NCBI GenBank assembly: GCA_015709495.1
Contig: CP054189.1
Span: forward strand, 806,001-870,000
Direction of reading: 5' to 3'
DNA from: Chthonomonadaceae bacterium
GTDB taxonomy: Bacteria > Armatimonadota > Fimbriimonadia > Fimbriimonadales > Fimbriimonadaceae
DNA length: 64,000 nucleotides
The number at the start of each line of letters is the position of its first letter. Position 1 is the stretch's first letter. The notes under the pieces are model-generated. The model did not search any database, had not been told where the DNA came from, and saw only the letters and a program-made list of their open reading frames with translations. Positions 1 through 64,000 of the stretch are shown here, one piece after another. Both the position numbers and the translations under genes were made by a program.

Positions 1-215
1 GGCCCCTTCCAAATCACCTCGACGCCGAATTCGTTGCCCGCTTCCTGAGCCCCGGCATTGACTGACTTCCAAAACTCGTGCGTCGTACCCTTCGGAATCA
101 CAGCGACGCGCAGCTTGCCCTCGGGCGATACGGGCCCATCCGAGGGCGCATCCGGAGAACCGCAACCCGCCAGCGCCACAACGGGGAGCAGAAAAGCCAG
201 GACCTGAACTCTCAT
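1..215 (-). CDS. Sugar ABC transporter substrate-binding lipoprotein (partial, 3' end off window)
   Basis: Reverse-strand reading starts with ATG at 215 and runs off the left edge. The first 18 residues form a lipoprotein signal peptide with the lipobox LAGC (Cys18). After a short Ser/Pro/Gly linker comes KLRVAVIPKGTTHEFWKS, the typical first beta-strand and helix of periplasmic sugar-binding proteins of the RbsB-like type (Peripla_BP_4). The likely role is capture of a sugar outside the membrane for an ABC importer. It points the same way as galK and lies 63 bp beyond the galK stop, so the two may be co-transcribed in a galactose or related sugar locus. Only about 71 residues are visible, so the substrate is not known. 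Confidence 0.8.
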   Translation of the reverse strand, partial: MRVQVLAFLLPVVALAGCGSPDAPSDGPVSPEGKLRVAVIPKGTTHEFWKSVNAGAQEAGNEFGVEVIWKG

Positions 216-278
216 CTAAGCACCTCTTCGAGACCCTTCCATTCTAACCGTTCCCAGCAAGAGGGCGGCGGCAACGCC

Positions 279-1610
279 TTACGCCAGACGCTCACAAGCG
301 CGGTCGGGCCGAAAGCTCCAGAACGCCGCCTGGCTCGCGGCCTCAGGGAACTGGTCCTCGTACGTCCGACGCCACTCTCGGAGAAACTCGGGCGCACGGC
401 CTGCCCGGACGATCGCCCAAACGCTGCCCCCGAATCCCGCGCCGAACGAGGAAGCGGCGTCGGCCCCGGCTTCGTAGGCCCACGCCGCAAGGAACGAGGT
501 TTCCGGAGTCTGATTTCGCAGGAGCGTCTCTGCCGCGCGCTGCGATTCTTTCGCCAAGCGGCCGAGAAATTCGAAGTCTTCTTGAGTCAACGCGCGGCTC
601 GCCATGGGAACCCACTCGTTGCTTTCGGACTGAAAGTGCTCCAGTCGCCTTTGGAGATCGGTCCGGTCAGGCGGGATCGACTGGAGCGCGTTCGAATAGC
701 CCCATACGGCGAGCGCCTCGGCCAGATGGCGAAACTTGCGCCCCGCAGCAGACTCGCAAAGATCGTGAAGCTCCGAGGCGAGCCGGGAAGCCAAGTTGTA
801 CTCTTCCTTGGCCGCCCCCGCTTTGTGCGCGTGGAGCCCGCTGAAGGCCACCGCGACCACTCGCTCCGATGCCAGTCGGCAGGTCGATTCTCGGTTCGCC
901 GGCAGGTAGGAGTACGTCGAAAACCGCTCGGCCTCCGAGCAAAGAATCGCAACGTGGTCCTCACTTCCCCCACGGGTGCCGACCCCATCCGCCGAATCCA
1001 GCCCCTCAAACGCGCGCCCAGCTTCGACGCACGCAAGATACTCAGCGAGTCGCGGGAGGTCCTGAAACACACGCAGGAACGCCTCGTAGTCGCGCAGTTG
1101 GGCCGCCGCCAGAGCGCACAGGCACGTCCCGATCAGCAGCGCAGAGGAACTGCTCATCCCAGATTCGGAGGGGAGGTCGCTGGCGAACGAGATCAGCGCG
1201 CCGCCCCGAAAACCGCCGAAATCCGCCGCAAGCCGCCGGAGCCCTACTTCGGAATAGAGCTTCCAGTCGGGCCCCGAAGCCTCCCCTTGCCCCGGGTCGA
1301 TCACGACTTCTTCCCCCCGCACCCGGTCGAAGACTCGGACTCCCGGCTCCTTCGACGGTTGAGCGAGAAAGACCAATGCCCGATCGGAGGCGCAGGTGAT
1401 CGACCTCCCGCCCGCATAGTCCGTATGCTTGCCGAATAGCTCGATCCGTCCCGGAACGCGAAAGATCGCGGCGGGCGCCTCAGGGTCGATTCGTTCCAAG
1501 AGAAGACGGAGGAGCGGCTCTTCCTGCGCCCTCGCCGACGATCCAACCGCCTCCACGCTTTCGGGGGCGCGAATAAGATTAGAGACCGAGGCGGGCGAAG
1601 AAGAGGTCAT
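279..1610 (-). CDS. galK: Galactokinase
   Basis: About 443 residues, GHMP-kinase family, phosphorylating galactose to galactose-1-phosphate with ATP in the cytoplasm. The N-terminal galactokinase signature GRIELFGKHTDYAGG is at residues 54-68, the ATP-binding motif GMSSSSALL is in the middle, and the third GHMP motif GAGFGGSVW lies near the C-terminus. The common GEHTDY is GKHTDY here, a variant position worth noting. The start at 1610 (MTSSSPASVS) is preferred. The open frame extends to 1745, but that would overlap the divergent peptidase gene and adds no recognisable sequence. Downstream on the same strand lies a sugar-binding lipoprotein gene, which fits a sugar-use operon. A related GHMP sugar kinase is the main alternative. 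Confidence 0.88.
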   Translation of the reverse strand: MTSSSPASVSNLIRAPESVEAVGSSARAQEEPLLRLLLERIDPEAPAAIFRVPGRIELFGKHTDYAGGRSITCASDRALVFLAQPSKEPGVRVFDRVRGEEVVIDPGQGEASGPDWKLYSEVGLRRLAADFGGFRGGALISFASDLPSESGMSSSSALLIGTCLCALAAAQLRDYEAFLRVFQDLPRLAEYLACVEAGRAFEGLDSADGVGTRGGSEDHVAILCSEAERFSTYSYLPANRESTCRLASERVVAVAFSGLHAHKAGAAKEEYNLASRLASELHDLCESAAGRKFRHLAEALAVWGYSNALQSIPPDRTDLQRRLEHFQSESNEWVPMASRALTQEDFEFLGRLAKESQRAAETLLRNQTPETSFLAAWAYEAGADAASSFGAGFGGSVWAIVRAGRAPEFLREWRRTYEDQFPEAASQAAFWSFRPDRACERLA

Positions 1611-1743
1611 GCGAAGTTTCGAAGTCCATCGTGGCAGGCTTTTCGGGATTTGCGCTACGTCCAAGGCGAAGCGCTCTCCCAGCGGGCAAACTCGCTCTCC
1701 AAGACCCTCTTGCGTGCCCCGGAAGCATCGGCTAACATGGATC

Positions 1744-4011
1744 ATGCGATCTTTGTCCCCACGATTGGCCCTGTGGCTTGCTCTGGCCCTCGTCCTTGGG
1801 CCCGCGACGGGCCACGCAGATCCGGCCCGTCCCTACCGGCCCTCGCCAACCGAGGTTCGGGAGAACTACCGCAAGGCGCAGTCCTTGCGGAGCCTCTACT
1901 CGAATAAGGCCCTCAACCTGAACCTGCAAGCAAATTGGTACGACTCGGGCAAGAGGCTCTGGTACCGCCGAGACACCGCCCCCGAGCGAACCGAGTTCGT
2001 GTCGGTGAATTGCGATTCGGGCGAGCGCAGACCGCTCTTCGATCACAAGCGGTTTGCCGAGGCGCTCGCGAAAGTTACCGGCAGACCCGCCGAAGCGAAC
2101 CAGCTCCCGATCACGGGGGTCCGTCTCGCGGAAACGGGAAAATCGCTGAACTTCAGTTCCTCCGGCAGGTCGTATTCCTGCAACCTCGATACCTATGAGA
2201 TTGCCGCCACCGAAGCCCCTCCGATCAACCGGCCTCCTGCCAACCGCGGGGGCTCCGGCGACTCTGCGCGTTCGCCCGACCGAAAGTGGACCGCCCGGAT
2301 CGTCGACCGGAACCTCGTGCTCCAAGCGAACGGCGGCGAACCGGTCCCGCTCACCAAAGACGGCGATGAAAAAGCCTACTACGCGCGCCCCGCATGGTCG
2401 CCGGACTCCCGGTTTCTCGTGTTTGCCAAGGTAACCGCAGGCGACAGGCTCCCGGTCTACCTCGTCGAATCGTCGCCAGCGTCGGGCGGCAGGGCCAAGC
2501 TGATCACCCGCAACTACGACCTTCCTGGCGACAAGGTCGACACCTATGAGGTGCTTGTGTGCGACCCGGCTACGGCTGCGGTTCGAGCTACTCAAGCCGA
2601 AGTCATTGACTACTGGCAAATGCCTTCCGTCCGGTGGAATCGTGACGGGGATCGATTCACGTACGAAAAGCTCGACCGAGGATATGGAAGGTGGCGCATC
2701 ATCGAGGTCGATCCCGCGACAGGGAGTTCCCGAACGCTCGTCGACGATAAGCCATCGACCTTTTTCGACATCACCAGCAAGTACTCGTACTACTCTTCGC
2801 AGACCGACGAGATCATTTGGCGGTCGGAGAAGACGGGGTGGGCCCACCTTTATCTCACCGACCCCGCGACCCTCAAGACGCAAGCGATTACGTCGGGGAA
2901 GTGGGTCGTCCGAAGCGTGCTTCACGTTGACGAGGAGCGCCGCAAGATCGTCTTTGCGGCCAGCGGAGTTCACCCAGAGGAGGACCCCTATTTCCTTCAC
3001 TACTTCGAAGTTGGGTGGGACGGCAAGGGGCTCAGGGAACTCACGCCGAGTCCCGGCAACCACCAAGCGCAGCTCTCCCCCACTAGGGAGTACTTCGTCG
3101 ATTCGCATTCAGCGGTCGATTCTGCGCCGGTCCACGAACTCCGGAGGACCGCCGACGGATCGCTGGTCGCTGTGCTCGAAAGGGCCGACCTCACTGCGCT
3201 CGAAGCCACCGGTTGGCGTCCTCCCGAAGTGTTCGTCGCCAAAGGCAGGGACGGCGAGACCGACATCTGGGGCTTGATCTTCCGTCCCTCCCACTTCGAC
3301 CCCGAAAAGTCCTATCCGATCATCGAAGACATCTATGCGGGCCCGCAAGACTCGTTCGTTCCCAAGAGCTTCGCGCCGTACTTTTCGATGCAAGCCCTCG
3401 CCGAACTTGGGTTCATCGTCGTGAAAATGGACGGCATGGGCACGAGGAACCGCTCGAAGGCGTTTCACGACGTCTGCTGGAAGAACCTGGGAGACCACGG
3501 GTTCCCAGATCGGATTCTGTGGATTCGGGCGATGGCCGAGAAGTACCCAAGCGCCGACCTTTCGAGAATCGGCGTCTTCGGCACTTCCGCCGGAGGGCAA
3601 AGCTCCACCGCGGCCCTGCTCTTCCATCCCGATTTCTATAGGGTCGCCGTCTCCGCCTGCGGATGCCACGACAACCGAATGGACAAGGTGTGGTGGAACG
3701 AGCAGTGGATGGGTTATCCGGTGGGGCCGCACTATGAGGCGCAGTCCAACATCACCCATGCGGGCAAGCTAAAGGGCAAACTGCTGCTCATCGTCGGTGA
3801 ACTCGATCAGAACGTGCCGCCGGAGTCGACGTATCGCCTGGTGGATGCGCTGATCAAGGCGGGGAAGGACTTCGACTTCCTGATGATCCCCGGCGCGGGG
3901 CACACGAGCGGCGGAAGCTATGGAGACCGAAGGCGGTGGGATTACTTCGTCCGCCACCTGCTCGGCGCAGAGACGCCCGATTGGAACTCAGGAGAGGGCG
4001 CGGGCGGGTGA
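1744..4011 (+). CDS. Secreted S9 family dipeptidyl-peptidase IV-like serine peptidase
   Basis: About 755 residues. The start at 1744 (MRSLSPRLALWLALALVLG) gives a clean signal peptide ending near HADP; an in-frame reading further upstream overlaps galK. The N-terminal part (about 60-480) has DPP IV beta-propeller repeats such as SPDSRFLVF, and the C-terminal part is the alpha/beta-hydrolase. The catalytic triad is visible: Ser615 in GTSAGG, Asp688 in VGELDQNVPP and His720 in GAGHTSGG. The expected action is removal of N-terminal dipeptides from peptides in the periplasm or outside the cell. It is divergent from galK with 133 bp between the starts. Exact substrate preference cannot be read from sequence. 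Confidence 0.9.
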   Translation: MRSLSPRLALWLALALVLGPATGHADPARPYRPSPTEVRENYRKAQSLRSLYSNKALNLNLQANWYDSGKRLWYRRDTAPERTEFVSVNCDSGERRPLFDHKRFAEALAKVTGRPAEANQLPITGVRLAETGKSLNFSSSGRSYSCNLDTYEIAATEAPPINRPPANRGGSGDSARSPDRKWTARIVDRNLVLQANGGEPVPLTKDGDEKAYYARPAWSPDSRFLVFAKVTAGDRLPVYLVESSPASGGRAKLITRNYDLPGDKVDTYEVLVCDPATAAVRATQAEVIDYWQMPSVRWNRDGDRFTYEKLDRGYGRWRIIEVDPATGSSRTLVDDKPSTFFDITSKYSYYSSQTDEIIWRSEKTGWAHLYLTDPATLKTQAITSGKWVVRSVLHVDEERRKIVFAASGVHPEEDPYFLHYFEVGWDGKGLRELTPSPGNHQAQLSPTREYFVDSHSAVDSAPVHELRRTADGSLVAVLERADLTALEATGWRPPEVFVAKGRDGETDIWGLIFRPSHFDPEKSYPIIEDIYAGPQDSFVPKSFAPYFSMQALAELGFIVVKMDGMGTRNRSKAFHDVCWKNLGDHGFPDRILWIRAMAEKYPSADLSRIGVFGTSAGGQSSTAALLFHPDFYRVAVSACGCHDNRMDKVWWNEQWMGYPVGPHYEAQSNITHAGKLKGKLLLIVGELDQNVPPESTYRLVDALIKAGKDFDFLMIPGAGHTSGGSYGDRRRWDYFVRHLLGAETPDWNSGEGAGG

Positions 4012-4317
4012 TCGGGCGGGAGCCTTCGCGCCGTCCTTGAAGCGCCGTTGTCTGGGGTGAGCCTTCGTTCGTGAGGGTAGGCACTTCATTGTCTGGGGGG
4101 AGTGGGCGACGCCGAACCTTCGTGCCCGCGGGGCGGGAGGGTTCAACTCGCAGCGCCCGCCTCGATGCTTCGTGCGAGTGAGCGTGCAGCTCCGGGTCTG
4201 CGCCCGGACCCACTTCGCAGAGGCAGGCTTCATGTGGGTACCGTGCGAGTTCTCAGGGCCTGGGCCGGTATAATCCCACTTCGCGGCCGCGTCGCCCGGG
4301 CGGCCCGTCAACGGCGT
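4012..4317. other. Intergenic region before tRNA-Ala
   Basis: A 306-bp GC-rich stretch between the S9 peptidase stop and tRNA-Ala. No reading frame on either strand looks like a conserved protein. Apart from the tRNA promoter element listed separately I see nothing assignable in it. Confidence 0.6.
4269..4274 (+). promoter_or_regulatory. -10 element for tRNA-Ala
   Basis: A perfect TATAAT lies 44 bp upstream of the mature tRNA 5' end. No clear -35 hexamer is visible at 16-18 bp spacing, so this rests on the -10 box alone. Confidence 0.5.
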
Positions 4318-4393
4318 GGGGATGTAGCTCAGCTGGGAGAGCGCTGCAATCGCACTGCAGAGGTCGTGGGTTCGAATCCCATCATCTCCACCA
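4318..4393 (+). tRNA. tRNA-Ala (anticodon CGC)
   Basis: A 76-nt cloverleaf with encoded CCA. The acceptor stem GGGGATG pairs with CATCTCC and carries the G3:U70 wobble that is the identity mark of alanine tRNAs. The anticodon stem CTGCA/TGCAG closes a 7-nt loop (4349-4355) with anticodon CGC at 4351-4353. The T arm has the TTCGAAT loop. The gene is the integration target for the islands downstream: the sequence from the first base of the anticodon loop to the CCA recurs exactly at 23791-23835, with changes at 14599-14643, and as a 20-bp piece at 52555-52574. Confidence 0.97.
4349..4393 (+). repeat. Attachment-site repeat, copy 1 (inside tRNA-Ala)
   Basis: A 45-bp direct repeat from the anticodon loop to the CCA end of tRNA-Ala. 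Copy 3 (23791-23835) is identical over all 45 bp. Copy 2 (14599-14643) differs at four positions and copy 4 (52555-52574) keeps only the last 20 bp with one change. Repeats of this kind are the usual footprint of tyrosine-integrase elements that insert at the 3' end of a tRNA gene and rebuild it. Confidence 0.9.
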
Positions 4394-4434
4394 GATTCAA
4401 ATGAACCTGAGTTGGTTCCTATAGTTGGTTCCTA
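4393..4434 (+). repeat. Left-end module of island A with tandem putative integrase arm sites
   Basis: Directly after the tRNA comes AGATTCAAATGAACCT followed by two copies of TTGGTTCCTA at 4412-4421 and 4425-4434, 13 bp apart. The same layout occurs after attachment copy 2 (14643-14684). The conserved spacing next to an attachment core suggests arm-type binding sites of one integrase family shared by islands A and B. Confidence 0.6.
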
Positions 4435-4509
4435 AACAAAATGAGTTCTGCTTGACTCCGAGCAGCGCATCATCAGCTTTCAAAGGAACATGGGCGAGCG
4501 TCGGGGCGT

Positions 4510-4515
4510 TATAAT
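4510..4515 (+). promoter_or_regulatory. -10 element, probable leaderless start of island A operon
   Basis: A perfect TATAAT ends 7 bp before the ATG at 4523. Transcription from this box would begin at or next to the start codon, which implies a leaderless message and decides the start of the first gene. The first gene of island B has the same layout. Confidence 0.5.
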
Positions 4516-4522
4516 TAACGTG

Positions 4523-4990
4523 ATGCGGCGAACACGCAACGTGATCCATATGGTCGCCATGCTCGTGCTCTTGGCGGGATTCGTTCCCACGAGCGCGATC
4601 GCTTCGCTGTTCATCACCAGTTGCAAAATGGATTGCTGCGTCGGGGAGCGGACGCACGAGGCGGCCGATCCGGTCTGTGTCAAGGGCTGCGAGACGGAGA
4701 ATGGGCACAACTCCAAGCCGGCTCAGTCGATTCATGAATCGCAATCAGACGACTGCAAATGCAGCATCAGTTCAGCTCCGAGCACTCCTCAGCCGGACAC
4801 CGCCGCAACTGCAGCCTTTAGCTTTCAAGTCTCTAAGGATATTGCAGACCTCCCTGTTGAACAGAAGGGCATTATCGCGCTTTCAGTGCAAGAATCCGAA
4901 GCTGGAATCTTTGGTACGGACTCAGATCCGCCTTCTTCCAGGCCCAACTACGCCTGCCTTGGCCGCGCACCTCCTGTGCATCTTGCGTAA
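4523..4990 (+). CDS. Small Cys-rich exported protein, first gene of the copper operon
   Basis: About 155 residues. The start at 4523 (MRRTRNVIHMVAML) is chosen because a perfect -10 box sits 7 bp upstream. The N-terminus is a signal peptide. The mature part carries SCKMDCCVGE, a further Cys/His-rich segment and DDCKCS, then ends in GRAPPVHLA. A positional counterpart, 23227-23637 at the head of island B's operon, also has a signal peptide, scattered Cys pairs and a terminal SRAPPFQLS. Small exported Cys/His-rich proteins at the head of metal operons are often metal binders or sensors, but I do not recognise a named family. The RAPP-like tail resembles some DUF2946/CopL-type proteins, and that link is tentative. 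Confidence 0.65.
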   Translation: MRRTRNVIHMVAMLVLLAGFVPTSAIASLFITSCKMDCCVGERTHEAADPVCVKGCETENGHNSKPAQSIHESQSDDCKCSISSAPSTPQPDTAATAAFSFQVSKDIADLPVEQKGIIALSVQESEAGIFGTDSDPPSSRPNYACLGRAPPVHLA

Positions 4991-5061
4991 CCCCCGCTCG
5001 ACACTCCGTCGCGTGGGATTCGTCGTTGACGCAAGTCCCTTACCAAAGCACAGGAAAATCA

Positions 5062-6747
5062 ATGATTCAAACTCTCATCGTCTTCACGGCGATGGCGCTT
5101 GGCCAAACTTCGGCACTCAAATGCCCGGTCATGGGCAGCGCCGTCGCCCCATCGTCGCCGGTCGTCGAATTCAACGGCTCGCGATTCCAGTTCTGCTGCG
5201 CAGGCTGTGACTCTAACTTTGCCAAATCGCCGGGCGCCTTTCTCAAGACTCAGCGCGGAGCCAAAAACACTGTTGGAGTTTTCCTCTTCGACCCCGTCAG
5301 CCGGTTGCGGCTCGACGTCGATAAGTCGAAAGCAACCGCCGACTTCGAATCAATTCGCTATCCGTTCCAGACCGATGAGAACCGGAAGGCCTTCCTCGCC
5401 AACCCGAAGAAGTACGCGACCATTCCCTCCAAGGAGGCTCTGTATTGCCCCGTCGGTAAGGAAGCCGTTCCTTCCTACTCCAAGGCAAGCGACTACGTAG
5501 ATCACGAAGGCGTGCGTTGGTACATGTGCTGCGCCGGGTGCGGCGGCCCGTTTGAGAAGGACCCTAAGAAGTATCTCTTTGCGGGAACCGAGAAGAACAT
5601 CCAAGTCGCCAAGGCGATCAAGCACGATGCTCTCCATCACCCTGCGCCCTCTGATGTAAATGTCGTCACCAAGGTTAAATTCGGCAGATATGAAGCTGAA
5701 CTTCGCGTTCCCGAGGAAGGGTTATTCGCGCAAGAAGAAGTCGACGTGGAATTCCGCGTAGTCGATACGAGCGCCAAAGACCCCGTCGAAGAAGGGTTCA
5801 AGGGCGTTGGAGCGATCGAAGCAACCGCAGTCATGACCATGCCGAGCATGGCAGGAATGCCCGAGGCAAAGCCGGAGGTGCATCGGGAAGGCGTGCCCGG
5901 CGACTACGGAGTCGTCGTCTACTTCCCCCACGGCGGCGACTACAAAATCGCTCTGACCCTCAATATTCCGGGCCAAGGCAAGCATGACATCGCGTTCTTA
6001 GTCGACGTGAAGGATGAGCGTCCCGCAAGCTTGGCAAAGCCTCAGCCATTTCAACTCAAAGTTGTCGATTGGCCCGTTCACGCGATGGCCGGTCAACCGA
6101 GCAACCTGAAGTTGCAGGTCGTCGACACGAAGACCGGAAAGGTTCAGAGCGCGTTCGACGTCGCTCATGAGAAACAGTTCCATCTCTTGCTTGCCAGCAA
6201 GGACCTCAATTGGTTCCTTCACGAGCACCCAGAGATGGCCAAAGACGGCACATGGTCGATCCCAATCACGTTTCCGGCGGGCGGCGATTACTGGGTGTAC
6301 GGCGACGTTGCTCCTAGCGGCAAAGGATCACGGGTCCTCATCGCGAAGGTAAGCGTCCACGGCGACAAACCGACGTGGGATACTAAGTTGAATCTCTCGA
6401 CCACGGCGGTGGATGGGGGCCTCAAGGGCGAGCTTGTGACTCGCGATATCCAAGTCGGCCGCAAAACCACCTTAATGGTTAAGCTCACCGACGAGAAGAC
6501 CGGTCAGGCTGCCGGTGACACGGTCAAGTGGCTTGGCGCTGCGGGGCACATGATGATCTTCCACCAGGATGGTCTGACTGTTGTCCATAGCCATCCGGCC
6601 GAGGATGCTGAGAACGAGGCTCAGGTCAAGCAAGGGATGGTGCACTTCACGGGTCGATTCCCCAAGCCCGGACTTTATAAGGTCTATGCCCAGTTCGATT
6701 GGCGCGGCGCGGTCCGCACGCTTGGATTTGCTATCGAGGTGAAGTAG
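5062..6747 (+). CDS. YHS/TRASH double-domain protein with YtkA-like C-terminal domains
   Basis: About 561 residues. The start at 5062 (MIQTLIVFTAMALGQTSA) gives a signal peptide. Two YHS-type metal-binding domains follow: the first with CPVM at 21-24 and CCAGC at 45-49, the second with CPVG and CCAGCGGPF near 130-165. The C-terminal two thirds contain His/Met-containing beta-sandwich segments (for example MTMPSMAGMPEAKPEVH, WFLHEHPEM, MMIFHQDGLTVVHSHP) like YtkA-type domains in copper loci. The likely role is periplasmic binding or delivery of copper. It lies 71 bp after the Cys-rich gene and its stop abuts the GTG of the next gene. Confidence 0.7.
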   Translation: MIQTLIVFTAMALGQTSALKCPVMGSAVAPSSPVVEFNGSRFQFCCAGCDSNFAKSPGAFLKTQRGAKNTVGVFLFDPVSRLRLDVDKSKATADFESIRYPFQTDENRKAFLANPKKYATIPSKEALYCPVGKEAVPSYSKASDYVDHEGVRWYMCCAGCGGPFEKDPKKYLFAGTEKNIQVAKAIKHDALHHPAPSDVNVVTKVKFGRYEAELRVPEEGLFAQEEVDVEFRVVDTSAKDPVEEGFKGVGAIEATAVMTMPSMAGMPEAKPEVHREGVPGDYGVVVYFPHGGDYKIALTLNIPGQGKHDIAFLVDVKDERPASLAKPQPFQLKVVDWPVHAMAGQPSNLKLQVVDTKTGKVQSAFDVAHEKQFHLLLASKDLNWFLHEHPEMAKDGTWSIPITFPAGGDYWVYGDVAPSGKGSRVLIAKVSVHGDKPTWDTKLNLSTTAVDGGLKGELVTRDIQVGRKTTLMVKLTDEKTGQAAGDTVKWLGAAGHMMIFHQDGLTVVHSHPAEDAENEAQVKQGMVHFTGRFPKPGLYKVYAQFDWRGAVRTLGFAIEVK

Positions 6748-6903
6748 GTGGCGTCCATCGGCACCGCTCTGCTCATCGCAGCCGCGATTTGTCTCTATGC
6801 TTGGCTGATCCTGCGCCGTCTTGGCGTGGGGCAACGCGGCATAACGCCCGATTGCGGCTGTGGTACCGGCAAAGCATGCAAAACCAAAAAGGTGAACCAA
6901 TGA
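6748..6903 (+). CDS. Small membrane protein with Cys-rich tail
   Basis: A 51-residue protein starting at GTG directly after the preceding stop. One membrane helix (about residues 4-22) is followed by a basic stretch and then CGCGTGKAC. This layout, one helix plus a short CGCG-type tail, resembles the small FeoB-associated Cys-rich membrane proteins. The stop overlaps the ATG of the cupredoxin gene (6900), which supports translational coupling. It may hand metal to a partner at the membrane. Its small size limits certainty. Confidence 0.55.
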   Translation: MASIGTALLIAAAICLYAWLILRRLGVGQRGITPDCGCGTGKACKTKKVNQ

Positions 6904-7052
6904 ATACGAAGCATTTCCAGACATTCGCAATCGTCGGTGTCCTTTCGTTCGCCATCGCTGGCTGCGCGACCAAGGCAGGAACATCCCAAGCGGAGAACCA
7001 ACCAACCATGACAAACACCACAGCAGGCGGGATTCAGAAAGCCATGATCACC
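6900..7052 (+). pseudogene. Cupredoxin-like lipoprotein, N-terminal half (interrupted by IS)
   Basis: Starts MNTKHFQTFAIVGVLSFAI and has a lipobox ending AGC at about residue 22, so the intact product would be an exported lipoprotein. The reading is broken at 7053 by an IS3-family element. Removing the element and one copy of the CACC target duplication joins this half in frame to 8280-8526, giving a continuous domain (KAMIT joined to IDGGKYTPNVV). The remaining short ORF runs only seven codons into the IS. Confidence 0.85.
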
Positions 7053-7116
7053 TGGTCTGCCCCCCAAAATTGAAGACGTCAGAAAAGTAGTTCTCTGGTT
7101 CAAACTGGAGGCAATC

Positions 7117-7422
7117 ATGAAGAGATCGAAGTTCAGCGAGGAGCAGATCGTGAGGATTCTGCAGGAGGCAGCATCGGGCCAGAAGACGCAGGCCCAGCTT
7201 TGCCGCGACCACGGAGTCAGCGCCAACACGTTCTACGTGTGGAAGCGCAAGTATGCGGGGATGCAGACCGACGATGTGCGGCATCTGCGCGAGCTCGAGC
7301 GGGAGAACGCTCAGCTCAAGCGTCTTCTTGCCGAAAGAGACCTTGAGATCGACGCGGTACGGGCGCTGTTCCGAAAAAACGGACTCGCGCTCCCGAACCC
7401 GTCGCGGGGGCGCGATTCCTGA
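7117..7422 (+). CDS. IS3-family transposase OrfA
   Basis: 101 residues with an N-terminal helix-turn-helix (KFSEEQIVRILQEA, then AQLCRDHGVSANTFYVWKRKY) and a leucine-zipper-like coiled segment (ELERENAQLKRLLAERDLEID), the standard OrfA layout. It binds the element ends and supplies the N-terminus of the frameshifted OrfAB transposase. The stop overlaps the first ATG of OrfB. Confidence 0.92.
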   Translation: MKRSKFSEEQIVRILQEAASGQKTQAQLCRDHGVSANTFYVWKRKYAGMQTDDVRHLRELERENAQLKRLLAERDLEIDAVRALFRKNGLALPNPSRGRDS

Positions 7423-8252
7423 TGGAGCGGAACATGACGGTCCGCAGGGCTTGCTGGATGACCGGGATCTCGACTCGCGCTGTTTATGAGGAGCCAGGGC
7501 CGGACCGGGACGCTGCGCTCAGGGAAGCACTCAGGAGGGTCTGGCGGCCCAACATGGGCTACCGGATGGCGCAAGCCCTGGTGAAGGAGGAGTTCGCTCC
7601 CTTGAACCTCAAGCGGGTGCATCGAATCTGGAAACAGGAGCGGCTCGGCCGCAAGACGCGATATCGCAAGAAGCGGACCGGGAACCCGGTTCCCCTGTCG
7701 GCGGAGCATCCCAACCACGTGTGGACGGTGGACTTTATCCATGATTCCTGCCTGAGCGGAACGAAGCTCAAGGTGCTTTCGGTGGAGGATGAGTTCACTC
7801 GGGAGTGCCTGGCTCTGGAGGTGGCGACGCGGATCAATGCTCGCAAGGTGCGCGACGTATTGGCTCCGCTCTTTGCCGATCGCGGGGCTCCCCGGTTCGT
7901 TCGGAGCGATAACGGCGGCGAGTTCGTTGCCCGGCTGCTCGCGGTGTTTCTCTCTGAATCCGGTTCGAACAGCCGCTTCATCGATCCGGGCAAACCCTGG
8001 CAGAACGGGTTCGTGGAGTCGTTCCACTCGACCCTGCGCCGGGATCACCTCGACGTCGAGGTCTTTGTCAATCTGGCCGACGCTCAGATGAAGACGGCGA
8101 TCTACCGTCGCTACTACAACGAGGTTCGGCCGCATTCGTCGCTTGGCTATCGCCCCCCGGCGGTGGCCGCGCAGAGTCTGGAGTTCAGTCGGGCTACGCC
8201 CTGCCTGCCCCCCAACCCTGCTGGGATATCATCAGCGGAGGTCTACTCTTAA
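7422..8252 (+). CDS. IS3-family transposase OrfB (DDE integrase core)
   Basis: 276 residues with an HTH_21-like N-terminal part (NMGYRMAQALVKEEF) and an rve integrase core. The DDE residues are visible in HVWTVDFIHD, FVRSDNGGEF and NGFVESFHSTLRRD, and the C-terminus has RPHSSLGYRPP. It is probably made mainly as an OrfAB fusion by frameshifting at the overlap with OrfA. It catalyses copy-out of the surrounding element. It appears intact. Confidence 0.92.
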   Translation: MERNMTVRRACWMTGISTRAVYEEPGPDRDAALREALRRVWRPNMGYRMAQALVKEEFAPLNLKRVHRIWKQERLGRKTRYRKKRTGNPVPLSAEHPNHVWTVDFIHDSCLSGTKLKVLSVEDEFTRECLALEVATRINARKVRDVLAPLFADRGAPRFVRSDNGGEFVARLLAVFLSESGSNSRFIDPGKPWQNGFVESFHSTLRRDHLDVEVFVNLADAQMKTAIYRRYYNEVRPHSSLGYRPPAVAAQSLEFSRATPCLPPNPAGISSAEVYS

Positions 8253-8279
8253 GATGTCTTCAACAATGGGGGCTGGCCA

Positions 8280-8526
8280 CACCATCGACGGTGGCAAATA
8301 CACGCCGAACGTCGTCACGGTCGAGCGTGGCAAGCCCGTGGAACTGACCTTCACAGGCGGCCCAGAACTGGGCTGCGGAGGCACGGTTGTCTTCAAGTCC
8401 CTCAACCAATCCAAAGAGGTCGAATCCGGCAAGTCCGTGACATTCGCCTTCACTCCAGACAAGGCCGGTGAGATCCCATTCACCTGCGGCATGGACATGT
8501 ACGACGGCAAAGTCGTCGTCAAGTGA
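8280..8526 (+). pseudogene. Cupredoxin-like lipoprotein, C-terminal half (after IS)
   Basis: Continues the protein broken at 7053: IDGGKYTPNVVTVERGKP, then GPELGCGGTVVFKSL and IPFTCGMDMYDGKVVVK. This is the EfeO/cupredoxin-like fold with candidate copper ligands Cys, His/Met and the TCGMDM loop. An ATG inside the IS end (8254) is in frame with this half, so a cytoplasmic, signal-less copper-domain fragment could be made if the IS drives transcription. That product would lack export and lipid attachment. The next gene begins 20 bp downstream, so the operon reads on past the insertion. Confidence 0.8.
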
Positions 8527-8546
8527 ATCCTTAAGGAAGCAGAACT

Positions 8547-9041
8547 ATGAACATTATCAACTCAATTTCGAGATCCCTCGCTTTGTTCGCCGTTATGGGC
8601 GCACTCAGCCTGGCCCCGATCGCTTCCGCCCACGAGGGCGACTGCCCGTACTGCAAGCTGAAACTGGTTCAGAACACGAAGGAGCAGGATAACGAAGTCG
8701 TCCTGAAGATGGGCAACAAGCGCATCGAATATCGGTGCATGTACTGCGTGATCAAGGATCAGGGTCGTTACAAGGGCGATCTCGTCGTTTACGCTCCGAG
8801 CGAGAAGGTTGGCGAGCCGGTCGTGCTCAAGCGCACGGGCGGAAAGTGGACCGCTCCCGAAGGCGCGGTCTTCCTCAACATCTTTAACAAGCACGCCGAC
8901 TGCGCCGCATTGTCCCGCGCTTTTTCCAGCAAGGCCGCTCTTGATGCTTACGTTGCGAAGCATAAAGTTGAAGGCGCAAAGGCACTTACGTTTGCTGAGT
9001 TTGCAGACGCGGTAACCAAACCAGCCAAGTTAAAACCATGA
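8547..9041 (+). CDS. Exported protein with paired Cys-x2-Cys motifs
   Basis: 164 residues with a signal peptide ending at SAHEGDC. The mature protein has CPYC (33-36), CMYC (64-67) and a later FNKHADCAALSRAF segment. The whole mature region matches the C-terminal third of the next protein (9038-10594): the same CxxC, CxxC, VFL..F..H..C...SRAF order. I do not recognise a named family; NosL-like copper proteins are a loose comparison. The pattern suggests metal or thiol chemistry in the periplasm. The stop overlaps the start of the next gene by 4 bp, so the two are likely coupled. Confidence 0.65.
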   Translation: MNIINSISRSLALFAVMGALSLAPIASAHEGDCPYCKLKLVQNTKEQDNEVVLKMGNKRIEYRCMYCVIKDQGRYKGDLVVYAPSEKVGEPVVLKRTGGKWTAPEGAVFLNIFNKHADCAALSRAFSSKAALDAYVAKHKVEGAKALTFAEFADAVTKPAKLKP

Positions 9042-10594
9042 AGGCCATCATCTTTTTCGGATTGACGGCCATGACCGCCATCGGCTTAGCGCAAGATCAT
9101 TCCGGTCATCAAATGGCCGGAATGAAGAAGCAGACCGAGCTTCCCGCCATGCCAACCGACATACCCGGTTGGCTGAATGCGCCCGGCGCAGACCACCTCT
9201 TCTACAAAGCTGCGCGCTACAACTGGGCGATCAATCGCATTCCAAAATTTGCGAAGGATATGTATGCGACGGGAGTCGGCCACGCGATGGCCTACGAGGC
9301 GCTCGTGCGCGGAGAAGCTTCGACACTCGAAACGAAGACCTTCGACAAGATCAATTGGGTCCTAAAGCATCCGCCAGCCATGCCCGTAGACGAGGGCGCG
9401 ATTTCGCCTACTTTTCTGCGCAAGTACGGCTACCTGGAGAAGGTATTCGACTGGGCGCACACGCTCCACTTCCAAACGATCGACGTTTTCGCGCATCCGG
9501 GCTGGACCGACGAGCAGAAGGAGAAGGAAATCGAGCGGCTGTGGGAGTTCTACGAAGCCCAGCCCTACGCGATCACTGGGTTGCCCATGAACATGGATTA
9601 CCTCGACAGCTTTCCGTATTCGATGAAGTTCCGCACCGATTACCCGAAGGTGAACGGCCTGTTTTGGGGTTACCACTGGTTGCAGACGGTCAACTACGAC
9701 ATGCTCTACAGAGTGCCGGTCAAGGATCAAGCGTCGCAGTACGAGGTGCTGGGCGCGAGATATCACGAAACAGAACTGTACAAGACGGACCGAGACTTCA
9801 TGCCGATGATGGCGGAGATGAGCCCACGCTTCGCCAAGCGTTTCCCCCAAATAGCGAACGCTTTCGACAACCTCCACATGCTTCACGACAACGTGAACGA
9901 TATCCTTGCCCAGCCGCAGCTCACAGAAGCCCAGAAGCAAGAGCAGGTGAAAATCGCGATCTACCGCGTCCTCGCTACCACCCACAAGGGCGAGACGCCC
10001 GGCGACAGCGAAGGTAAAGAGAACACCCTCCACGACCATCGCCACCCACCGAGCATGCCCGGCATGGGCTGGATGAAGGGTAGCGAAGACGACATTATGT
10101 GGATGTCCGGCATGGGCTGGATGGATATGAGTGCGTGTTCCCACTGCTCGATTCCTATGCCCGAAGGCAACCCTTGGGGCGCGACCGTTTCCGCCGAGGG
10201 TTGGACGATGATGGTGCGCTGCTTGATGTGCGCTCGCGATATGGCGGGCGAGACACCGGGTCGTGCGATCATCCGAGCGGCGACCAACGATCCGAACCGA
10301 CTCCTTGTTCTGATCTCCGACGAGGAAGGCAACTGGACTTCGAACATCGAAGGCATCGTTTTCTTGGAGAAGTTTGGAGAGCATCCGGAGTGCTCTGGCT
10401 GGTCTCGTGCGTTCACGACGCTTGCCGCCCTTGAGAAGTATGTCGCTGACAACCCGGAATACAAGGACACGAAACCGCTCACCTTGGCCGAGTGGGCCGC
10501 TTTGAATCACGCAACGCCCGATACCTACCGGAAGATTGACAAGCCCAATCCTTATAAACCCGGACCTCCTCCCTCAAATGGAGGCGGTAGATGA
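9038..10594 (+). CDS. Large exported His/Met-rich protein with C-terminal Cys-x2-Cys domain
   Basis: 518 residues. A signal peptide is followed by a short metal-binding-like stretch (DHSGHQMAGM). A helical domain of unknown family (about 45-320) is rich in Trp, Tyr and His, for example WAHTLHFQTIDVFAHPGW and ITGLPMNMDYLDSFPYSMK. A Met/His-rich linker (MPGMGWMKG, MSGMGWMDM) leads to the C-terminal domain with CSHC (367-370), CLMC and a later HPECSGWSRAF, related to the preceding gene. The operon context and the Met-rich repeats point to copper(I) binding. The enzymatic role, if any, is unknown. Confidence 0.65.
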   Translation: MKAIIFFGLTAMTAIGLAQDHSGHQMAGMKKQTELPAMPTDIPGWLNAPGADHLFYKAARYNWAINRIPKFAKDMYATGVGHAMAYEALVRGEASTLETKTFDKINWVLKHPPAMPVDEGAISPTFLRKYGYLEKVFDWAHTLHFQTIDVFAHPGWTDEQKEKEIERLWEFYEAQPYAITGLPMNMDYLDSFPYSMKFRTDYPKVNGLFWGYHWLQTVNYDMLYRVPVKDQASQYEVLGARYHETELYKTDRDFMPMMAEMSPRFAKRFPQIANAFDNLHMLHDNVNDILAQPQLTEAQKQEQVKIAIYRVLATTHKGETPGDSEGKENTLHDHRHPPSMPGMGWMKGSEDDIMWMSGMGWMDMSACSHCSIPMPEGNPWGATVSAEGWTMMVRCLMCARDMAGETPGRAIIRAATNDPNRLLVLISDEEGNWTSNIEGIVFLEKFGEHPECSGWSRAFTTLAALEKYVADNPEYKDTKPLTLAEWAALNHATPDTYRKIDKPNPYKPGPPPSNGGGR

Positions 10595-11355
10595 AAGGGC
10601 TCTTCATCGGCGCCGGGCTTGTATTAAGTTCGCTGGTACCCGCCAGCGACCACAACAACATAGAAGCGGGACGCCCCCTTCGCTTCGACGACGCTTACTC
10701 AATCGCTTTTCGCGAGCGCGCCTTTGAGTTCGGCTTAACGCTAGACACGTTTCGTCGGCGCGGCCCCAGCTACGGGAACAAAACCGAATTCAAGTACGGC
10801 TTCGCGAAGAACCAAGACATCTCGGTGGCCATTGAACCCACCTATTCAAGTCCTGAGCGAAGGGGCGATCTCGGGAATGTTGAGATTGGCTATTTCAACG
10901 GACTTCGCCGCCAGATTGACGACGCTCCAGCGCTTGCCTACCGGGTGGACGTCGGTCTGCCGACCGGCCGGGATGCGAAGGGGCTCGATTTGCGCTTCCG
11001 CGGCATCGCGACCAAGGCCCTGGGGCAATACGACAAGGTTCACCTCAATCTTGATCTCAACATGAACACGAGCCCCGGCCCCGGCGAACACCGTCACACC
11101 GTGGGAGCCGTGCTGGGCTACTCCACTCCGCTGGGCTACCCACGCCGTTTCGATCAAACTCTGGTGGCCGATTTCGCCGTGCAGCAGAGCAAGAAACAAG
11201 GTGAAGGCTACGTTGGATCGGTAGGTCTCGGCCTGCGCCGTCAAGTCAGTCCGCAAGCCGTGTTCGACATTGGCGTCACATCCGACCTCTTTTCGGCCAA
11301 GGGCGCGGAACGAAGGCCGTTCCGCCTTGCCATCGGCTACTCGGTTAGTTTCTAA
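10591..11355 (+). CDS. Outer-membrane beta-barrel-like protein
   Basis: 254 residues, overlapping the previous stop by 4 bp. A short signal peptide is followed by alternating polar/hydrophobic strands and it ends in FRLAIGYSVSF, a terminal aromatic residue typical of outer-membrane barrels. Segments such as LGNVEIGYFNGLRRQ and HTVGAVLGYSTPLGYPRRF resemble uncharacterised transporter-like barrels found in metal operons. It may provide an outer-membrane route or anchor for the exported metal proteins encoded just upstream. No specific family is certain. Confidence 0.6.
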   Translation: MKGLFIGAGLVLSSLVPASDHNNIEAGRPLRFDDAYSIAFRERAFEFGLTLDTFRRRGPSYGNKTEFKYGFAKNQDISVAIEPTYSSPERRGDLGNVEIGYFNGLRRQIDDAPALAYRVDVGLPTGRDAKGLDLRFRGIATKALGQYDKVHLNLDLNMNTSPGPGEHRHTVGAVLGYSTPLGYPRRFDQTLVADFAVQQSKKQGEGYVGSVGLGLRRQVSPQAVFDIGVTSDLFSAKGAERRPFRLAIGYSVSF

Positions 11356-11496
11356 TGGAAATGGTGATAGATAAGCACATTGACCCCGTTTGCGGGCTAA
11401 CAGTCGTCCTTAGGTTGATTGTGGGCACGTTCCGCAACCGATTCAATCTTCTATCACGCACACACTCGCTCAACGCCGAGAGTTCTATATGGTGTA

Positions 11497-12072
11497 ATGC
11501 AAATGGAAGAAACAAAACATAAACAGAATCAACAGATGCACATGTCATGGTGGCGATTTGCGGCTATGGTTTTTACGTCCACGGCAGTTATGTTCGTGCT
11601 TATGTACCAACTCGTGTACGAGCGGGATCACATGTTCTTTAGCATGAATCGGTTTGTCGCCTCGCTCGCGATGGGAGGTGTTATGACGGTCATCATGCTG
11701 GGCTTTATGTGGTCGATGTACAAGGGTACGAAACTGAAAATGGCTTTTTTCGTCGGCGGGGCCCTGGCGGCGGCGGGGCTACTCTATGTAAATCGGAGCC
11801 AGTCGCTTACCGACGACACCCGCTTTATGAAGTCGATGATCCCGCACCACTCCATCGCGATCAACAACGCTCGAAAGGCCACGATCAGCGATCCAAGGGT
11901 ACGCGAGTTGGCTAACGAGATCATCGCCGCACAGGTTCGAGAGATCGAGCTAATGAAGAGACTCATCGAAGACATCGAGAAACACGGAAAGCGCGGCAAT
12001 AACCCGCTTCCACCTCGAGATGCAGTTGTCACCGAGGAGATGCTGACCAAAATTCGTGAAGTGCTCAAATGA
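11497..12072 (+). CDS. DUF305 family membrane protein
   Basis: 191 residues starting [10 protein letters not shown]. It has membrane helices at about 18-40, 52-74 and 82-98, then the DUF305 signature [16 protein letters not shown] (His pair at 117-118). DUF305 proteins are small ferritin-like-fold proteins often found with copper resistance genes. The start overlaps no earlier gene (141 bp gap), so it may have its own promoter, and its stop overlaps the copA ATG by 4 bp. It probably works with the ATPase in copper handling at the membrane. Confidence 0.82.
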
Positions 12073-14480
12073 GCGACTCTGCGCGTCAATACGACCCCGT
12101 TTGCGGGATGCCGGTTGACCCCTCCGACTCGGGAGAGTCGTTTGAACACGGGGGGACGACGTACTACTTCTGCAGCAAAAGTTGCCTGGAGAAGTTCAAG
12201 GCGAACCCTGAGACCTTCCTGGTTCTAAAGCCTGCCGAGGTGGAAAAGCCGCAGGAAATGATGGTCGAATACACCTGCCCGATGCATCCTGAGATCGTGC
12301 AGAAAGGCCCGGGCAGTTGCCCAAAGTGCGGCATGGCGCTGGAGCCGCGTCATCCTGTCGCGTCGGCTAAGAATACGCAATGGACTTGCCCAATGCATCC
12401 GCAGATCGTGCAGGACAAGCCGGGGAGTTGCCCCATTTGCGGCATGGCGCTCGAACCCATGGAGGTCACCCTCGACGACGAGAATCCGGAGCTGCTGGAC
12501 ATGACGCGGCGCTTCTGGATCTCCACCGTCCTCTCGATTCCGCTTCTCTTGGCGGTGATGCCGCATCTGTTCGGATTCGATATAGGTGAATGGGTCCCGC
12601 ATGGGGTGCTGGGCTGGACCCAATTCGCGCTTGCTACGCCGGTCGTGCTTTGGGGAGGATGGCCGTTCTTCCAAAGAGGCTGGGCGTCGGTCATCAATCG
12701 CAGTCCCAATATGTTCACCTTGATCGCTTTGGGGACGGGAGTGGCATTGCTCTATAGCGTGGTCGGCGTGCTCGCGCCACAGGTCTTCCCGGCCTCCTTC
12801 CGCAACACGATGGGCGGCGTCGATCTCTACTTCGAGGCGGCGGCGGTGATTACCACGCTCGTCTTGCTTGGTCAGGTTTTGGAGCTTCGCGCTCGAAGCG
12901 CCACGAGCAGCGCGATTCGCGCCTTACTCGATCTTGCACCCAAGCAGGCACGGGTGGTGCGAGATGGAAAGGAAGAGGACATCCCTCTGGAACACGTCCA
13001 TATCGGTGACGCGTTGCGAGTGCGGCCAGGGGAGAAGATTCCAGTAGATGGGGTCGTAATCGACGGGCGCAGTTCGGTGGACGAATCCATGATCACGGGC
13101 GAACCGATGCCGGTGCAGAAGACGGAAGGCGATAGAGTGACGGGTGCGACCGTGAACGGAACGGGGAGCTTTGTTCTGCGGGCCGAGCGGGTTGGAAGCG
13201 AAACTCTGCTTGCCCAGATCGTGAAGATGGTGAGCGAGGCGCAGCGCTCGCGGGCTCCCATTCAAAAGTTGGCCGACACGGTTTCTGGCATTTTCGTGCC
13301 CATCGTAGTTGTGATCGCGATCGTTTCATTTATCGTGTGGGCGATGTTTGGGCCTGCGCCGGCAATGGCATACGCCGTGATCAACGCGGTGGCAGTGCTG
13401 ATCATCGCTTGCCCCTGTGCGTTGGGTTTAGCAACGCCGATGTCGATCATGGTCGGCACGGGAAAGGGTGCCCAAGCAGGCGTTCTGATCAAGAGCGCCG
13501 AGGCACTGGAGGCGTTTGAGAAAGTTGATACGCTGGTGGTTGACAAGACCGGCACGCTCACCGAGGGCAAGCCAAGGGTGGTTGCCGTCGTTCCTCTTGC
13601 AGAATTCTCGGACAAAGAGATTCTTGAAGTGGCCGGAGGACTTGAGCAAGGCAGCGAACATCCCTTGGCGGCGGCGGTTCTCTCTGGCCTCATGGAGCGG
13701 AATTTCGAGTCAAGTAAGGTGCAGGAGTTTGAGTCGGTGACCGGCAAAGGCGTGCGTGGCAAAATCGGCAACGACGTAGTCGCGCTTGGAAACCTTGCGT
13801 TGATGGAGTCAGTTGGTGTAGCTCCGGGGGATTCTGCGACAAGAGCAGAATCGATGCGAGCCGAAGGCCAGACCGTCATGTTCGTCGCTATGAGGACAAA
13901 GGTCGTGGGTCTGATCGGCGTCGCAGACCCTGTCAAGACAACAGCATCTGAAGCCTTAATAGCCTTGCACGACGAGAAGATTCGCGTCGTCATGGTCACG
14001 GGCGACAGCAAGACCACGGCGCAGGCCGTAGCCACAAAACTCGGCATCGACGAAGTCCATGCAGACGTTTTGCCCGAGGGCAAGATCGAAATCATCAAGC
14101 GACTCCAGTCCGAGGGGCGGTTCGTTGCCATGGCAGGTGACGGGATCAACGACGCCCCTGCTCTTGCTCAAGCTCAGGTTGGAATCGCGATGGGAACTGG
14201 CACCGACGTGGCAATGGAAAGCGCTGGAATCACCCTCCTCAAAGGCGATCTGACAGGACTGGTTCGGGCGAGAAGACTCAGCCGTGCGACAATGAGCAAC
14301 ATCCGCCAGAACCTCTTTTTCGCTTTCGTCTACAACGTCGCGGGAGTTCCAATTGCTGCGGGCGTTCTTTATCCGTTCACTGGTCTTCTACTGAGTCCGA
14401 TGATCGCGGCATTGGCAATGAGCTTAAGTTCTGTGTCCGTGATTGGCAATGCGCTGAGGCTACGGAGCACAAAACTGTAG
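12069..14480 (+). CDS. copA: Copper-translocating P-type ATPase with YHS and two heavy-metal-binding domains
   Basis: 803 residues. In order: an N-terminal YHS domain ([15 protein letters not shown]), two short heavy-metal-binding domains with CPMHPEIV and CPMHPQIV each followed by a CGMALEP motif, then a P1B ATPase core. The ion-path CPC is at 448-450, the phosphorylated Asp492 is in [11 protein letters not shown], and [20 protein letters not shown] marks the hinge. The [10 protein letters not shown] context is that of Cu/Ag pumps of the P1B-1 group. It exports Cu(I) using ATP. It carries no classical HMA domain; the YHS plus CPMHP modules replace it. Its stop is 119 bp before attachment copy 2. 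Confidence 0.92.
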
Positions 14481-14522
14481 CGTCGAATCGTTGCCATTTA
14501 ACGAGGCATCACGCCTGCGACC

Positions 14523-14569
14523 ACTGCAACGTACAACTGCAGAGGTCGATTAGGTTCAAAAGCGACCAT
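14523..14569 (+). repeat. Right-end module of island A: anticodon-stem dyad and GGTTCAAAA box
   Basis: CTGCA and TGCAG arms around 9 bp, running into AGGTCGATTAGGTTCAAAA. The same order occurs at 23711-23759 near the right end of island B, and a related TTCAGGTTCAAA lies at 52527-52538 near the right end of island C. The dyad copies the anticodon stem sequence of the target tRNA. These are candidate integrase or excisionase sites at the right end of each island. Confidence 0.5.
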
Positions 14570-14598
14570 TTTTGGCGAATATGTGTGTTGATCGAGAC

Positions 14599-14643
14599 AT
14601 CGCGCTGCAGAGGTCGTGAGTTCAAATCTCATCATCTCCACCA
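14599..14643 (+). repeat. Attachment-site repeat, copy 2 (boundary of islands A and B)
   Basis: A 45-bp copy of the tRNA-Ala 3' half with four differences from copy 1. Two of them, G to A in the 5' arm and C to T in the 3' arm of the T stem, are compensatory and keep the base pair. The fragment therefore looks like the end of a different functional tRNA-Ala, probably carried in from another host, rather than a decayed local copy. Confidence 0.85.
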
Positions 14644-14684
14644 GATTCAAATGAACCTAAAGTGGTTCCTAAGATTGGTTCCTA
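14643..14684 (+). repeat. Left-end module of island B with tandem putative arm sites
   Basis: Repeats the module after the tRNA: AGATTCAAATGAACCT, then TGGTTCCTA at 14663-14671 and TTGGTTCCTA at 14675-14684. The last part overlaps the 3' end of the Zn/Cd ATPase gene. Confidence 0.6.
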
Positions 14685-16792
14685 AACTGCGAGGCATTCA
14701 GAGTTCGCAATAGCCTCAGGCCATTTGCAACTACCAACAGACTCGCGCCCATGTCGGCAAAAACAGCCATCCATAGGGTCGCGACTCCGAAGAACGCGAG
14801 GGCGAAGAAAACGGCCTTCACGCCAATCGCAAAAATGATGTTCTGCTTCAGCACGAGCGAGGCTCGACGGCTAAGACGAATGAACTCTGGGATTTTTCGG
14901 AGGTCGTCTTGCATCAACGCAACGTCGGCGGTCTCAAGTGCCGTATCGGTTCCGGCCGCTCCCATTGCGAATCCGACATTCGCTTGTGCGAGAGCCGGCG
15001 CGTCGTTGATACCGTCGCCAACCATTCCGACGTGACCATTGTCAGCCGTAAGCTCTGTGATGATCGTCAGTTTGTCTTCTGGAAGCAGGTCACCGCGAGC
15101 GTCGTCAATGCCGACTTGGGCAGCGATGGCCCTCGCGGTTCTGACGTTATCGCCGGTGAGCATAAGAGTCTTCACGCCTAACGCGTGCAGCTCCTTAATT
15201 GCTTGGATGCTCGTTTCGCGGACGGTATCGGCTACGGCAATGACTCCGAGCGCCCGATCAGCGTTGCCGAGAATGACGACCGTCTTGCCCTGCTCTTCAA
15301 GCCGTTCGAGAACAGCTTCGACCTCTGCGCGGCAGTAGTCCTCCTCGTGGGCCAGCCGGTGGTTTCCAAGGAAGTATTGCTGCCCGTCAACGACTCCCTT
15401 CACCCCCCGCCCCGTTATGGACTCGAACTCTTCGACCGAAGCTCTCTGTCCTTCGTACGCAGCGACAATGGCAGTAGCCACGGGATGTTCTGAAGGGGCG
15501 TCGAGGCTAGCTGCTAAGCGAAGCAGTTCAGACTCCTCAATGGAATCAAACGGTACGACATCCGTCACCTTTGGCAAGCCGTGGGTCAACGTGCCGGTTT
15601 TGTCAAGAGCAATTTGCGAGAGCCTTCGACCCTCCTCGATGTAAGTGCCGCCCTTCACCAAGATCCCTCGTCTTGCGGCCGAAGCTATCGCACTGACGAC
15701 GGTGACCGGGGTCGAGATGACTAGCGCACACGGGCACGCGATCACCAAGAGCACCAATGCTTTGTAGAGCCAAAGCGAGAACGATTGGGCGAAAAGCAAT
15801 GGCGGAACGGTGGCAATCAGAATCGCCAATAGGACGACGAGCGGCGTGTAGTACCGGGCGAACTGGTCGACGAAGCGCTGCGTCGGCGCCTTCTGACTCT
15901 GCGCTTGCTGCACGGCCCGAATGATCCGTGCCAGTGTCGTTTGCCCTGTGTTCGCCGTAACCTCAAAATCGAAACTGCCTTTCTCGTTGATCGTCCCTGC
16001 AAAGACCTGATCTCCAACCAGCTTGGCAACGGGGATGCTCTCTCCGGTGATAGGAGCTTGGTTGACACTTGATGAACCTTCTTTTACGAGGCCATCTAAC
16101 GCGATTCGCTCTCCCGGCCGGACCCTCACGAGTTGCCCCACGGCAACGCTGGAAGCTTCGATTTCGACCCATTCGTTTCCGACCAATGCAAGGGCACGCT
16201 CGGGGGACAATTCCATGAGTGAGCGAATCGCGTGACGCGCCCGATCCAGGGAGAATGCTTCGATCATTTCAGCTACGCCAAAGAGGAAAGTGACCATCGC
16301 TGCTTCTGGCCATTGGCCGATGAAAGCCGCCCCAATGATCGCGATGGTCATCAGGAAATTGATGTTCAGCGCTAATGTGCGAAGGGAAACGATTCCCTTG
16401 CGAATCGTTTCCCTCCCGCCGAGCGCAATCGAGCCAAGTGCTAGAGCGATAACGGGCCACGACCGTTCTGTGCCGGTATTCCACGCGATGACTTCGGCGG
16501 TCACCGCGAGGACTCCGGAAGCTCCCATGAGCCATCGATCAAGGACTGGAACGGCCGGTCCATGCCCAGCCGATTCGGGCTCGTTATCACTGACGAGCTT
16601 TGGATCCATTCCTACCGATTCGAGGGCTCGCTGAATCCTGCCTTCGTCGGAATGTCCGTGGATTACCGTCAACTTGCGGCTCATGAGGTCGAAGTCAAGC
16701 TGCTCGATCCCCTCCATACCTTTCAAGCGGTTCCGAATAATGCCTTCCTCCGTGGGGCAATCCATCTTGCCGATGTGGAAGATCGTCTTCAT
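14669..16792 (-). CDS. cadA: Zn/Cd/Pb-type P-type ATPase
   Basis: 707 residues. An N-terminal HMA-like domain has the MDCPTEE motif (10-16), typical of ZntA/CadA pumps. The membrane core has CPC at 353-355 followed by ALVISTPVTVVSAIASAARRG, the Zn/Cd (P1B-2) signature, and the phosphorylated Asp397 is in [29 protein letters not shown] follows. It pumps divalent soft metals out of the cytoplasm. The start overlaps the end of czcA by 4 bp, so it is the last gene of the operon, and pairs cytoplasm-to-periplasm export with the CzcCBA periplasm-to-outside route. Confidence 0.9.
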   Translation of the reverse strand: MKTIFHIGKMDCPTEEGIIRNRLKGMEGIEQLDFDLMSRKLTVIHGHSDEGRIQRALESVGMDPKLVSDNEPESAGHGPAVPVLDRWLMGASGVLAVTAEVIAWNTGTERSWPVIALALGSIALGGRETIRKGIVSLRTLALNINFLMTIAIIGAAFIGQWPEAAMVTFLFGVAEMIEAFSLDRARHAIRSLMELSPERALALVGNEWVEIEASSVAVGQLVRVRPGERIALDGLVKEGSSSVNQAPITGESIPVAKLVGDQVFAGTINEKGSFDFEVTANTGQTTLARIIRAVQQAQSQKAPTQRFVDQFARYYTPLVVLLAILIATVPPLLFAQSFSLWLYKALVLLVIACPCALVISTPVTVVSAIASAARRGILVKGGTYIEEGRRLSQIALDKTGTLTHGLPKVTDVVPFDSIEESELLRLAASLDAPSEHPVATAIVAAYEGQRASVEEFESITGRGVKGVVDGQQYFLGNHRLAHEEDYCRAEVEAVLERLEEQGKTVVILGNADRALGVIAVADTVRETSIQAIKELHALGVKTLMLTGDNVRTARAIAAQVGIDDARGDLLPEDKLTIITELTADNGHVGMVGDGINDAPALAQANVGFAMGAAGTDTALETADVALMQDDLRKIPEFIRLSRRASLVLKQNIIFAIGVKAVFFALAFFGVATLWMAVFADMGASLLVVANGLRLLRTLNASQFRNQS

Positions 16793-19700
16793 AGCTCCTC
16801 CGGAACTTCGTTATCGCGCTCGAACCATGTGTAAAGAACGGGAAGAACGAGGAGAGTGAGCAACGTGGCAGAGGCGATTCCGCCAATAACCACCGTTGCC
16901 AAGGGCCTTTGGACTTCTGCTCCTATGCCCGTGTTGAGCGCCATTGGAATGAATCCCAGCGCGGCAACGAGCGCTGTCATGAGCACCGGGCGAAGGCGTT
17001 GTTGAGCGCCTTCGCTGACCGCGTCTTTCACTAGGAGCTTGCCTTCTTGGCGCAATCGGTTTATTGCCGATACCATCACAACGCCATTCAAGACAGCCAC
17101 GCCAGACAAGGCGATGAAGCCTACGCCGGCCGAGATGCTAAATGGCAGCCCTCTAATCCATAGGGCAAGAACACCGCCCGTCACGGCCAGTGGCACGCCG
17201 GTAAATATGAGCAAGGCTTGCTTGATCGAGCCGAAGGTCATAAAGAGCAGTGCGAAGATCAAGGCAAGCGCCAGAGGCACCACGATCATCAATCGTGCGC
17301 TCGCTTGCTGTAGGTTTTCAAACTGGCCACCCCAGGTGATGTAATAGCCTTCGTCCAACTTCACCTTCTGCTCGATGGCTTTTTGGGCTCTGGCGACAAA
17401 CCCGGCAAGGTCGGTCCCGCGAACGTTGAGCTGAACTACCACGCGTCGCTTGCCCGATTCCCGGCTGATTTGGGCTGGAGCCGGCTGATTGTCGATGTGC
17501 GCGAGACTCGATAGCGGGACCGACTCTCCATTGGCGAGCTTGACGGGCAAACTCGCAATCGCATCAGCGTCGTTTCGTACTTCAGCAGGCAAACGAACAA
17601 TCAGTTCATACCGCTTGTCCCCTTCACGAATCTGCCCGATCTCTTCGCCGCCCAAGGCTGAGCTGATCAACTCTTGGACTTCGCTGATCGATACGCCGAA
17701 CCGCCCAATTGCCTCGCGGTCGATGTCGATTTGGAGGACCGGAATGGGCTCAACCTGCTCGACTTCGACGTCGGCCGCGCCGGGGATTTCCGCCACGACC
17801 GCCCGGATCTCTTCAGCCTTCTGGCGAAGGACTTCAAGGTCCTCGCCAAACACCTTGATTCCAATATCGGCCTTGACGCCGGAGACCAGCTCCGAGAACC
17901 GCATTTCGATAGGTTGCGAAAAGTTATAGCCTTGTCCCGGCACTTCGTTGAGCTTCTTCTCGATCTCTTCTCGAATCTTCTCCTTGGTCATCCCGGCACG
18001 CCACTGATCTCGCTCTTTCAGCATGATAAAGCTGTCGGTGAGACTTAGCGGCATTGGATCAGTGGCGACTTCAGGCGTTCCGCTCCGGGAGAACATCGTA
18101 ATCACTTCCGGAACTTCCAGCACCTTCTTCTCGGCGGCGGTTACAAGCCGGATCGTCTCCTCTGCGTTGACGGTTCGGATACGAATCGGCTGCACTACGA
18201 GATCGCCTTCATCCAACGTCGGGATGAACTCCGCGCCAAGCGTGGTGAAAAGCCAGCCCGCAATTCCTAAGAGAATCAAGGCGCCTGCGACAACGATTGC
18301 CTTTGCTCGAAGCGCAAAGGACAACGCTGGTTTGTACACACGGCTAAAAAATCCCATGATCGGGTTCTTGCCTTCGCGGGTGTCGCCGGACAAGAAAAGG
18401 CTTGCAAGAGCTGGAACCAATGTGAGGGTCAAGGCCAGCGCGCCGAGAAGCGCAAAGACGACCGTAAAGGCCATCGGCTTGAACATCTTGCCTTCGGTTC
18501 CTTCGAGAGCCAGGATCGGCAGATAGACGACGGTGATAATCGAAACCGCGAAGGCCGTCGGTTTAGCCACTTCCTTCGAGGACTCCCAGACCACGTGCCT
18601 TACATCGTGGCGGCTCAGCGTCTTCCCCGCATGCTCACGGGCTTCGGCAAGCCTGCGCACGGCGTTTTCGATCATGACGACCGCGCCGTCGACGATCAAA
18701 CCGAAGTCGATCGCGCCGAGGCTCATGAGGTTGCCCGAAATGCCCCACTGGTTCATCATGCCGATCGCAAAGAGCATCGAAAGGGGAATCGCCGAAGCGA
18801 CAATCAACGCTCCGCGCCAGTTGCCGAGCAAGACGAGGAGGACAACGATGACGAGAATCCCGCCCTCCAGCAGGCTTTTCTCAACCGTGCCAACCGTCTT
18901 GTTTACCAAATGGGCACGGTTGTAGACCGTGGTCAGCTTGACGTCTTCAGGGAGCTGCGCCTTGATCTCTTCTATCTTCGCGTCCACTGCCTGAGCGACC
19001 GTTCGTCCATTGGCACCCTTTAGCATCATCGCGATGGCGAGGAGAGCTTGGTGGCCGTCCTTTGTGCTCAGTCCGGTCACTACCGGTGTCCCCGTTGTGA
19101 CTTCGGCCACGTCGCGAACGAGCACAGGGGTGCCGTCTTCAGATGAAACCGGGATCGTTTCGATTTCTGCAGGATTCGAAGCCATTCCGACTGACCGGAT
19201 AAGCGTCCTCTCACCGCCGGCGTCCAGTACGCCGCCGCCCGCATTCTGGTTATTGTTTTGTAGCGCTTCGATGAGGTCATGGATTCCCAGGCCACGCGCT
19301 TGCAGCCGAGCCATGTCGGCTATGACCTGGTATTGCTTGACGTTGCCGTCAGCCACATTGACTTCTGCAACCCCTGCGACCGAGCGAAGCTGAGGTGCGA
19401 TCTGCCAGTCCATGATGGTCCGGAGATCGGTGATCGATCTCTTGTCACTTTCGACGGCGAACATATAGATGTCGCCAAGCCCAGTCGATACGGGTCCCAT
19501 TTGCGGAGCATCGATGTTGGCCGGGAGATCTGCACCCACCCGGCTCAGGCGCTCGTTGACAAGCTGGCGAGCGAAGAAAATGTCCACATTGTCGTGGAAT
19601 GTGACTGTCACTTGGGAGAGCCCGTACTGGCTGAGCGATCGTGTGCCTCGTACACCCGGAAGACCGGCCATCGCCGTTTCAATGGGGAATGTGATCAGGC

Positions 19701-19887
19701 GTTCGACTTCCTCGGGCCCCATTCCCCCGGTCAGGGTGTTGACCTGAACTTGATTCGTGGTGATGTCGGGAACGGCGTCTAGATTGAGCCTGGTCCACGA
19801 AAGGACGCCCCAAAAGACGAGCCCGATGGTTCCTGCAAACACCAGCAGGCGCTGGGTTAAGCTGAAATGGAGGAGTCTATCCAACAT
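16789..19887 (-). CDS. czcA: CzcA/CusA-family heavy-metal RND efflux pump
   Basis: 1032 residues, the usual length for HME-RND pumps. Starts MLDRLLHFSLTQRLLVF with the first membrane helix. The early periplasmic loop has VPDITTNQVQVNT and GPEEVERLITFPIE, hallmarks of the CzcA family. Helix 4 carries SLGAIDFGLIVDGAVVMIEN, with the acidic residues expected for the proton relay. It forms the inner-membrane trimer of a tripartite pump driven by protons, with the neighbouring czcB adaptor and czcC channel. The DFGLIVDG arrangement is the type seen in divalent-cation (Zn/Co/Cd) pumps. Metal choice within that group cannot be fixed from sequence. Confidence 0.92.
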   Translation of the reverse strand: MLDRLLHFSLTQRLLVFAGTIGLVFWGVLSWTRLNLDAVPDITTNQVQVNTLTGGMGPEEVERLITFPIETAMAGLPGVRGTRSLSQYGLSQVTVTFHDNVDIFFARQLVNERLSRVGADLPANIDAPQMGPVSTGLGDIYMFAVESDKRSITDLRTIMDWQIAPQLRSVAGVAEVNVADGNVKQYQVIADMARLQARGLGIHDLIEALQNNNQNAGGGVLDAGGERTLIRSVGMASNPAEIETIPVSSEDGTPVLVRDVAEVTTGTPVVTGLSTKDGHQALLAIAMMLKGANGRTVAQAVDAKIEEIKAQLPEDVKLTTVYNRAHLVNKTVGTVEKSLLEGGILVIVVLLVLLGNWRGALIVASAIPLSMLFAIGMMNQWGISGNLMSLGAIDFGLIVDGAVVMIENAVRRLAEAREHAGKTLSRHDVRHVVWESSKEVAKPTAFAVSIITVVYLPILALEGTEGKMFKPMAFTVVFALLGALALTLTLVPALASLFLSGDTREGKNPIMGFFSRVYKPALSFALRAKAIVVAGALILLGIAGWLFTTLGAEFIPTLDEGDLVVQPIRIRTVNAEETIRLVTAAEKKVLEVPEVITMFSRSGTPEVATDPMPLSLTDSFIMLKERDQWRAGMTKEKIREEIEKKLNEVPGQGYNFSQPIEMRFSELVSGVKADIGIKVFGEDLEVLRQKAEEIRAVVAEIPGAADVEVEQVEPIPVLQIDIDREAIGRFGVSISEVQELISSALGGEEIGQIREGDKRYELIVRLPAEVRNDADAIASLPVKLANGESVPLSSLAHIDNQPAPAQISRESGKRRVVVQLNVRGTDLAGFVARAQKAIEQKVKLDEGYYITWGGQFENLQQASARLMIVVPLALALIFALLFMTFGSIKQALLIFTGVPLAVTGGVLALWIRGLPFSISAGVGFIALSGVAVLNGVVMVSAINRLRQEGKLLVKDAVSEGAQQRLRPVLMTALVAALGFIPMALNTGIGAEVQRPLATVVIGGIASATLLTLLVLPVLYTWFERDNEVPEEL

Positions 19888-20007
19888 GACTTGAAACCTC
19901 CTGCAATGCGTGCGTGGCTTTTTCTTCTGTCGAAGCAGACCGACATCCGCACTCAGCGCTTAATAGAGGAGCCAGCACTAGCCAGCGAAGTACACGCAGA
20001 ACTCGCC

Positions 20008-20382
20008 TCATCTTGCCACGATCCTGTATGTTTGGAAGCTGGACGTCATGGGCGGTTCTTGACCGGCGTCCATGGCCCTCTTTATATCAGCGAAGCCTCG
20101 CTGATGTCCTTCGGCGAACTCAGGAGAGCAAACCCAAGCTTGGAAGTCACCTTCGTTCTTCCATTGGCTCAAGATTAGATAGGCCTCGCGTGCTCGCTCG
20201 GGGCGGAGTACGAACATTTCCACGAATCCTGGAACGCGGTCGATCGCATGGGCACGAGTGGCGAAAAGCTCCTCAAATCGAGGTGCATAGTCTTCTCGGA
20301 CCGTTATATAGTTGATCGCCACGAAATGGGCTGGGCCACACGGAGTCGCGCACCCACAATGAGTTGTTGTTTGTTGATCCAT
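20008..20382 (-). CDS. Antibiotic-biosynthesis-monooxygenase-fold small protein
   Basis: 124 residues. The N-terminus is MDQQTTTHCGCATPCGPAH, a Cys/His-rich lead that may bind metal, followed by an ABM dimeric alpha/beta-barrel domain: FVAINYITVREDYAPRFEE, VPGFVEMFVLRP and YLILSQWKNEGDFQAWV. ABM domains include heme-degrading and quinol monooxygenases. The ATG overlaps the czcB stop by 1 bp (TAATG), so it sits inside the efflux operon between czcB and czcA. Its role there is unclear; protection from metal-linked oxidative damage is a guess. An ABM protein inside a czc operon is unusual. Confidence 0.7.
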   Translation of the reverse strand: MDQQTTTHCGCATPCGPAHFVAINYITVREDYAPRFEELFATRAHAIDRVPGFVEMFVLRPERAREAYLILSQWKNEGDFQAWVCSPEFAEGHQRGFADIKRAMDAGQEPPMTSSFQTYRIVAR

Positions 20383-21974
20383 TAGTCTTCATGCCCCTTG
20401 AGTTCGCCCTTGACCTTCTCGCTCTTAAGCACGAAGGCACCCTTGCTGACCACCCGGTCACCCATGGAAACGCCTTCGAGTATCTCGACAAAATCCCCTT
20501 GGGTTCGTCCGAGAATGACCGTGCGTTCTTCAAACTTGCCGCCGTCCTCAGCGATGTACAGCTTTCGAGCGTCTCCGTCCTCGACGATCGCGCTGACTGG
20601 AACGGTCAAAGCTTGAGATCGAGACCCGACACCCAAACGAACCGTCACGGCCATGCCGCTACGTAGCTGCGAATCCGAGTTGTCGACAAGGACTTGAACC
20701 GGCATCGACCTCGTCTTTGGATCGAGGCGGCTTCCTATCGACTGGATTAGGCCATTGAATACACGATTGGGATAGGCGCTGACACTTACCTGTGCGACGC
20801 TTCCAACTTTTGCCCTTCCGATCTGCTTGTCAGAGACCTGCGCCACGACCCAAACGGAGGTGAGGTTCTCGATCTCTCCGAGCTCGGTCGTCCTTTCAAC
20901 GGCTTGCCCAATTGTGGCCTCAAGATCGACGATTGCGCCGCTGATTGGCGCGTTGACGACGAGCAATCCACCGGACGCTCGTCCTGACCCGGCCAAGGCC
21001 GAGTAGCCAGTTCTTGCCGCTTCTACCCCTTTCTTGGCTGCCACAACACCGGCATTGGCGGAGCCCAGCCGGATGTGCGCTTGCTGGACTTCGAGGTTTG
21101 CGGAGCGAACCTCTGCTTCTGCGGCTTGGATTTCTCGCGAATTCGAGAGACCTTGTTCGGCAATCTTTCGCTCCCGCTCGTATGTCGCTTTAGAGAGTTC
21201 GATCCGCCTCTCGGCATTGCGCTGTCGAATTTTATCGGTAGCCACCTCGAGCCTTGCTTGCTCCAACTCAGTGCGCGAGATGAGCTCTTGCTTGTAAAGT
21301 CGTTCCGCCCGTTCCAACTGTGCTTCATGGACGGCCTGGTCTTGTCTTCCCCGTTCAAGCTCCGCTTCGGCGTCGGCCAGTTCCTTTTGGGCGGCTTGGA
21401 GAGCGGGCTGACTAAATGCACCCGTTTTGGCGAATGCTTGTTGCCGGGCCAATTGCTGTTTGGCTGTGCGCAATTTCGCGTTTGCCAAATTGATCTCGGC
21501 AGTTGCTTCTCTTACTGCAGCCTGCGCCGAAACGACCCCTTGCTGCGCTTCGATGATCTGCGCTGACGCTTGTGCCAGCTCTCCGGAACGCAGTGTCGCG
21601 ATAGGTTGTCCAGCTCGAACTCGGTCACCAGGCTTCACATGAAGCCGAACGACTTGCCCACCAACAGGAGGAGTAACAATCGCACGGCCGTGGGAGGAAG
21701 TGGTTACCGTTCCCGGGACCTTCAGTTCTTGCTGAAGCAGCCTCCGCTCGACCGGTTGTGTCTCAATGCCAGCAATCTTGATGGCCTCCGCAGTTAACTG
21801 GATGTCTTCGGTGTGACCAGCTTCCTCTTTGGTAGCTCCTGATTCACCCTCAGTGTGCCCGGCTTCTTCGTGGCCATGCTCGTCCTTTGAAGCTGCCGCC
21901 CCCCCGTCCTTCGCGCACCCGGCCAAGGCAACGGCGAGAACGCCAAGAATCCAGATGAAGTGGATTCGTTTCAT
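20382..21974 (-). CDS. czcB: CzcB-type membrane fusion protein (lipoprotein)
   Basis: 530 residues. A lipoprotein signal with lipobox ALAGC is followed by a His-rich segment (KDEHGHEEAGHTEG, EEAGHTED) that may bind metal. The barrel-sandwich motif VGGQVVRLHVKPGDRVRAGQPIA comes next, and a long alpha-helical hairpin region (about 130-330) is longer than usual for CzcB. The C-terminus has KGAFVLKSEKVKGELKG. It bridges CzcA and the outer-membrane channel. It overlaps czcC (4 bp) and the ABM gene (1 bp). Confidence 0.9.
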   Translation of the reverse strand: MKRIHFIWILGVLAVALAGCAKDGGAAASKDEHGHEEAGHTEGESGATKEEAGHTEDIQLTAEAIKIAGIETQPVERRLLQQELKVPGTVTTSSHGRAIVTPPVGGQVVRLHVKPGDRVRAGQPIATLRSGELAQASAQIIEAQQGVVSAQAAVREATAEINLANAKLRTAKQQLARQQAFAKTGAFSQPALQAAQKELADAEAELERGRQDQAVHEAQLERAERLYKQELISRTELEQARLEVATDKIRQRNAERRIELSKATYERERKIAEQGLSNSREIQAAEAEVRSANLEVQQAHIRLGSANAGVVAAKKGVEAARTGYSALAGSGRASGGLLVVNAPISGAIVDLEATIGQAVERTTELGEIENLTSVWVVAQVSDKQIGRAKVGSVAQVSVSAYPNRVFNGLIQSIGSRLDPKTRSMPVQVLVDNSDSQLRSGMAVTVRLGVGSRSQALTVPVSAIVEDGDARKLYIAEDGGKFEERTVILGRTQGDFVEILEGVSMGDRVVSKGAFVLKSEKVKGELKGHED

Positions 21975-23200
21975 GGCTTTACCTCCAGAATCTGACCTGA
22001 TGCGCGAATCAGCCGCGCCTGGGCCTGCGCCAAACGGGTTCGCGCTTCGACATATGCCTGCTCAAGATCTCGCAGGACTCGGGTGGCATCAAGGACCTCA
22101 ATCAAGGTCGTCGCCTGCTCGGTAAGACCAGGCCGTAGCCGGTTCACCAGGTCCTTTGCCCGCCCAACCAGTGCCTCGTACTTGCCGACTTGGTCGCTCG
22201 CAGATTTCACTGCGATTTGCGATGCTCGAACTTCGCCTTCGGCCAACTTGGTGGCGTCGTCAAGCGCCTTGCGTGCGGCTTCGGCTCTCATTCCCGCGGA
22301 CTTCGTTTCGGATGCGACGCGACCGTGATCAAAGAGCGGGAAAGACAGTTGGAGGCGAAGGCCATACCGATCGTTTCGCTCCTGCCATGGGGTTCGCCTT
22401 CCCTGCAGCTCCAGTTCCGGTCGGCCGCTTGCGCGTGCAATCTCTATGTCGGCCTCGGCAAGTTGCGCCTGCGCCTGTAGGAGCAGAAGTTCGGGCCGCT
22501 GACGCCTCAGCACTTCCGAATCCGCTTGAATTGCCACAAGGTCCGGGAATCCGCCCTGAAATTCGCGCAACTCGGTTAACCCGGTCGAGGATTCGAGCTT
22601 TCGCAGCGCCGCCTCCAATTCTGCGTGCCGCTGTTCGGCCCGAAGCTTTGCCTGCTCAAGATCAAGGCTTACCTGCGTTAGGTGGAATCCGGGAGCAATA
22701 CCACCTTCGACCCGCAGGCGTGTCGCTTCATGGAGCTGCTCATAGACTGACTGCACGGCCCGTGCACTCTTCGCCAGTTCAGATGATACGACGGCGTTCA
22801 GATATGCCTCAAGAACTTCCGTTTGAACATCGAGCGAGATTTGGCGGAAGCTGGCTTCTGCTTCCGCGACAAGCGCTCGGCCCGAGCGCCGAATAGCGCT
22901 TGTTCGACCAAATAGGTCGATTGGTTGAGACAAGACGAGGTCGTCGTCTGACCCACCAGTTTCTGGATCAGTCGTATACCCGACGAAAAGGCGCGTCGCG
23001 GGATATGCCCCTAGTGCGCGACTGGTCAATTTCGATTGGCTTAATCTAAGATTAGCCGCCTGTAACAAGGGTCGATTTGCTCGGGCCGAACGAAGAACGT
23101 CGTTCAGCCCGATCTGCTGGGCGTGCGCCATAATGGCGACGCCAGCAAGACAGAATATGGTTAGGGTTCTCAAGAAATCTCCAACTGAGGTTAGGGTCAC
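21971..23200 (-). CDS. czcC: CzcC-type outer-membrane efflux protein (TolC family)
   Basis: 409 residues. Signal peptide ending at MAHAQQ, then two TolC-like repeats: IGLNDVLRSARANRPLLQAANLRL in the first and ALRKLESSTGLTELREFQG in the linker. LSQPIDLFGR is a typical CzcC segment. Long amphipathic helices follow to the end. It forms the trimeric outer-membrane channel of the tripartite pump with CzcA and CzcB, whose genes follow. It overlaps czcB by 4 bp and lies 26 bp after the Cys-rich gene. Confidence 0.88.
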   Translation of the reverse strand: MTLTSVGDFLRTLTIFCLAGVAIMAHAQQIGLNDVLRSARANRPLLQAANLRLSQSKLTSRALGAYPATRLFVGYTTDPETGGSDDDLVLSQPIDLFGRTSAIRRSGRALVAEAEASFRQISLDVQTEVLEAYLNAVVSSELAKSARAVQSVYEQLHEATRLRVEGGIAPGFHLTQVSLDLEQAKLRAEQRHAELEAALRKLESSTGLTELREFQGGFPDLVAIQADSEVLRRQRPELLLLQAQAQLAEADIEIARASGRPELELQGRRTPWQERNDRYGLRLQLSFPLFDHGRVASETKSAGMRAEAARKALDDATKLAEGEVRASQIAVKSASDQVGKYEALVGRAKDLVNRLRPGLTEQATTLIEVLDATRVLRDLEQAYVEARTRLAQAQARLIRASGQILEVKP

Positions 23201-23226
23201 GGCTCCGCGCGGTGCGGAGCAAACGA

Positions 23227-23637
23227 CTAGCTCAGTTGGAACGGCGGGGCGCGCGAAGGAGAGGTTGATGGCGGTGCATTGGGAAAGCCCTGCTCAATGT
23301 GCGCAAAAACGACCTTGCAGACAATGCTCCGAACGGCAGGCAAGCATATCGCTTGCGGAAGGATCGCGAAAACGGGTTGGAATTGCTGAGGCGGAACTGC
23401 CGTTTGTTTCTCGTTGGAATTAGTGCAAGACGTCAGAGTGCAGCACTCATGGCAATCTTGTGATTCACTGACCGAGAACGTTGGCTCAGAATGACTCTCT
23501 ATTTCGCCGTCTAAGCAAGGTCCGCGCGGACAAGTCGGGCACTCTTTACCGTCGGGCAGCACCCAGGCGCCGGAGCAAGCATGAGCTTGACCTAGCAGGA
23601 GCAACCATATGAGAATCAGAGCACGGCCCAAGGGCAC
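23227..23637 (-). CDS. Small Cys-rich exported protein, first gene of the czc operon
   Basis: 136 residues starting at GTG (MPLGRALILIWLLLLGQAHA, a signal peptide). The mature part has CPTCPRGPC, CHECCTLTSC and a C-terminal SRAPPFQLS. Size, position at the head of the operon, Cys pairs and the RAPP tail all match the first gene of island A (4523-4990), although direct identity is low. A -10-like CATAAT lies 8 bp before the GTG, so this message also looks nearly leaderless. I do not know the family. A periplasmic metal sensor or chaperone is a reasonable guess. Confidence 0.65.
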   Translation of the reverse strand: MPLGRALILIWLLLLGQAHACSGAWVLPDGKECPTCPRGPCLDGEIESHSEPTFSVSESQDCHECCTLTSCTNSNEKQTAVPPQQFQPVFAILPQAICLPAVRSIVCKVVFAHIEQGFPNAPPSTSPSRAPPFQLS

Positions 23638-23645
23638 AACATTTC

Positions 23646-23651
23646 ATTATG
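23646..23651 (-). promoter_or_regulatory. -10-like element of the czc operon
   Basis: CATAAT on the minus strand, 8 bp upstream of the GTG at 23637. It mirrors the TATAAT just upstream of the first gene of island A. No -35 hexamer is evident. Confidence 0.4.
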
Positions 23652-23710
23652 GCGAAATTGCTGTGGGACATGGAGTCCGTGTTGCCGGGTCGTCAGAGGC
23701 TGAGGAACGT

Positions 23711-23759
23711 GACCTCTGCAGCTGTAGTCTGCAGAGGTCAAACAGGTTCAAAATCGGCC
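23711..23759 (+). repeat. Right-end module of island B with perfect dyad around 7 bp
   Basis: GACCTCTGCAG and CTGCAGAGGTC form a perfect 11-bp inverted repeat around the 7-bp CTGTAGT (23711-23739), followed by AAACAGGTTCAAAATCGGCC. The right arm CTGCAGAGGTC is a piece of the target tRNA-Ala. Two inverted half-sites around 7 bp is the architecture of a tyrosine-recombinase core. A related module lies at 14523-14569. Confidence 0.55.
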
Positions 23760-23790
23760 TGCTTCATCCAAAGTTGCACAATTTGCGACC

Positions 23791-23835
23791 ATCGCACTGC
23801 AGAGGTCGTGGGTTCGAATCCCATCATCTCCACCA
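23791..23835 (+). repeat. Attachment-site repeat, copy 3 (boundary of islands B and C)
   Basis: Identical over 45 bp to the tRNA-Ala segment from anticodon loop to CCA (4349-4393). It forms the left end of island C, whose integrase lies at the other end. Perfect identity with the tRNA suggests this junction is younger than copy 2. Confidence 0.9.
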
Positions 23836-23877
23836 ATCTTCGATTTTTGAATCTGCGTAGAGCATCGTCGCAACCAA

Positions 23878-23901
23878 TACCCCGAGATTTACCCCGAGAT
23901 T
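23878..23901 (+). repeat. Tandem 12-bp putative arm sites, left end of element C
   Basis: Two adjacent copies of TACCCCGAGATT. The same 24 bp occurs in the same orientation at 52449-52472, upstream of the integrase gene. Short tandem repeats near both ends of an integrative element are typical integrase arm-binding sites. Confidence 0.7.
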
Positions 23902-24084
23902 GCTGAAGACGCCTGTCTAGAAGGACTGCGGTTTTGTCTCGCACAGAGGAATCATGGGGGCCCAAAATAGGGTGGTACGCGATGGGACTCCAGGGCCGTT
24001 TTCCAGACCACCCCCCCCCTACAGCGGCAGGTTTTCGAGGCCATGCGCGACTAGGGGCAACCTCAACTCACCGAGCGGGTAGGT

Positions 24085-24468
24085 TCATCGGGCCCGACAT
24101 CGGCGAGACTTACCTATGCGAAACCAGGTTTCGTTTACACCTATCCCGATGAATCCAAGGCCGCCGTCAGATGAACGGCAGCCCAGATTCGAGCTTGCTG
24201 ATTTCGGCAGCCAGCTTGCCACCCAGAATGGGACTTCATCAGGTGAGTCTTCATCAAATTCCGTAGCTTGGCAGAGGACAAGCCCTTGGACCTCACCCAT
24301 CGTTTCGGCGAAGTGGATTTCGCCGTTCGCGTCAAGCCAAGCACCTCCGGGCATGTAGTCCTCGGCGAGTTCGATAGTGCGCTTCGCGACCTCGTCTAGG
24401 TCGAGTCGTCCTAGCGCAGCGTGTAGTTGGCTGATGTTGAAAATGGAAGGTTCTTGGTTGGCGTCCAT
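24085..24468 (-). CDS. Hypothetical acidic protein
   Basis: 127 residues starting MDANQEPSIFNISQLHAALG. It is acidic in the first 80 residues (LDLDEVAKRTIELAEDYMPGG, TEFDEDSPDEVPFW), and becomes Ser/Arg-rich at the C-terminus (KSRRCRAR). I recognise no family. It is the last of a leftward set (27092 to 24085) that looks like small accessory genes of a mobile element. A CCGGCCCCGGA motif lies 27 bp upstream of its ATG and a strong hairpin separates it from the DUF932 gene. Confidence 0.45.
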   Translation of the reverse strand: MDANQEPSIFNISQLHAALGRLDLDEVAKRTIELAEDYMPGGAWLDANGEIHFAETMGEVQGLVLCQATEFDEDSPDEVPFWVASWLPKSASSNLGCRSSDGGLGFIGIGVNETWFRIGKSRRCRAR

Positions 24469-24495
24469 GCTTGTGGACAGGCTGCAAACAAGACC

Positions 24496-24506
24496 TCCGG
24501 GGCCGG
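24496..24506 (-). promoter_or_regulatory. CCGGCCCCGGA upstream motif, copy 1
   Basis: CCGGCCCCGGA on the minus strand, 27 bp before the ATG at 24468. The flanks extend it to a small hairpin, CTCCGG and CCGGAG around two bases. Three more copies lie upstream of other leftward genes of element C. Confidence 0.5.
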
Positions 24507-24539
24507 AGTCGGCTTAGCTTGGATGACCAAGAGATGGTA

Positions 24540-24564
24540 GGACGGTCGCGGAGTGCGACCGTCC
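24540..24564 (-). terminator. 10-bp hairpin after the DUF932 gene
   Basis: GGACGGTCGC and its exact complement around a 5-nt loop, 15 bp beyond the DUF932 stop. No U-run follows on the minus strand, so it is a terminator candidate without the usual tail, or a processing or stability hairpin. Confidence 0.5.
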
Positions 24565-24579
24565 TTCAAGTCATCGCGT

Positions 24580-25713
24580 TCAGCTCAGGTAGCTTTCGAG
24601 AACCTCATCGCTGAGCATGCTCGCTCTGGTTTCAATCCGACGCCATTCGGCCTCGATTTCCCCGTACAGAGCGTCGAAGCGAGGCGCCACAAGTCGACCT
24701 GCGAGAGCCTCAAGTTGCGTCCGTTCCGTCGCCAACTCGGAATCTTGGGCTGAGCGAGTGAGTCCGTTGATTACTGAGAATGCCGAGACTTCTCCGACGT
24801 TCGGCTCGGCAAGCGTCGCCTCGTGTCCACGCATCCAACCCATTACCTGCTCGAATGTGAGCCTATGCTCGCGACCGAGCTGGATGATAATGCGGTCTGC
24901 ATCGGCGAGCTCGACTTTTCGTCCTGCCACGAACTGCATCAATGCCCGGTCACTTTGAGCGAGCGCAGAACCAACCATCGCCCTGATATCAGCTGCAAGC
25001 TGACTTTGGTCGATTCTCCCGATATGCCTTTTCGAAACCGCTTGCGCGGTTGGCGTGCAGACTATCAGGCCGTTGGCACACACGAGGCGTCCAATCCACG
25101 GCTGAACCTGCATCCTCAGGGTTCCGATTTCGGAAGTTTGAATGGCGATGCCGACCTGGTATGACTCGCCACCGACCTGCCGGTCGCATCCCGGCCAAAC
25201 CAGGTTGCAGAGCAGTTCATCCCCATCGTAGCTGAGGCGATGGACCCGAGCTTCAGCTCGTTCCGAGGCCGTCAGAGCATCGGCAACCATCGCTACAAGG
25301 ACGTTAGCGTCAACCGCCGCGTACCTGTCCGAGAACAATGCTCGGCAAAGCTGGTTGCCCTTCGCATCCTCACGGAACCGCGTGAAAACACGTTTCCGAG
25401 GTCGGTTGTTCTGGTCGTCCGAAAACTCCAAGCCAACCAGTTCCGAGTTGATGAAACGGGCCAGTTCGGGCTTGTAATCGTTCCTGGAAAGCCAATCCAC
25501 CATCGCGGGCGGCATCGAGGTCAACCGACAAAGCGAGGCGAATCCACGTTTGGTAAACGTTGCGCCCCCATCGACCAGCCTGCACTCGTCGTCAAGCTTG
25601 AGTCCGCTGTAGCTGCGGATTTCGTCGTGCTTTCGTTCGGACTCAAGCTGGTCGAGAAGGTCGGTGAGCGGTCGGGACTCGCCGAATTTCACGTTGTCAT
25701 AAGTTGAAATCAC
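24580..25713 (-). CDS. DUF932 family phage/plasmid-like protein
   Basis: 377 residues from a GTG at 25713 (MISTYDNVKFGESRPLTDLL). Family features include FTRFREDAKGNQLCRALFSDRYAAVDANVLVAM in the middle, then VGIAIQTSEIGTLRMQVQPWIGRLVCANGLIV with the CANG motif typical of DUF932. These proteins are common on plasmids, phages and integrative elements; their molecular role is not known. The ribosome-binding GGAGG lies inside the 3' arm of a perfect 12-bp hairpin just upstream (25724-25750), which suggests translational control. Confidence 0.85.
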   Translation of the reverse strand: MISTYDNVKFGESRPLTDLLDQLESERKHDEIRSYSGLKLDDECRLVDGGATFTKRGFASLCRLTSMPPAMVDWLSRNDYKPELARFINSELVGLEFSDDQNNRPRKRVFTRFREDAKGNQLCRALFSDRYAAVDANVLVAMVADALTASERAEARVHRLSYDGDELLCNLVWPGCDRQVGGESYQVGIAIQTSEIGTLRMQVQPWIGRLVCANGLIVCTPTAQAVSKRHIGRIDQSQLAADIRAMVGSALAQSDRALMQFVAGRKVELADADRIIIQLGREHRLTFEQVMGWMRGHEATLAEPNVGEVSAFSVINGLTRSAQDSELATERTQLEALAGRLVAPRFDALYGEIEAEWRRIETRASMLSDEVLESYLS

Positions 25714-25723
25714 TGTGTTATGT

Positions 25724-25750
25724 CCTCCACGAGCAGATTGCTCGTGGAGG
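25724..25750 (-). promoter_or_regulatory. 12-bp hairpin sequestering the DUF932 ribosome-binding site
   Basis: CCTCCACGAGCA pairs perfectly with TGCTCGTGGAGG around a 3-nt loop. The 3' arm on the minus strand ends in GGAGG, 10 nt before the GTG start. The fold would hide the Shine-Dalgarno sequence, so initiation would need a helper protein, RNA or temperature change. It could instead act as a terminator for the gene upstream. Confidence 0.6.
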
Positions 25751-25772
25751 GGGCTTGTCTCTCATTACAAAG

Positions 25773-25783
25773 TCCGGGGCCGG
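25773..25783 (-). promoter_or_regulatory. CCGGCCCCGGA upstream motif, copy 2
   Basis: Same 11-mer on the minus strand, 59 bp before the DUF932 start and 2 bp after the stop of the preceding gene. Confidence 0.5.
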
Positions 25784-25785
25784 TT

Positions 25786-26331
25786 CTAGAGTGAGCACAC
25801 AGGAGCCTCAGATAGCTCAAGACACGTCCTTAGGAACGTTATGAGGGCCTGCTTGCGACCGACGAACCACTCGACATCACTAGCAGAGAAAGTTTCTTTC
25901 ACGATTGCCAGCGGGCTCCCACCTGCCACGTGAGTCATCACCTCAAGCGTCACCTGCTGCTCGTATGTTGGGCTCGTCTGGCAAGTTAGGCGCCGATTTT
26001 GAACCTCGAAAAGCAGTCGTTGCACATCGCCTAGCGGTAGATGGTCGTCCGTGGTCAATCGCGGAGCAACGTCTCTCCACCATGACAAACCTCGCTTGGA
26101 CGAGTAGTCGCAGATTTGAGGCAACAAGCAATAGTCGTTATAGGGGTCGCGAAAGTAAGCGGTCGGTGGATGCATCTCATCGTAGATTCGCTCAACCTCC
26201 GATTGTGCCTCCTCGCGAGCTTTGGTAGATTTGGCCGCATCACGGCGCTTGACGGCAGCCTCAAACTGGGGTTGAAGTCGCGCTTGCAGCACGTTGTACG
26301 TGGATTCCAAAAATACATCCGCACCCATCAT
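25786..26331 (-). CDS. Hypothetical protein of element C
   Basis: 181 residues starting MMGADVFLEST with an excellent ribosome-binding site (GGAGGAG 6 nt upstream). A charged, helical N-terminal half (about 17-55, AAVKRRDAAKSTKAREEAQSEVERIYDE) is followed by a region rich in aromatic residues (YFRDPYNDYCLLPQICDYSS). No family recognised. It is part of the leftward accessory set with DUF932. Confidence 0.6.
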   Translation of the reverse strand: MMGADVFLESTYNVLQARLQPQFEAAVKRRDAAKSTKAREEAQSEVERIYDEMHPPTAYFRDPYNDYCLLPQICDYSSKRGLSWWRDVAPRLTTDDHLPLGDVQRLLFEVQNRRLTCQTSPTYEQQVTLEVMTHVAGGSPLAIVKETFSASDVEWFVGRKQALITFLRTCLELSEAPVCSL

Positions 26332-26382
26332 GTTTCTCCTCCGGCACCTTGCCGATGGTGGTTGTGATGAGCAGCTCGGATT

Positions 26383-26393
26383 TCCGGGGCCGG
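26383..26393 (-). promoter_or_regulatory. CCGGCCCCGGA upstream motif, copy 3
   Basis: Same 11-mer on the minus strand, 51 bp before the ATG at 26331. Confidence 0.5.
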
Positions 26394-26427
26394 GCGACTG
26401 TTGATTCTTGATGGACAGGTGGTAAGG

Positions 26428-26453
26428 AGTCAGCGACCGTTGAGTCGCTGACT
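26428..26453 (-). terminator. 10-bp hairpin after hypothetical gene 26466-27092
   Basis: AGTCAGCGAC pairs perfectly with GTCGCTGACT around CGTTGA, 12 bp beyond the stop of the gene to the right. It lacks a U-run. Together with 24540-24564 and 25724-25750 it means every gene junction of this leftward set carries a strong dyad. Confidence 0.5.
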
Positions 26454-26465
26454 ACACGGTTCTTT

Positions 26466-27092
26466 CTAGAACTGAAGCCCCCACTTCGTTCGCATCACCT
26501 CGACTGCGATGGGTTCGCCCGCTTTTGCACGCTCAATCCCTTCGACAAAGATAGCGGTGAACTCAGGGTCACACCAAGGTTCGCCGCCAGCCAGCAGGTT
26601 CTCGAATTTCAGCCATTCATGGAGCCAGTGCATCGCTTCCCCCAGTCTGCGCCACTCTCGATTATCGGGCGATTCGGGCTCAAAGGTCTGCTCGCGGGGC
26701 CAGACTTCCGCGTTCAGACGCCCGAACAACTCGAAGAGCTTCCTAAGCTCCTCTACCGAGGGCCTTCGAACGAGTTCAATGCCGATGGCACTCCAAGCGT
26801 CAAGCAGGGCGAGGCCATTACTCCAGCCGAGTCGGTAAGCCCAGTGCATGGCACCAATGAAAGCGCTGTTGATGTTGCACCACTGGGGGTGGAGAGCAAT
26901 TTCATTGGGCACGGCAGGTGGGATGAGTTCGCACAGTCGGTCGTAGGCATGCTGTTGTCTAGACAGCATTACGAGGGCGACGGCGTCAGCTTGACACACG
27001 TTAGGTGAAGTCGCACTTTCGCTTTGCTCGCGGTCGTCGTTGTTCTCTTTGGGAACCGATGTCGGTTCATTGATTCTCTGGATGTTTTCCAT
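26466..27092 (-). CDS. Hypothetical protein of element C
   Basis: 208 residues from the ATG at 27092 (MENIQRINEPTSVPKENN); a TTG 24 bp further upstream is the alternative. The N-terminal 35 residues are polar and probably disordered. The rest is Trp-rich and helical (GAMHWAYRLGWSNGLALLDAWSA, EWRRLGEAMHWLHEWLKFENLL). No family recognised. Divergent from the HTH-like gene at 27150, with a short shared promoter region. Confidence 0.6.
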   Translation of the reverse strand: MENIQRINEPTSVPKENNDDREQSESATSPNVCQADAVALVMLSRQQHAYDRLCELIPPAVPNEIALHPQWCNINSAFIGAMHWAYRLGWSNGLALLDAWSAIGIELVRRPSVEELRKLFELFGRLNAEVWPREQTFEPESPDNREWRRLGEAMHWLHEWLKFENLLAGGEPWCDPEFTAIFVEGIERAKAGEPIAVEVMRTKWGLQF

Positions 27093-27149
27093 GCTCAGAT
27101 TGTCGCACCGGACCAACCACTAAGAAGTAGCAAGTAGTATCATGATGTT

Positions 27150-27701
27150 GTGAGACGTCAGCAATCGCGATTACCCGTTGACCTTGAAAGGGTTCTCATA
27201 ACTCCGTTCCGCGAGGGTGGGCAACAAACGGGCGAAAATGTTGTCTGGGTTGAGAAGCCTTCCGCCGACGCGATTCGAGACAGAGTTCGAAATCACCTAA
27301 AGGGTAAGGACGCAGACAGGTTCGCGCGGAAACTCGCTGAAAACCTTTCCGATGAGATTGGTGCCGAGGTTCATCCAGCTTCGCTCCTCCTCTTTCTCGA
27401 ACTCAGCCTGGATGAGTTGCTTCGATTCGTGTCAAAGCACAGCGCCGACCCGCGCTGGCCCGCAGCACTTGCCGCGTTGAGCACCAAGCGCCGTCGTGGG
27501 ATTGTTCGGTCACTTCAGCCGGACCCACGCGCCACCAGAAACCAAGAGTTCTTCACATATCAAGAGATTGCCCAAATCTGGGGATACAGCGTTCCGCACG
27601 TCAAGCGAGTCATGATTGGCCGACAAGGTCCTGGCACAAAGGGGCGAACTCGGACCTTCAGTCGAGTCGATGTTGAAGCAGCTTTTGGACTTCCGGTTTG
27701 A
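27150..27701 (+). CDS. Putative DNA-binding regulator
   Basis: 183 residues from a GTG at 27150. The C-terminal part, TYQEIAQIWGYSVPHVKRVMIG, looks like a helix-turn-helix of the MerR/excisionase type, followed by a basic GRQGPGTKGRTRTFSRVDVEAAFGLP that resembles the end of such domains. The N-terminal 110 residues are helical and not assigned. Position between divergent accessory genes of an integrative element suits a regulator or directionality factor. The family is uncertain. Confidence 0.55.
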   Translation: MRRQQSRLPVDLERVLITPFREGGQQTGENVVWVEKPSADAIRDRVRNHLKGKDADRFARKLAENLSDEIGAEVHPASLLLFLELSLDELLRFVSKHSADPRWPAALAALSTKRRRGIVRSLQPDPRATRNQEFFTYQEIAQIWGYSVPHVKRVMIGRQGPGTKGRTRTFSRVDVEAAFGLPV

Positions 27702-28116
27702 CCGATGCGGATTGAAACGTGCTGAGCAGATTCGCCATCGTTCGGTGGACGGCAGCCCAAACCCTCCCCTGAGCCCGTTCGATTCGAAAATCTCGATTAT
27801 TGGCATGATAAATAGGTGGTGCAAGTTGCGCCACCAAACATGCCTTCTGCCTGGGAGCTGGCCGCGAGTGTGAGAACCGCGGCCTCCCCTTGCATCCCAC
27901 TGGGGCTAGCTAGTGTCGGGCGTCGTCTCCACTTCTGCCGAACTGCTTCGCCATTTTCAACTCTCAGGTGCGATAAGCATAGGTGGGGACAAGAGCAGTT
28001 CCCAAGAATCACTCAATGGCAGTCGCGAGCCAACCCTCCTCGACATCCGAACCGGACCCCAATTCGAGGCAGTCCAGCAACGCGACTGCTGTGACTGACC
28101 TCGATTTGGAGCCGAA
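27702..28116. other. Non-coding gap with a 10-bp dyad upstream of the primase gene
   Basis: A 415-bp stretch with short overlapping frames and no convincing gene. It contains GGTGGTGCAA and TTGCGCCACC as a close inverted repeat at 27815-27835. Lying before a primase gene, it could hold an origin or an operator; there is no set of iterons that would prove an origin. Confidence 0.4.
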
Positions 28117-29928
28117 ATGATAAATGAACTAGATGTCGCGCTAAACGCAACGACGAACACGCTTCCCTTGGCCGCATATCTTGACCCTGAAGGGTGGGAG
28201 GGCCTAACGAGGCTCAATCAACCAAACATTCAATCGTTTGAACATCGTTGCCCGCGAACCGTTGAGACCGCGAGGGGCCTCCACAGGTCGGTCGCACCGG
28301 GCTACACCTATGGTTTCGAGTGCGCTCCAGGAGTTTGGCAGACTCATATCACAGGCGCCCCTGCGTGGACACACAAGTGGCATGGACGTGAACGCGTGGG
28401 CATCCTGACTGGCATTTTCCGGCCGCTACTGACGACATGCGTGGTCAAGTCTCTTTGCTGGCACCACCAGTCAGTAGCCGTCAGCACCAGAGACTATGCC
28501 CAACATCGAACTTGGCTCACAGAGGAACCGGATGCTGTGATGCCAGACGTCGCGCCGTGCGTTAAACATGTCCGTTTCGACCTCGATTTACGTGATGGCT
28601 GGTCAGGCTTTGCGGCCGCGCATGTTTCCGCGAGAGTGAAAGCCGTGGGAGACGCCGTCGGGTTGCAGGCCCATTCCTATTCAAGCGGTCGCCGTGGAAT
28701 CCACGCCGTTTTCGTCTTTCCGGGTCCTGTTACCAACAACGTCGCACATGGAATTGCGTCACTGCTTCGCGAATGCCTCGTGCATGAGGTCTCGACGCTT
28801 GCCAAGGTAGACGCTGACTCAACGTCGTCATTGCTTCGACTTCCAGGTGGAAACCACGCTGCGACAATGCAGCTTGCGCTCTTCATAGATGCCGAGGGTA
28901 GGTGCTTTTTCGATGCAGAACGTCAAGCCACGCTCATCGAGCGAGGGTTGATTTGGATGCCTGAAGAGGATGGCCCATTTTGCAGCCGAGACGAGTTTGA
29001 CCAGCTTGCAGGTCAAGTTGAGTTTGCTTTCAGTGTCGCACCGAGCACACCGGGTTCGGCTAATCGTCCTCATGCCAGCGAAGTTCTCGCCGCAACCGGA
29101 ACGACCAGTCATCCACTTCTCGATGTTGCCAGAGCAACCCTTGAGGCTAGTTCGAAGAGCGGACATTCTGTAGTTCGTCAAGCCATCAGTGGCTCCGAAC
29201 CTGAGGAATCAGATGCCATCGAGAATGCCAGGAAGACACTTGCTGAGCCTCCGCAACCTGGCGAGACATATAGGTGGATGACCACATTGGGAGGAGCAAG
29301 GGCATGCTGGTTACTTCATGGAGAGGCCGGAATAGAGGTTCTCCTGGATATCCTGCGGCAAGTTCCGGCCAAAGATAGCAACACTCTAAGACAACGTGAG
29401 CGCACGGCCCGCGCGTTTTGGAGAAACCACAGTTTCATTCCTCCAAGACCAAGAAAGCGTGAACTGCATCCTGTCGACATCCTAGTCGTACAGGAAATTG
29501 TTTCGTTAGCAATGGCTTCGACGAGAACCTACAACCATCGAAAGGGTGTATGTCAAGGCAAACTAGATTTGCGATTGTTGCAGAGCCTTGTCAAGGTAGC
29601 CCACGTCTTGCTTTACTCCTTGCGAGTATCAGGCGGACAAGAAGTGAAGCTCAGTTCTAGGAATGGTTCCACCATCTCAGAGAAGCTGTTCCCTGAGGAC
29701 GGTGTTCCCAGAGCAACGTTCGAACGAGTTCGACGCCTACTCGAAGATTTGTCCAGGAATAGATATGAGCGAACCATGCCATATCAAGTGAACTCAGAAT
29801 TGGTCTCGGAAGGTGTAGAACCTCTGGTTCCTGTATTCGAACTTCAACCAGGAACGACAACGAGATACAAGCCATCGGAATGGCTGATTGAGACGATGAA
29901 GCGGATAGAGAACAATCTTCCTTATTAA
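28117..29928 (+). CDS. Archaeo-eukaryotic primase-like protein of an integrative element
   Basis: 603 residues with a good ribosome-binding site (GGAG 5 nt before ATG). The AEP motifs can be read: VRFDLDL with the acidic pair Asp155/Asp157, SGRRGIHAVF (190-199, the S-G-x-x-x-x-H motif II) and LLRLPGGNH near 254. The C-terminal half, about 330-600, holds helical regions and probable winged-helix segments (RATFERVRRLLEDLSRNRYE) but no Walker motif, so it is a primase without a fused helicase. AEP primases of mobile elements prime their own replication. Exact subfamily is unknown. Confidence 0.65.
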   Translation: MINELDVALNATTNTLPLAAYLDPEGWEGLTRLNQPNIQSFEHRCPRTVETARGLHRSVAPGYTYGFECAPGVWQTHITGAPAWTHKWHGRERVGILTGIFRPLLTTCVVKSLCWHHQSVAVSTRDYAQHRTWLTEEPDAVMPDVAPCVKHVRFDLDLRDGWSGFAAAHVSARVKAVGDAVGLQAHSYSSGRRGIHAVFVFPGPVTNNVAHGIASLLRECLVHEVSTLAKVDADSTSSLLRLPGGNHAATMQLALFIDAEGRCFFDAERQATLIERGLIWMPEEDGPFCSRDEFDQLAGQVEFAFSVAPSTPGSANRPHASEVLAATGTTSHPLLDVARATLEASSKSGHSVVRQAISGSEPEESDAIENARKTLAEPPQPGETYRWMTTLGGARACWLLHGEAGIEVLLDILRQVPAKDSNTLRQRERTARAFWRNHSFIPPRPRKRELHPVDILVVQEIVSLAMASTRTYNHRKGVCQGKLDLRLLQSLVKVAHVLLYSLRVSGGQEVKLSSRNGSTISEKLFPEDGVPRATFERVRRLLEDLSRNRYERTMPYQVNSELVSEGVEPLVPVFELQPGTTTRYKPSEWLIETMKRIENNLPY

Positions 29929-30031
29929 TCTAATGGTGGCTCAAAAGTAAACGCGGTGCCCTGCTCCTATTGCCGGTGAACTCAGACCACCACGATGCTA
30001 GGACTCCGCTTCGAGCGGGAAATCGAGACCT

Positions 30032-30060
30032 TTGCCCTCTAAAATCTGCAAGAATATGAG
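30032..30060 (+). promoter_or_regulatory. Possible promoter of the eight-gene defence operon
   Basis: TTGCCC (30032-30037) and TATGAG (30055-30060) at 17-bp spacing, 35 bp upstream of the first ATG. Both boxes deviate from consensus. A start near 30067 would place the transcript right at the leader hairpins. Confidence 0.35.
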
Positions 30061-30062
30061 TC

Positions 30063-30092
30063 CGGGAGGACGCTCCCGCCAACTGACGGGAG
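30063..30092 (+). promoter_or_regulatory. Mutually exclusive leader hairpins over the ribosome-binding site
   Basis: CTCCCG (30073-30078) can pair with CGGGAG on either side: upstream at 30063-30068 (4-nt loop) or downstream at 30087-30092 (8-nt loop). The downstream copy contains GGGAG, the Shine-Dalgarno sequence 3 nt before the ATG at 30096. One pairing exposes the site and the other hides it, so the leader could switch translation of the operon. Confidence 0.45.
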
Positions 30093-30095
30093 ACC

Positions 30096-33000
30096 ATGGC
30101 CGAAACACCAGGAACTGAGGCGCAGGCCAAGCTGCGCACTTTCATTGACAACCGCGAGGGCAATCAGATGCTCAACGCGGTTCGTCTGCTGATGACCGAC
30201 GCACGGGCTCTGGACATCGCGACCGGCTTCTTCGAGATTGGCTCGTTCTTGGACTTGGACGGGCATTGGCAAAACGTCCCACACATCCGCCTCCTCATGG
30301 GTGATGAAGTCACCCGCAAGACCAAGGTCGAGCTTGTTGAAGCACTCCGCGCGCGCGACAGGAACGGCATCGAACGCGTAAAGACCGTTGATGACTGGTC
30401 TGCGCTCCGGGGCCTACTGGCTTTCAAGGCCGCGCTTGTGGAGGGACGCATTCAAGCGAAGGTCTACACCAAGGCAAAGTTCCACGCCAAAGCTCTCCAT
30501 TTCAAGACCAACGGGTTCGTGAACCACGGGCTCATCGGCTCGTCCAACTTCACCCATCCTGGCTTGACCCAGAACCTTGAACTCAACCTACTCACCCACG
30601 ACCACTCCCAATTAGAGAAGCTCCAGGCTTGGTACGACGAGGTCTGGGGCGAGGCCGAAGACATCACGGACGACCTGCTCCGCATCTTGGAGCCACACGT
30701 CCGGGCGTATTCGCCGTTCGAGGTTTATCTCAAAGGGCTGCATGATTACTTCGCCGGTCGAGAAAAATCGCAGGATGCCTGGGAAGCCGAGGAATCGGTC
30801 ATTTACCGCATGCTGAGCCAGTATCAGCGCGATGGATACCACCGGGCACTCCAAATCGCCGAGGAGAGCGGTGGGGCGCTTGTTTGCGACGGCGTGGGTC
30901 TCGGCAAGACCTTCATTGGACTGATGGTGCTGGAACGCTGCCTGCGCGACAACAAGCGGGTCTTGCTCATCGTGCCCAAGTCAGCCGAAAAGAGCGTCTG
31001 GCTCAAGAACATCAATGAGTATCTGAAGCCGAAGTATCCACGGCTTCTTCGTGAGCTCCTCGACATCAAGCGACACACCGACTTTGGCCGCGAGGGCACC
31101 ATCAACGAGGATGACCTTGCGTATTTCGCCGAGTACAAGGACGTCATCCTCATCGACGAGGCGCACCACTTCCGCAATCCGAACTCGAACCGGGGCCAAC
31201 TCCTCAAGACCTTGTCCAAGAACAAGGAGTTCTTCTTCCTCACGGCCACACCCATCAACAACAGCCTCGACGACCTCTACCATCTCATCAACTACTTCGC
31301 GCAAGACCGGCGCGACCACTTTGCGCGAATCGGCATCCAAGACCTGCGTCGGTACTTCCTCGACGCTGAGCGTCGCATCGAGGAGGAACTCGGCCAGGCT
31401 CAACTTGGTGGCCTCTTCGATGGCAACGAATTTGATGACTTTCTGCGCACCGACGCCTTGCTCAAGACCGTGCTCATCCAGCGCAGTCGCAAATACGTCA
31501 AAGAGTCCGAAGCCCTTACTGAGAACGCTCCGGTCTTCCCCGTGCGCCAGCTGCCGCGCGTGGTGGGCTACAGCCTTCGCAGCGTCTACGAGTCGCTGTA
31601 CGCGGAGCTGAAAGAAGCTTTCGACAAGGACAACCCATTTCTCACCCTGGCGGTCTACAACACCAGCGCCTACGACTTGTCGCCGGACAAGCGACAGGTT
31701 CAGCAACAAAAGCAAGTCATCGGGCTCATCCGCACCCTGCTCCTGAAGCGACTGGAGAGTTCCTTCAAGGCCTTTGAGGCCAGCGTCGAAGACTTACTGG
31801 TCAAGATGGTGCTCTTCGTCAAGAAGTGGGAGCCGGAACGGTACGAAGCATGGGACACCAGCAACCGCCGATGGTGGTCGATTGTCCAGAAACACGTCGA
31901 AGAGCGGCTTGAAAAGGAGGGCTTCGAAGAAGACGACGAACTGCCCGACCTGCCGATGTATCAGCTCGACCCAAAGGACCACGACATGCCGAGGTTGCTT
32001 CAAGATGTCGAGGAGGACATGCGGTTACTGACCGACTTTCTCAGCAAAATCTATCGCAGGTTCTACATTCACGGCAAGGAGGGAGTCGAAGAGGACCCAA
32101 CCAAGGACGACAAGCTTCAGCAACTCCTGAAGACGCTGAAGGAGGAGCCCCTCCTGAACGGCCGCAAGGTGCTCATCTTCACCGAGTTCAAAGACACCGC
32201 TCGCTACATCGCGCGACAACTGCGGGATGCCGGCCTGAAGAACCTGGAGCAAATCGACAGTGGTCGCAACGTCGACAATCGCGAGGACGTCATCAAGCGG
32301 TTCGCGCCCCACTACAACTGCCGATTCGACAAGGACAACCTATTCGACAGCGAGTTCGAGCGGGCGAAGAAGAATCCTATTGAAATCCTCATCAGCACCG
32401 ACGTGCTCTCGGAGGGTCTCAACCTCCAAGATGCCTCGCTGATGATGAACTACGACCTGCACTGGAACCCGGTCAGGTTGATGCAGCGCATCGGCCGTGT
32501 CGACCGGCGACTCAATGCCGACATCGAGAAGGTTCTCCAGCGTCCCGCCGACCTCGATGGAAAGGTCTATTTCTGGAACTTCTTGCCCCCCGACGAGTTG
32601 GAAGACCTCCTGCGACTCAAGAAGCGGGTCAGCGGCAAAATCGTCCGAATCAACAAGACGTTGGGCATCGAGGGCGCACTGCTCTCGCCGGATGACCCGG
32701 ACATGAGTCTCAAGGAGTTCAACGAGAAATACGAAGGGCAAGACAACGTCGAGGAGCTGATGCATCTTGAGCAGCAGCGTCTATCCCTAGCGCATCCCGA
32801 GCTTTGGGAGTCCGTGCAGACCGCCCCCGACCGACTTTTCTCGGGCAAACGCGCTGGTGATGGGTTTGAACCCATGGTCGACCGGGATGGTGTGGTCAAG
32901 GAAAACCTCAAACCCCACAACGTCAAGGGTCTCTTCCTGGCCTACCGGATGCCGAGCATCCAAGAGGGCGTTCAAGGGCCGGTGAAGTGGTACTTCGTCG

Positions 33001-33230
33001 ATGCCCAAGACGGGCGCATCCACGAGGGCGACACCGACAGCGCACTCCAATACGCTTGGGCGGCCATCCGATGCGTCAGTGGCACCGACCGCGTGACCCA
33101 GGCTTCGCCGGATTCGCTCACCGCCGCGCGAAAGAAGGTGGAGGCCCACATCAAGAACGGGTATCTCAAAGCCGTGCAGGCGCCCATGGGCGCTAATCCG
33201 GTTCTGCTGGAGTGGATGGAGGTTGCATGA
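30096..33230 (+). CDS. PLD-domain SNF2-family helicase, first gene of the defence operon
   Basis: 1044 residues. An N-terminal phospholipase-D-like domain (about 1-200) has the half-site KFHAKALHFKTNG with His130 and Lys132, followed by LIGSSNFT. A SNF2/superfamily 2 helicase follows: Walker A GVGLGKT (266-272), DEAH (354-357), LTATPINN, and the C-terminal motifs ISTDVLSEGLNLQDA and QRIGRVDRR. Such PLD-helicase fusions accompany DNA methyltransferases in restriction-like systems, where the helicase translocates along unmodified DNA. The stop overlaps the methyltransferase start (ATGA). It is close in type to helicases of ISP-like and DISARM-like systems, but no DrmA/DrmB partner is present. 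Confidence 0.85.
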   Translation: MAETPGTEAQAKLRTFIDNREGNQMLNAVRLLMTDARALDIATGFFEIGSFLDLDGHWQNVPHIRLLMGDEVTRKTKVELVEALRARDRNGIERVKTVDDWSALRGLLAFKAALVEGRIQAKVYTKAKFHAKALHFKTNGFVNHGLIGSSNFTHPGLTQNLELNLLTHDHSQLEKLQAWYDEVWGEAEDITDDLLRILEPHVRAYSPFEVYLKGLHDYFAGREKSQDAWEAEESVIYRMLSQYQRDGYHRALQIAEESGGALVCDGVGLGKTFIGLMVLERCLRDNKRVLLIVPKSAEKSVWLKNINEYLKPKYPRLLRELLDIKRHTDFGREGTINEDDLAYFAEYKDVILIDEAHHFRNPNSNRGQLLKTLSKNKEFFFLTATPINNSLDDLYHLINYFAQDRRDHFARIGIQDLRRYFLDAERRIEEELGQAQLGGLFDGNEFDDFLRTDALLKTVLIQRSRKYVKESEALTENAPVFPVRQLPRVVGYSLRSVYESLYAELKEAFDKDNPFLTLAVYNTSAYDLSPDKRQVQQQKQVIGLIRTLLLKRLESSFKAFEASVEDLLVKMVLFVKKWEPERYEAWDTSNRRWWSIVQKHVEERLEKEGFEEDDELPDLPMYQLDPKDHDMPRLLQDVEEDMRLLTDFLSKIYRRFYIHGKEGVEEDPTKDDKLQQLLKTLKEEPLLNGRKVLIFTEFKDTARYIARQLRDAGLKNLEQIDSGRNVDNREDVIKRFAPHYNCRFDKDNLFDSEFERAKKNPIEILISTDVLSEGLNLQDASLMMNYDLHWNPVRLMQRIGRVDRRLNADIEKVLQRPADLDGKVYFWNFLPPDELEDLLRLKKRVSGKIVRINKTLGIEGALLSPDDPDMSLKEFNEKYEGQDNVEELMHLEQQRLSLAHPELWESVQTAPDRLFSGKRAGDGFEPMVDRDGVVKENLKPHNVKGLFLAYRMPSIQEGVQGPVKWYFVDAQDGRIHEGDTDSALQYAWAAIRCVSGTDRVTQASPDSLTAARKKVEAHIKNGYLKAVQAPMGANPVLLEWMEVA

Positions 33231-36200
33231 GGCAAGACGCAAACGTCGTGAACCGTATCAAGGAAGTTCAAAGCTTTCCCAGCTTGCTGAAGTTCCTGCG
33301 CGACGACCTCGATTGGCCCATCACCTCCGACGATGTTGAAGACCTGACCTTCGACTATTCGCCCGATGAACTTGGGTTCGACAAGAAGATGGCGGTCAAG
33401 GTGCGCAGCATCAAGCAGCTGCGGCCGTTGGTCAAAGACCAGCCGTGGGGCATCTTCTACATCGACTTTGAGCCCAAGCGGTTGCCGGTCGGTGCGCTCC
33501 GAAGGTTGCTAAGAAGCCTGGTCGTAAAGAAGCGCGGCGGCGGCGATGGTAGCCAGGCGACCTGGAATCTCGACGACCTACTTTTCATCTCGTTCCATGG
33601 CGAAGAGAGTCGACGAACCGTCGCCTTTGCCCACTTCCACGAGCGCGACCAGAAGCAACCGCAACTTCGCACGTTCTATTGGGACCAGGGCGAGACCGAG
33701 TTCGCCAGCGTACTGGAGAGCCTCGGCAAGCTGAACTGGCCGCAGTATGCGGGGTCCGCGGAGATGGCGCACGTCTGGCGACAGTATTGGGGCGCGGCTT
33801 TCCGAGTGGGGCACGGCGAAGTCATCCGCGATTCCAAGGCCCTCAGCAAGAAGCTTGCTCAGGTTGCACTCAAGATTCGGCAGCATGTGTTCGACCTGCT
33901 CGATGCCGAGGATGCCGACAAGGGGCCACTCCACCGGTTGTTCGCCTCGTTCAAGAAGGCGCTTCTGCACGACCTCGACGAACAACGGTTCGCCGACGTG
34001 CTTGCCCAGACCTTCACCTATGGGCTGCTTGCCGCCAAGGCGGAAATTGGAACGAAGACCCCACTGGAACCAGGCCACTTGGCCGAGCAAATCCCCGCTA
34101 CCAACCCACTGCTACGCGAGTTGTTCGAGGAGTTCCAGCATCTCACCGGGGTTGGGTTGGACAAGCTCGACGAAGACCTTGGTGACCTTGGCGTCGACGA
34201 ACTGGTCGACCTGCTCAACACCGTCGATGTCGATGAGGCCCTGAAGAACTTTGGCCGAACCACGATGTCGGGGCAAGAAGACCCGGTCGTCCACTTTTAC
34301 GAAGAGTTCCTTAAGGACTACGACAAGGAACAGAAAGTCGAGCGAGGCGTTTTCTACACGCCCAAGCCCGTGGTCTCTTTCATCGTCCGCAGTGTCCACG
34401 AGATTCTCCAGAAGGAGTTTGGGCTGGAAGATGGCCTTGCCAGCACCGCGACCTGGGATGACATGGTCGCCAAGCATGAGGGCTTGGCCAAGCCGGAAGG
34501 CATCCGGGGCAACGAGCCGTTTGTCCAAATCCTCGACCCAGCGGTGGGCACCGGCACGTTCCTCGAAGCGTGCATCCAGCTCGTCTACGACACGATGGCG
34601 GCCAAATGGAGTCGCGCGGGTAAGGACATCAAGACCGAATGGAACCGCTACGTGCCCGAGCACCTGCTGCCAAGGTTGCATGGCTTTGAGTTGATGATGG
34701 CACCCTACGTGGTCTGCCACATGAAGCTTGCCTTGCGATTGAAGGAACTTGGATATGACTTCCAGTCTGGCGAGCGACTTCGGGTCTACCTAACCAACGC
34801 GCTAGAGCCCGGACTGCAAGCGCAATCGGTCATTACCGGTCTGGTGGCTGCCATTGCGCACGAGGCTCATGCGGCAGCGGCCGACAAGCGAGAGAAGCGT
34901 TTCAGCGCCGTTATCGGCAACCCTCCCTATTCGGGGCACTCGGCGAACGCGAGTAAGAACAAAGATGGCTCCTACACCTTCATTGGCCAGTTGCTTCAGG
35001 ACTACTACCAAGTCGACGGCCACCCGCTAGGCGAGAAGAACCCTAAATGGCTCCAGGATGACTACGTCAAGTTCATTCGGCTTGGTCAGTTCCACGTCCA
35101 GCAGGCAACGACCGGTGTGCTGGCATTCATCAGCAACCACGGATATCTCGACAATCCGACGTTCCGTGGCATGCGCCAACAACTGATGGGCGCCTTCCCA
35201 GAAATCAGGCTCCTCGACCTACATGGGAACAGTAAGAAGAAGGAGACGGCTTCCGACGGGTCAAAGGACGACAACGTCTTCGACATCATGCAGGGAGTCG
35301 CCATTGGAGCGTTTGTTTGTCCGCTAGGGTCTAGGCTCAACTCAGAGGTCACCCACGGCGACTTGTTCGGATTGCGGCAGGCAAAGTACGAAGCCCTTGC
35401 CACTTCTAGTCTGCTCGAATCGCCGGTCAAGCAGGTTCATCCCTCAACGCCCTTCTACCTGTTCATCGCCCAAAACGTTGACTTAAGGGGCGAATATGAG
35501 AGGTGGTGGAAACTCACCGACATCTTCCCGGTCAACGTTTTGGGATTCCAGAGTCATCGGGACCACTTCGCCATAGCATTCACGGCCGATGAGATGCGAA
35601 GTCGCATGGAGGTCTTTCGGTCGGACCGCGGTAATGACGAGGTTGCCGAGCTCTTTGAACTCAAGGATAATCGTGACTGGAAAGTCTCACGTGCCCGTCA
35701 GCAAGCCCGCCTAGACCCTGATTGGGATTCGAAGATAATCAACTGCGCTTATCGTCCGTTCGACACTCGCGCCTGCTACTTCAGCACGGTCGCGATGGAC
35801 TACCCGAGGCGGGAGTTGCTCGACCATGTGGCTTGGCGAGAAAACTGGTGCTTGAACGTGACTCGCCAGACGAAGTCTGACTCTTGGCAGCATAACGTCG
35901 TTACGCACTCTCCGGCCCCAGCGGTCTTTGTCGAGCTCAAAGATGGCTCCAGTGTCATGCCACTGTGGTTGTATCCGGCGACGGATTCGCTCGGCATGGA
36001 CTTGGAACGTCGAGCAAACCTGTCCAATCAGTTTCTTGTCGCCTTGAGGCAAGGGGCGGAAGCTGACCTTGAGCCTGAATCGGTTTTTGGATACATTTAC
36101 TGCGTCCTCTCCTCACCGACATATCGGGCGCGGTATGTCGAGTTCCTGAAAATCGACTTCGCACGCGTGCCTCTGCCGGGTAGTCGCGAACTCTTCAACG

Positions 36201-36601
36201 CGCTTGCGTTGCGAGGCCTGTCCCTTATCGACCTGCACTTGCTTGGAGGCGAGCGAGTCGAAGCTGCGCCACGAAGGTATCAGGGGAGGTGTGGAATCCC
36301 GCTGGCAAAGGCAACCTACGAATTAGGTGGCGTTGCCGTGGATGACTCCAAGCGCAACCGCTTCGAGAGTGTTCCTGAGGAACTTTGGGAGTTCACAGTC
36401 GGCGGCTACCAGCCTGCCCAGAAGTGGTTGAAAGACCGGAAGGGACGTACCCTAACCGAAGCAGACATCCGCCACTACGAGCATATGCTCTACGCCATCG
36501 AGGAGACCATCCGCATCATGGCCGAAATCGACGAGGTCATCGAAGCCCACGGCGGTTGGCCAGGCGCTTTCCAACACTCGAACGACGAGGTTGCATCATG
36601 A
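33227..36601 (+). CDS. N6-adenine DNA methyltransferase, type ISP/IIG-like
   Basis: 1124 residues from the ATG at 33227. The N-terminal domain (about 20-150, DLDWPITSDDVEDLTF, then IKQLRPL at 62-68) is known from large methyltransferases annotated as type ISP restriction/modification enzymes. The catalytic core has motif I DPAVGTGTF (437-445) and motif IV NPPY (565-568). The C-terminal 400 residues are a likely target-recognition region. It would methylate adenine to mark self DNA. No helicase or nuclease is fused, so those activities must come from neighbours. The same N-terminal domain reappears in the sigma-like protein at 40305-41657. Confidence 0.85.
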   Translation: MRQDANVVNRIKEVQSFPSLLKFLRDDLDWPITSDDVEDLTFDYSPDELGFDKKMAVKVRSIKQLRPLVKDQPWGIFYIDFEPKRLPVGALRRLLRSLVVKKRGGGDGSQATWNLDDLLFISFHGEESRRTVAFAHFHERDQKQPQLRTFYWDQGETEFASVLESLGKLNWPQYAGSAEMAHVWRQYWGAAFRVGHGEVIRDSKALSKKLAQVALKIRQHVFDLLDAEDADKGPLHRLFASFKKALLHDLDEQRFADVLAQTFTYGLLAAKAEIGTKTPLEPGHLAEQIPATNPLLRELFEEFQHLTGVGLDKLDEDLGDLGVDELVDLLNTVDVDEALKNFGRTTMSGQEDPVVHFYEEFLKDYDKEQKVERGVFYTPKPVVSFIVRSVHEILQKEFGLEDGLASTATWDDMVAKHEGLAKPEGIRGNEPFVQILDPAVGTGTFLEACIQLVYDTMAAKWSRAGKDIKTEWNRYVPEHLLPRLHGFELMMAPYVVCHMKLALRLKELGYDFQSGERLRVYLTNALEPGLQAQSVITGLVAAIAHEAHAAAADKREKRFSAVIGNPPYSGHSANASKNKDGSYTFIGQLLQDYYQVDGHPLGEKNPKWLQDDYVKFIRLGQFHVQQATTGVLAFISNHGYLDNPTFRGMRQQLMGAFPEIRLLDLHGNSKKKETASDGSKDDNVFDIMQGVAIGAFVCPLGSRLNSEVTHGDLFGLRQAKYEALATSSLLESPVKQVHPSTPFYLFIAQNVDLRGEYERWWKLTDIFPVNVLGFQSHRDHFAIAFTADEMRSRMEVFRSDRGNDEVAELFELKDNRDWKVSRARQQARLDPDWDSKIINCAYRPFDTRACYFSTVAMDYPRRELLDHVAWRENWCLNVTRQTKSDSWQHNVVTHSPAPAVFVELKDGSSVMPLWLYPATDSLGMDLERRANLSNQFLVALRQGAEADLEPESVFGYIYCVLSSPTYRARYVEFLKIDFARVPLPGSRELFNALALRGLSLIDLHLLGGERVEAAPRRYQGRCGIPLAKATYELGGVAVDDSKRNRFESVPEELWEFTVGGYQPAQKWLKDRKGRTLTEADIRHYEHMLYAIEETIRIMAEIDEVIEAHGGWPGAFQHSNDEVAS

Positions 36602-37620
36602 TTTTGGAGCAAGCTTTCAACGGCCTCCCGGAAGTGCTCTTGGGCAGCCCGTACTTGGCCCAAGAATACGAAGAAGGCGTGGTTGCAGCATTCGCGATGT
36701 CAGTCCTTCAAGAGCTCAATGGAAGGAACATCAGCAACCCCCTATCGCTGGTCTGCTTGGAGCAGGCATACGCGCTCCCCAAGGGTTCTCGACGCGGCCT
36801 CCGTTACGACTTGTATGTCAATCAGGGGACCGTTGGCGTTAGCAGTGCGGCTTTAGCAAGGTTTCACTATCGGAAGCACAACGTATTGGAGGCTAAGTTC
36901 TTCCGCAGAAACCCCCGTGGTACCAGCATCAAACCTGCCGTCACAGCGAGTGATGCGGTTGTCCAGTTGGCTGTTGACTTAGTTCGACTATGTTGCCTCC
37001 CGTATTTCTTGGAGCCCAAAGCGAAGGATATCGACCCTGATGTCTCTTCGAAGGATATAGGACGGTATTTACTGCACATCTACGACCTGCCGCCGAGGAA
37101 GTATTTCGAAGACATCAAAGATGATGCTGGTAACAAGACAGGAACAGTACCTGCGTGGTTGGACGGCCTTCTAAAACCAGGCCAGGGTAAGGGCTTGCAG
37201 TTCGTTGTTGAAAGAGAGAGCAGTAAAGTCAGGCAAGAGTTTCCATCCCCAATTGGGGCACTGAAGATTTCTTTCAACGCTACCAACTTCGAGCAATGCC
37301 CGACGTCTCTTGAACCAGAGAGGCCTAACTATCACTGTTATCTAAGCCGTCTCGATTCCCTAAGAGTGGAGCTTGAAAAAGAATGGTTTGAGTTCGACGA
37401 GTTAGGAGAATTTGTAGAATCGGCCAACGGGAGGTTTAACATCATGAAGAGTGTGTTTGACATGCTTGGAAAGGAGCTTGAACAGCCAGGGGAGGACCAA
37501 GTGGCCACCCTGGGCTCCATCTTCAATGCGAGCATAGAAGTAGGTGTCTCAACCGCGACCGCGACGATGCTGCCGGTCACTGTCCATGCTGAGGACAACT
37601 CAGGAACGCAGGGAGAGTGA
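36598..37620 (+). CDS. Unknown protein, possible PD-(D/E)xK nuclease, of the defence operon
   Basis: 340 residues from the ATG at 36598 (MILEQAFNGLPEVLLG), overlapping the methyltransferase stop. I do not recognise a named family. LRYDLYV (Asp71) followed 27 residues later by NVLEAKFF (Glu98, Lys100) fits the D...ExK core of PD-(D/E)xK nucleases, with a basic segment RRNPRG after it. That would supply the nuclease the operon otherwise lacks. The base composition is a little lower in GC than the genes before it. The nuclease call is an inference from motif spacing only. Confidence 0.5.
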   Translation: MILEQAFNGLPEVLLGSPYLAQEYEEGVVAAFAMSVLQELNGRNISNPLSLVCLEQAYALPKGSRRGLRYDLYVNQGTVGVSSAALARFHYRKHNVLEAKFFRRNPRGTSIKPAVTASDAVVQLAVDLVRLCCLPYFLEPKAKDIDPDVSSKDIGRYLLHIYDLPPRKYFEDIKDDAGNKTGTVPAWLDGLLKPGQGKGLQFVVERESSKVRQEFPSPIGALKISFNATNFEQCPTSLEPERPNYHCYLSRLDSLRVELEKEWFEFDELGEFVESANGRFNIMKSVFDMLGKELEQPGEDQVATLGSIFNASIEVGVSTATATMLPVTVHAEDNSGTQGE

Positions 37621-37660
37621 AACTTACCCAGAGCGCAAGTTGCTTGAAGGTGTGGCTGAG

Positions 37661-38212
37661 ATGGAATCCATGACTGAACGACCTTGCCCCGACCGTGTCC
37701 GAGCGTATCATGAGGCTGGCCATGCAGTCCTCGACCTCGTGTTCGGATATGGCTTAGCGCATTGCTCGATTGAATCCGCTGGCGATGAAATCGGAGGTGT
37801 CACGAAGAGAATCTCTGAATCCGTTGCCGATGGGCATTACCCTCTCATAGTTGCCGCAGGCACTTGGGCTGAAGGAACTTCGGGCCATGATTTCGAGGCT
37901 GAGCCCTGTGAGGACGGCAGCGGGGGTGACCGCCTGAACTTGCAGGAAATCCTGCTTGATTTATTCGAGATTCCTGAAGCCGAGCGTGACGCTCGAAATG
38001 TATCTGTCAAAAGACAACACGAGATTGACGCCATGTTCGATTCGGCTTACGACAGGATTTTTGAAGCCGTGGTCGAGTCCTTTAACGAGCCTGGTCGCAT
38101 CGACCTCCTGCATGAAGTCTCCTCGCTATTGCTTGAGCATCGCACCCTGCCGCAAGATGTCTTGGACAACCTAAATGAGCGGTATCCGATTAGGACCAGT
38201 GATGGCGCTTGA
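37661..38212 (+). CDS. Small HEAGH zinc metallopeptidase (M41-like)
   Basis: 183 residues from the ATG at 37661 (MESMTERPCPD). RAYHEAGHAVLDLVFGYG carries the zinc site His17-Glu18-x-x-His21 in the same context as the FtsH (M41) peptidase domain. There is no AAA ATPase domain or membrane helix. Later VSVKRQHEIDAMFDSAYDRI is helical. A soluble stand-alone peptidase of this kind could cleave a regulator or effector of the system. It is one of two different HExxH proteins in the operon. It overlaps the next gene by 11 bp. Confidence 0.75.
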   Translation: MESMTERPCPDRVRAYHEAGHAVLDLVFGYGLAHCSIESAGDEIGGVTKRISESVADGHYPLIVAAGTWAEGTSGHDFEAEPCEDGSGGDRLNLQEILLDLFEIPEAERDARNVSVKRQHEIDAMFDSAYDRIFEAVVESFNEPGRIDLLHEVSSLLLEHRTLPQDVLDNLNERYPIRTSDGA

Positions 38213-39248
38213 CCCATTCGCTCCCGAGACTTTGAACTTCTTGCTGGAAGCAGATGCTGACCGGCCGACGTTGCTTAAACGGCGAGAGTCGAAGACATTG
38301 GAACTCAAAGTCGGTTTCGGTATGAGCGAGGAGTCCAAGGTCGACTATGCTCGCACGATGGCTGCCTTTGCGAATCGCGAGGGCGGCTACATCCTATTCG
38401 GCATTAGAAACAGCCCCCACGAGATGGATGGGCTCCAAACAGACGCTTTTGAGCGATTCGACCCCAAGTCACTCTCTGAGTTCCTGCGCAACCACTTCTC
38501 ACCGGTCATGGGATGGGAGCACTACCTCCATTCGCACCTTGGGAGAAAGTTCGGCGTAATCTACGTTTGGCCCGCCAAGTACAAGCCCATCATCTGTCAA
38601 CGCTCGAATGAAGTTGGACGCAAGCTAAGGTCGGGTGAAATTTACTTTCGCGACGGAAGCGAAACTCGACTGTCCACAGCGGTCGAGATTCACTCGATTA
38701 TCGGAGAGCGAATCGAGTTGGAGCGTCGGTCATGGCAAGACTTGCTCCGGCGCACAGCGCAAGTGAATCCGCCCTCGGTCGCTTACCTCGACCTGGAGTC
38801 CGGTCGACTCTCTGGGGCCGAAGGCTCCTTGATGATTGGCCAGGATGTTCTGGACAAGGTCAAGTTCATCCAAGAAGGCCGCTTTGCCGACGGCGGCGAG
38901 CCAACCTTGAACGTCATCGGTAATGTCGAGGTTGTCTCCACCGTGCCCATCGCGGTTGAGCAACTCGTGCCCGTCGACCCTGCGGTCTCGCACCCTTACT
39001 TGCAACGAGATGTGATTCGACTGTTGGCCGAGCGCATCGGAAACGGCGTCGCAAACGCCCACGACCTGCTCTGTGCTCGCAAGACCCACGATGTCGAGCA
39101 ACACCCCGAGTGGTTCTATCGGAACGTAGTTGGGAACCAGTCGCCCCAGTACAGCCCCTCTTACATCGACTGGCTCGTCACCCAGTTCCAGGCGAATCCC
39201 GCTTTCTTCCGCGAGGCTCGCGAGCGATACAAGGAGATGCTGGGTTGA
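38202..39248 (+). CDS. AlbA_2 (Schlafen-type) domain protein
   Basis: 348 residues from the ATG at 38202. RRESKTLELKVGFGMSEES and then TMAAFANREGGYILFGIRN are the signature of the AlbA_2 domain, found in bacterial regulators and Schlafen-like proteins. The remainder (about 170-348) is mixed alpha/beta with a C-terminal helical region. AlbA_2 proteins can bind nucleic acid or nucleotides and occur in many defence loci. Start overlaps the metallopeptidase end, and its own stop overlaps the next start (TTGA). Role in this operon is unknown. Confidence 0.75.
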   Translation: MALDPFAPETLNFLLEADADRPTLLKRRESKTLELKVGFGMSEESKVDYARTMAAFANREGGYILFGIRNSPHEMDGLQTDAFERFDPKSLSEFLRNHFSPVMGWEHYLHSHLGRKFGVIYVWPAKYKPIICQRSNEVGRKLRSGEIYFRDGSETRLSTAVEIHSIIGERIELERRSWQDLLRRTAQVNPPSVAYLDLESGRLSGAEGSLMIGQDVLDKVKFIQEGRFADGGEPTLNVIGNVEVVSTVPIAVEQLVPVDPAVSHPYLQRDVIRLLAERIGNGVANAHDLLCARKTHDVEQHPEWFYRNVVGNQSPQYSPSYIDWLVTQFQANPAFFREARERYKEMLG

Positions 39249-40315
39249 GCAACTTGCCTCCAGTGCACGACTTCAACCAGACCATCTCCTGGCTGGCTAG
39301 CGAGGGACTGGCGCAACCGGAAGGTTCGATGGTCACCACCAGCCTCGACGTTGACTTCGGGCTCTTTGCACAGCCGGTCAAAGGCAGATTCGAACGACTC
39401 AAGCAAGCTCAACTGGACGAACTGCGCAAGCAGCGCAAGGACAAATCGACGGTTTCCCCGGAAGCCGCATTTGATGAAGCTCGCCGAATCAAGGCTGGGC
39501 TGATTCAGCTGGACTGGACGCGGTATCCATCCGACGCCATCGCCTTCTACCGACCGTTCCACTTCTCTAGGCTGGATGAATGGGGAATCTACTTCGATGT
39601 CGAGAAACTGCTGAACTACGTTCACCAGGTCTTCGGAGAGATGCGCGGCCAAGTGGCATCGTTCGACTTCGAGAGCTTGCTGACCGCTTGCCTATGCGAG
39701 GTCTTCCAGCATGAATACTTCCATCACATCAGCGAGTGCGCCGCGACCACGCTGGAGGTCATGTTCCATCATGCCGGGCGCCCACGGTCGGTTTACATCG
39801 ACTACTGGCGCAATCGTTTCCGAAGCAACCACAGACATTCTCCGCTTGAAGAAGCGCTGGCCAACGCCTACGCTTACAACTCGCTCACGTTCTTGTCTCG
39901 TGTGAAGATGGGCCTACGAACGACGAGGGTCAGCGTGTATCAGGCTGCGCTGAAGCAGCAATGGCGAAAGGAGCCACCCGGTTACCGTGATGCCGCAAAC
40001 TACATCGACGGTGGATACGTTCCCGGAGCTGGAGAGCTTGTTCGGCTGTTAATCCCAAACGACGACTCACCGCACTTCGCCCTTGAGCTTGTGGCCAAGG
40101 AAGTGCTGCTGAACGGCAATGCGACCTTCTTCGCCAAGCCCGATATCCCCGTCTACATTTGTGGTTCCGAGGCCTCGGTTGAGGAGTTCAACAAGCACGT
40201 CCCCGCACCGGTCGAAGCGTATTCGTCGCTGACATGGTTGGATGATTCCTCGCAGGTTGACGCTTACTTCGAGGCGAAGCGGCAAGAGAAGCGGCGGGGC
40301 CAAGGTGGGGCTTGA
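39245..40315 (+). CDS. HExxH zincin-like metallopeptidase of the defence operon
   Basis: 356 residues from a TTG at 39245, which overlaps the preceding stop as TTGA, the same type of coupling as the ATGA junctions in this operon. The zinc motif is His156-Glu-Tyr-Phe-His160 in CEVFQHEYFHHISE, and EEALANAYAYNSL, about 60 residues later, can give the third ligand as in gluzincins. No signal peptide is present, so it acts in the cytoplasm. It may be a protease activated on infection or a processor of the neighbouring sigma-like protein. I do not recognise a named family. Confidence 0.65.
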   Translation: MSNLPPVHDFNQTISWLASEGLAQPEGSMVTTSLDVDFGLFAQPVKGRFERLKQAQLDELRKQRKDKSTVSPEAAFDEARRIKAGLIQLDWTRYPSDAIAFYRPFHFSRLDEWGIYFDVEKLLNYVHQVFGEMRGQVASFDFESLLTACLCEVFQHEYFHHISECAATTLEVMFHHAGRPRSVYIDYWRNRFRSNHRHSPLEEALANAYAYNSLTFLSRVKMGLRTTRVSVYQAALKQQWRKEPPGYRDAANYIDGGYVPGAGELVRLLIPNDDSPHFALELVAKEVLLNGNATFFAKPDIPVYICGSEASVEEFNKHVPAPVEAYSSLTWLDDSSQVDAYFEAKRQEKRRGQGGA

Positions 40316-41657
40316 TGCCTGCTATCGACTTCTCGGTCTGGTTCGGGAAGAGGCGGGTTGGCCGCTCCCGATTGCTGACCTCGACGACCTGACCTTTACG
40401 TACAAGAAGTCAGAAATCCAGTTTCTCCGGAACGAATCGGCTCAGATTGAGCGCATCCTGCAACTCCGACCGATTCCAGGTCTGAAACGTACAGTCTTCA
40501 TTATCGACCAAGGCGACAACGACCTCCACCGGTTCGCCATTCGCCGTATCGCGATTCACTTCTCCACCCGTCCCAAGCGGCTGGCTCCGAGGCCGTACTT
40601 CCCTCTGGGGGACATGGTCTTCCTGGTCATCAGTTCAGGCGAGTTGGTTTCGGTCGCACACTTTCAAGGCTCTAGCGGACTGAGTGCAGCGATGGCGGTT
40701 GCCGGGCCAGAACCTCTCGATGACTGTGATTTGCTGGTGGAGCAAGTCCATTGGACGAACTTCAGGGAAGTAGATTGGAGCCTAGAGCCAAGCCTCTATG
40801 TGCGCCATGACCGAAGCCGAAGTCGCACCCGTTGCTCGCGAAGCTATCTACTGGAGAACTGCCCTGAGATGCTCGACTTGTACGACGTCGTGTGCTCGGT
40901 CGAGCCGATTTCCCAGGCCGAGGAAGACCGCTGGTTCCGGCATGCTCGACAGGGTTCAGCGTGGGCCGTCGAGCTTATCGTTGAATACAACCTAAGGATT
41001 GTGTTTGACGCCGCCTACCGCTTCTGCAAGCAATACGATGCGTGCCGGGTGCCGTTCGAGGATGTGTTCAGCGGAGGAATCGAGGGGCTGATGCTTGCTA
41101 TCGACAAGTACGAGGTTGAGCGTGGTCATCGCTTTGCATCGTTTGCATGGCAGTGGGTCGCGAACAAGGCTGACCGAATCTTTGTGGAAAGCCTCTGGCC
41201 GGTAAACGTGCCCTACTACGTTTGGGAGAAGGCTGGACCGGCATGCCGCGACTTCAAGTTGCTGAAAGCGTTGAACGAGTATCCGCCTGTAAACAAAACC
41301 CTCGCAGAGTCGCTCAAGTTGGAGGACCACTTGACGGAAGTTGTTCGAGTTCTGACCTGGGATAACGCGGAACTTGTCGATGTCGACGAACTGGTTTATA
41401 TCCCCGACCCGGGTGCCGAGGATGCCTACAACATCATGTTGGAAGCCATCTCCCTTCCATCCCTGCTTGGGGACCTGAATGAACGCGAGAAGGATGTGGT
41501 GTTGCTACGCAATGGCCTTCACGTGCAAGCTTGGGGACACGAACTCACCCTTGAGCAGGTCGCGAACCGATATGGGCTCACCCGAGAGCGAGTTCGCCAG
41601 ATTGAATTGAAGGCGTTGAAGAAGCTGCGCCAAAATGAAGAAGATGCCCGCACCTGA
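40305..41657 (+). CDS. Sigma-70-type protein fused to a methyltransferase-associated N-terminal domain
   Basis: 450 residues from a GTG at 40305 that overlaps the previous stop. Residues 5-200 match the N-terminal domain of the operon's methyltransferase: here GWPLPIADLDDLTFTY (18-33) and ILQLRP (51-56), there DWPITSDDVEDLTFDY and IKQLRP. Residues about 210-290 are sigma region 2 (VFSGGIEGLMLAIDKYEVER, FASFAWQWV), and 392-450 are region 4 with a clear helix-turn-helix (LTLEQVANRYGLTRERVRQIE). A sigma factor inside a restriction-like operon could redirect RNA polymerase to defence genes or respond to phage. The domain fusion is not one I know from described systems. Confidence 0.75.
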   Translation: MGLDACYRLLGLVREEAGWPLPIADLDDLTFTYKKSEIQFLRNESAQIERILQLRPIPGLKRTVFIIDQGDNDLHRFAIRRIAIHFSTRPKRLAPRPYFPLGDMVFLVISSGELVSVAHFQGSSGLSAAMAVAGPEPLDDCDLLVEQVHWTNFREVDWSLEPSLYVRHDRSRSRTRCSRSYLLENCPEMLDLYDVVCSVEPISQAEEDRWFRHARQGSAWAVELIVEYNLRIVFDAAYRFCKQYDACRVPFEDVFSGGIEGLMLAIDKYEVERGHRFASFAWQWVANKADRIFVESLWPVNVPYYVWEKAGPACRDFKLLKALNEYPPVNKTLAESLKLEDHLTEVVRVLTWDNAELVDVDELVYIPDPGAEDAYNIMLEAISLPSLLGDLNEREKDVVLLRNGLHVQAWGHELTLEQVANRYGLTRERVRQIELKALKKLRQNEEDART

Positions 41658-42957
41658 ACCTATTGTGAAGATTGCCGAAGATGTCCTTGCGGGGCGACCT
41701 CGCCGGGCCAAAGTGCGAACGCTGATGGGCTACTTCAACCTAAAGCGCCGCCGCGAGGCTGGACTTTACGCTATCCGGCAGGAGCTCACCGAGCTTGGGA
41801 TATCGACCGTGCCCGACTTTGAGACCGCCGACTTCGACGACCAGGTCCGCTTTGTGGTCATCGGCCAAGAGGGCACAAGCCAACCCGACGAGCCTGCGTC
41901 AGCGTCGGCAGCCTATGCACTTGAGGTTGTTGCGACCGGACGCTTTAGGGCCTTGCTCACAACCTTCGATGCCTATGAGCGCTTTGTGAGTCGGTTGGTT
42001 GCGGAGCGGCTGGCAAAAGTTCATCAGCACGGCCAGAATCCGCGTCGCCAAGACCGAGACAGATTCCCGTTCTTCGCGGTCATTGAGGTTGACGGAATCG
42101 AGGCCGACCAGGTCGAAGGTTGGCTTGACGAGGCTTCGCGCTTGGGCGCCAGCGAGAGCGTGCCCGTTGATTTGCCCGTGGTGACGGTGCCAGAAGTCGA
42201 CTCGCGATTACGCGAGCACATCAGCGACCTCCACGAAGCGATGCGAGCGGAACTTTCTCGGCAGGTATCGGAACTCCGCGATGCCATGGAACGCAAGGTC
42301 GACGAAGTCCGCCTCGAAGCGATTCGTCAGCTCGCCAAGGAACTCAACGACGAGGAAGCACTCAAGGTCATCCAGGAGTTTGACCAGGAGATGCGCCAAA
42401 AGCTTGAGCGAAAAGACAACGAACTCAAGGACGCCTTCAGCGAGATTTCTCTGCTTTCCGCGCAAGTCGCTGACCTGGAGGAGCAACTTGCAGAGCAAGA
42501 CAACTACGACCCCGGCGACGCCTACCCAACGATGTCGGCAACAGTCCAACTTTTCGCCGACATCTGCAAGGATGACCCACTCACCGTCAACGACTCCGCT
42601 TTGAAATCGGCTCAGAAGTCAGCATCGCAGCGCCGCCGCGAAGTCTTCAAGTTCCTGCTCTACTTGCGCGAATACGCCATTGCCCTGTATGGAGCGAATC
42701 CTTCCAAGCCGCGGCCCGACGATTGGTTCTCGAAGCGTGGATATGACTATGCTCAGGGTGATTCGGAGTCAACCCGCAACAAGCACGGGCGAGAGCGGAT
42801 TGTCGATGTCGATGGGAAGATGGTGCAGTTGGAAGAGCACGTGACTCTCTTCGAGAACTCCCCCAACTGCATCTCCGTGTACTGGCTCCGTGATGACGCC
42901 AAGAAGCGCATTCTGGTTGGATATGTGGGCCAACACCTGACGACTGTGTCCTGGTGA
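41635..42957 (+). CDS. Coiled-coil protein, last gene of the defence operon
   Basis: 440 residues starting MKKMPAPEPIVKIAEDVLAG, overlapping the sigma-like gene by 23 bp. The N-terminal part resembles a small winged-helix or SAP-like region (RAKVRTLMGYFNLKRRREAG). A long coiled coil spans about 195-290 (HISDLHEAMRAELSRQVSEL, LERKDNELKDAFSEISLLSA). The C-terminal domain is mixed alpha/beta (RERIVDVDGKMVQLEEHVTL). No known family. It may dimerise and connect the sigma-like protein to another component. The operon ends here; the next gene is on the opposite strand 23 bp away. Confidence 0.6.
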   Translation: MKKMPAPEPIVKIAEDVLAGRPRRAKVRTLMGYFNLKRRREAGLYAIRQELTELGISTVPDFETADFDDQVRFVVIGQEGTSQPDEPASASAAYALEVVATGRFRALLTTFDAYERFVSRLVAERLAKVHQHGQNPRRQDRDRFPFFAVIEVDGIEADQVEGWLDEASRLGASESVPVDLPVVTVPEVDSRLREHISDLHEAMRAELSRQVSELRDAMERKVDEVRLEAIRQLAKELNDEEALKVIQEFDQEMRQKLERKDNELKDAFSEISLLSAQVADLEEQLAEQDNYDPGDAYPTMSATVQLFADICKDDPLTVNDSALKSAQKSASQRRREVFKFLLYLREYAIALYGANPSKPRPDDWFSKRGYDYAQGDSESTRNKHGRERIVDVDGKMVQLEEHVTLFENSPNCISVYWLRDDAKKRILVGYVGQHLTTVSW

Positions 42958-42980
42958 CCGTTTTGTGCGCTCTCTTCGAC

Positions 42981-43541
42981 TCAGGCCGACTCATTGTTCG
43001 AAGTCGACCGGTAGAACGTCGCCTTCGAACAACCTAGAATCCGGCAGGCCTCGGCGACTGGCATGTTGTGGTCTCCACGGAGCTTGCGAGCGAGTTCCAA
43101 CTTCTTTCCGGTGAGCAAAGCTCGCCGCCCTCCTGAGCGCCCTCTTGCTCTTGCAGCCTTTATCCCGGCCAGGCTGCGCTCCACTAGAAGTGTCCTTTCA
43201 AATTCGGCAAGGGCGGCGAAGACATGAAACACGAGCTTGCCGCCAGAGGTGGTTGTGTCGATGCTCTCCTGAAGGGACCGGAACCCGACACCTCGTGCCT
43301 CAAGGTCGGCGACCACGTCGATGAGGTTGCGAAGCGACCTGCCAAGCCGGTCGAGGCGCCAAACAACAAGACAGTCCCCAGGTCGAGCGAAAGCTAGCGC
43401 CTCGGTGAGACCTGGTCGGTCGGCCTTGGCTCCTGACGCGTGGTCGGTGAAGGTGCGCTCACAACCTGCTTGAGAGAGAGCATCTGATTGCAGGTCGACC
43501 GATTGGTCTGTGGTAGAAACACGCTGGTAGCCGATGAACAT
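42981..43541 (-). CDS. Serine recombinase (resolvase/invertase family)
   Basis: 186 residues from the ATG at 43541, which has a good ribosome-binding site (AAGGAG 5 nt upstream). The catalytic Ser is in IGYQRVSTTDQSVD, followed by ARPGDCLVVWRLDRLGRSLRNL and FERTLLVERSLAGIKAARARGR, and a C-terminal HTH_7 (VAEACRILGCSKATFYR). This is the small Pin/Tn3-type class. It could resolve multimers of the element or invert a segment. A CCGGCCCCGGA motif sits upstream. Its gene converges on the defence operon. Confidence 0.92.
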   Translation of the reverse strand: MFIGYQRVSTTDQSVDLQSDALSQAGCERTFTDHASGAKADRPGLTEALAFARPGDCLVVWRLDRLGRSLRNLIDVVADLEARGVGFRSLQESIDTTTSGGKLVFHVFAALAEFERTLLVERSLAGIKAARARGRSGGRRALLTGKKLELARKLRGDHNMPVAEACRILGCSKATFYRSTSNNESA

Positions 43542-43631
43542 GAGGTCTCCTTGTCTCAAATCGCAACCTCAAGCGTAATCGCGAGACGCTGATTTCGAGA
43601 TGTCGGTTTGAGACAACGGAGCAGGTTCACC

Positions 43632-43642
43632 TCCGGGGCCGG
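43632..43642 (-). promoter_or_regulatory. CCGGCCCCGGA upstream motif, copy 4
   Basis: Same 11-mer on the minus strand, within a larger hairpin (ACCTCCGG and CCGGAGGT around two bases), 90 bp before the resolvase ATG at 43541. Confidence 0.5.
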
Positions 43643-43815
43643 AGGTCGCAACCTCGGAGCGTCTTGAAAACGGTCGTTTGTGAGACTTCGACAGTGTTGC
43701 AACCCTACATCAAGACGGAGCGTATTATCTGGTCTAGGCGTTCGGACTCCGTCCGCTCGCCGACAGTTTGGGAACAATACTTGGATGGCCGAGCCACGTC
43801 CTCGGATGGATACGC

Positions 43816-44118
43816 ATGGGCTTCTCCCTTCTAGGGAAGTTGGTGAAGTTGCTGCCTCGCAAGAGAAAGCGCAAGCCCGCTTCTAAGTCTGCGAAAGCAG
43901 GCCTCGTCAACGCGGAAACGCCAAGACCAACGAAGGAGAAAGAGAACATGAAAGTAAGAACGCAAATCGTTCGTGTAGCTGGTGGGGGTGTCCTGCTGGG
44001 GAGACGAGGTCGTGTGAAAGCACTTCCTGAAGGCCATAGCCATACGAAGAGTGTGTTCGGGCGCCGAGTACCCAGAAGCAGGACAGGGGGTTCGATTCCC
44101 CCTCTCCCCACTCAGTAG
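43816..44118 (+). CDS. Possible small basic protein
   Basis: About 100 residues starting MGFSLLGKLVKLLPRKRKRK, strongly basic at first. An internal ATG at 43948 has an excellent ribosome-binding site (AAGGAG 12 nt upstream) and would give a 56-residue protein. The 3' part overlaps a strongly structured RNA-like segment (43989-44110), so the frame may be a by-product of that structure. No family recognised. Confidence 0.25.
   Translation: MGFSLLGKLVKLLPRKRKRKPASKSAKAGLVNAETPRPTKEKENMKVRTQIVRVAGGGVLLGRRGRVKALPEGHSHTKSVFGRRVPRSRTGGSIPPLPTQ
43989..44110 (+). ncRNA. tRNA-like or other structured RNA element
   Basis: GTCCTGCT (43990-43997) pairs with AGCAGGAC (44077-44084), enclosing several short hairpins. 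Next comes GGGGG-TTCGATT-CCCCC (44086-44102), an ideal tRNA T arm, followed by TCTCCCC which pairs perfectly with GGGGAGA at 43998-44004 as a 7-bp acceptor stem. The span is too long for a tRNA and no anticodon arm is clear; the two pairings compete. It could be a decayed tRNA or tmRNA end, an attachment remnant, or a new RNA. It ends 17 bp before the next gene. Confidence 0.35.
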
Positions 44119-44127
44119 AATTCGCTC

Positions 44128-45123
44128 ATGTCTGAAGTCGAAATCACATTGCACAACCGGCAGGTGCATAGCGTCTTCGAGCTACTGGGAGCCAAGGAGA
44201 ATGACCTCACTTACAGTCTCGGCTGGGCTCTCCACAAGTCAGAGCGGCTGAGCCATGTGTTGTGCCAACGTGCATTAGCCCGCCAAGACATTGAGGCGCC
44301 AACCGCGATTCAACTTCAGGAGCATCAGGAATCAGGGGGTTTCACAGACATCGAGTTGTCGGGACCCGGCTACCGGGTTGTCCTCGAAGCGAAAAGGGGA
44401 TTCGTCGCGCCGAGCATGGAGCAGCTTCAGAAATATCTCCCACGCTTTCGGGACGATGAGCCCGACCGCGCATTCTTAGTCGTAGCCGAAGCATCGGAGA
44501 CCTACGCGCGTGCAGCCCTTAGCGTTCCTTTCGAAGTTGAAGGAGTGCAGGTCTCATACGCAGCCTGGGCCGACGTACTCCAAGTGGTTCGGTACTCTCG
44601 CAAGTTGAAAGGTCTCTCTCTCCGGGAGCGGCACACCCTTGACGAACTGACAACTTATATGAGCAAGCTAATCAGCCAGCAAGACCAAGAGTCTAATATG
44701 GTGTTCGTTGTCGCCCTGAACCGGAATGGCGCCCTCGGCTCGTCGACCTCGTTCTACCAAGTGGTAACCGAGCAGGGGCAATATTTCCACCCCTATGGTG
44801 AGAAAGGAAAGCGATGGCCGAAGGTGCCGCCCAACTATCTTGGCTTTCGCATCGACGGTAGGTTGCTCAGCATCCACCATGTCGAGTCTTACGAAGTCAC
44901 CGCTGACCTTAGAACGCGATTTCCTGAGTTCACTCAGCCCGGAGAAGGGAATCACATCGTGTATCGGCTGGGGCCAGCGATTGTCCCTCAATCAACTGTG
45001 AAAACGGGCAATCTCTACCGGTCACAGCATGTTCGAGCTCACCTCGACCTGCTCCTAACTTCAGCCAGCATTAGCGAAGCACGTGACCTGACGCGGGCCC
45101 GTGGAAGTCAGGTTGAGGAGTGA
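44128..45123 (+). CDS. PD-(D/E)xK nuclease-like protein
   Basis: 331 residues starting MSEVEITLHNRQVHSVFELL. The nuclease core is visible: GGFTDIEL (Asp74) and YRVVLEAKRG (Glu87, Lys89), with the 13-residue gap normal for the fold. A preceding SLGWALHKSERLSHVL helix fits restriction-endonuclease-like proteins of defence islands. The C-terminal half (about 190-331) is an unassigned domain with HPYGEKGKRWPKVPPNYLGF. No methyltransferase is directly next to it. It may be a stand-alone defence nuclease. Confidence 0.65.
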   Translation: MSEVEITLHNRQVHSVFELLGAKENDLTYSLGWALHKSERLSHVLCQRALARQDIEAPTAIQLQEHQESGGFTDIELSGPGYRVVLEAKRGFVAPSMEQLQKYLPRFRDDEPDRAFLVVAEASETYARAALSVPFEVEGVQVSYAAWADVLQVVRYSRKLKGLSLRERHTLDELTTYMSKLISQQDQESNMVFVVALNRNGALGSSTSFYQVVTEQGQYFHPYGEKGKRWPKVPPNYLGFRIDGRLLSIHHVESYEVTADLRTRFPEFTQPGEGNHIVYRLGPAIVPQSTVKTGNLYRSQHVRAHLDLLLTSASISEARDLTRARGSQVEE

Positions 45124-45219
45124 AGACGGGCTTACGCGCGGAAGAGCCGGATTAGCTGTTCCGCCCACGGGGAAGCTACGGGTCTCCCATGGAAGTAAGG
45201 CGTGCACATCTTGCCTTGG

Positions 45220-46179
45220 TTACCCTGTGGCTCCGTTCTTGACCAGCGATGACAGCCCTTCCGGACATATCGCCTTGAATTTGCAGCCCGGACATTTTTG
45301 GGAATCAGGCTGCGCCGGGAACCTGTCACGGTCCGCGATGAACTCCTCTGCGCCAGGACGCCGCATCTCAACATCCACCATCGAACGTTCTCGAATGCAA
45401 TCGGTCTCAATGGTCTCTTGAGCAAACTCCAGCTGCATCGCGCCGATTGGCGCAGGCTCAAAGTCCGGCCGCAGAGGCATCAGGACAACCTGCGAATACA
45501 CGCGGTCAGGACTGATACCCCGAGAGTAAACAGCCCACAGCCCATAGACGGCAAGCTGGAATCCATCATCCTGACCAATCTGCCTCGACGCCTTCCAATC
45601 CATTACAGTGAACCGCTCAGTTTCATCTAGCCAGGAATCGGGCGCCGAACTCACCCAATAGTCCCCTATCTGCCACGCCTCCGGTCGAGGGTCCTCACGA
45701 ACCCTTGGCTTCGGCCAGGTCTCAATAGGCGATTTCAGTAGACGCAGAACGATTCCGCTCGATGCGAACGCAATCGCGGCCGCTGCCACCCGCTTAACCA
45801 CCTGCTCATCAGTCAATACCGGGCGGCTCTGCCAGACGTGGTCATCAAGAACCTGCGCGCCGAATGGTGGTGCTTTGCCTGCCAAGACCTTTTCTGCGTT
45901 TATCCTGCTCGAAGCGATGTTCCTCTCACCCAGCTCGCGTGCATATGCCTCGACCTTCTCGACGTCGGGAAGTTTGCCAGCTCGTCGAACGTGATTCAAC
46001 ACTGAACCCGCGACGCTGTCTGCAATCTGACCAACGAACATGTATCGGGTCACCAACTTTGAGTGAGCCAGCATGAGACCGGCATCAGGTTCGCCCTGGC
46101 GGTAGTAGGCGAACCAGTGAGCGCGCGGACAGCCCCTCAGCGACTTGTGGCGCGAGAAGCTCCATGCGGTTACTTGCAT
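45220..46179 (-). CDS. Cas4/RecB-like PD-(D/E)xK nuclease with putative Fe-S cluster
   Basis: 319 residues starting MQVTAWSFSRHKSLRGCPRA. The nuclease motif is FTVMDWKASRQ (Asp194, Lys196) with the QxxxY-like FQLAVYGLW after it. Four cysteines, Cys17 and Cys296-x2-Cys299-x5-Cys305, match the split arrangement that binds a [4Fe-4S] cluster in Cas4 and AddB. No cas genes or CRISPR array are in the window. It is transcribed away from the RT-SIR2 pair, with 374 bp between, so it may or may not belong to that module. Confidence 0.75.
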   Translation of the reverse strand: MQVTAWSFSRHKSLRGCPRAHWFAYYRQGEPDAGLMLAHSKLVTRYMFVGQIADSVAGSVLNHVRRAGKLPDVEKVEAYARELGERNIASSRINAEKVLAGKAPPFGAQVLDDHVWQSRPVLTDEQVVKRVAAAAIAFASSGIVLRLLKSPIETWPKPRVREDPRPEAWQIGDYWVSSAPDSWLDETERFTVMDWKASRQIGQDDGFQLAVYGLWAVYSRGISPDRVYSQVVLMPLRPDFEPAPIGAMQLEFAQETIETDCIRERSMVDVEMRRPGAEEFIADRDRFPAQPDSQKCPGCKFKAICPEGLSSLVKNGATG

Positions 46180-46410
46180 TTACCCATTGAGAGACATCAT
46201 TCCTGGTATTATTCGGCTCCAGTCATCGTGCTGGACCCCTGCGACGTCGCACCTGAACGACCCTTGGATTCATGAGGGCTATACGCTCGATTGAACACAT
46301 CTGTCGCCACGGGGCGAAGGTGGGGTCGCTTGCCATGGTCAGTGAACGCGCATCTGACCCTGTCGTTGCGAAGACTTGGTTCGGGCTCCATGTTCCTGAT
46401 TCCGCTTGAA

Positions 46411-46553
46411 TGAGCGTGAGGAGAGGTACTTGGGGGCGCGGTGTAGCCGCGCCCTCACCCGTATGCCAAGGAGAAGTGATGTTCATTTGATTGACATCGT
46501 AAGCCGCCGGTGGCCCGCGCGGGGCGCAAGCTCAAATCATAATAGGTTATTCG
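46411..46553 (+). ncRNA. Candidate structured RNA upstream of the reverse transcriptase
   Basis: A GC-rich leader with no gene. GGGCGCGG (46434-46441) pairs with CCGCGCCC (46447-46454) around a 5-nt loop, and outer bases GTGAG/CTCAC can compete or extend the stem. A second dyad GCCCGCGCGGGGC lies close to the RT start. Reverse transcriptases of defence systems usually use an RNA encoded next to them as template or partner. The sequence alone does not prove transcription. Confidence 0.35.
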
Positions 46554-47807
46554 GTGGCCTTAACAATTGGTGTGGGACTAGTAGATTCAGTCTTTGACCG
46601 CAAAGCCCTAGAGACTGCATTCGACAGCGTCCTAGAAGCGATGCGGAGCGCGCAGCGGGCACATGTCCGAGACCCAGCGGCGCATAAACGTAAGATTCAG
46701 AATCATCGCGACCGCAGGTCAGAGATGCTTGACCGCATCATCACCCGACATGAAGGCGAAGGGACATTACGGTTCACGCGCTTCGTGACCAAGATTCCAA
46801 AGGTTCCGGGCGGCACGGCAGAGCGCCCCATCTCACTCTTCTCCTTTGAAGAGAGAATCATCCTGCGGTCACTGTTGGATATTGTCTGGCCACTGCTCGA
46901 AGTTCAGATTGTTCCTTCAGTAAGCTACTGCACATTCCGCAAACTGGGTGGTCTTCATCCAGAACGGGGCATTGCGAAGGCAGTTCAAACAATCTCTGAG
47001 GAACGCAGAGGGCACGGATATCACATCTTTGAGACCGACATCAAAGCGTTCTTCGACCGCATTGACCGAGTTAAGTTGCTCGACCAGGCAACCAGCATCC
47101 TGAACGACGATAGCCTTACTGAGATTCTTCAGGCAATGCTGTACGCTGAGACGGAGTTTGACAAACGTTTTGCTGATGACAGTCCAGTCGAGGCAGATGA
47201 GCTGGGGGTTCCTCAGGGTGCCGCCTTGTCACCTTTACTCGCGTGTACGTACCTGTCCCCCTTCGACAAGCATATGGAGTCGAATGGCTTCAAGATGTTC
47301 AGATATGTAGATGACCTCGTCATCTTAGGCACCGAAGCTGAATGCAGGCAGGCAGAATGCCTTTGCAGAGATATTCTCAAATCCGAGTATGGCCTCGACG
47401 TGCATCCGGACCCGACCAAAACCAAGCACGTGCAGCCAAACGAAGCCCTCATCTTCCTAGGTCACGAGATATATCCGGACGGGATTTTGAAGCCAAGCCC
47501 AAAGAGACGCACGCGAGTTGCCAATCACGTTTACAAGACCATCTGTGGCTACAAGGCGGACTATGGGCTCATCAAGGGACTACCTGGCGCGAATCAGGAT
47601 GATGTCATCAACAAGCTCAGTGGATACTTGCTTGGCTATTTTGGGAATATGAGTCACTGTAACTGGACTGTCACCGACTATGCCGAGGTTGTTGGCTACA
47701 TCACGGGTGCGCTGAAGTCGAGGGGTCTCCAGATGAACCGACTGAGTAAGGGACTTCGCAAGGCATCGAAGAAGTGGCCGCCGGAGTTCTTGGAGGCTTT
47801 ACCATGA
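46554..47807 (+). CDS. Reverse transcriptase of a probable defence module
   Basis: 417 residues from a GTG at 46554. RT motifs in order: FETDIKAFFDRID (Asp162), LGVPQGAALSPLLACTYL (Gln-Gly 221-222) and the catalytic FRYVDDLVIL (251-254). There is no maturase or endonuclease domain, so it is not a complete group II intron protein. The retron marker motifs NAxxH and VTG are not seen, nor the DGR-type SQ motif. The C-terminal 110 residues (INKLSGYLLGYFGNMSHCNW) are helical. It overlaps the SIR2 gene by 4 bp, so the two make one system, most like an unknown-group (UG/DRT) defence RT. Confidence 0.8.
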   Translation: MALTIGVGLVDSVFDRKALETAFDSVLEAMRSAQRAHVRDPAAHKRKIQNHRDRRSEMLDRIITRHEGEGTLRFTRFVTKIPKVPGGTAERPISLFSFEERIILRSLLDIVWPLLEVQIVPSVSYCTFRKLGGLHPERGIAKAVQTISEERRGHGYHIFETDIKAFFDRIDRVKLLDQATSILNDDSLTEILQAMLYAETEFDKRFADDSPVEADELGVPQGAALSPLLACTYLSPFDKHMESNGFKMFRYVDDLVILGTEAECRQAECLCRDILKSEYGLDVHPDPTKTKHVQPNEALIFLGHEIYPDGILKPSPKRRTRVANHVYKTICGYKADYGLIKGLPGANQDDVINKLSGYLLGYFGNMSHCNWTVTDYAEVVGYITGALKSRGLQMNRLSKGLRKASKKWPPEFLEALP

Positions 47808-48877
47808 GGAAGTTGGTTGTTATCTTAGGTGCAGGCGCAAGTGTTAGTGCTGGACTTCCATCACTCGCTGGAATCTTTGATGACCCCAGTGTGCAGAACT
47901 ACTTAGAGAATGATGGTCGAGATTTTAAGGCATTCCTTGAGAAGCACGTTTGGGAACCGAGAGGAATCACGCCCCGAGAGTTTTGGAAGGGGTTGAATCT
48001 CGAAGAAGTCCTGACCCTTCTGAGGCAGTGGCGATTTTCATCGAAGCCCAATGGTGGGAAGCACGATAATCCGCATTCCCCGCTGAATCACAGTAAGAAC
48101 ATGAAGATTCAGCGACAGCTTCTCGGTTGCGTGTACAGGGCTGTCTATGAGGGTAAGTCTGGTAAGTCGCCTGAAGGAAGGTACGACTACAATACGCTTA
48201 TCCAGCTTGCAGATTCAGAGTTTGATGAAGTCACCTGGGCAACATTCAACTGGGACGCCTTGCTAGAGCAGGCATTCTATTACACCTTCTACAAACAGAA
48301 TCGCTTGCCCAGTTGTCACTCGGACCTGGTGGGCTGGGATGGTGCGGATGACAAACACCGACTACTCAAGCTACACGGTAGCGTAACCTGGTTCTACGAC
48401 ACCCAGGGTCAAGTCACCTATGTTCCGTGGGGTAAGACCATATGCAGAGGCGACCAAGTAGGCGAGCACTGGTCTGCCTATCTGACCAGCGTCGCCGACG
48501 CGCCGAGACCCATGATTGCTGAGCCCTCATTCTTCAAGCATGAGGACCTCATCGAGCGGCCATTCCTGCTGAGACAATGGGAAATGTTCGATGAAGCGAT
48601 TGCCAAAGCGAACCTCGTGCTGATTATCGGGTATTCGATGCCAGATGGAGACGCAATGGCGAAGCAGTCTCTGTTGACAGCAGTTGAGAGAGACACAATC
48701 TCAAAGTTCGTCGTCGTTGACCCCGACTCGACCTATGCCAGCGACGGACTGGCGCGGATTGAATCAGGTGTCATGCAACGGTATCGGCGCGTCCTTGGAA
48801 GTCCACGACTAACCGAATGCAAGCAAACGTTTGGTGAGTTTCTTGATGGGCACAACAGTTTGCTTCCCCTCATGTGA
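47804..48877 (+). CDS. SIR2-domain effector protein
   Basis: 357 residues starting MRKLVVILGAGASVSAGLPSL, the NAD-binding GAGAS motif (9-13) of SIR2-like proteins. WATFNWDALLEQAF supplies the Asn-x-Asp motif and LLKLHGSVTWFY the catalytic His. VLIIGYSMPDGDAMAK is another family marker. Defence SIR2 proteins (Thoeris, DSR, SIR2-HerA, SIR2-pAgo) are mostly NADases that cause abortive infection by removing NAD. ATGA overlap with the RT gene shows coupling. It is the likely toxic effector under control of the RT. Confidence 0.85.
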   Translation: MRKLVVILGAGASVSAGLPSLAGIFDDPSVQNYLENDGRDFKAFLEKHVWEPRGITPREFWKGLNLEEVLTLLRQWRFSSKPNGGKHDNPHSPLNHSKNMKIQRQLLGCVYRAVYEGKSGKSPEGRYDYNTLIQLADSEFDEVTWATFNWDALLEQAFYYTFYKQNRLPSCHSDLVGWDGADDKHRLLKLHGSVTWFYDTQGQVTYVPWGKTICRGDQVGEHWSAYLTSVADAPRPMIAEPSFFKHEDLIERPFLLRQWEMFDEAIAKANLVLIIGYSMPDGDAMAKQSLLTAVERDTISKFVVVDPDSTYASDGLARIESGVMQRYRRVLGSPRLTECKQTFGEFLDGHNSLLPLM

Positions 48878-48901
48878 CTTGGTCACGGTGGTGCGATTGT
48901 A

Positions 48902-50686
48902 TTAGCCACCGAACCACTCGTCGAGGATTGACCACTCCCCACGGTTCTTTCGCCCTTCTTTCTCAAGCTCCTTGGCAACCCGCCGACCTGCCCTCTCAGT
49001 GGCTTCAGCGTGTTCTTGCATGGCATTCAGTTGATGGCTAGAGATGGTCACTGCGTCCTCTGCCGCATCGGCTTGCCGCCTCAACTGCTCCAGAAGTTCC
49101 GACTGCTTCTTGCTTTCAAGGGCCAGGTGCTCCTTCCGAAACTCAATCTCCGCCGAAACACGGTCCCGCTCCAGCTTGGAATCTTCAGCAAGTTTCAGCT
49201 CCAGGGCCTTGACCTCTCGCTCCTTGAGTTCCGCGTCAGCAACTAGTCTTGCTTCCAGAGCTTTCAACTCTCGCTCTGCGCGGAGGTTACTGACTTCTCT
49301 CTCAAAGGTGCCGCCGAACTCCGGGTCAGTCAACAGCTTGGCAAAGAGGGCTTGAATCGTCGCGTCGGTTCGGGCAACCTTCGCGGCAAGGGCCTTGAGA
49401 TTGGCCGAGTCGGCAGCCGTTCTCGGCGTCGCTTGGGCGCAAACTTCATCAATGCACCGGAACAATCGCTCCTTGAAGCTTGAGACCAACCGCGGCAAAC
49501 TCGCCTCCACAACGCCATCAATAGCAGCCCGGATTAGGACCTTGTAGTCCCTTCGAACGGATGCCAACTCTTCAAGCCCGATTCTCAGCACCGGCCCTCT
49601 CGACTTAGGTCTTGACAATTCCACATTGCCCTTCCTAAACGAAATGAAGTCCTCCCACTTCAGGCCTGGCTTCAAGTCTAGCCACAACGGGAGCAGTTGC
49701 TTGCTCGGCCACTGATGGCCACTGAACCCCAGTGCCCGCTGCAGGCCACCCGGGTCCATTGTCTCAGTAAGCTTGCCAAACACGGTCAGCTTCTCGCTGT
49801 TCACCCCATTCGCTTCGCGGAAGCATGTTCTCAGTTCTTCCAACGCTTCTGAGTCACCTTCTGATTGCGCCCGCTCGTAGTCGCAAAACCACTTTGAGAC
49901 CTTCCGCAATCCCGAATGCTGAATGGACACAACACCGCCCTCCGCATCGACGTCATTGATGATTGCCAGTCCTGTATCCCACCTACAAACTGCAAGTTGG
50001 CCGTCATCTGTGATGCACGACCGGAGCCAAGTAGTCGGCGCAACTTGACCACACTGTTCATTGGAAAAAGCCCGTTTGCAGTCACTAACAGCCTCTCTGC
50101 ACCCAATCTGTAGGGCTTCCATAACGCGCTTCGCCTCGCTCCCTGTCAGGCTGGCCAAGCTTTGCCCCGCAAGTTCCGCGAGGCGCACGTCACGGTACCA
50201 AACTTCCAACAAGGGGCGATTGTGCTCGTCGATTTCGCGACATTCGCTTGTGTGGCGGCGAAGCTGAAGAGCCTCCCATGCCGAAACGACTCCAATCGCA
50301 CCCAAGGCCACCGCTCCCACGTAAGCTGGTCCACCAAAGAAGTACACAGGAACCGAAGCGAAGCCAGTGAGCCAGAGTGCCGTCTTGATACGTTCGGCGC
50401 GTTTGTATCTTGGTGGAAGCGGATAGCATTTGGTCTCAGGTTTGCGTCTGGGGGATGACTTGAGCTCAAGCAATCGAGCGACATGGGCATCTGTCAGTTT
50501 CTTAGGAAACTCCAAAACCAACCCTGACGCCTTTATGGGTTCGCCACCATCAGGTCGCAAAATGGTTGTAGGAAGCAGTACGCCTGCCTCGGCCAATGCA
50601 GAAAGCTCGTCGGCATAGACCTCGCCGCCAACACCAGCAACTTCAGCAAAGACGAGTGCGGGCACCAAGCTGGAATCATCGGCCAT
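48902..50686 (-). CDS. Membrane-anchored coiled-coil protein
   Basis: 594 residues from the ATG at 50686 (MADDSSLVPALVFAEV), which has GGGAG upstream. The N-terminal 90 residues are soluble. Two membrane helices lie at about 105-145 (ALWLTGFASVPVYFFGGPAY, VGAVALGAIGVV). A long soluble domain follows, then a coiled coil over the last 150 residues (EREVKALELKLAEDSKLERD, LESKKQSELLEQLRRQADAA). No family recognised. It converges on the SIR2 gene and is divergent from an XRE regulator, so it could be an unrelated accessory gene or a further defence component. Confidence 0.55.
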   Translation of the reverse strand: MADDSSLVPALVFAEVAGVGGEVYADELSALAEAGVLLPTTILRPDGGEPIKASGLVLEFPKKLTDAHVARLLELKSSPRRKPETKCYPLPPRYKRAERIKTALWLTGFASVPVYFFGGPAYVGAVALGAIGVVSAWEALQLRRHTSECREIDEHNRPLLEVWYRDVRLAELAGQSLASLTGSEAKRVMEALQIGCREAVSDCKRAFSNEQCGQVAPTTWLRSCITDDGQLAVCRWDTGLAIINDVDAEGGVVSIQHSGLRKVSKWFCDYERAQSEGDSEALEELRTCFREANGVNSEKLTVFGKLTETMDPGGLQRALGFSGHQWPSKQLLPLWLDLKPGLKWEDFISFRKGNVELSRPKSRGPVLRIGLEELASVRRDYKVLIRAAIDGVVEASLPRLVSSFKERLFRCIDEVCAQATPRTAADSANLKALAAKVARTDATIQALFAKLLTDPEFGGTFEREVSNLRAERELKALEARLVADAELKEREVKALELKLAEDSKLERDRVSAEIEFRKEHLALESKKQSELLEQLRRQADAAEDAVTISSHQLNAMQEHAEATERAGRRVAKELEKEGRKNRGEWSILDEWFGG

Positions 50687-50799
50687 TGAGCGCTCCCAGG
50701 CCCACAGCCACCAGCAAGGGCGCGGAGCGGATACTCCACATATGTCTATTTTGGGCATGTCGAGTTTGGAAAGTCAAGCTCATTGCAGCGTCCAGCTGC

Positions 50800-51111
50800 A
50801 TGCTCAAGTCAATCTACTCGCCCGAATACCGAACGATGGTTCGCCTCCTCCGCGAGGCACGGGAAGGTCGTGGCATCACTCAGGAGCAGGTTGCCAATTC
50901 GCTTGGCATCACAGCCAGCATGCTGAGCAAATGGGAATTGGGGCAGAGACGCATCGACCTTCGCGAACTTGACTTGTATCTGAAGGCATGCGAGGTTGAC
51001 CTAGTTGAGTTCGTTTCGACCTGGCAGCAAGCTGTTCGGGAGAGCAAGGTAATCGCCGTCGATGTCAAGCTAAAGAAGGGGCGTCCGGTTGCACACAAGA
51101 CAGGTTCCTGA
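50800..51111 (+). CDS. XRE-family helix-turn-helix regulator
   Basis: 103 residues from the ATG at 50800 (MLKSIYSPEYRTMVRLLREA). HTH_3: RGITQEQVANSLGITASMLSKWELGQRRIDLRELDLYL covers both helices and the turn in the Cro/CI style. Its start is 113 bp from the start of the divergent membrane coiled-coil gene, which it may control. It converges on the integrase gene with 22 bp between, so it could also link to element excision. Confidence 0.85.
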   Translation: MLKSIYSPEYRTMVRLLREAREGRGITQEQVANSLGITASMLSKWELGQRRIDLRELDLYLKACEVDLVEFVSTWQQAVRESKVIAVDVKLKKGRPVAHKTGS

Positions 51112-51133
51112 ACACATGCTGTCCAGGATGTAA

Positions 51134-52435
51134 TCACTCAACGTTGTCCAGGAGCAGGTCAACCAGTTTCGTCTCTTTGGACGAACTGGACTTATCTGCA
51201 CTCGCGGCCCGCTGAGCCAGTCCTTCCTCAAGCTTAGAGCCGATTCGGTCGCTGATTGCGTCCGTGGTCGTCTTGCGAGTTCTCGTGTAGATTCCAAGCG
51301 TTTGCTCAACGCGCGAGTGACCAAGAGTCTTGGCGACTGCCTTCGGGTCAAACCCAGCCTCGATACTGTTGGTTGCTGCTGTTGCACGCCAGTCATGTGG
51401 CGTACTTGGATGCAGTTTCAGCTTCTTCCGAAGCTTGTGGTAGGCCGTTCGGAATGCATTATATGACCACATCCCGCCCGTCTGATTTGGACAGATGAAG
51501 AGCTTCTCTTCCGGTTCTTTCGCTTGCGTTCGGACGGTTATCGGCTTTGAAAGCTCCTTGGCCGCGTGAATACAGGCAAGGTGAAACTGATGGAGCTTCA
51601 CCTTGCGAGTCGACGAGAACCGCTTCGTCGGTCCTAGGCCAAGTTCGCTCTTGACCTTCGATTCACCTTGGTCCTTCTTGGCGGCCCGAATCTGTTGATG
51701 CCGGACATGCAGTGTATCGCCGTCAACTTCGTCCCAGGTTGCGCCAAGAACCTCGTCAATGCGGAGTCCAAGGGTCAGCAAGGCCAGTGCGGCTCGCATC
51801 GACGGCGACTTCGCCTCCGCAATCATCGACGTCATGTACTCATCCGACAGGGCCTCTCGCTCTCGATACACCCGCTGAACTTGGTCGAGGTCGCTAACAT
51901 GGTTGCGCGACATCCAGCCCCGCCTAACAGCGCGTTTGAAGGTTCGAGAAAGCAGCGTCCGCATCACGCCCTCCGAGCTGGCCGAGTAAGCCTTGCGGAA
52001 CTTCGCGAGGAAGACCTCCACGTCTTCGTAGCCAACCTCGTCCAACCGAAGATTTCCCAAGAGCCGAGCATGCGCAGGAGTCCAGTTCAGGCTGGTGTTG
52101 ACATCGTATGCGGGGTCCAGGAGGAACTGAGCAACCTCTTTGTAGCGCTTGATGGACTGTTCTCGGATACTGTCTAGGCCGAGACATTCAATGGCAAACT
52201 CATGAACCGTCCTGATTCGTTCCTTCTCGGAGTCGAACTCGGAGCTTGGTTCCATAGCACGCACGACAGACGCTGCAGTGCGGGCATTCGCAAAGGCCTC
52301 CTTTTCTGTCTTTCCGTGACCGTAGACCTTCTGGCCCTCGGAACCATAGACGTAGGCTTCGAAGTAAGTTCGGACCGAACCATCTTTCCGCTTAGCCGTC
52401 CGCTTCTTCGAGCTTCCCGTTCCGTAGGCTTTCAT
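51134..52435 (-). CDS. int: Tyrosine recombinase/integrase of element C
   Basis: 433 residues starting MKAYGTGSSKKRTAKRKDGS. An arm-binding type N-terminus (about 1-55) is followed by a core-binding domain and a catalytic domain with Arg225 (LTLGLRIDEVLGATW), His347-x-x-Arg350 (HDWRATAAT), His373 (LGHSRVEQTLG) and nucleophile Tyr383 (GIYTR). It sits at the right end of element C, its start 120 bp from attachment copy 4, with tandem 12-bp putative arm sites directly upstream. It would catalyse integration at the tRNA-Ala 3' end. It may also move islands A and B, which share the core. Confidence 0.95.
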   Translation of the reverse strand: MKAYGTGSSKKRTAKRKDGSVRTYFEAYVYGSEGQKVYGHGKTEKEAFANARTAASVVRAMEPSSEFDSEKERIRTVHEFAIECLGLDSIREQSIKRYKEVAQFLLDPAYDVNTSLNWTPAHARLLGNLRLDEVGYEDVEVFLAKFRKAYSASSEGVMRTLLSRTFKRAVRRGWMSRNHVSDLDQVQRVYREREALSDEYMTSMIAEAKSPSMRAALALLTLGLRIDEVLGATWDEVDGDTLHVRHQQIRAAKKDQGESKVKSELGLGPTKRFSSTRKVKLHQFHLACIHAAKELSKPITVRTQAKEPEEKLFICPNQTGGMWSYNAFRTAYHKLRKKLKLHPSTPHDWRATAATNSIEAGFDPKAVAKTLGHSRVEQTLGIYTRTRKTTTDAISDRIGSKLEEGLAQRAASADKSSSSKETKLVDLLLDNVE

Positions 52436-52448
52436 GCCAAATCCGTTT

Positions 52449-52472
52449 TACCCCGAGATTTACCCCGAGATT
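52449..52472 (+). repeat. Tandem 12-bp putative arm sites, right end of element C
   Basis: Two copies of TACCCCGAGATT, identical and in the same orientation as 23878-23901. They lie 14 bp upstream of the integrase start, so binding could also repress the integrase gene. Confidence 0.7.
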
Positions 52473-52554
52473 TGGCAAGTCGACTTGGGTTCAATGAACC
52501 TAGTCGCAACTTGTTCGGGAACACCTTTCAGGTTCAAACTAAGAGTGTTGTGAC

Positions 52555-52574
52555 GAATCTCATCATCTCCACCA
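52555..52574 (+). repeat. Attachment-site repeat, copy 4 (right end of element C)
   Basis: GAATCTCATCATCTCCACCA, the last 20 bp of tRNA-Ala with one C-to-T change. Being limited to the T arm and acceptor stem, it suggests the crossover for element C lies in the T arm, while the longer copies start at the anticodon loop. Chromosomal sequence resumes after it. Confidence 0.85.
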
Positions 52575-52779
52575 TAGCAACCTGTTGTCCATTCAGGTCA
52601 AGCGCACCAACAACTCTGGCGGCAAGTTCTTCGATCGAGGCAGCGGGTCTGGCATCTGCCTCGAATCGGCTCGACCGGGGATCAAGGGACACGCGAGAGA
52701 CTCGATACTTTGCTGTGATGTCCTGAATGCCTCGACCCCACTCGCGTTACAATGGCTGAAAGCAAAGAAGGACGCTCGG

Positions 52780-53448
52780 ATGAACTGTAGAGTGCTTAGC
52801 TTGGGCTCATCGGCAAAGCGGGCATTTTCGATGCTCGAACTTTTGGCAGGCATAGCCATCCTCGCCATTCTGGCGGGGGTCCTTCTCCCTGTGTTTGCAA
52901 GCGTCAAGCGCAATTCGCAAAACGTAACCTCGATGTCGAACCTTCGCCAGACCGGCATGGCGCTGATCATGTACGCCGATGCTTGGGGAGGGGTCGAGTC
53001 GATGCCCCCTTATGAAGCAGCCGCCGTTGCGGTCGCCCAAGCGCCCACCTGTGACCCAAAGGACTTCTGGCGCCCCGACTGCAGCGTAGCGAGTGCCAGT
53101 CCCCTGCTCGGTTCCTACGGCTACGCTCGAGCGATTGTCGACAACATCGAAGCTGCCAGCACGACGTTCCAGGGGCAGCCAGTTTCTTGGGCGAGCTACT
53201 CTCAACAGGAGAAATCGTTGCTGCTTATCGACCCCTTTTACGCCGACGAGCGGCCTTGCCCTTTCGTAAGCTATCCTTACGACCCTCAAAAGGACTTCGA
53301 GGGCCTCCTCAAGCGCTGCAAGGCCAAGGGTTACTCCTTGAACCTTCCCTCAAGACTGCTGCGTCTTAGACTCGACGGTTCGGCTGAAGTGAAGAGACTC
53401 AGCAAGAACAATTGGCTGGGTATTCACTGGGCAAATGCCTTATTGTGA
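52780..53448 (+). CDS. Type II secretion/type IV pilus pseudopilin-like protein
   Basis: 222 residues from the ATG at 52780 (MNCRVLSLGSSAKRA). The prepilin signal is KRAFSMLELLAGIAILAILA: cleavage before Phe, Glu at +5 and a hydrophobic stalk. The globular part has NVTSMSNLRQTGMALIMYADAW, the pattern of the single H-domain pseudopilins abundant in Armatimonadota and Planctomycetota. It is exported and anchored by its N-terminal helix. TACAAT at 52748-52753 may be the -10 box. It is the first gene after element C. Confidence 0.8.
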   Translation: MNCRVLSLGSSAKRAFSMLELLAGIAILAILAGVLLPVFASVKRNSQNVTSMSNLRQTGMALIMYADAWGGVESMPPYEAAAVAVAQAPTCDPKDFWRPDCSVASASPLLGSYGYARAIVDNIEAASTTFQGQPVSWASYSQQEKSLLLIDPFYADERPCPFVSYPYDPQKDFEGLLKRCKAKGYSLNLPSRLLRLRLDGSAEVKRLSKNNWLGIHWANALL

Positions 53449-53453
53449 GGATC

Positions 53454-53879
53454 ATGATGAAGAAGACCACAAGCGTGAGTTCCGACCCTTGGGCTCAAAT
53501 TCAGGAATTAAGACCTGGACTTCGGGTCGTTTTAGGCGCGGCCCTGAGCGCGATTATTGCTACCTACGCTGTGCTCCTTGTCGTCGCGATGTTTGGCATC
53601 TGGCGGAACAACCTGCTGCACGTAGTTGACAATCTCATCATCGCTGCGTTCTTGAGCTCTGCCAACCTGCTCGGTTATCGACTGAAGCGCATTGCGCTCG
53701 CAAACCTCATTCTGGCAATGATCTACTTTCTGTACAGCGGGGTGATGTTTGTCAGCCTGTTCGAACTGTCCGACTTTCATCTTCTGTGGCCGATAGCTGT
53801 ATGCTTAATCGGACTACCCTCGCTGAACGCGATTCTGTTTACGAAGTGGGTGAAAGCTGCGGGACTGAGTCAAGTGTAG
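53454..53879 (+). CDS. Four-helix membrane protein of unknown function
   Basis: 141 residues from the ATG at 53454 (MMKKTTSVSSDPWAQ), 5 bp after the pseudopilin stop with GAGG before the start. Four membrane helices are likely at about 27-50, 58-76, 82-103 and 110-130. No motif recognised. It is probably co-transcribed with the pseudopilin gene. Confidence 0.65.
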   Translation: MMKKTTSVSSDPWAQIQELRPGLRVVLGAALSAIIATYAVLLVVAMFGIWRNNLLHVVDNLIIAAFLSSANLLGYRLKRIALANLILAMIYFLYSGVMFVSLFELSDFHLLWPIAVCLIGLPSLNAILFTKWVKAAGLSQV

Positions 53880-53914
53880 ACGTGGTCGAGTAAAGTCCCC
53901 TTCAAGAGGAAGGA

Positions 53915-54976
53915 TTGCGGCCAGATTTCTGGGTCCACGGCGTTGATTCTGCGACTGCGCGCGATAGGGCGCGGGGGTGCTTCCTCGCGGGCGCGTTGGG
54001 CGATGCGCTAGGCGCGGCAGTCGAGTTTCTCACCCTCCCCCAGATTCAGAGCGTGTACGGGCCGGCGGGAATTCAGGCCCTCGACCGAGCCTATGGGGTT
54101 CTAGGGGCGATTACCGACGACACCCAGATGACCCTTTTCACCGCCGAAGGACTGATTCGCGCGCATGTCAGGTTCACGCTCAAAGGCATTTGCCATCCGC
54201 CTTCGGTGGTCGCATACGCATACCAACGGTGGCTCCACACTCAGGGCGAACAGGCTCATCCCAACGCGCTCGAACTCGGCAAAGGCTGGCTCCTTTCGCA
54301 AGGGGAACTCCACCATCGGCGAGCGCCGGGGGCGACCTGCCTCTCGGCTCTTCGAGACTGGACGCCTGGGCAAGAGAGGGCATGCAACGATAGCAAAGGA
54401 TGCGGAACCGTGATGCGATCCGCGCCGTTCGGGTTCTTTGAAGAACCGATGGTCCTCGCGGGCGAGTGCTCCGACATCACTCACGGACACATCGAGGCGC
54501 GCGCGGCGTCTATGGCGTTCGCCCACATGATCCACGAGGTCTTGGGAACCTACGATCTTGCGCAAGCTTGCCTCTCCGGCGCCGCCTCTATCGACTCCAG
54601 CACGCGCACGTTCGCGCTCCTGAGGAAGGCCTACGATCTGGCGAACGGCGACGTAAGCCCCGTCCAAGCGATTCCTCAACTCGGGGAAGGTTGGGTGGCC
54701 GAAGAGGCCCTTGCGATCGGAGCTTACTGCGCGATCAAAGCGGACGGCGACCTCCTCGACGGCCTCCGGATGGCTGTCAACCATTCCGGCGACTCCGATT
54801 CGACGGGCAGCATCTGCGGCAATTTGATGGGAGCCGCATTCGGAATGAAGATCGTCCCTGAGGACTGGTTGGAGCAACTCGAGTTGCGCGAGGTGATTGA
54901 CCAAGTCGCCGTGGACATGGTCGATGTGCAGGTGAGCGACGCAGAGAGCTTCGAAGAGCGATACCCCGGGGCATGA
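53915..54976 (+). CDS. ADP-ribosylglycohydrolase family protein
   Basis: 353 residues from a TTG at 53915 with AGAGG upstream. Family motifs with metal-binding Asp residues: ARGCFLAGALGDALGAAVEF, then AITDDTQMTLFTAEGL (the DDTxMT site), and NHSGDSDSTGSICGNLMGA near the C-terminus (the second metal site). Enzymes of this family remove ADP-ribose from proteins or other molecules (DraG/ARH type). The substrate here is unknown. No ADP-ribosyltransferase gene is adjacent. Confidence 0.9.
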   Translation: MRPDFWVHGVDSATARDRARGCFLAGALGDALGAAVEFLTLPQIQSVYGPAGIQALDRAYGVLGAITDDTQMTLFTAEGLIRAHVRFTLKGICHPPSVVAYAYQRWLHTQGEQAHPNALELGKGWLLSQGELHHRRAPGATCLSALRDWTPGQERACNDSKGCGTVMRSAPFGFFEEPMVLAGECSDITHGHIEARAASMAFAHMIHEVLGTYDLAQACLSGAASIDSSTRTFALLRKAYDLANGDVSPVQAIPQLGEGWVAEEALAIGAYCAIKADGDLLDGLRMAVNHSGDSDSTGSICGNLMGAAFGMKIVPEDWLEQLELREVIDQVAVDMVDVQVSDAESFEERYPGA

Positions 54977-54987
54977 AGTCTGTTTTA

Positions 54988-55019
54988 CATCCCTCAACCC
55001 TCGCGGGGTTGAGGGTCTC
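54988..55019 (+). repeat. REP-like palindrome, left copy
   Basis: CCCTCAACCC and GGGTTGAGGG form a perfect 10-bp stem around 5 bp (54991-55015), and the flanks match, inverted, the copy at 55245-55276. The two bracket a RAYT transposase fragment. Confidence 0.8.
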
Positions 55020-55244
55020 CTCCCGGACGCTTGCCCGCCTCAACACGAGAGAATCCAGCGGCGCGAAACGCTCAATCATCGCGTCGTCGATTCGAAGTCC
55101 GAGTTCGTCCGACCCAAGGCCCTCTTCCCAAAACAGGGCGCTCGACCACCTGTAGTCATGCTCTCTGTCGGCCAGTCCAGCCCGCACGGGATTCGAGTGC
55201 ACATAGCGGACCTTCTGCCAGAAATCATCCGAGTTCGCAATGAC
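55020..55244 (-). pseudogene. REP-associated tyrosine transposase (RAYT) fragment
   Basis: The minus strand encodes DDFWQKVRYVHSNPVRAGL and REHDYRWSSALFWEEG, the C-terminal part of Y1 transposases of the RAYT type. The N-terminal part with the HUH motif is missing. It lies exactly between two inverted REP palindromes, so it looks like an internally deleted REP-RAYT unit. The frame runs on through the left palindrome. It is not expected to be active by itself. Confidence 0.8.
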
Positions 55245-55276
55245 GAGACCCTCAACCCTGCGAGGGTTGAGGGATG
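55245..55276 (+). repeat. REP-like palindrome, right copy
   Basis: Inverted partner of 54988-55019 with one mismatch over 30 bp. The stem CCCTCAACCC/GGGTTGAGGG is at 55249-55273. Confidence 0.8.
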
Positions 55277-55295
55277 GGAGGTTTCTATCGAGCTC

Positions 55296-55937
55296 CTAGC
55301 TCCGCGGTTTGCGAATGTGGCTACGGCTCATCGTGGGTCGCATCACTCGCCCATTGGGACCATCTTCGGTGTATTCAAGGCTGTAGCGGTCAAGCCCGAC
55401 CTTGACTTCGAACACTCGAAGGACCTTCGCCTTGATCCACCGATCGTGCGTCTGCTCAAGCATTTCGACCGTATCGCCGACTTTGAAAGGAGCCGTTTCG
55501 GTCCAATACGGGATCTGCATACGGTCTATGTCGACACGATTTCCACGCGCGCTGTACTTGATTCCGGCTCCAACGGCCTCGCCGATGAACCTGAGCGGGA
55601 CCAACGTACTTCCAGTCGCCTTGTCGATAATCGGCGCTTGATCCAGCATCATCGTTTGTCCATTCACACGCGCTTCGGTCTTTCCGATCCACAGTTCAAT
55701 CTCCGTCTCGGCGATCCATGCCTTGATTCGCTGATCAGCGGAATACCACTGAACCGCGCAATTCAACGCGTCAAACGTGTCTCGCAGAAACATCAGTGTT
55801 CTGCCATTTTGGAGTTGCGGTGGAAAACGACCATCGCGCCGATCTCCATCGACGTAGATCGAAATAACCTGAGCTTGCAGTGCAGCGCAGATCCCAAGCG
55901 CAACGACGGACCAGGCGCATCTCATCTTGTATGTCAT
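55296..55937 (-). CDS. Copper amine oxidase N-terminal (stalk) domain protein
   Basis: 213 residues from the ATG at 55937 (MTYKMRCAWSVVALGICAAL), giving a signal peptide. Two copies of the stalk-domain pattern are present: GRTLMFLRDTFDALNCAVQW and STLVPLRFIGEAVGAGIKY. Such domains occur in secreted proteins of Gram-positive bacteria and Armatimonadota, often for wall or surface binding. There is no catalytic domain. The last 60 residues (FKVGDTVEMLEQTHDRWIKA) look like a small SH3- or Tudor-like barrel. Function unknown. Confidence 0.75.
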   Translation of the reverse strand: MTYKMRCAWSVVALGICAALQAQVISIYVDGDRRDGRFPPQLQNGRTLMFLRDTFDALNCAVQWYSADQRIKAWIAETEIELWIGKTEARVNGQTMMLDQAPIIDKATGSTLVPLRFIGEAVGAGIKYSARGNRVDIDRMQIPYWTETAPFKVGDTVEMLEQTHDRWIKAKVLRVFEVKVGLDRYSLEYTEDGPNGRVMRPTMSRSHIRKPRS

Positions 55938-56184
55938 ACAATCCCCTTGACCATAGTCTTGGATTCCATTGTGCTCGAAACGGTGGCCCTGAGTCCAACT
56001 CTGGGGCCAAACCGAACTCAATGCCTGTCACACCTGACGACCGCGCTCGTTCCCCCAACGGGTTCCTATTCTGTGACAGGGACAATGATCGCTCATCGCC
56101 GGCCTGGGCATGACGGCTCCCTGGAGAGCTCCACCTTCAGTCGGCAAGCCTCCCGACGAAACCTGCACTGACCCCACCCGTTTC

Positions 56185-57954
56185 ATGAGCATGAGGACCG
56201 GCTTCCTAACCCTTCTCCTCGCCATCGCACTCCCCCTAAGCGCCCAAATCGCTCCCGACATCCAGCGGGCGCTCGAACTGAGAGCCGCCTTCGCTGTACC
56301 CGCTCCCCCTAAGGACGCAGTCCCGGTTCTCTTGGTGGGCCTCGGCGGCCGCCGGAACATCCACGCATTTCGATCCCCCGCGCGGCCCTGCGAGGTACGA
56401 GACGTTTTCGATCGGATCATTCAAGTGAACCGGATGTACAGGGTCGATGACCGCGCCCCCTCCGAGTCAATACCGAAGCTCCTGTTCGTACTGCCCTCGG
56501 CTCCTGATACTCTCGACCTTCATCTCCACACTGATAGCGAGCAGCTCTTTCTCTATCTTGCGCTTCGCGAGCATGGGTTTCCCACAGAATTAGGCGAATC
56601 CTCGAAAGCAATACCCCTCGAACAGCTTACCGCGTACGCCGCAATCCACTACCACCTATCCAGACTCCGTGACACCTCGGTACCCTTCACGGAGGTTGAC
56701 TCCATTGTCGCCACTATCGAGCGAACCGGCTTGATTCAGCCCCCCGATACGCAAGGACGTCTCGAAAGCCATTTCCTTTACGACCGCGATTGGAGCACCG
56801 TCAGGCGGGGTCTGCAGCTTGCGACAGTCAGCAATCCTCACAAAGAGGAGACCGTCCAGCACGACGTATTTGACCTTGTCAATTCACAATCCACAATCGG
56901 CCAGACGGGCAATTGGGACGACATCTACCTAAGAGTCCAGCGCTGGGGACTTAAGGCAATTCCCTCTCTTCTCGAACATATCGGCGATATGAGACTTTCT
57001 CGGACTTCCTATCTTTTCGGAATTGAGTACGCGACCTACGTGGACACATTAGTGTTTCATCTTCTCATCGATCTTAGTAATGGCCACATTCTGGGCGACG
57101 ACGACACTTGGAAGCTCTCCAAGCAGTATGCGGTCGAATGGTGGCATTCCGTGAAGGAACTGTCAGAAGAGGAGTACCTTGCTCGACATGCTATTGATCG
57201 CATCGGCTACGGGAGGCAATGGGTACTCACTCAACTTGAGAAGAAGTACCCTCATCGGCTTCCCTCTATCTTCTCCGAAGCAGTCGCAGACGGCACTTAT
57301 CCGGTGGATATTGCCAGAGCGATCACGAGATCGAGTTTCCCCAAAGAAACGAAGGTGAGATTGCTTTGCAGCGCTCTGTCTTGCCCAGAATACACGACCC
57401 TAGGCAGTTTGATCGTTACCCTTGCCTACGTTGACCCTCGGCTCGGGGCGGAGAAGATGGCAGCCGCGCTAAGAAGCGCCTCTGCGGACGTGCATGGCGA
57501 AAGCGACGTAGGGCGTCCAGAACATCTTGTTGGAGTAGGGCTGTACGATTGGTTTGACGAGAGTTGCTACGACGCGCTCTACTTACTGCTTACTTCATTG
57601 CCCGTGGAGGGGCGGCTCGAACTCCTTTCGCGGTTGGAGCCTCCCTACTCGCCGCCTGGCGAACGCCCGTTGAAGTATCCTCTCGCCGCAAGGATGTTCG
57701 TGCAGTTGTTCGACGACCTTTCGCATTTGCCCGATAAGTTTGGACGATCGGCTCTTCCTCGCGATTGGCTTGCCTATTCCGTGGCTAATCTGGCAGCGTT
57801 GCGCGCCGCTGAAGCTATGGGACTCGCGCCGGCTCCGCCTCCAAATGCGGGCGAAGACAGTTGGGCGCGTTATCGGTCGGAGATCAGAAAGAAGGTCTCT
57901 GATAGCCCTCCGCCTGCTACAGCGCGCCCAGACCGCTTCCTACAAACCCCGTAA
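56185..57954 (+). CDS. Large secreted protein of unknown function
   Basis: About 589 residues from the ATG at 56185 (MSMRTGFLTLLLAIALPL), which gives a signal peptide. The body has helical, HEAT-like segments (for example LTAYAAIHYHLSRLRD, RLGAEKMAAALRSASADV) and no motif I can name. The C-terminus is Pro-rich (APAPPPNAGED). No operon partner is obvious. An in-frame start further upstream would add a non-signal leader. Confidence 0.6.
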   Translation: MSMRTGFLTLLLAIALPLSAQIAPDIQRALELRAAFAVPAPPKDAVPVLLVGLGGRRNIHAFRSPARPCEVRDVFDRIIQVNRMYRVDDRAPSESIPKLLFVLPSAPDTLDLHLHTDSEQLFLYLALREHGFPTELGESSKAIPLEQLTAYAAIHYHLSRLRDTSVPFTEVDSIVATIERTGLIQPPDTQGRLESHFLYDRDWSTVRRGLQLATVSNPHKEETVQHDVFDLVNSQSTIGQTGNWDDIYLRVQRWGLKAIPSLLEHIGDMRLSRTSYLFGIEYATYVDTLVFHLLIDLSNGHILGDDDTWKLSKQYAVEWWHSVKELSEEEYLARHAIDRIGYGRQWVLTQLEKKYPHRLPSIFSEAVADGTYPVDIARAITRSSFPKETKVRLLCSALSCPEYTTLGSLIVTLAYVDPRLGAEKMAAALRSASADVHGESDVGRPEHLVGVGLYDWFDESCYDALYLLLTSLPVEGRLELLSRLEPPYSPPGERPLKYPLAARMFVQLFDDLSHLPDKFGRSALPRDWLAYSVANLAALRAAEAMGLAPAPPPNAGEDSWARYRSEIRKKVSDSPPPATARPDRFLQTP

Positions 57955-58103
57955 CCCTACCGAATTGCGGTGAGTCTCGTGAGCCGATGGAAAAGGTGAG
58001 TTGGGCCCTGGCGGGCGGGCGGCGAGCTTGAGTGCCGCAGGGTTGCTCTCCGCTGCAGAGGCGTGGGCGAAGCAAGGCGAGGCTCGACTCAGGGAGTGGA
58101 AGG

Positions 58104-58868
58104 GTGAACTTCGGAGAGATGCTGGCGCGGGTGAGCCGGGGAGGGCGCGTGATTGCAGGCGGACTGCTGGCGGGGATCGCCGCTTTCGCATCGGGCCAGG
58201 AGTTCGGGCCGCCCACCTTCTCCCACGAGACGACCTGGAACTCCAAGTACGTATGGCGGGGGCTCGTCTTGGACGATAAGCCCGTCCTCCAGACGTCGAA
58301 CACGCTTTCCTTTGGCGACACATCGTTCAACGTGTGGGCTTCTCGACGCGCCTGCCAAGTTCTCAGCGGACGTGGAGGCACCGAACTGGACCTGACCCTG
58401 TCGCGCGACGTGAGTTGGGGCTGGGCGACCGTCACACCGGCGCTGATCTACTACAGTTATCCCGGCATGGGAGCGCCGCCATCGGCTGAAGCGGCGATTT
58501 CGCTCAGCGCTGAGACGGGCCCCGTCACGTTCTTCTCAAACCACTTCTTGGACTTCGCGGAATGCGCAGGGGGCTACTTCGGCGAGGCCGGGTTGGGATG
58601 GGAACGCTCGATGTCGCCGAATCTCACGCTCGGGGGCGATGCGGCCGTTGGGTGGGGGAACAAGAAGTTTCATGTGGTGAACTACGGCGCTGGGAAGGAC
58701 AGCGTAACGACCTTTGCGGTGCGTGTCTACGCGGACTTTCAGCTTTCAGGCAGGGTTTTTGCGCAGCCCACGGTGACGTACAGCCGGGTCCTGGATGGAG
58801 CGCTCCGCTCCGTGTCGTCGTCTCCCGACCAGTTGGTTTGGGGGCTGACCCTGGGATTTAGGGGCTGA
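58104..58868 (+). CDS. Outer-membrane beta-barrel protein
   Basis: About 254 residues from a GTG at 58104 with AGGGAG 7 nt upstream; ATG at 58119 is the alternative. Signal peptide ending at ASGQ. FSHETTWNSKYVWRGLVLDDKPVLQ is the conserved N-terminal strand of the family of barrel proteins with WRG near the start. Alternating strands follow, and it ends LVWGLTLGFRG. No substrate can be inferred. The next gene starts 45 bp downstream. Confidence 0.65.
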   Translation: MNFGEMLARVSRGGRVIAGGLLAGIAAFASGQEFGPPTFSHETTWNSKYVWRGLVLDDKPVLQTSNTLSFGDTSFNVWASRRACQVLSGRGGTELDLTLSRDVSWGWATVTPALIYYSYPGMGAPPSAEAAISLSAETGPVTFFSNHFLDFAECAGGYFGEAGLGWERSMSPNLTLGGDAAVGWGNKKFHVVNYGAGKDSVTTFAVRVYADFQLSGRVFAQPTVTYSRVLDGALRSVSSSPDQLVWGLTLGFRG

Positions 58869-58913
58869 GGCGATGAGGACCTTCTCCTTGACGGCATCAT
58901 GGGGTGAGTTCAG

Positions 58914-60665
58914 GTGAAGTTTCAGCGCGTCCTGGACCGTCTCTTTGGTCGAAGCCCGGTGGCCTTCGGGATTCTCATCGCCGCCGTTTTGTTCATTGGC
59001 GCGCTGTGCTCCATGCTCGTGCTGCATCGCGTTTCCGAGCACGCCCTCAAGGAGAACATCCGAACGAACCTAAAGCGGGTGGCCGAGGTGGCCGCTACGG
59101 TCGTCGACCCTGAGGAGCACGCCACGTTTACATCTCGAAGCCAGGAGACCTCTCTCGAATACGAGCGGGCGATCGCGCCTCTCCGAAAGCTCCAAGGCTC
59201 CGACAAAGATATCGCTTTCGTCTATACGTGCGTCCTTCGGGACGGGAAGGTGCACTTTGTTCTCGATCCGACCGAGGAAGGCGACTCCGACGGCGACGGC
59301 GTGGACGACAAGTCCCACATTATGCAGGAGTACGAAGAGGCGTCCGACGTCATGGTACGTGCGTTGAGGGAGGGACTCGCTACTTCTGACCCCGAGCCCT
59401 ACACCGACCGCTGGGGGACCTTCGTCAGCGGCTACGCCCCGATTCGCCGGGAAGACGGCTCAATCGCAGGCATGGTGGGCGTCGATATTTCTGCGGAGAC
59501 GTATGTCCAGCGGCTCGCCGCGATGCGATCTGCGATGCATCAGGGTCTCACCGTGGCGGCCATTCTCGCCCTTACGGTGGGACTCCTCGGCGGCTTGATG
59601 AGGGGGTCCGTGCTCCGGCAGCGCGAGGAAGCCGATCGCAAAGAGAACGAGCATAGAGAACAATTGGCCTCCGCCTACGAAAGGCTGGAACTCGCGTATC
59701 AGGCCGTCGAACTCTCACGGAAGCGGTTCTCGCAGTTGTTTGAGGGCCTTCCGGTGCCCTGTCTCACCTTCGATAACCAGTTGCACCTCTTTGAGTGGAA
59801 CGCGCTGGCTTTGGACGTCTTCGGTTTCTCCGCGGAGGACGCGCTGCAGCGACCCGTGGCTGAGGTCCTCGGCGGGAGCTTTGAGGAGGGGAGCTTCGAT
59901 CGCCTGGCCGAGATTGTGGCTGCTGGGGGGTCGGTCAATGAAGCTTGTTGGACGGACAGCAAGCGCCACTTTCTGTTTAGCTGTCACCCGCTGTTCGGCC
60001 CGAGCGGCGAGATCGCCGGTGGAATCATCGTCGCCGTGGACGTTACGCGCCAGCAATTGGCGGAAGACCAGGTGCGAATCCAGTTGCAGGAGCTCAAGAC
60101 CGCGCACGAGCTGCTGAACGAAGCCAACGAGGGTTTGCTCCGAGCCAACGAACAACTCGAAGAGCTAGCGGCTACGGATTCCCTCACCGGTCTGGCGAAC
60201 AAGCGAACCCTGATGGAGCGGCTATCCGAGTTCATCGAGCTTGCCAAGAGAGGGCAGGGGTTTAGCGTCATCATGGCCGACATCGACCACTTCAAGGCGC
60301 TGAATGACGAACACGGCCACCTGGCGGGCGACTTCCTACTACGGGAGGTCGGTAAGGCTCTCCGCATCCCGCTACGCCATGTCGACATTTTGGCTCGATA
60401 CGGCGGCGAGGAGTTCTGCGCGTTGGTGCGCGATCCCGACGGCAAGGCTGCGACGGCCATCGCCGAGCGGATGCGGCAGACCGTTCAGAGCATCCCGACC
60501 GAGTATGGGCAGATTACGATCAGCCTCGGCGTGTGCGCTTGGTCGCCCGAAATGGAGTCGGACACCACGGTCATCGAGAAGGCCGACGACGCGCTTTACC
60601 AAGCGAAACGGGCGGGGCGCAACCGAGTCGTGAGGGCTGGCGATCCGTTCGGCGAAGCAGCCTGA
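58914..60665 (+). CDS. Membrane sensor diguanylate cyclase (PAS-GGDEF)
   Basis: 583 residues from a GTG at 58914. Helix 1 (about 17-37) and helix 2 (about 205-225) bracket a periplasmic sensor domain of the Cache type (GTFVSGYAPIRREDGSIAGMVGVDIS). Inside the cell come a short coiled coil, a PAS domain (about 265-385), a second coil and a GGDEF domain with the active-site GGEEF (497-501), preceded by DSLTGLANKRTLMERL. Makes cyclic di-GMP in response to an extracellular signal. No EAL domain is attached. The signal is unknown. Confidence 0.9.
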   Translation: MKFQRVLDRLFGRSPVAFGILIAAVLFIGALCSMLVLHRVSEHALKENIRTNLKRVAEVAATVVDPEEHATFTSRSQETSLEYERAIAPLRKLQGSDKDIAFVYTCVLRDGKVHFVLDPTEEGDSDGDGVDDKSHIMQEYEEASDVMVRALREGLATSDPEPYTDRWGTFVSGYAPIRREDGSIAGMVGVDISAETYVQRLAAMRSAMHQGLTVAAILALTVGLLGGLMRGSVLRQREEADRKENEHREQLASAYERLELAYQAVELSRKRFSQLFEGLPVPCLTFDNQLHLFEWNALALDVFGFSAEDALQRPVAEVLGGSFEEGSFDRLAEIVAAGGSVNEACWTDSKRHFLFSCHPLFGPSGEIAGGIIVAVDVTRQQLAEDQVRIQLQELKTAHELLNEANEGLLRANEQLEELAATDSLTGLANKRTLMERLSEFIELAKRGQGFSVIMADIDHFKALNDEHGHLAGDFLLREVGKALRIPLRHVDILARYGGEEFCALVRDPDGKAATAIAERMRQTVQSIPTEYGQITISLGVCAWSPEMESDTTVIEKADDALYQAKRAGRNRVVRAGDPFGEAA

Positions 60666-60702
60666 GTTGCCCCAGTACTTTTTCGGAGGATTCGGTAGGG
60701 TT

Positions 60703-60860
60703 GATTGACTGGTCCCCCAACAACTGACCTGCATCGAGCTTGACTTTCCCGTCTCGAATCAAGGAGACACCCATGAGCACAGGAAAACGTTACAGCGAAG
60801 ACCAGATCATAAAGGCCCTCCAGGAGACCGAAGAGAGCCCGGCGCGAAACCAAGGACTGG
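60703..60860 (+). pseudogene. IS3-family remnant (left end and start of orfA)
   Basis: TGACTGGTCCCCCAA near 60706 looks like an IS3 left end. It is followed by an OrfA start, MSTGKRYSEDQIIKALQETE (60773-60832), after which the similarity stops. The rest of the element is lost. It is distinct from the intact IS at 7053-8279. Confidence 0.6.
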
Positions 60861-60888
60861 CTTGCCCAGGTCAAGCTTCAAGGAAATC

Positions 60889-61155
60889 TCAGTCCTCCGG
60901 TCGTTCGATTGGACGTCGGATGGCAAGGAGCCAAACCCGCTTGTCATCAAAGGTGTAATAGACCGTCAGAGGCTCGATGAGAGCGAACTCGCTCGTATCG
61001 AGCGACCACACCCTATTGTTCAATTGCAGCCCGGCAACAGGATCGCGGGAAAGCAACCATTCGACACCTTCCAGAAACTCGTCACTACGGGCAACATCGG
61101 GCTCGATCAGGAGCAACTCGCGCTCGAACTCGTCCGTTCGAACGATACTTCGCAC
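60889..61155 (-). CDS. RelE/ParE-like toxin of a Panacea-type pair
   Basis: 88 residues (MRSIVRTDEFERELLLIEPD). The C-terminal LTVYYTFDDKRVWLLAIRR is the typical RelE/ParE core. The gene begins 3 bp after the stop of the Panacea-domain gene, a tight toxin-antitoxin layout. The likely action is mRNA cleavage or gyrase inhibition, according to subtype, which I cannot tell. The antitoxin gene is first in the operon. Confidence 0.75.
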   Translation of the reverse strand: MRSIVRTDEFERELLLIEPDVARSDEFLEGVEWLLSRDPVAGLQLNNRVWSLDTSEFALIEPLTVYYTFDDKRVWLLAIRRPIERPED

Positions 61156-61158
61156 CAG

Positions 61159-61698
61159 CTACTTCGACCTCGCATCGCGCGCTCGTTTCAAGAGCGTCTC
61201 TGCGACTTGGAGCTTCTCCCTCGTCCTCTCCCCAGTCTGGACAAGGGCAGCCTCATACGGAATCTCTTCTCCAATCTCCGCTACTCGCCAAGCCGAGAAG
61301 CGATGGGACAACTCGCTGATATCGGATCCGGTGTAATTGGCCGACTGGCGGATGACGTCGTCTACGATCGCAATTTCCTCTCCCGAAAACTTGTCGAGCC
61401 GCGCTTCGCGTTTGGGAACCACGCGTTGCTGTCGCCTACCAAAAAACTCAGTCTCAACAACCTCAAGGTCCTTACCCTTGAGGTGCTTGAGCCGCTTTTC
61501 AAGATGGCAAGGCACCGGTCCGAACGGCTGCTTGACATAGTTCTCCCCGGTAATCGACTTCCCGGTTTTCAGAAAGGCCTTGAAGTCAGCGTAGAAAAGA
61601 ATCTTGTTGAGCTTGATCTTCCCAAAGCGAGAGTCCCCTGCGCATCGTTGCGCGACATACAAGATCAGTTCGTCTAATTTCGACCAGTCGCGTGACAT
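61159..61698 (-). CDS. Panacea (DUF4065) domain antitoxin
   Basis: 179 residues (MSRDWSKLDELILYVAQRC). The Panacea domain is recognised by KIKLNKILFYADFKAFL and SITGENYVKQPFGPVP, as in SocA and PanA. Panacea antitoxins neutralise toxins of many kinds and some need a protease or chaperone. Paired with the RelE-like gene directly downstream. It lies outside the islands, near the IS3 remnant. Confidence 0.85.
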   Translation of the reverse strand: MSRDWSKLDELILYVAQRCAGDSRFGKIKLNKILFYADFKAFLKTGKSITGENYVKQPFGPVPCHLEKRLKHLKGKDLEVVETEFFGRRQQRVVPKREARLDKFSGEEIAIVDDVIRQSANYTGSDISELSHRFSAWRVAEIGEEIPYEAALVQTGERTREKLQVAETLLKRARDARSK

Positions 61699-62046
61699 TG
61701 TCCGATTTCCTGAGAGGTTCCAAAGATCATGGCTATGACGATTCGTCGGTTGCGCCGTTCAATATCCCCAGAAGCGCCATTTCGGGCCGCACGGCCAAAA
61801 CCTCTTGCCCCGCTTCAAGGGCGTACATCCGACCTTCCTTCTTCGTCTGCCCCAGAGCAATCGCACCAGGCACCCCAGAGTTCCCAGCGACCCAAATAGA
61901 CGTCTACGCTTCTTCCAAGACCGAGGGTCCGATTTGAACTCAACACCCCTATTATGACAGGTGCATCCCAGTTCCCGACCCAGACTGGTGCAAACAACAT
62001 CTCGTCGAGCGAGAGCCGAACCCTAAATGGGTGCTCGCCCCCCTTT
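61699..62046. other. Intergenic region between toxin-antitoxin pair and atpD
   Basis: A 348-bp gap. On the minus strand, 61737 to about 61905 reads as WVAGNSGVPGAIALGQTKK and on to ALLGILNGATDESS with a stop in front, so it may be the tail of a degraded gene. No full gene and no atpC (epsilon subunit) is found here, although atpC usually follows atpD. Confidence 0.35.
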
Positions 62047-63555
<1,509 letters not shown>

Positions 63556-63587
63556 TTATACCTTGCGGTTGGGAGCGGTGTTGTGGC

Positions 63588-64000
63588 TCAGTTCTCGGCC
63601 TCGTAGTGGACCCACTTCGGGGCAAGCTTGAGTTGAATCGCCGTCAGGATCAGGATGATCGCAAACAGCAACCACGCGAAAGCGCTTGCGTAGCCCATCT
63701 TGAAGTAAGAGAAACCGTTGACGAACAGGTGGTATACCGGCACGAGAAGAGAATCAGCGGGGCCAGGGGTCCCGTCGGGGGTTCTCATCACGTAGACTCG
63801 GTCGAACTCTTGCAGCGAGCCGATGATCCCCATCACGAGGTTGAAGAAAATGATCGGACTAAGCTGGGGGAGGGTCACAGTCCAGAACTGCTGCCGGGGG
63901 TTCGCTCCGTCGATCGCAGCCGCCTCGTAGAGCGAGGTAGGGATTCCCTTCAACCCCGCCAACCACAGAATCATCCCGCTCCCCGCACCCCAAACTCCCA
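63588..64000 (-). CDS. Sugar ABC transporter permease (partial, 5' end off window)
   Basis: The C-terminal 137 residues visible. LYEAAAIDGANPRQQFWTVTLPQLSP is the EAA loop of MalF/UgpA-type permeases that docks on the ATPase. Helices follow at FFNLVMGIIGSL and FAWLLFAIILILTAIQL. The reading frame continues to the right edge (VWGAGSGMILW). Imports an unknown sugar or similar solute. It points the same way as atpD with 104 bp between. Confidence 0.88.
   Translation of the reverse strand, partial: GVWGAGSGMILWLAGLKGIPTSLYEAAAIDGANPRQQFWTVTLPQLSPIIFFNLVMGIIGSLQEFDRVYVMRTPDGTPGPADSLLVPVYHLFVNGFSYFKMGYASAFAWLLFAIILILTAIQLKLAPKWVHYEAEN

Follow-up and report, generated by a model that had tools for sequence, protein, structure and literature searches.

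A natural T-stem allele of tRNA-Ala(CGC) in an attachment copy between two tandem metal-resistance islands of a Fimbriimonadales bacterium

The stretch of 64,000 nucleotides analyzed here (the window) comes from a genome that consists of a single contig of 2,897,187 bases, and contains an intact tRNA-Ala(CGC) gene, recognized by ARAGORN and Rfam at positions 4318-4393 of the forward strand, which is the integration target of a tandem array. The 3' half of this gene, attachment copy 1 (4349-4393, repeat family D1), is followed by island A (4394-14598), attachment copy 2 (14599-14643), island B (14644-23790), copy 3 (23791-23835), element C (23836 to about 52543) and the decayed copy 4 (52548-52574), all four copies lying on the forward strand. 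As in the islands recognized by the Islander software, the island is flanked by the tRNA gene and by a cognate fragment that points the same way, and the repeats seen in the array are tRNA halves. The right arms of A and B join the core of the attachment copies at ATCGCAC, in the anticodon loop. Copies 1 and 2 have in common a stretch of 89 nt with 89% identity, 44 nt of which are located past CCA; copy 3 has the same sequence as the copy 1 core, and its likeness to the other copies stops at CCA. When up to three mismatches were allowed, the final 26 nt of copy 2 were found at three sites of the window (4368, 14618 and 23810) and at none in 100 shuffles. In copy 4, A52 and U62 are present with a 3-nt gap between them. 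Copy 4 and the last attachment copy of G135, a genome labelled as the same species, are followed by identical sequences of 19 nt (98% identity over 40 nt including the end of the core), and, judging by those 19 nt, we take this sequence to be a probable old chromosomal junction.

Island A begins with a left arm (4394-4437, forward strand) in which the word TTGGTTCCTA occurs twice and to which a stretch after copy 2 is similar; with up to three mismatches, the left-arm pattern was found at 15 places in 10 of the 291 genomes of the phylum, the window's own two included. The island encodes a YHS/TRASH protein, a DUF305 protein and a copper-type P-type ATPase, and ends in a right arm (ATTAGGTTCAAAA...GAGAC, 14549-14598, forward strand) that is 0.88-0.90 alike over 40 nt to its equivalents in G135, G077 and G104. 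An IS3-type element at 7052-8279 interrupts the island, and a 98.8% identical copy of this element occurs at G135:908399-909626, adjoining the last attachment copy of that genome. Two 79-nt repeats (12268-12457), 78% alike, are located inside the open reading frame (ORF) of the copper-type ATPase, where Pfam finds two HMBD heavy-metal-binding stretches. The left arm of island B (14644-14687, forward strand) agrees in 43 of 44 nt with those in G135 and G077, and the cargo of this island consists of a P-type metal ATPase, a CusA/CzcA-family RND pump, a HlyD/CusB-type adaptor and an outer-membrane channel. Element C combines its own integrase with defence-type cargo, including a PLD/SNF2 helicase, a type IIG/ISP restriction-modification protein, an AlbA/Schlafen-like protein, a reverse transcriptase (best PADLOC models, general RT and UG17) and a SIR2-like protein. 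Direct repeats of ACCCCGAGATTT (23878-23914, forward strand, repeat family D4) near the left end of C are possible arm sites of the integrase, and repeats of the same family that are 84% like this set lie near the right end (52449-52485, forward strand). A search that was run without a positive control found no DNA match of 23836-30000 in G135 or G136.

The only integrase detected among these elements is that of element C, the 433-aa tyrosine integrase P0002 (51134-52435, reverse strand; Pfam Phage_integrase, 5.6e-17), so that an integrase within each island, as used by Islander, is found for C and, among the ORFs tested, not for A or B. No site-specific recombinase domain was found in any of the eight ORFs tested in island A, one of which is a transposase-type rve, nor in eight ORFs of the counterpart of island A in G135, and none of the six ORFs tested in island B contains a recombinase domain; the ORFs tested in A and B were the larger ones. 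Of 12 hand-picked genomes, five (G135, G077, G126, G176 and G072) have an integrase of another type, P0001, that begins 64-65 nt to the right of an attachment copy, and in G135 the integrase is located right of the island B counterpart. There is no P0001-type integrase in the array of the window; the sole P0001 homologue of the window genome, with 73% identity, is encoded at 341715-342905. The possibility that P0002 is the same integrase as P0001 was rejected: both are assigned to Pfam Phage_integrase, yet BLASTP gave no meaningful alignment between them (best E 0.020). Neither protein was recognized as an integron integrase, with P0001 scoring 24.2 bits and P0002 scoring 27.6 bits against an integrase_gron cut-off of 265. 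With attachment sites at both ends and no integrase in the ORFs tested, A and B resemble cis-mobilizable islands, and the left-arm words that they have in common suggest that they were mobilized in trans, by an integrase such as P0001.

Compared to copy 1, copy 2 carries the substitutions A37G, G52A, G57A and C62T. Positions 52 and 62 form a base pair of the T stem, which changes from GTGGG/CCCAT in copy 1 to GTGAG/CTCAT in copy 2 through the replacement of a G-C by an A-U pair, and positions 37 and 57 are loop positions. Alignment of the two copies confirms the sequence-only reading of this DNA, in which four substitutions had been counted, two of them swapping a T-stem G-C pair for A-U and keeping the fold. 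The same reading considered such a paired change to be unlike neutral decay, and this judgement held: in a simulation of four random substitutions in this 45-mer, a compensated T-stem pair with an intact stem was obtained in 0.9% of the cases and a broken stem in 54.5%. Neutral decay, that is, four random substitutions of which two happened to pair, would accommodate the two private loop changes and the visibly broken state of another fragment, in G071, but is hardly credible given the chance of about 0.9% and the recurrence of the same pair in 12 of the 30 intact genes of the scanned regions described below. The host 5' half joined to copy 2 is read as tRNA-Ala(CGC) by ARAGORN and the same half joined to copy 4 is not, which is a weak test since the broken G071 fragment passes it too.

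The distribution of the paired change among relatives was surveyed in 291 Armatimonadota genomes (mostly a single genome for each species, G135 being among the few exceptions, and drafts included), using a pattern with free letters at positions 37, 50, 52, 57, 62 and 64 and up to two mismatches. This pattern, which misses more diverged genes and left 232 of the 291 genomes without a match, identified 85 copies in 59 genomes, all confined to one order of the phylum. Among the 85 copies, the T-stem types were GTGGG/CCCAT (50 copies), GTGAG/CTCAT (20), GAGGG/CCCTT (6), AGGGG/CCCCT (6), GGGAG/CTCCT (2) and one broken stem, with a single unpaired cell out of 425, and A52-U62 was present in 22 of these matching copies, from 17 of the 59 genomes with a match. 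In a set of 41 regions, chosen from earlier matches so that allele shares in them are not population frequencies, GTGAG/CTCAT was found in 12 of 30 intact tRNA-Ala(CGC) genes and in 7 of 23 fragments, copy 2 included, and one further fragment combines A52-U62 with G50-C64. T66 also occurs in 3 of the 12 intact A52-U62 genes. Some of the intact GTGAG/CTCAT genes belong to other genera with related metal islands (for example, G077), and G135 carries the A-U allele in its intact tRNA gene and in two fragments. Because it is present in intact genes, A52-U62 is a natural allele of intact tRNA-Ala(CGC) genes, and the interpretation of the paired 52/62 change as the mark of a tRNA selected for its fold, and not of decay, is supported.

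In copy 2, every position of the T stem is paired, and the same stem type occurs in intact genes; the 45 nt of copy 2 as a whole correspond to no intact gene among the copies matched. An identical 45-nt copy of 14599-14643 was found nowhere else, among 19 places in one search and 85 in another. Within the 85 copies, copy 2 is alone in having A57 and shares G37 only with the broken fragment of G071, and neither change was found in an intact tRNA-Ala(CGC) gene among the copies matched, so the changes at 37 and 57 look like later decay, private as far as seen. The proposal of the sequence-only reading that copy 2 is the end of a working tRNA from a different host, and gives a tag for the donor, can accordingly be retained in part. 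The allele does belong to intact genes, including those of other genera, and as a donor tag it fails, being spread over 17 genomes, the same-species G135 among them; similarly, the 3' half of tRNA-Ala(CGC) identical to 14599-14643 that was to reveal the donor is not found as an exact match, and a match exists at the level of the allele. A single foreign donor, namely a host from a different genus whose tRNA ends in precisely this sequence, is highly improbable: G077 has the allele as well as an A-B junction that is 95-98% like that of the window over the last 500 nt of A, but no other copy with all four changes appears among the matches in the 291 genomes, and 17 genomes, one of them labelled as the same species, have the allele.

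A named scan for the 31-nt variant returned ten stretches in nine records, all nine of which correspond to genomes of this order, and no donor from outside the order was seen among these nine records. A donor outside the phylum was considered for one of them, titled 'Methanoregulaceae archaeon SJ84', and rejected: this record corresponds to G130:C16, which is placed in the same bacterial family, and its title was taken as a mislabel. The locus concerned, L061 (JADZEW010000016.1), titled 'Methanoregulaceae archaeon', is thus probably part of a mislabelled assembly. An exact-pattern search gave no match in viral_contigs, and blastn of 14560-14720 gave none in plasmids or phages; a viral or plasmid carrier was rejected on these results.

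Transfer of islands between genomes is suggested by G135 and G077, which belong to different genera. From core 1 to core 3, these two genomes differ by 16 mismatches and no indels over 19,363 nt, their counterparts of A and B being near-identical as a pair, and two of the 16 mismatches are positions 52 and 62 of the third copy. The 4 kb that precede the tRNA gene gave no blastn match between the two genomes, and the 5' halves of their tRNA genes differ by one base. Since the islands are near-identical, the upstream DNA is unmatched and the tRNA 5' halves differ, we read this identity as a likely recent transfer, bounded inside the tRNA gene. G077 also has, between two attachment copies, a mini-cassette of 1.6 kb (locus L071, about 6522-8105; G077:C1:2321521-2323104) that encodes a MerR regulator and a thioredoxin-like protein. 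Upstream of tRNA-Ala(CGC) in several other genera, chromosomal DNA is found that in G135 lies downstream of the array (G135:C1:912930-926276), and a 4-kb part of it is present in the window genome, inverted and 61 kb upstream of that gene (G000:C1:744980-748980); this displaced DNA indicates a rearrangement beside the array.

Between the window and G135, the 4.3 kb left of the tRNA gene are 94.6% identical and island B is 83.1% identical. Over its last 500 nt, island A is 95-98% identical to the corresponding junction of G135 and G077, the stretch 14700-14899 of island B has its nearest relative in G176 (93-96%), where the copy at this place is of the G-C type, and further right in island B the nearest relative varies. 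On the basis of these comparisons, we assign copy 2 to the lineage of the A-B junction seen in G135 and G077; for the arm, this assignment relies on 44 nt. Because the adjoining part of island B is nearest to G176 with its G-C copy, the assignment requires an extra, later crossover within or close to the 44-nt arm. Relative to G126, the islands are mosaic, with patches of 95-99% identity amid stretches of 65-80%, from which it follows that homologous exchange occurs. The same mosaicism would permit an in-place conversion, in which copy 2 was overwritten after insertion by recombination with an A-U tRNA gene; this is very unlikely, however, as the block similar to G135 and G077 continues beyond the left end of copy 2 for about 500 nt of island A, suggesting that an island junction was the source rather than a single tRNA gene.

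The alleles flip in both directions: in G135, copies 1-3 are of the A-U type and the last copy is G-C, and in G126 the arrangement is the reverse. There is no strict tie between the allele and either neighboring island. For left arms at least 0.90 alike, the allele agrees in 11 of 18 pairs and differs in 7, the pairs not being independent, and for left arms at least 0.98 alike, a cut-off set after the list had been seen, 6 of 9 similarly non-independent pairs agree. For the preceding right arms, agreement is seen in 5 of 10 pairs at 0.85 and in 3 of 7 at 0.95 or above, again with pairs that are not independent. These counts refute a strict linkage of the allele to the left or to the right neighbor. 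Identical right arms on the left side can precede fragments of different alleles, which means that the T arm is not set by the left-hand element. The T stem GGGAG/CTCCT is common to the distal fragment of G176 and the other full-length match of that genome (C18:31767), as expected if the distal copy is the former 3' half of the host gene. According to published descriptions, tyrosine integrases often cross over at the tRNA anticodon loop, the element supplying the 3' part that restores the gene (PMC4383910, PMC8371274), and the distribution of the alleles is in keeping with such an anticodon-loop crossover.

Taken together, these data favor, with a probability of roughly 0.85, a reading of copy 2 as a tandem-insertion junction that carries an A52-U62 half, the 3' half of the tRNA being swapped at each insertion by a tyrosine integrase. 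Observed directly are the status of the allele, the tandem order, the shared ends, and a tRNA half together with both islands in near-identical form in two genera. On this basis, two islands would have entered one tRNA-Ala(CGC) gene in tandem, leaving copy 2 as the attachment junction between them. The tyrosine integrase would swap strands at or near the anticodon loop, the presumed crossover position, and every insertion would hand the host gene the 3' half of the incoming element and displace the previous half. Copy 2 would then represent a half of the A52-U62 allele found in intact tRNA genes of many Fimbriimonadales, and, once out of service, would have gained the two unpaired changes at 37 and 57. 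In the order of events that we infer, copy 2 most likely arrived with the left end of island B, from the lineage now present in G135 and G077.

One observation counts against import: copy 4 has U62 too, so that A-U may be resident in this lineage. Under a resident allele, the lineage's own tRNA would have been A52-U62, island A with a G-C half would have displaced it, and copy 2 would not have been imported with island B. This possibility, which draws on the A-U type of copy 4, the last in the array, and on the A-U pair of the intact tRNA of G135, appears rather unlikely, for G135 has the G-C type in its last copy, with the identical 19 nt behind it, and the arm on the right side of copy 2 belongs with the island lineage of G135 and G077. 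Moreover, if the crossover occurs in the anticodon loop, island B itself should have supplied the half on its left.

A broader scheme, to which we would assign slightly less than even odds, is that Fimbriimonadales possess a tRNA-anchored cassette system, in which integrase-less metal-resistance cassettes of 1.6-10 kb with standard ends stack up at tRNA-Ala(CGC), depend for their movement in trans on a resident P0001-type tyrosine integrase and are exchanged between genera in blocks. Each arrival would rewrite half of the tRNA, and T-stem alleles would thus spread with the islands and flip to and fro within a species.

The mechanism is known in outline, and the array is a clear new example of it, as well as a clear case of metal-resistance islands found in more than one genus of a little-studied phylum. 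A published description of these arrays was not found in the literature searched, with most subscription journals outside the reach of this search. The instructive point is the paired T-stem polymorphism, carried and apparently swapped by the islands: the paired 52-62 alleles are a readable record of the island-derived half of the tRNA, suggest that the host gene has been overwritten in both directions, and would make the order of tandem insertions testable.

Several known systems are comparable. Tycheposons, likened here by description, appear to be similar in that cargo elements with a tyrosine recombinase are located at a tRNA gene (PMC10872708). The ssrA islands of Dehalococcoides, as portrayed in PMC3146451, also lie in tandem at one RNA gene with many direct repeats, and 15 of them lack an integration module and were proposed to be mobilized with their neighbors by accretion. 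They differ in their use of tmRNA and serine recombinases, whereas the array described here, in another phylum, involves tRNA-Ala(CGC), tyrosine recombinases and metal-resistance cargo. The tRNA islands outlined in the Islander report (PMC4383910) share with this array a tRNA gene accompanied by equally oriented cognate 3' fragments, a gene-restoring fragment on the element, and tandem arrangements. In the tandem arrays called there, each member has its own integrase and fragment, unlike A and B, in which no integrase was seen, and, in comparison with those islands, the gene and the fragment described here differ by a natural paired allele.
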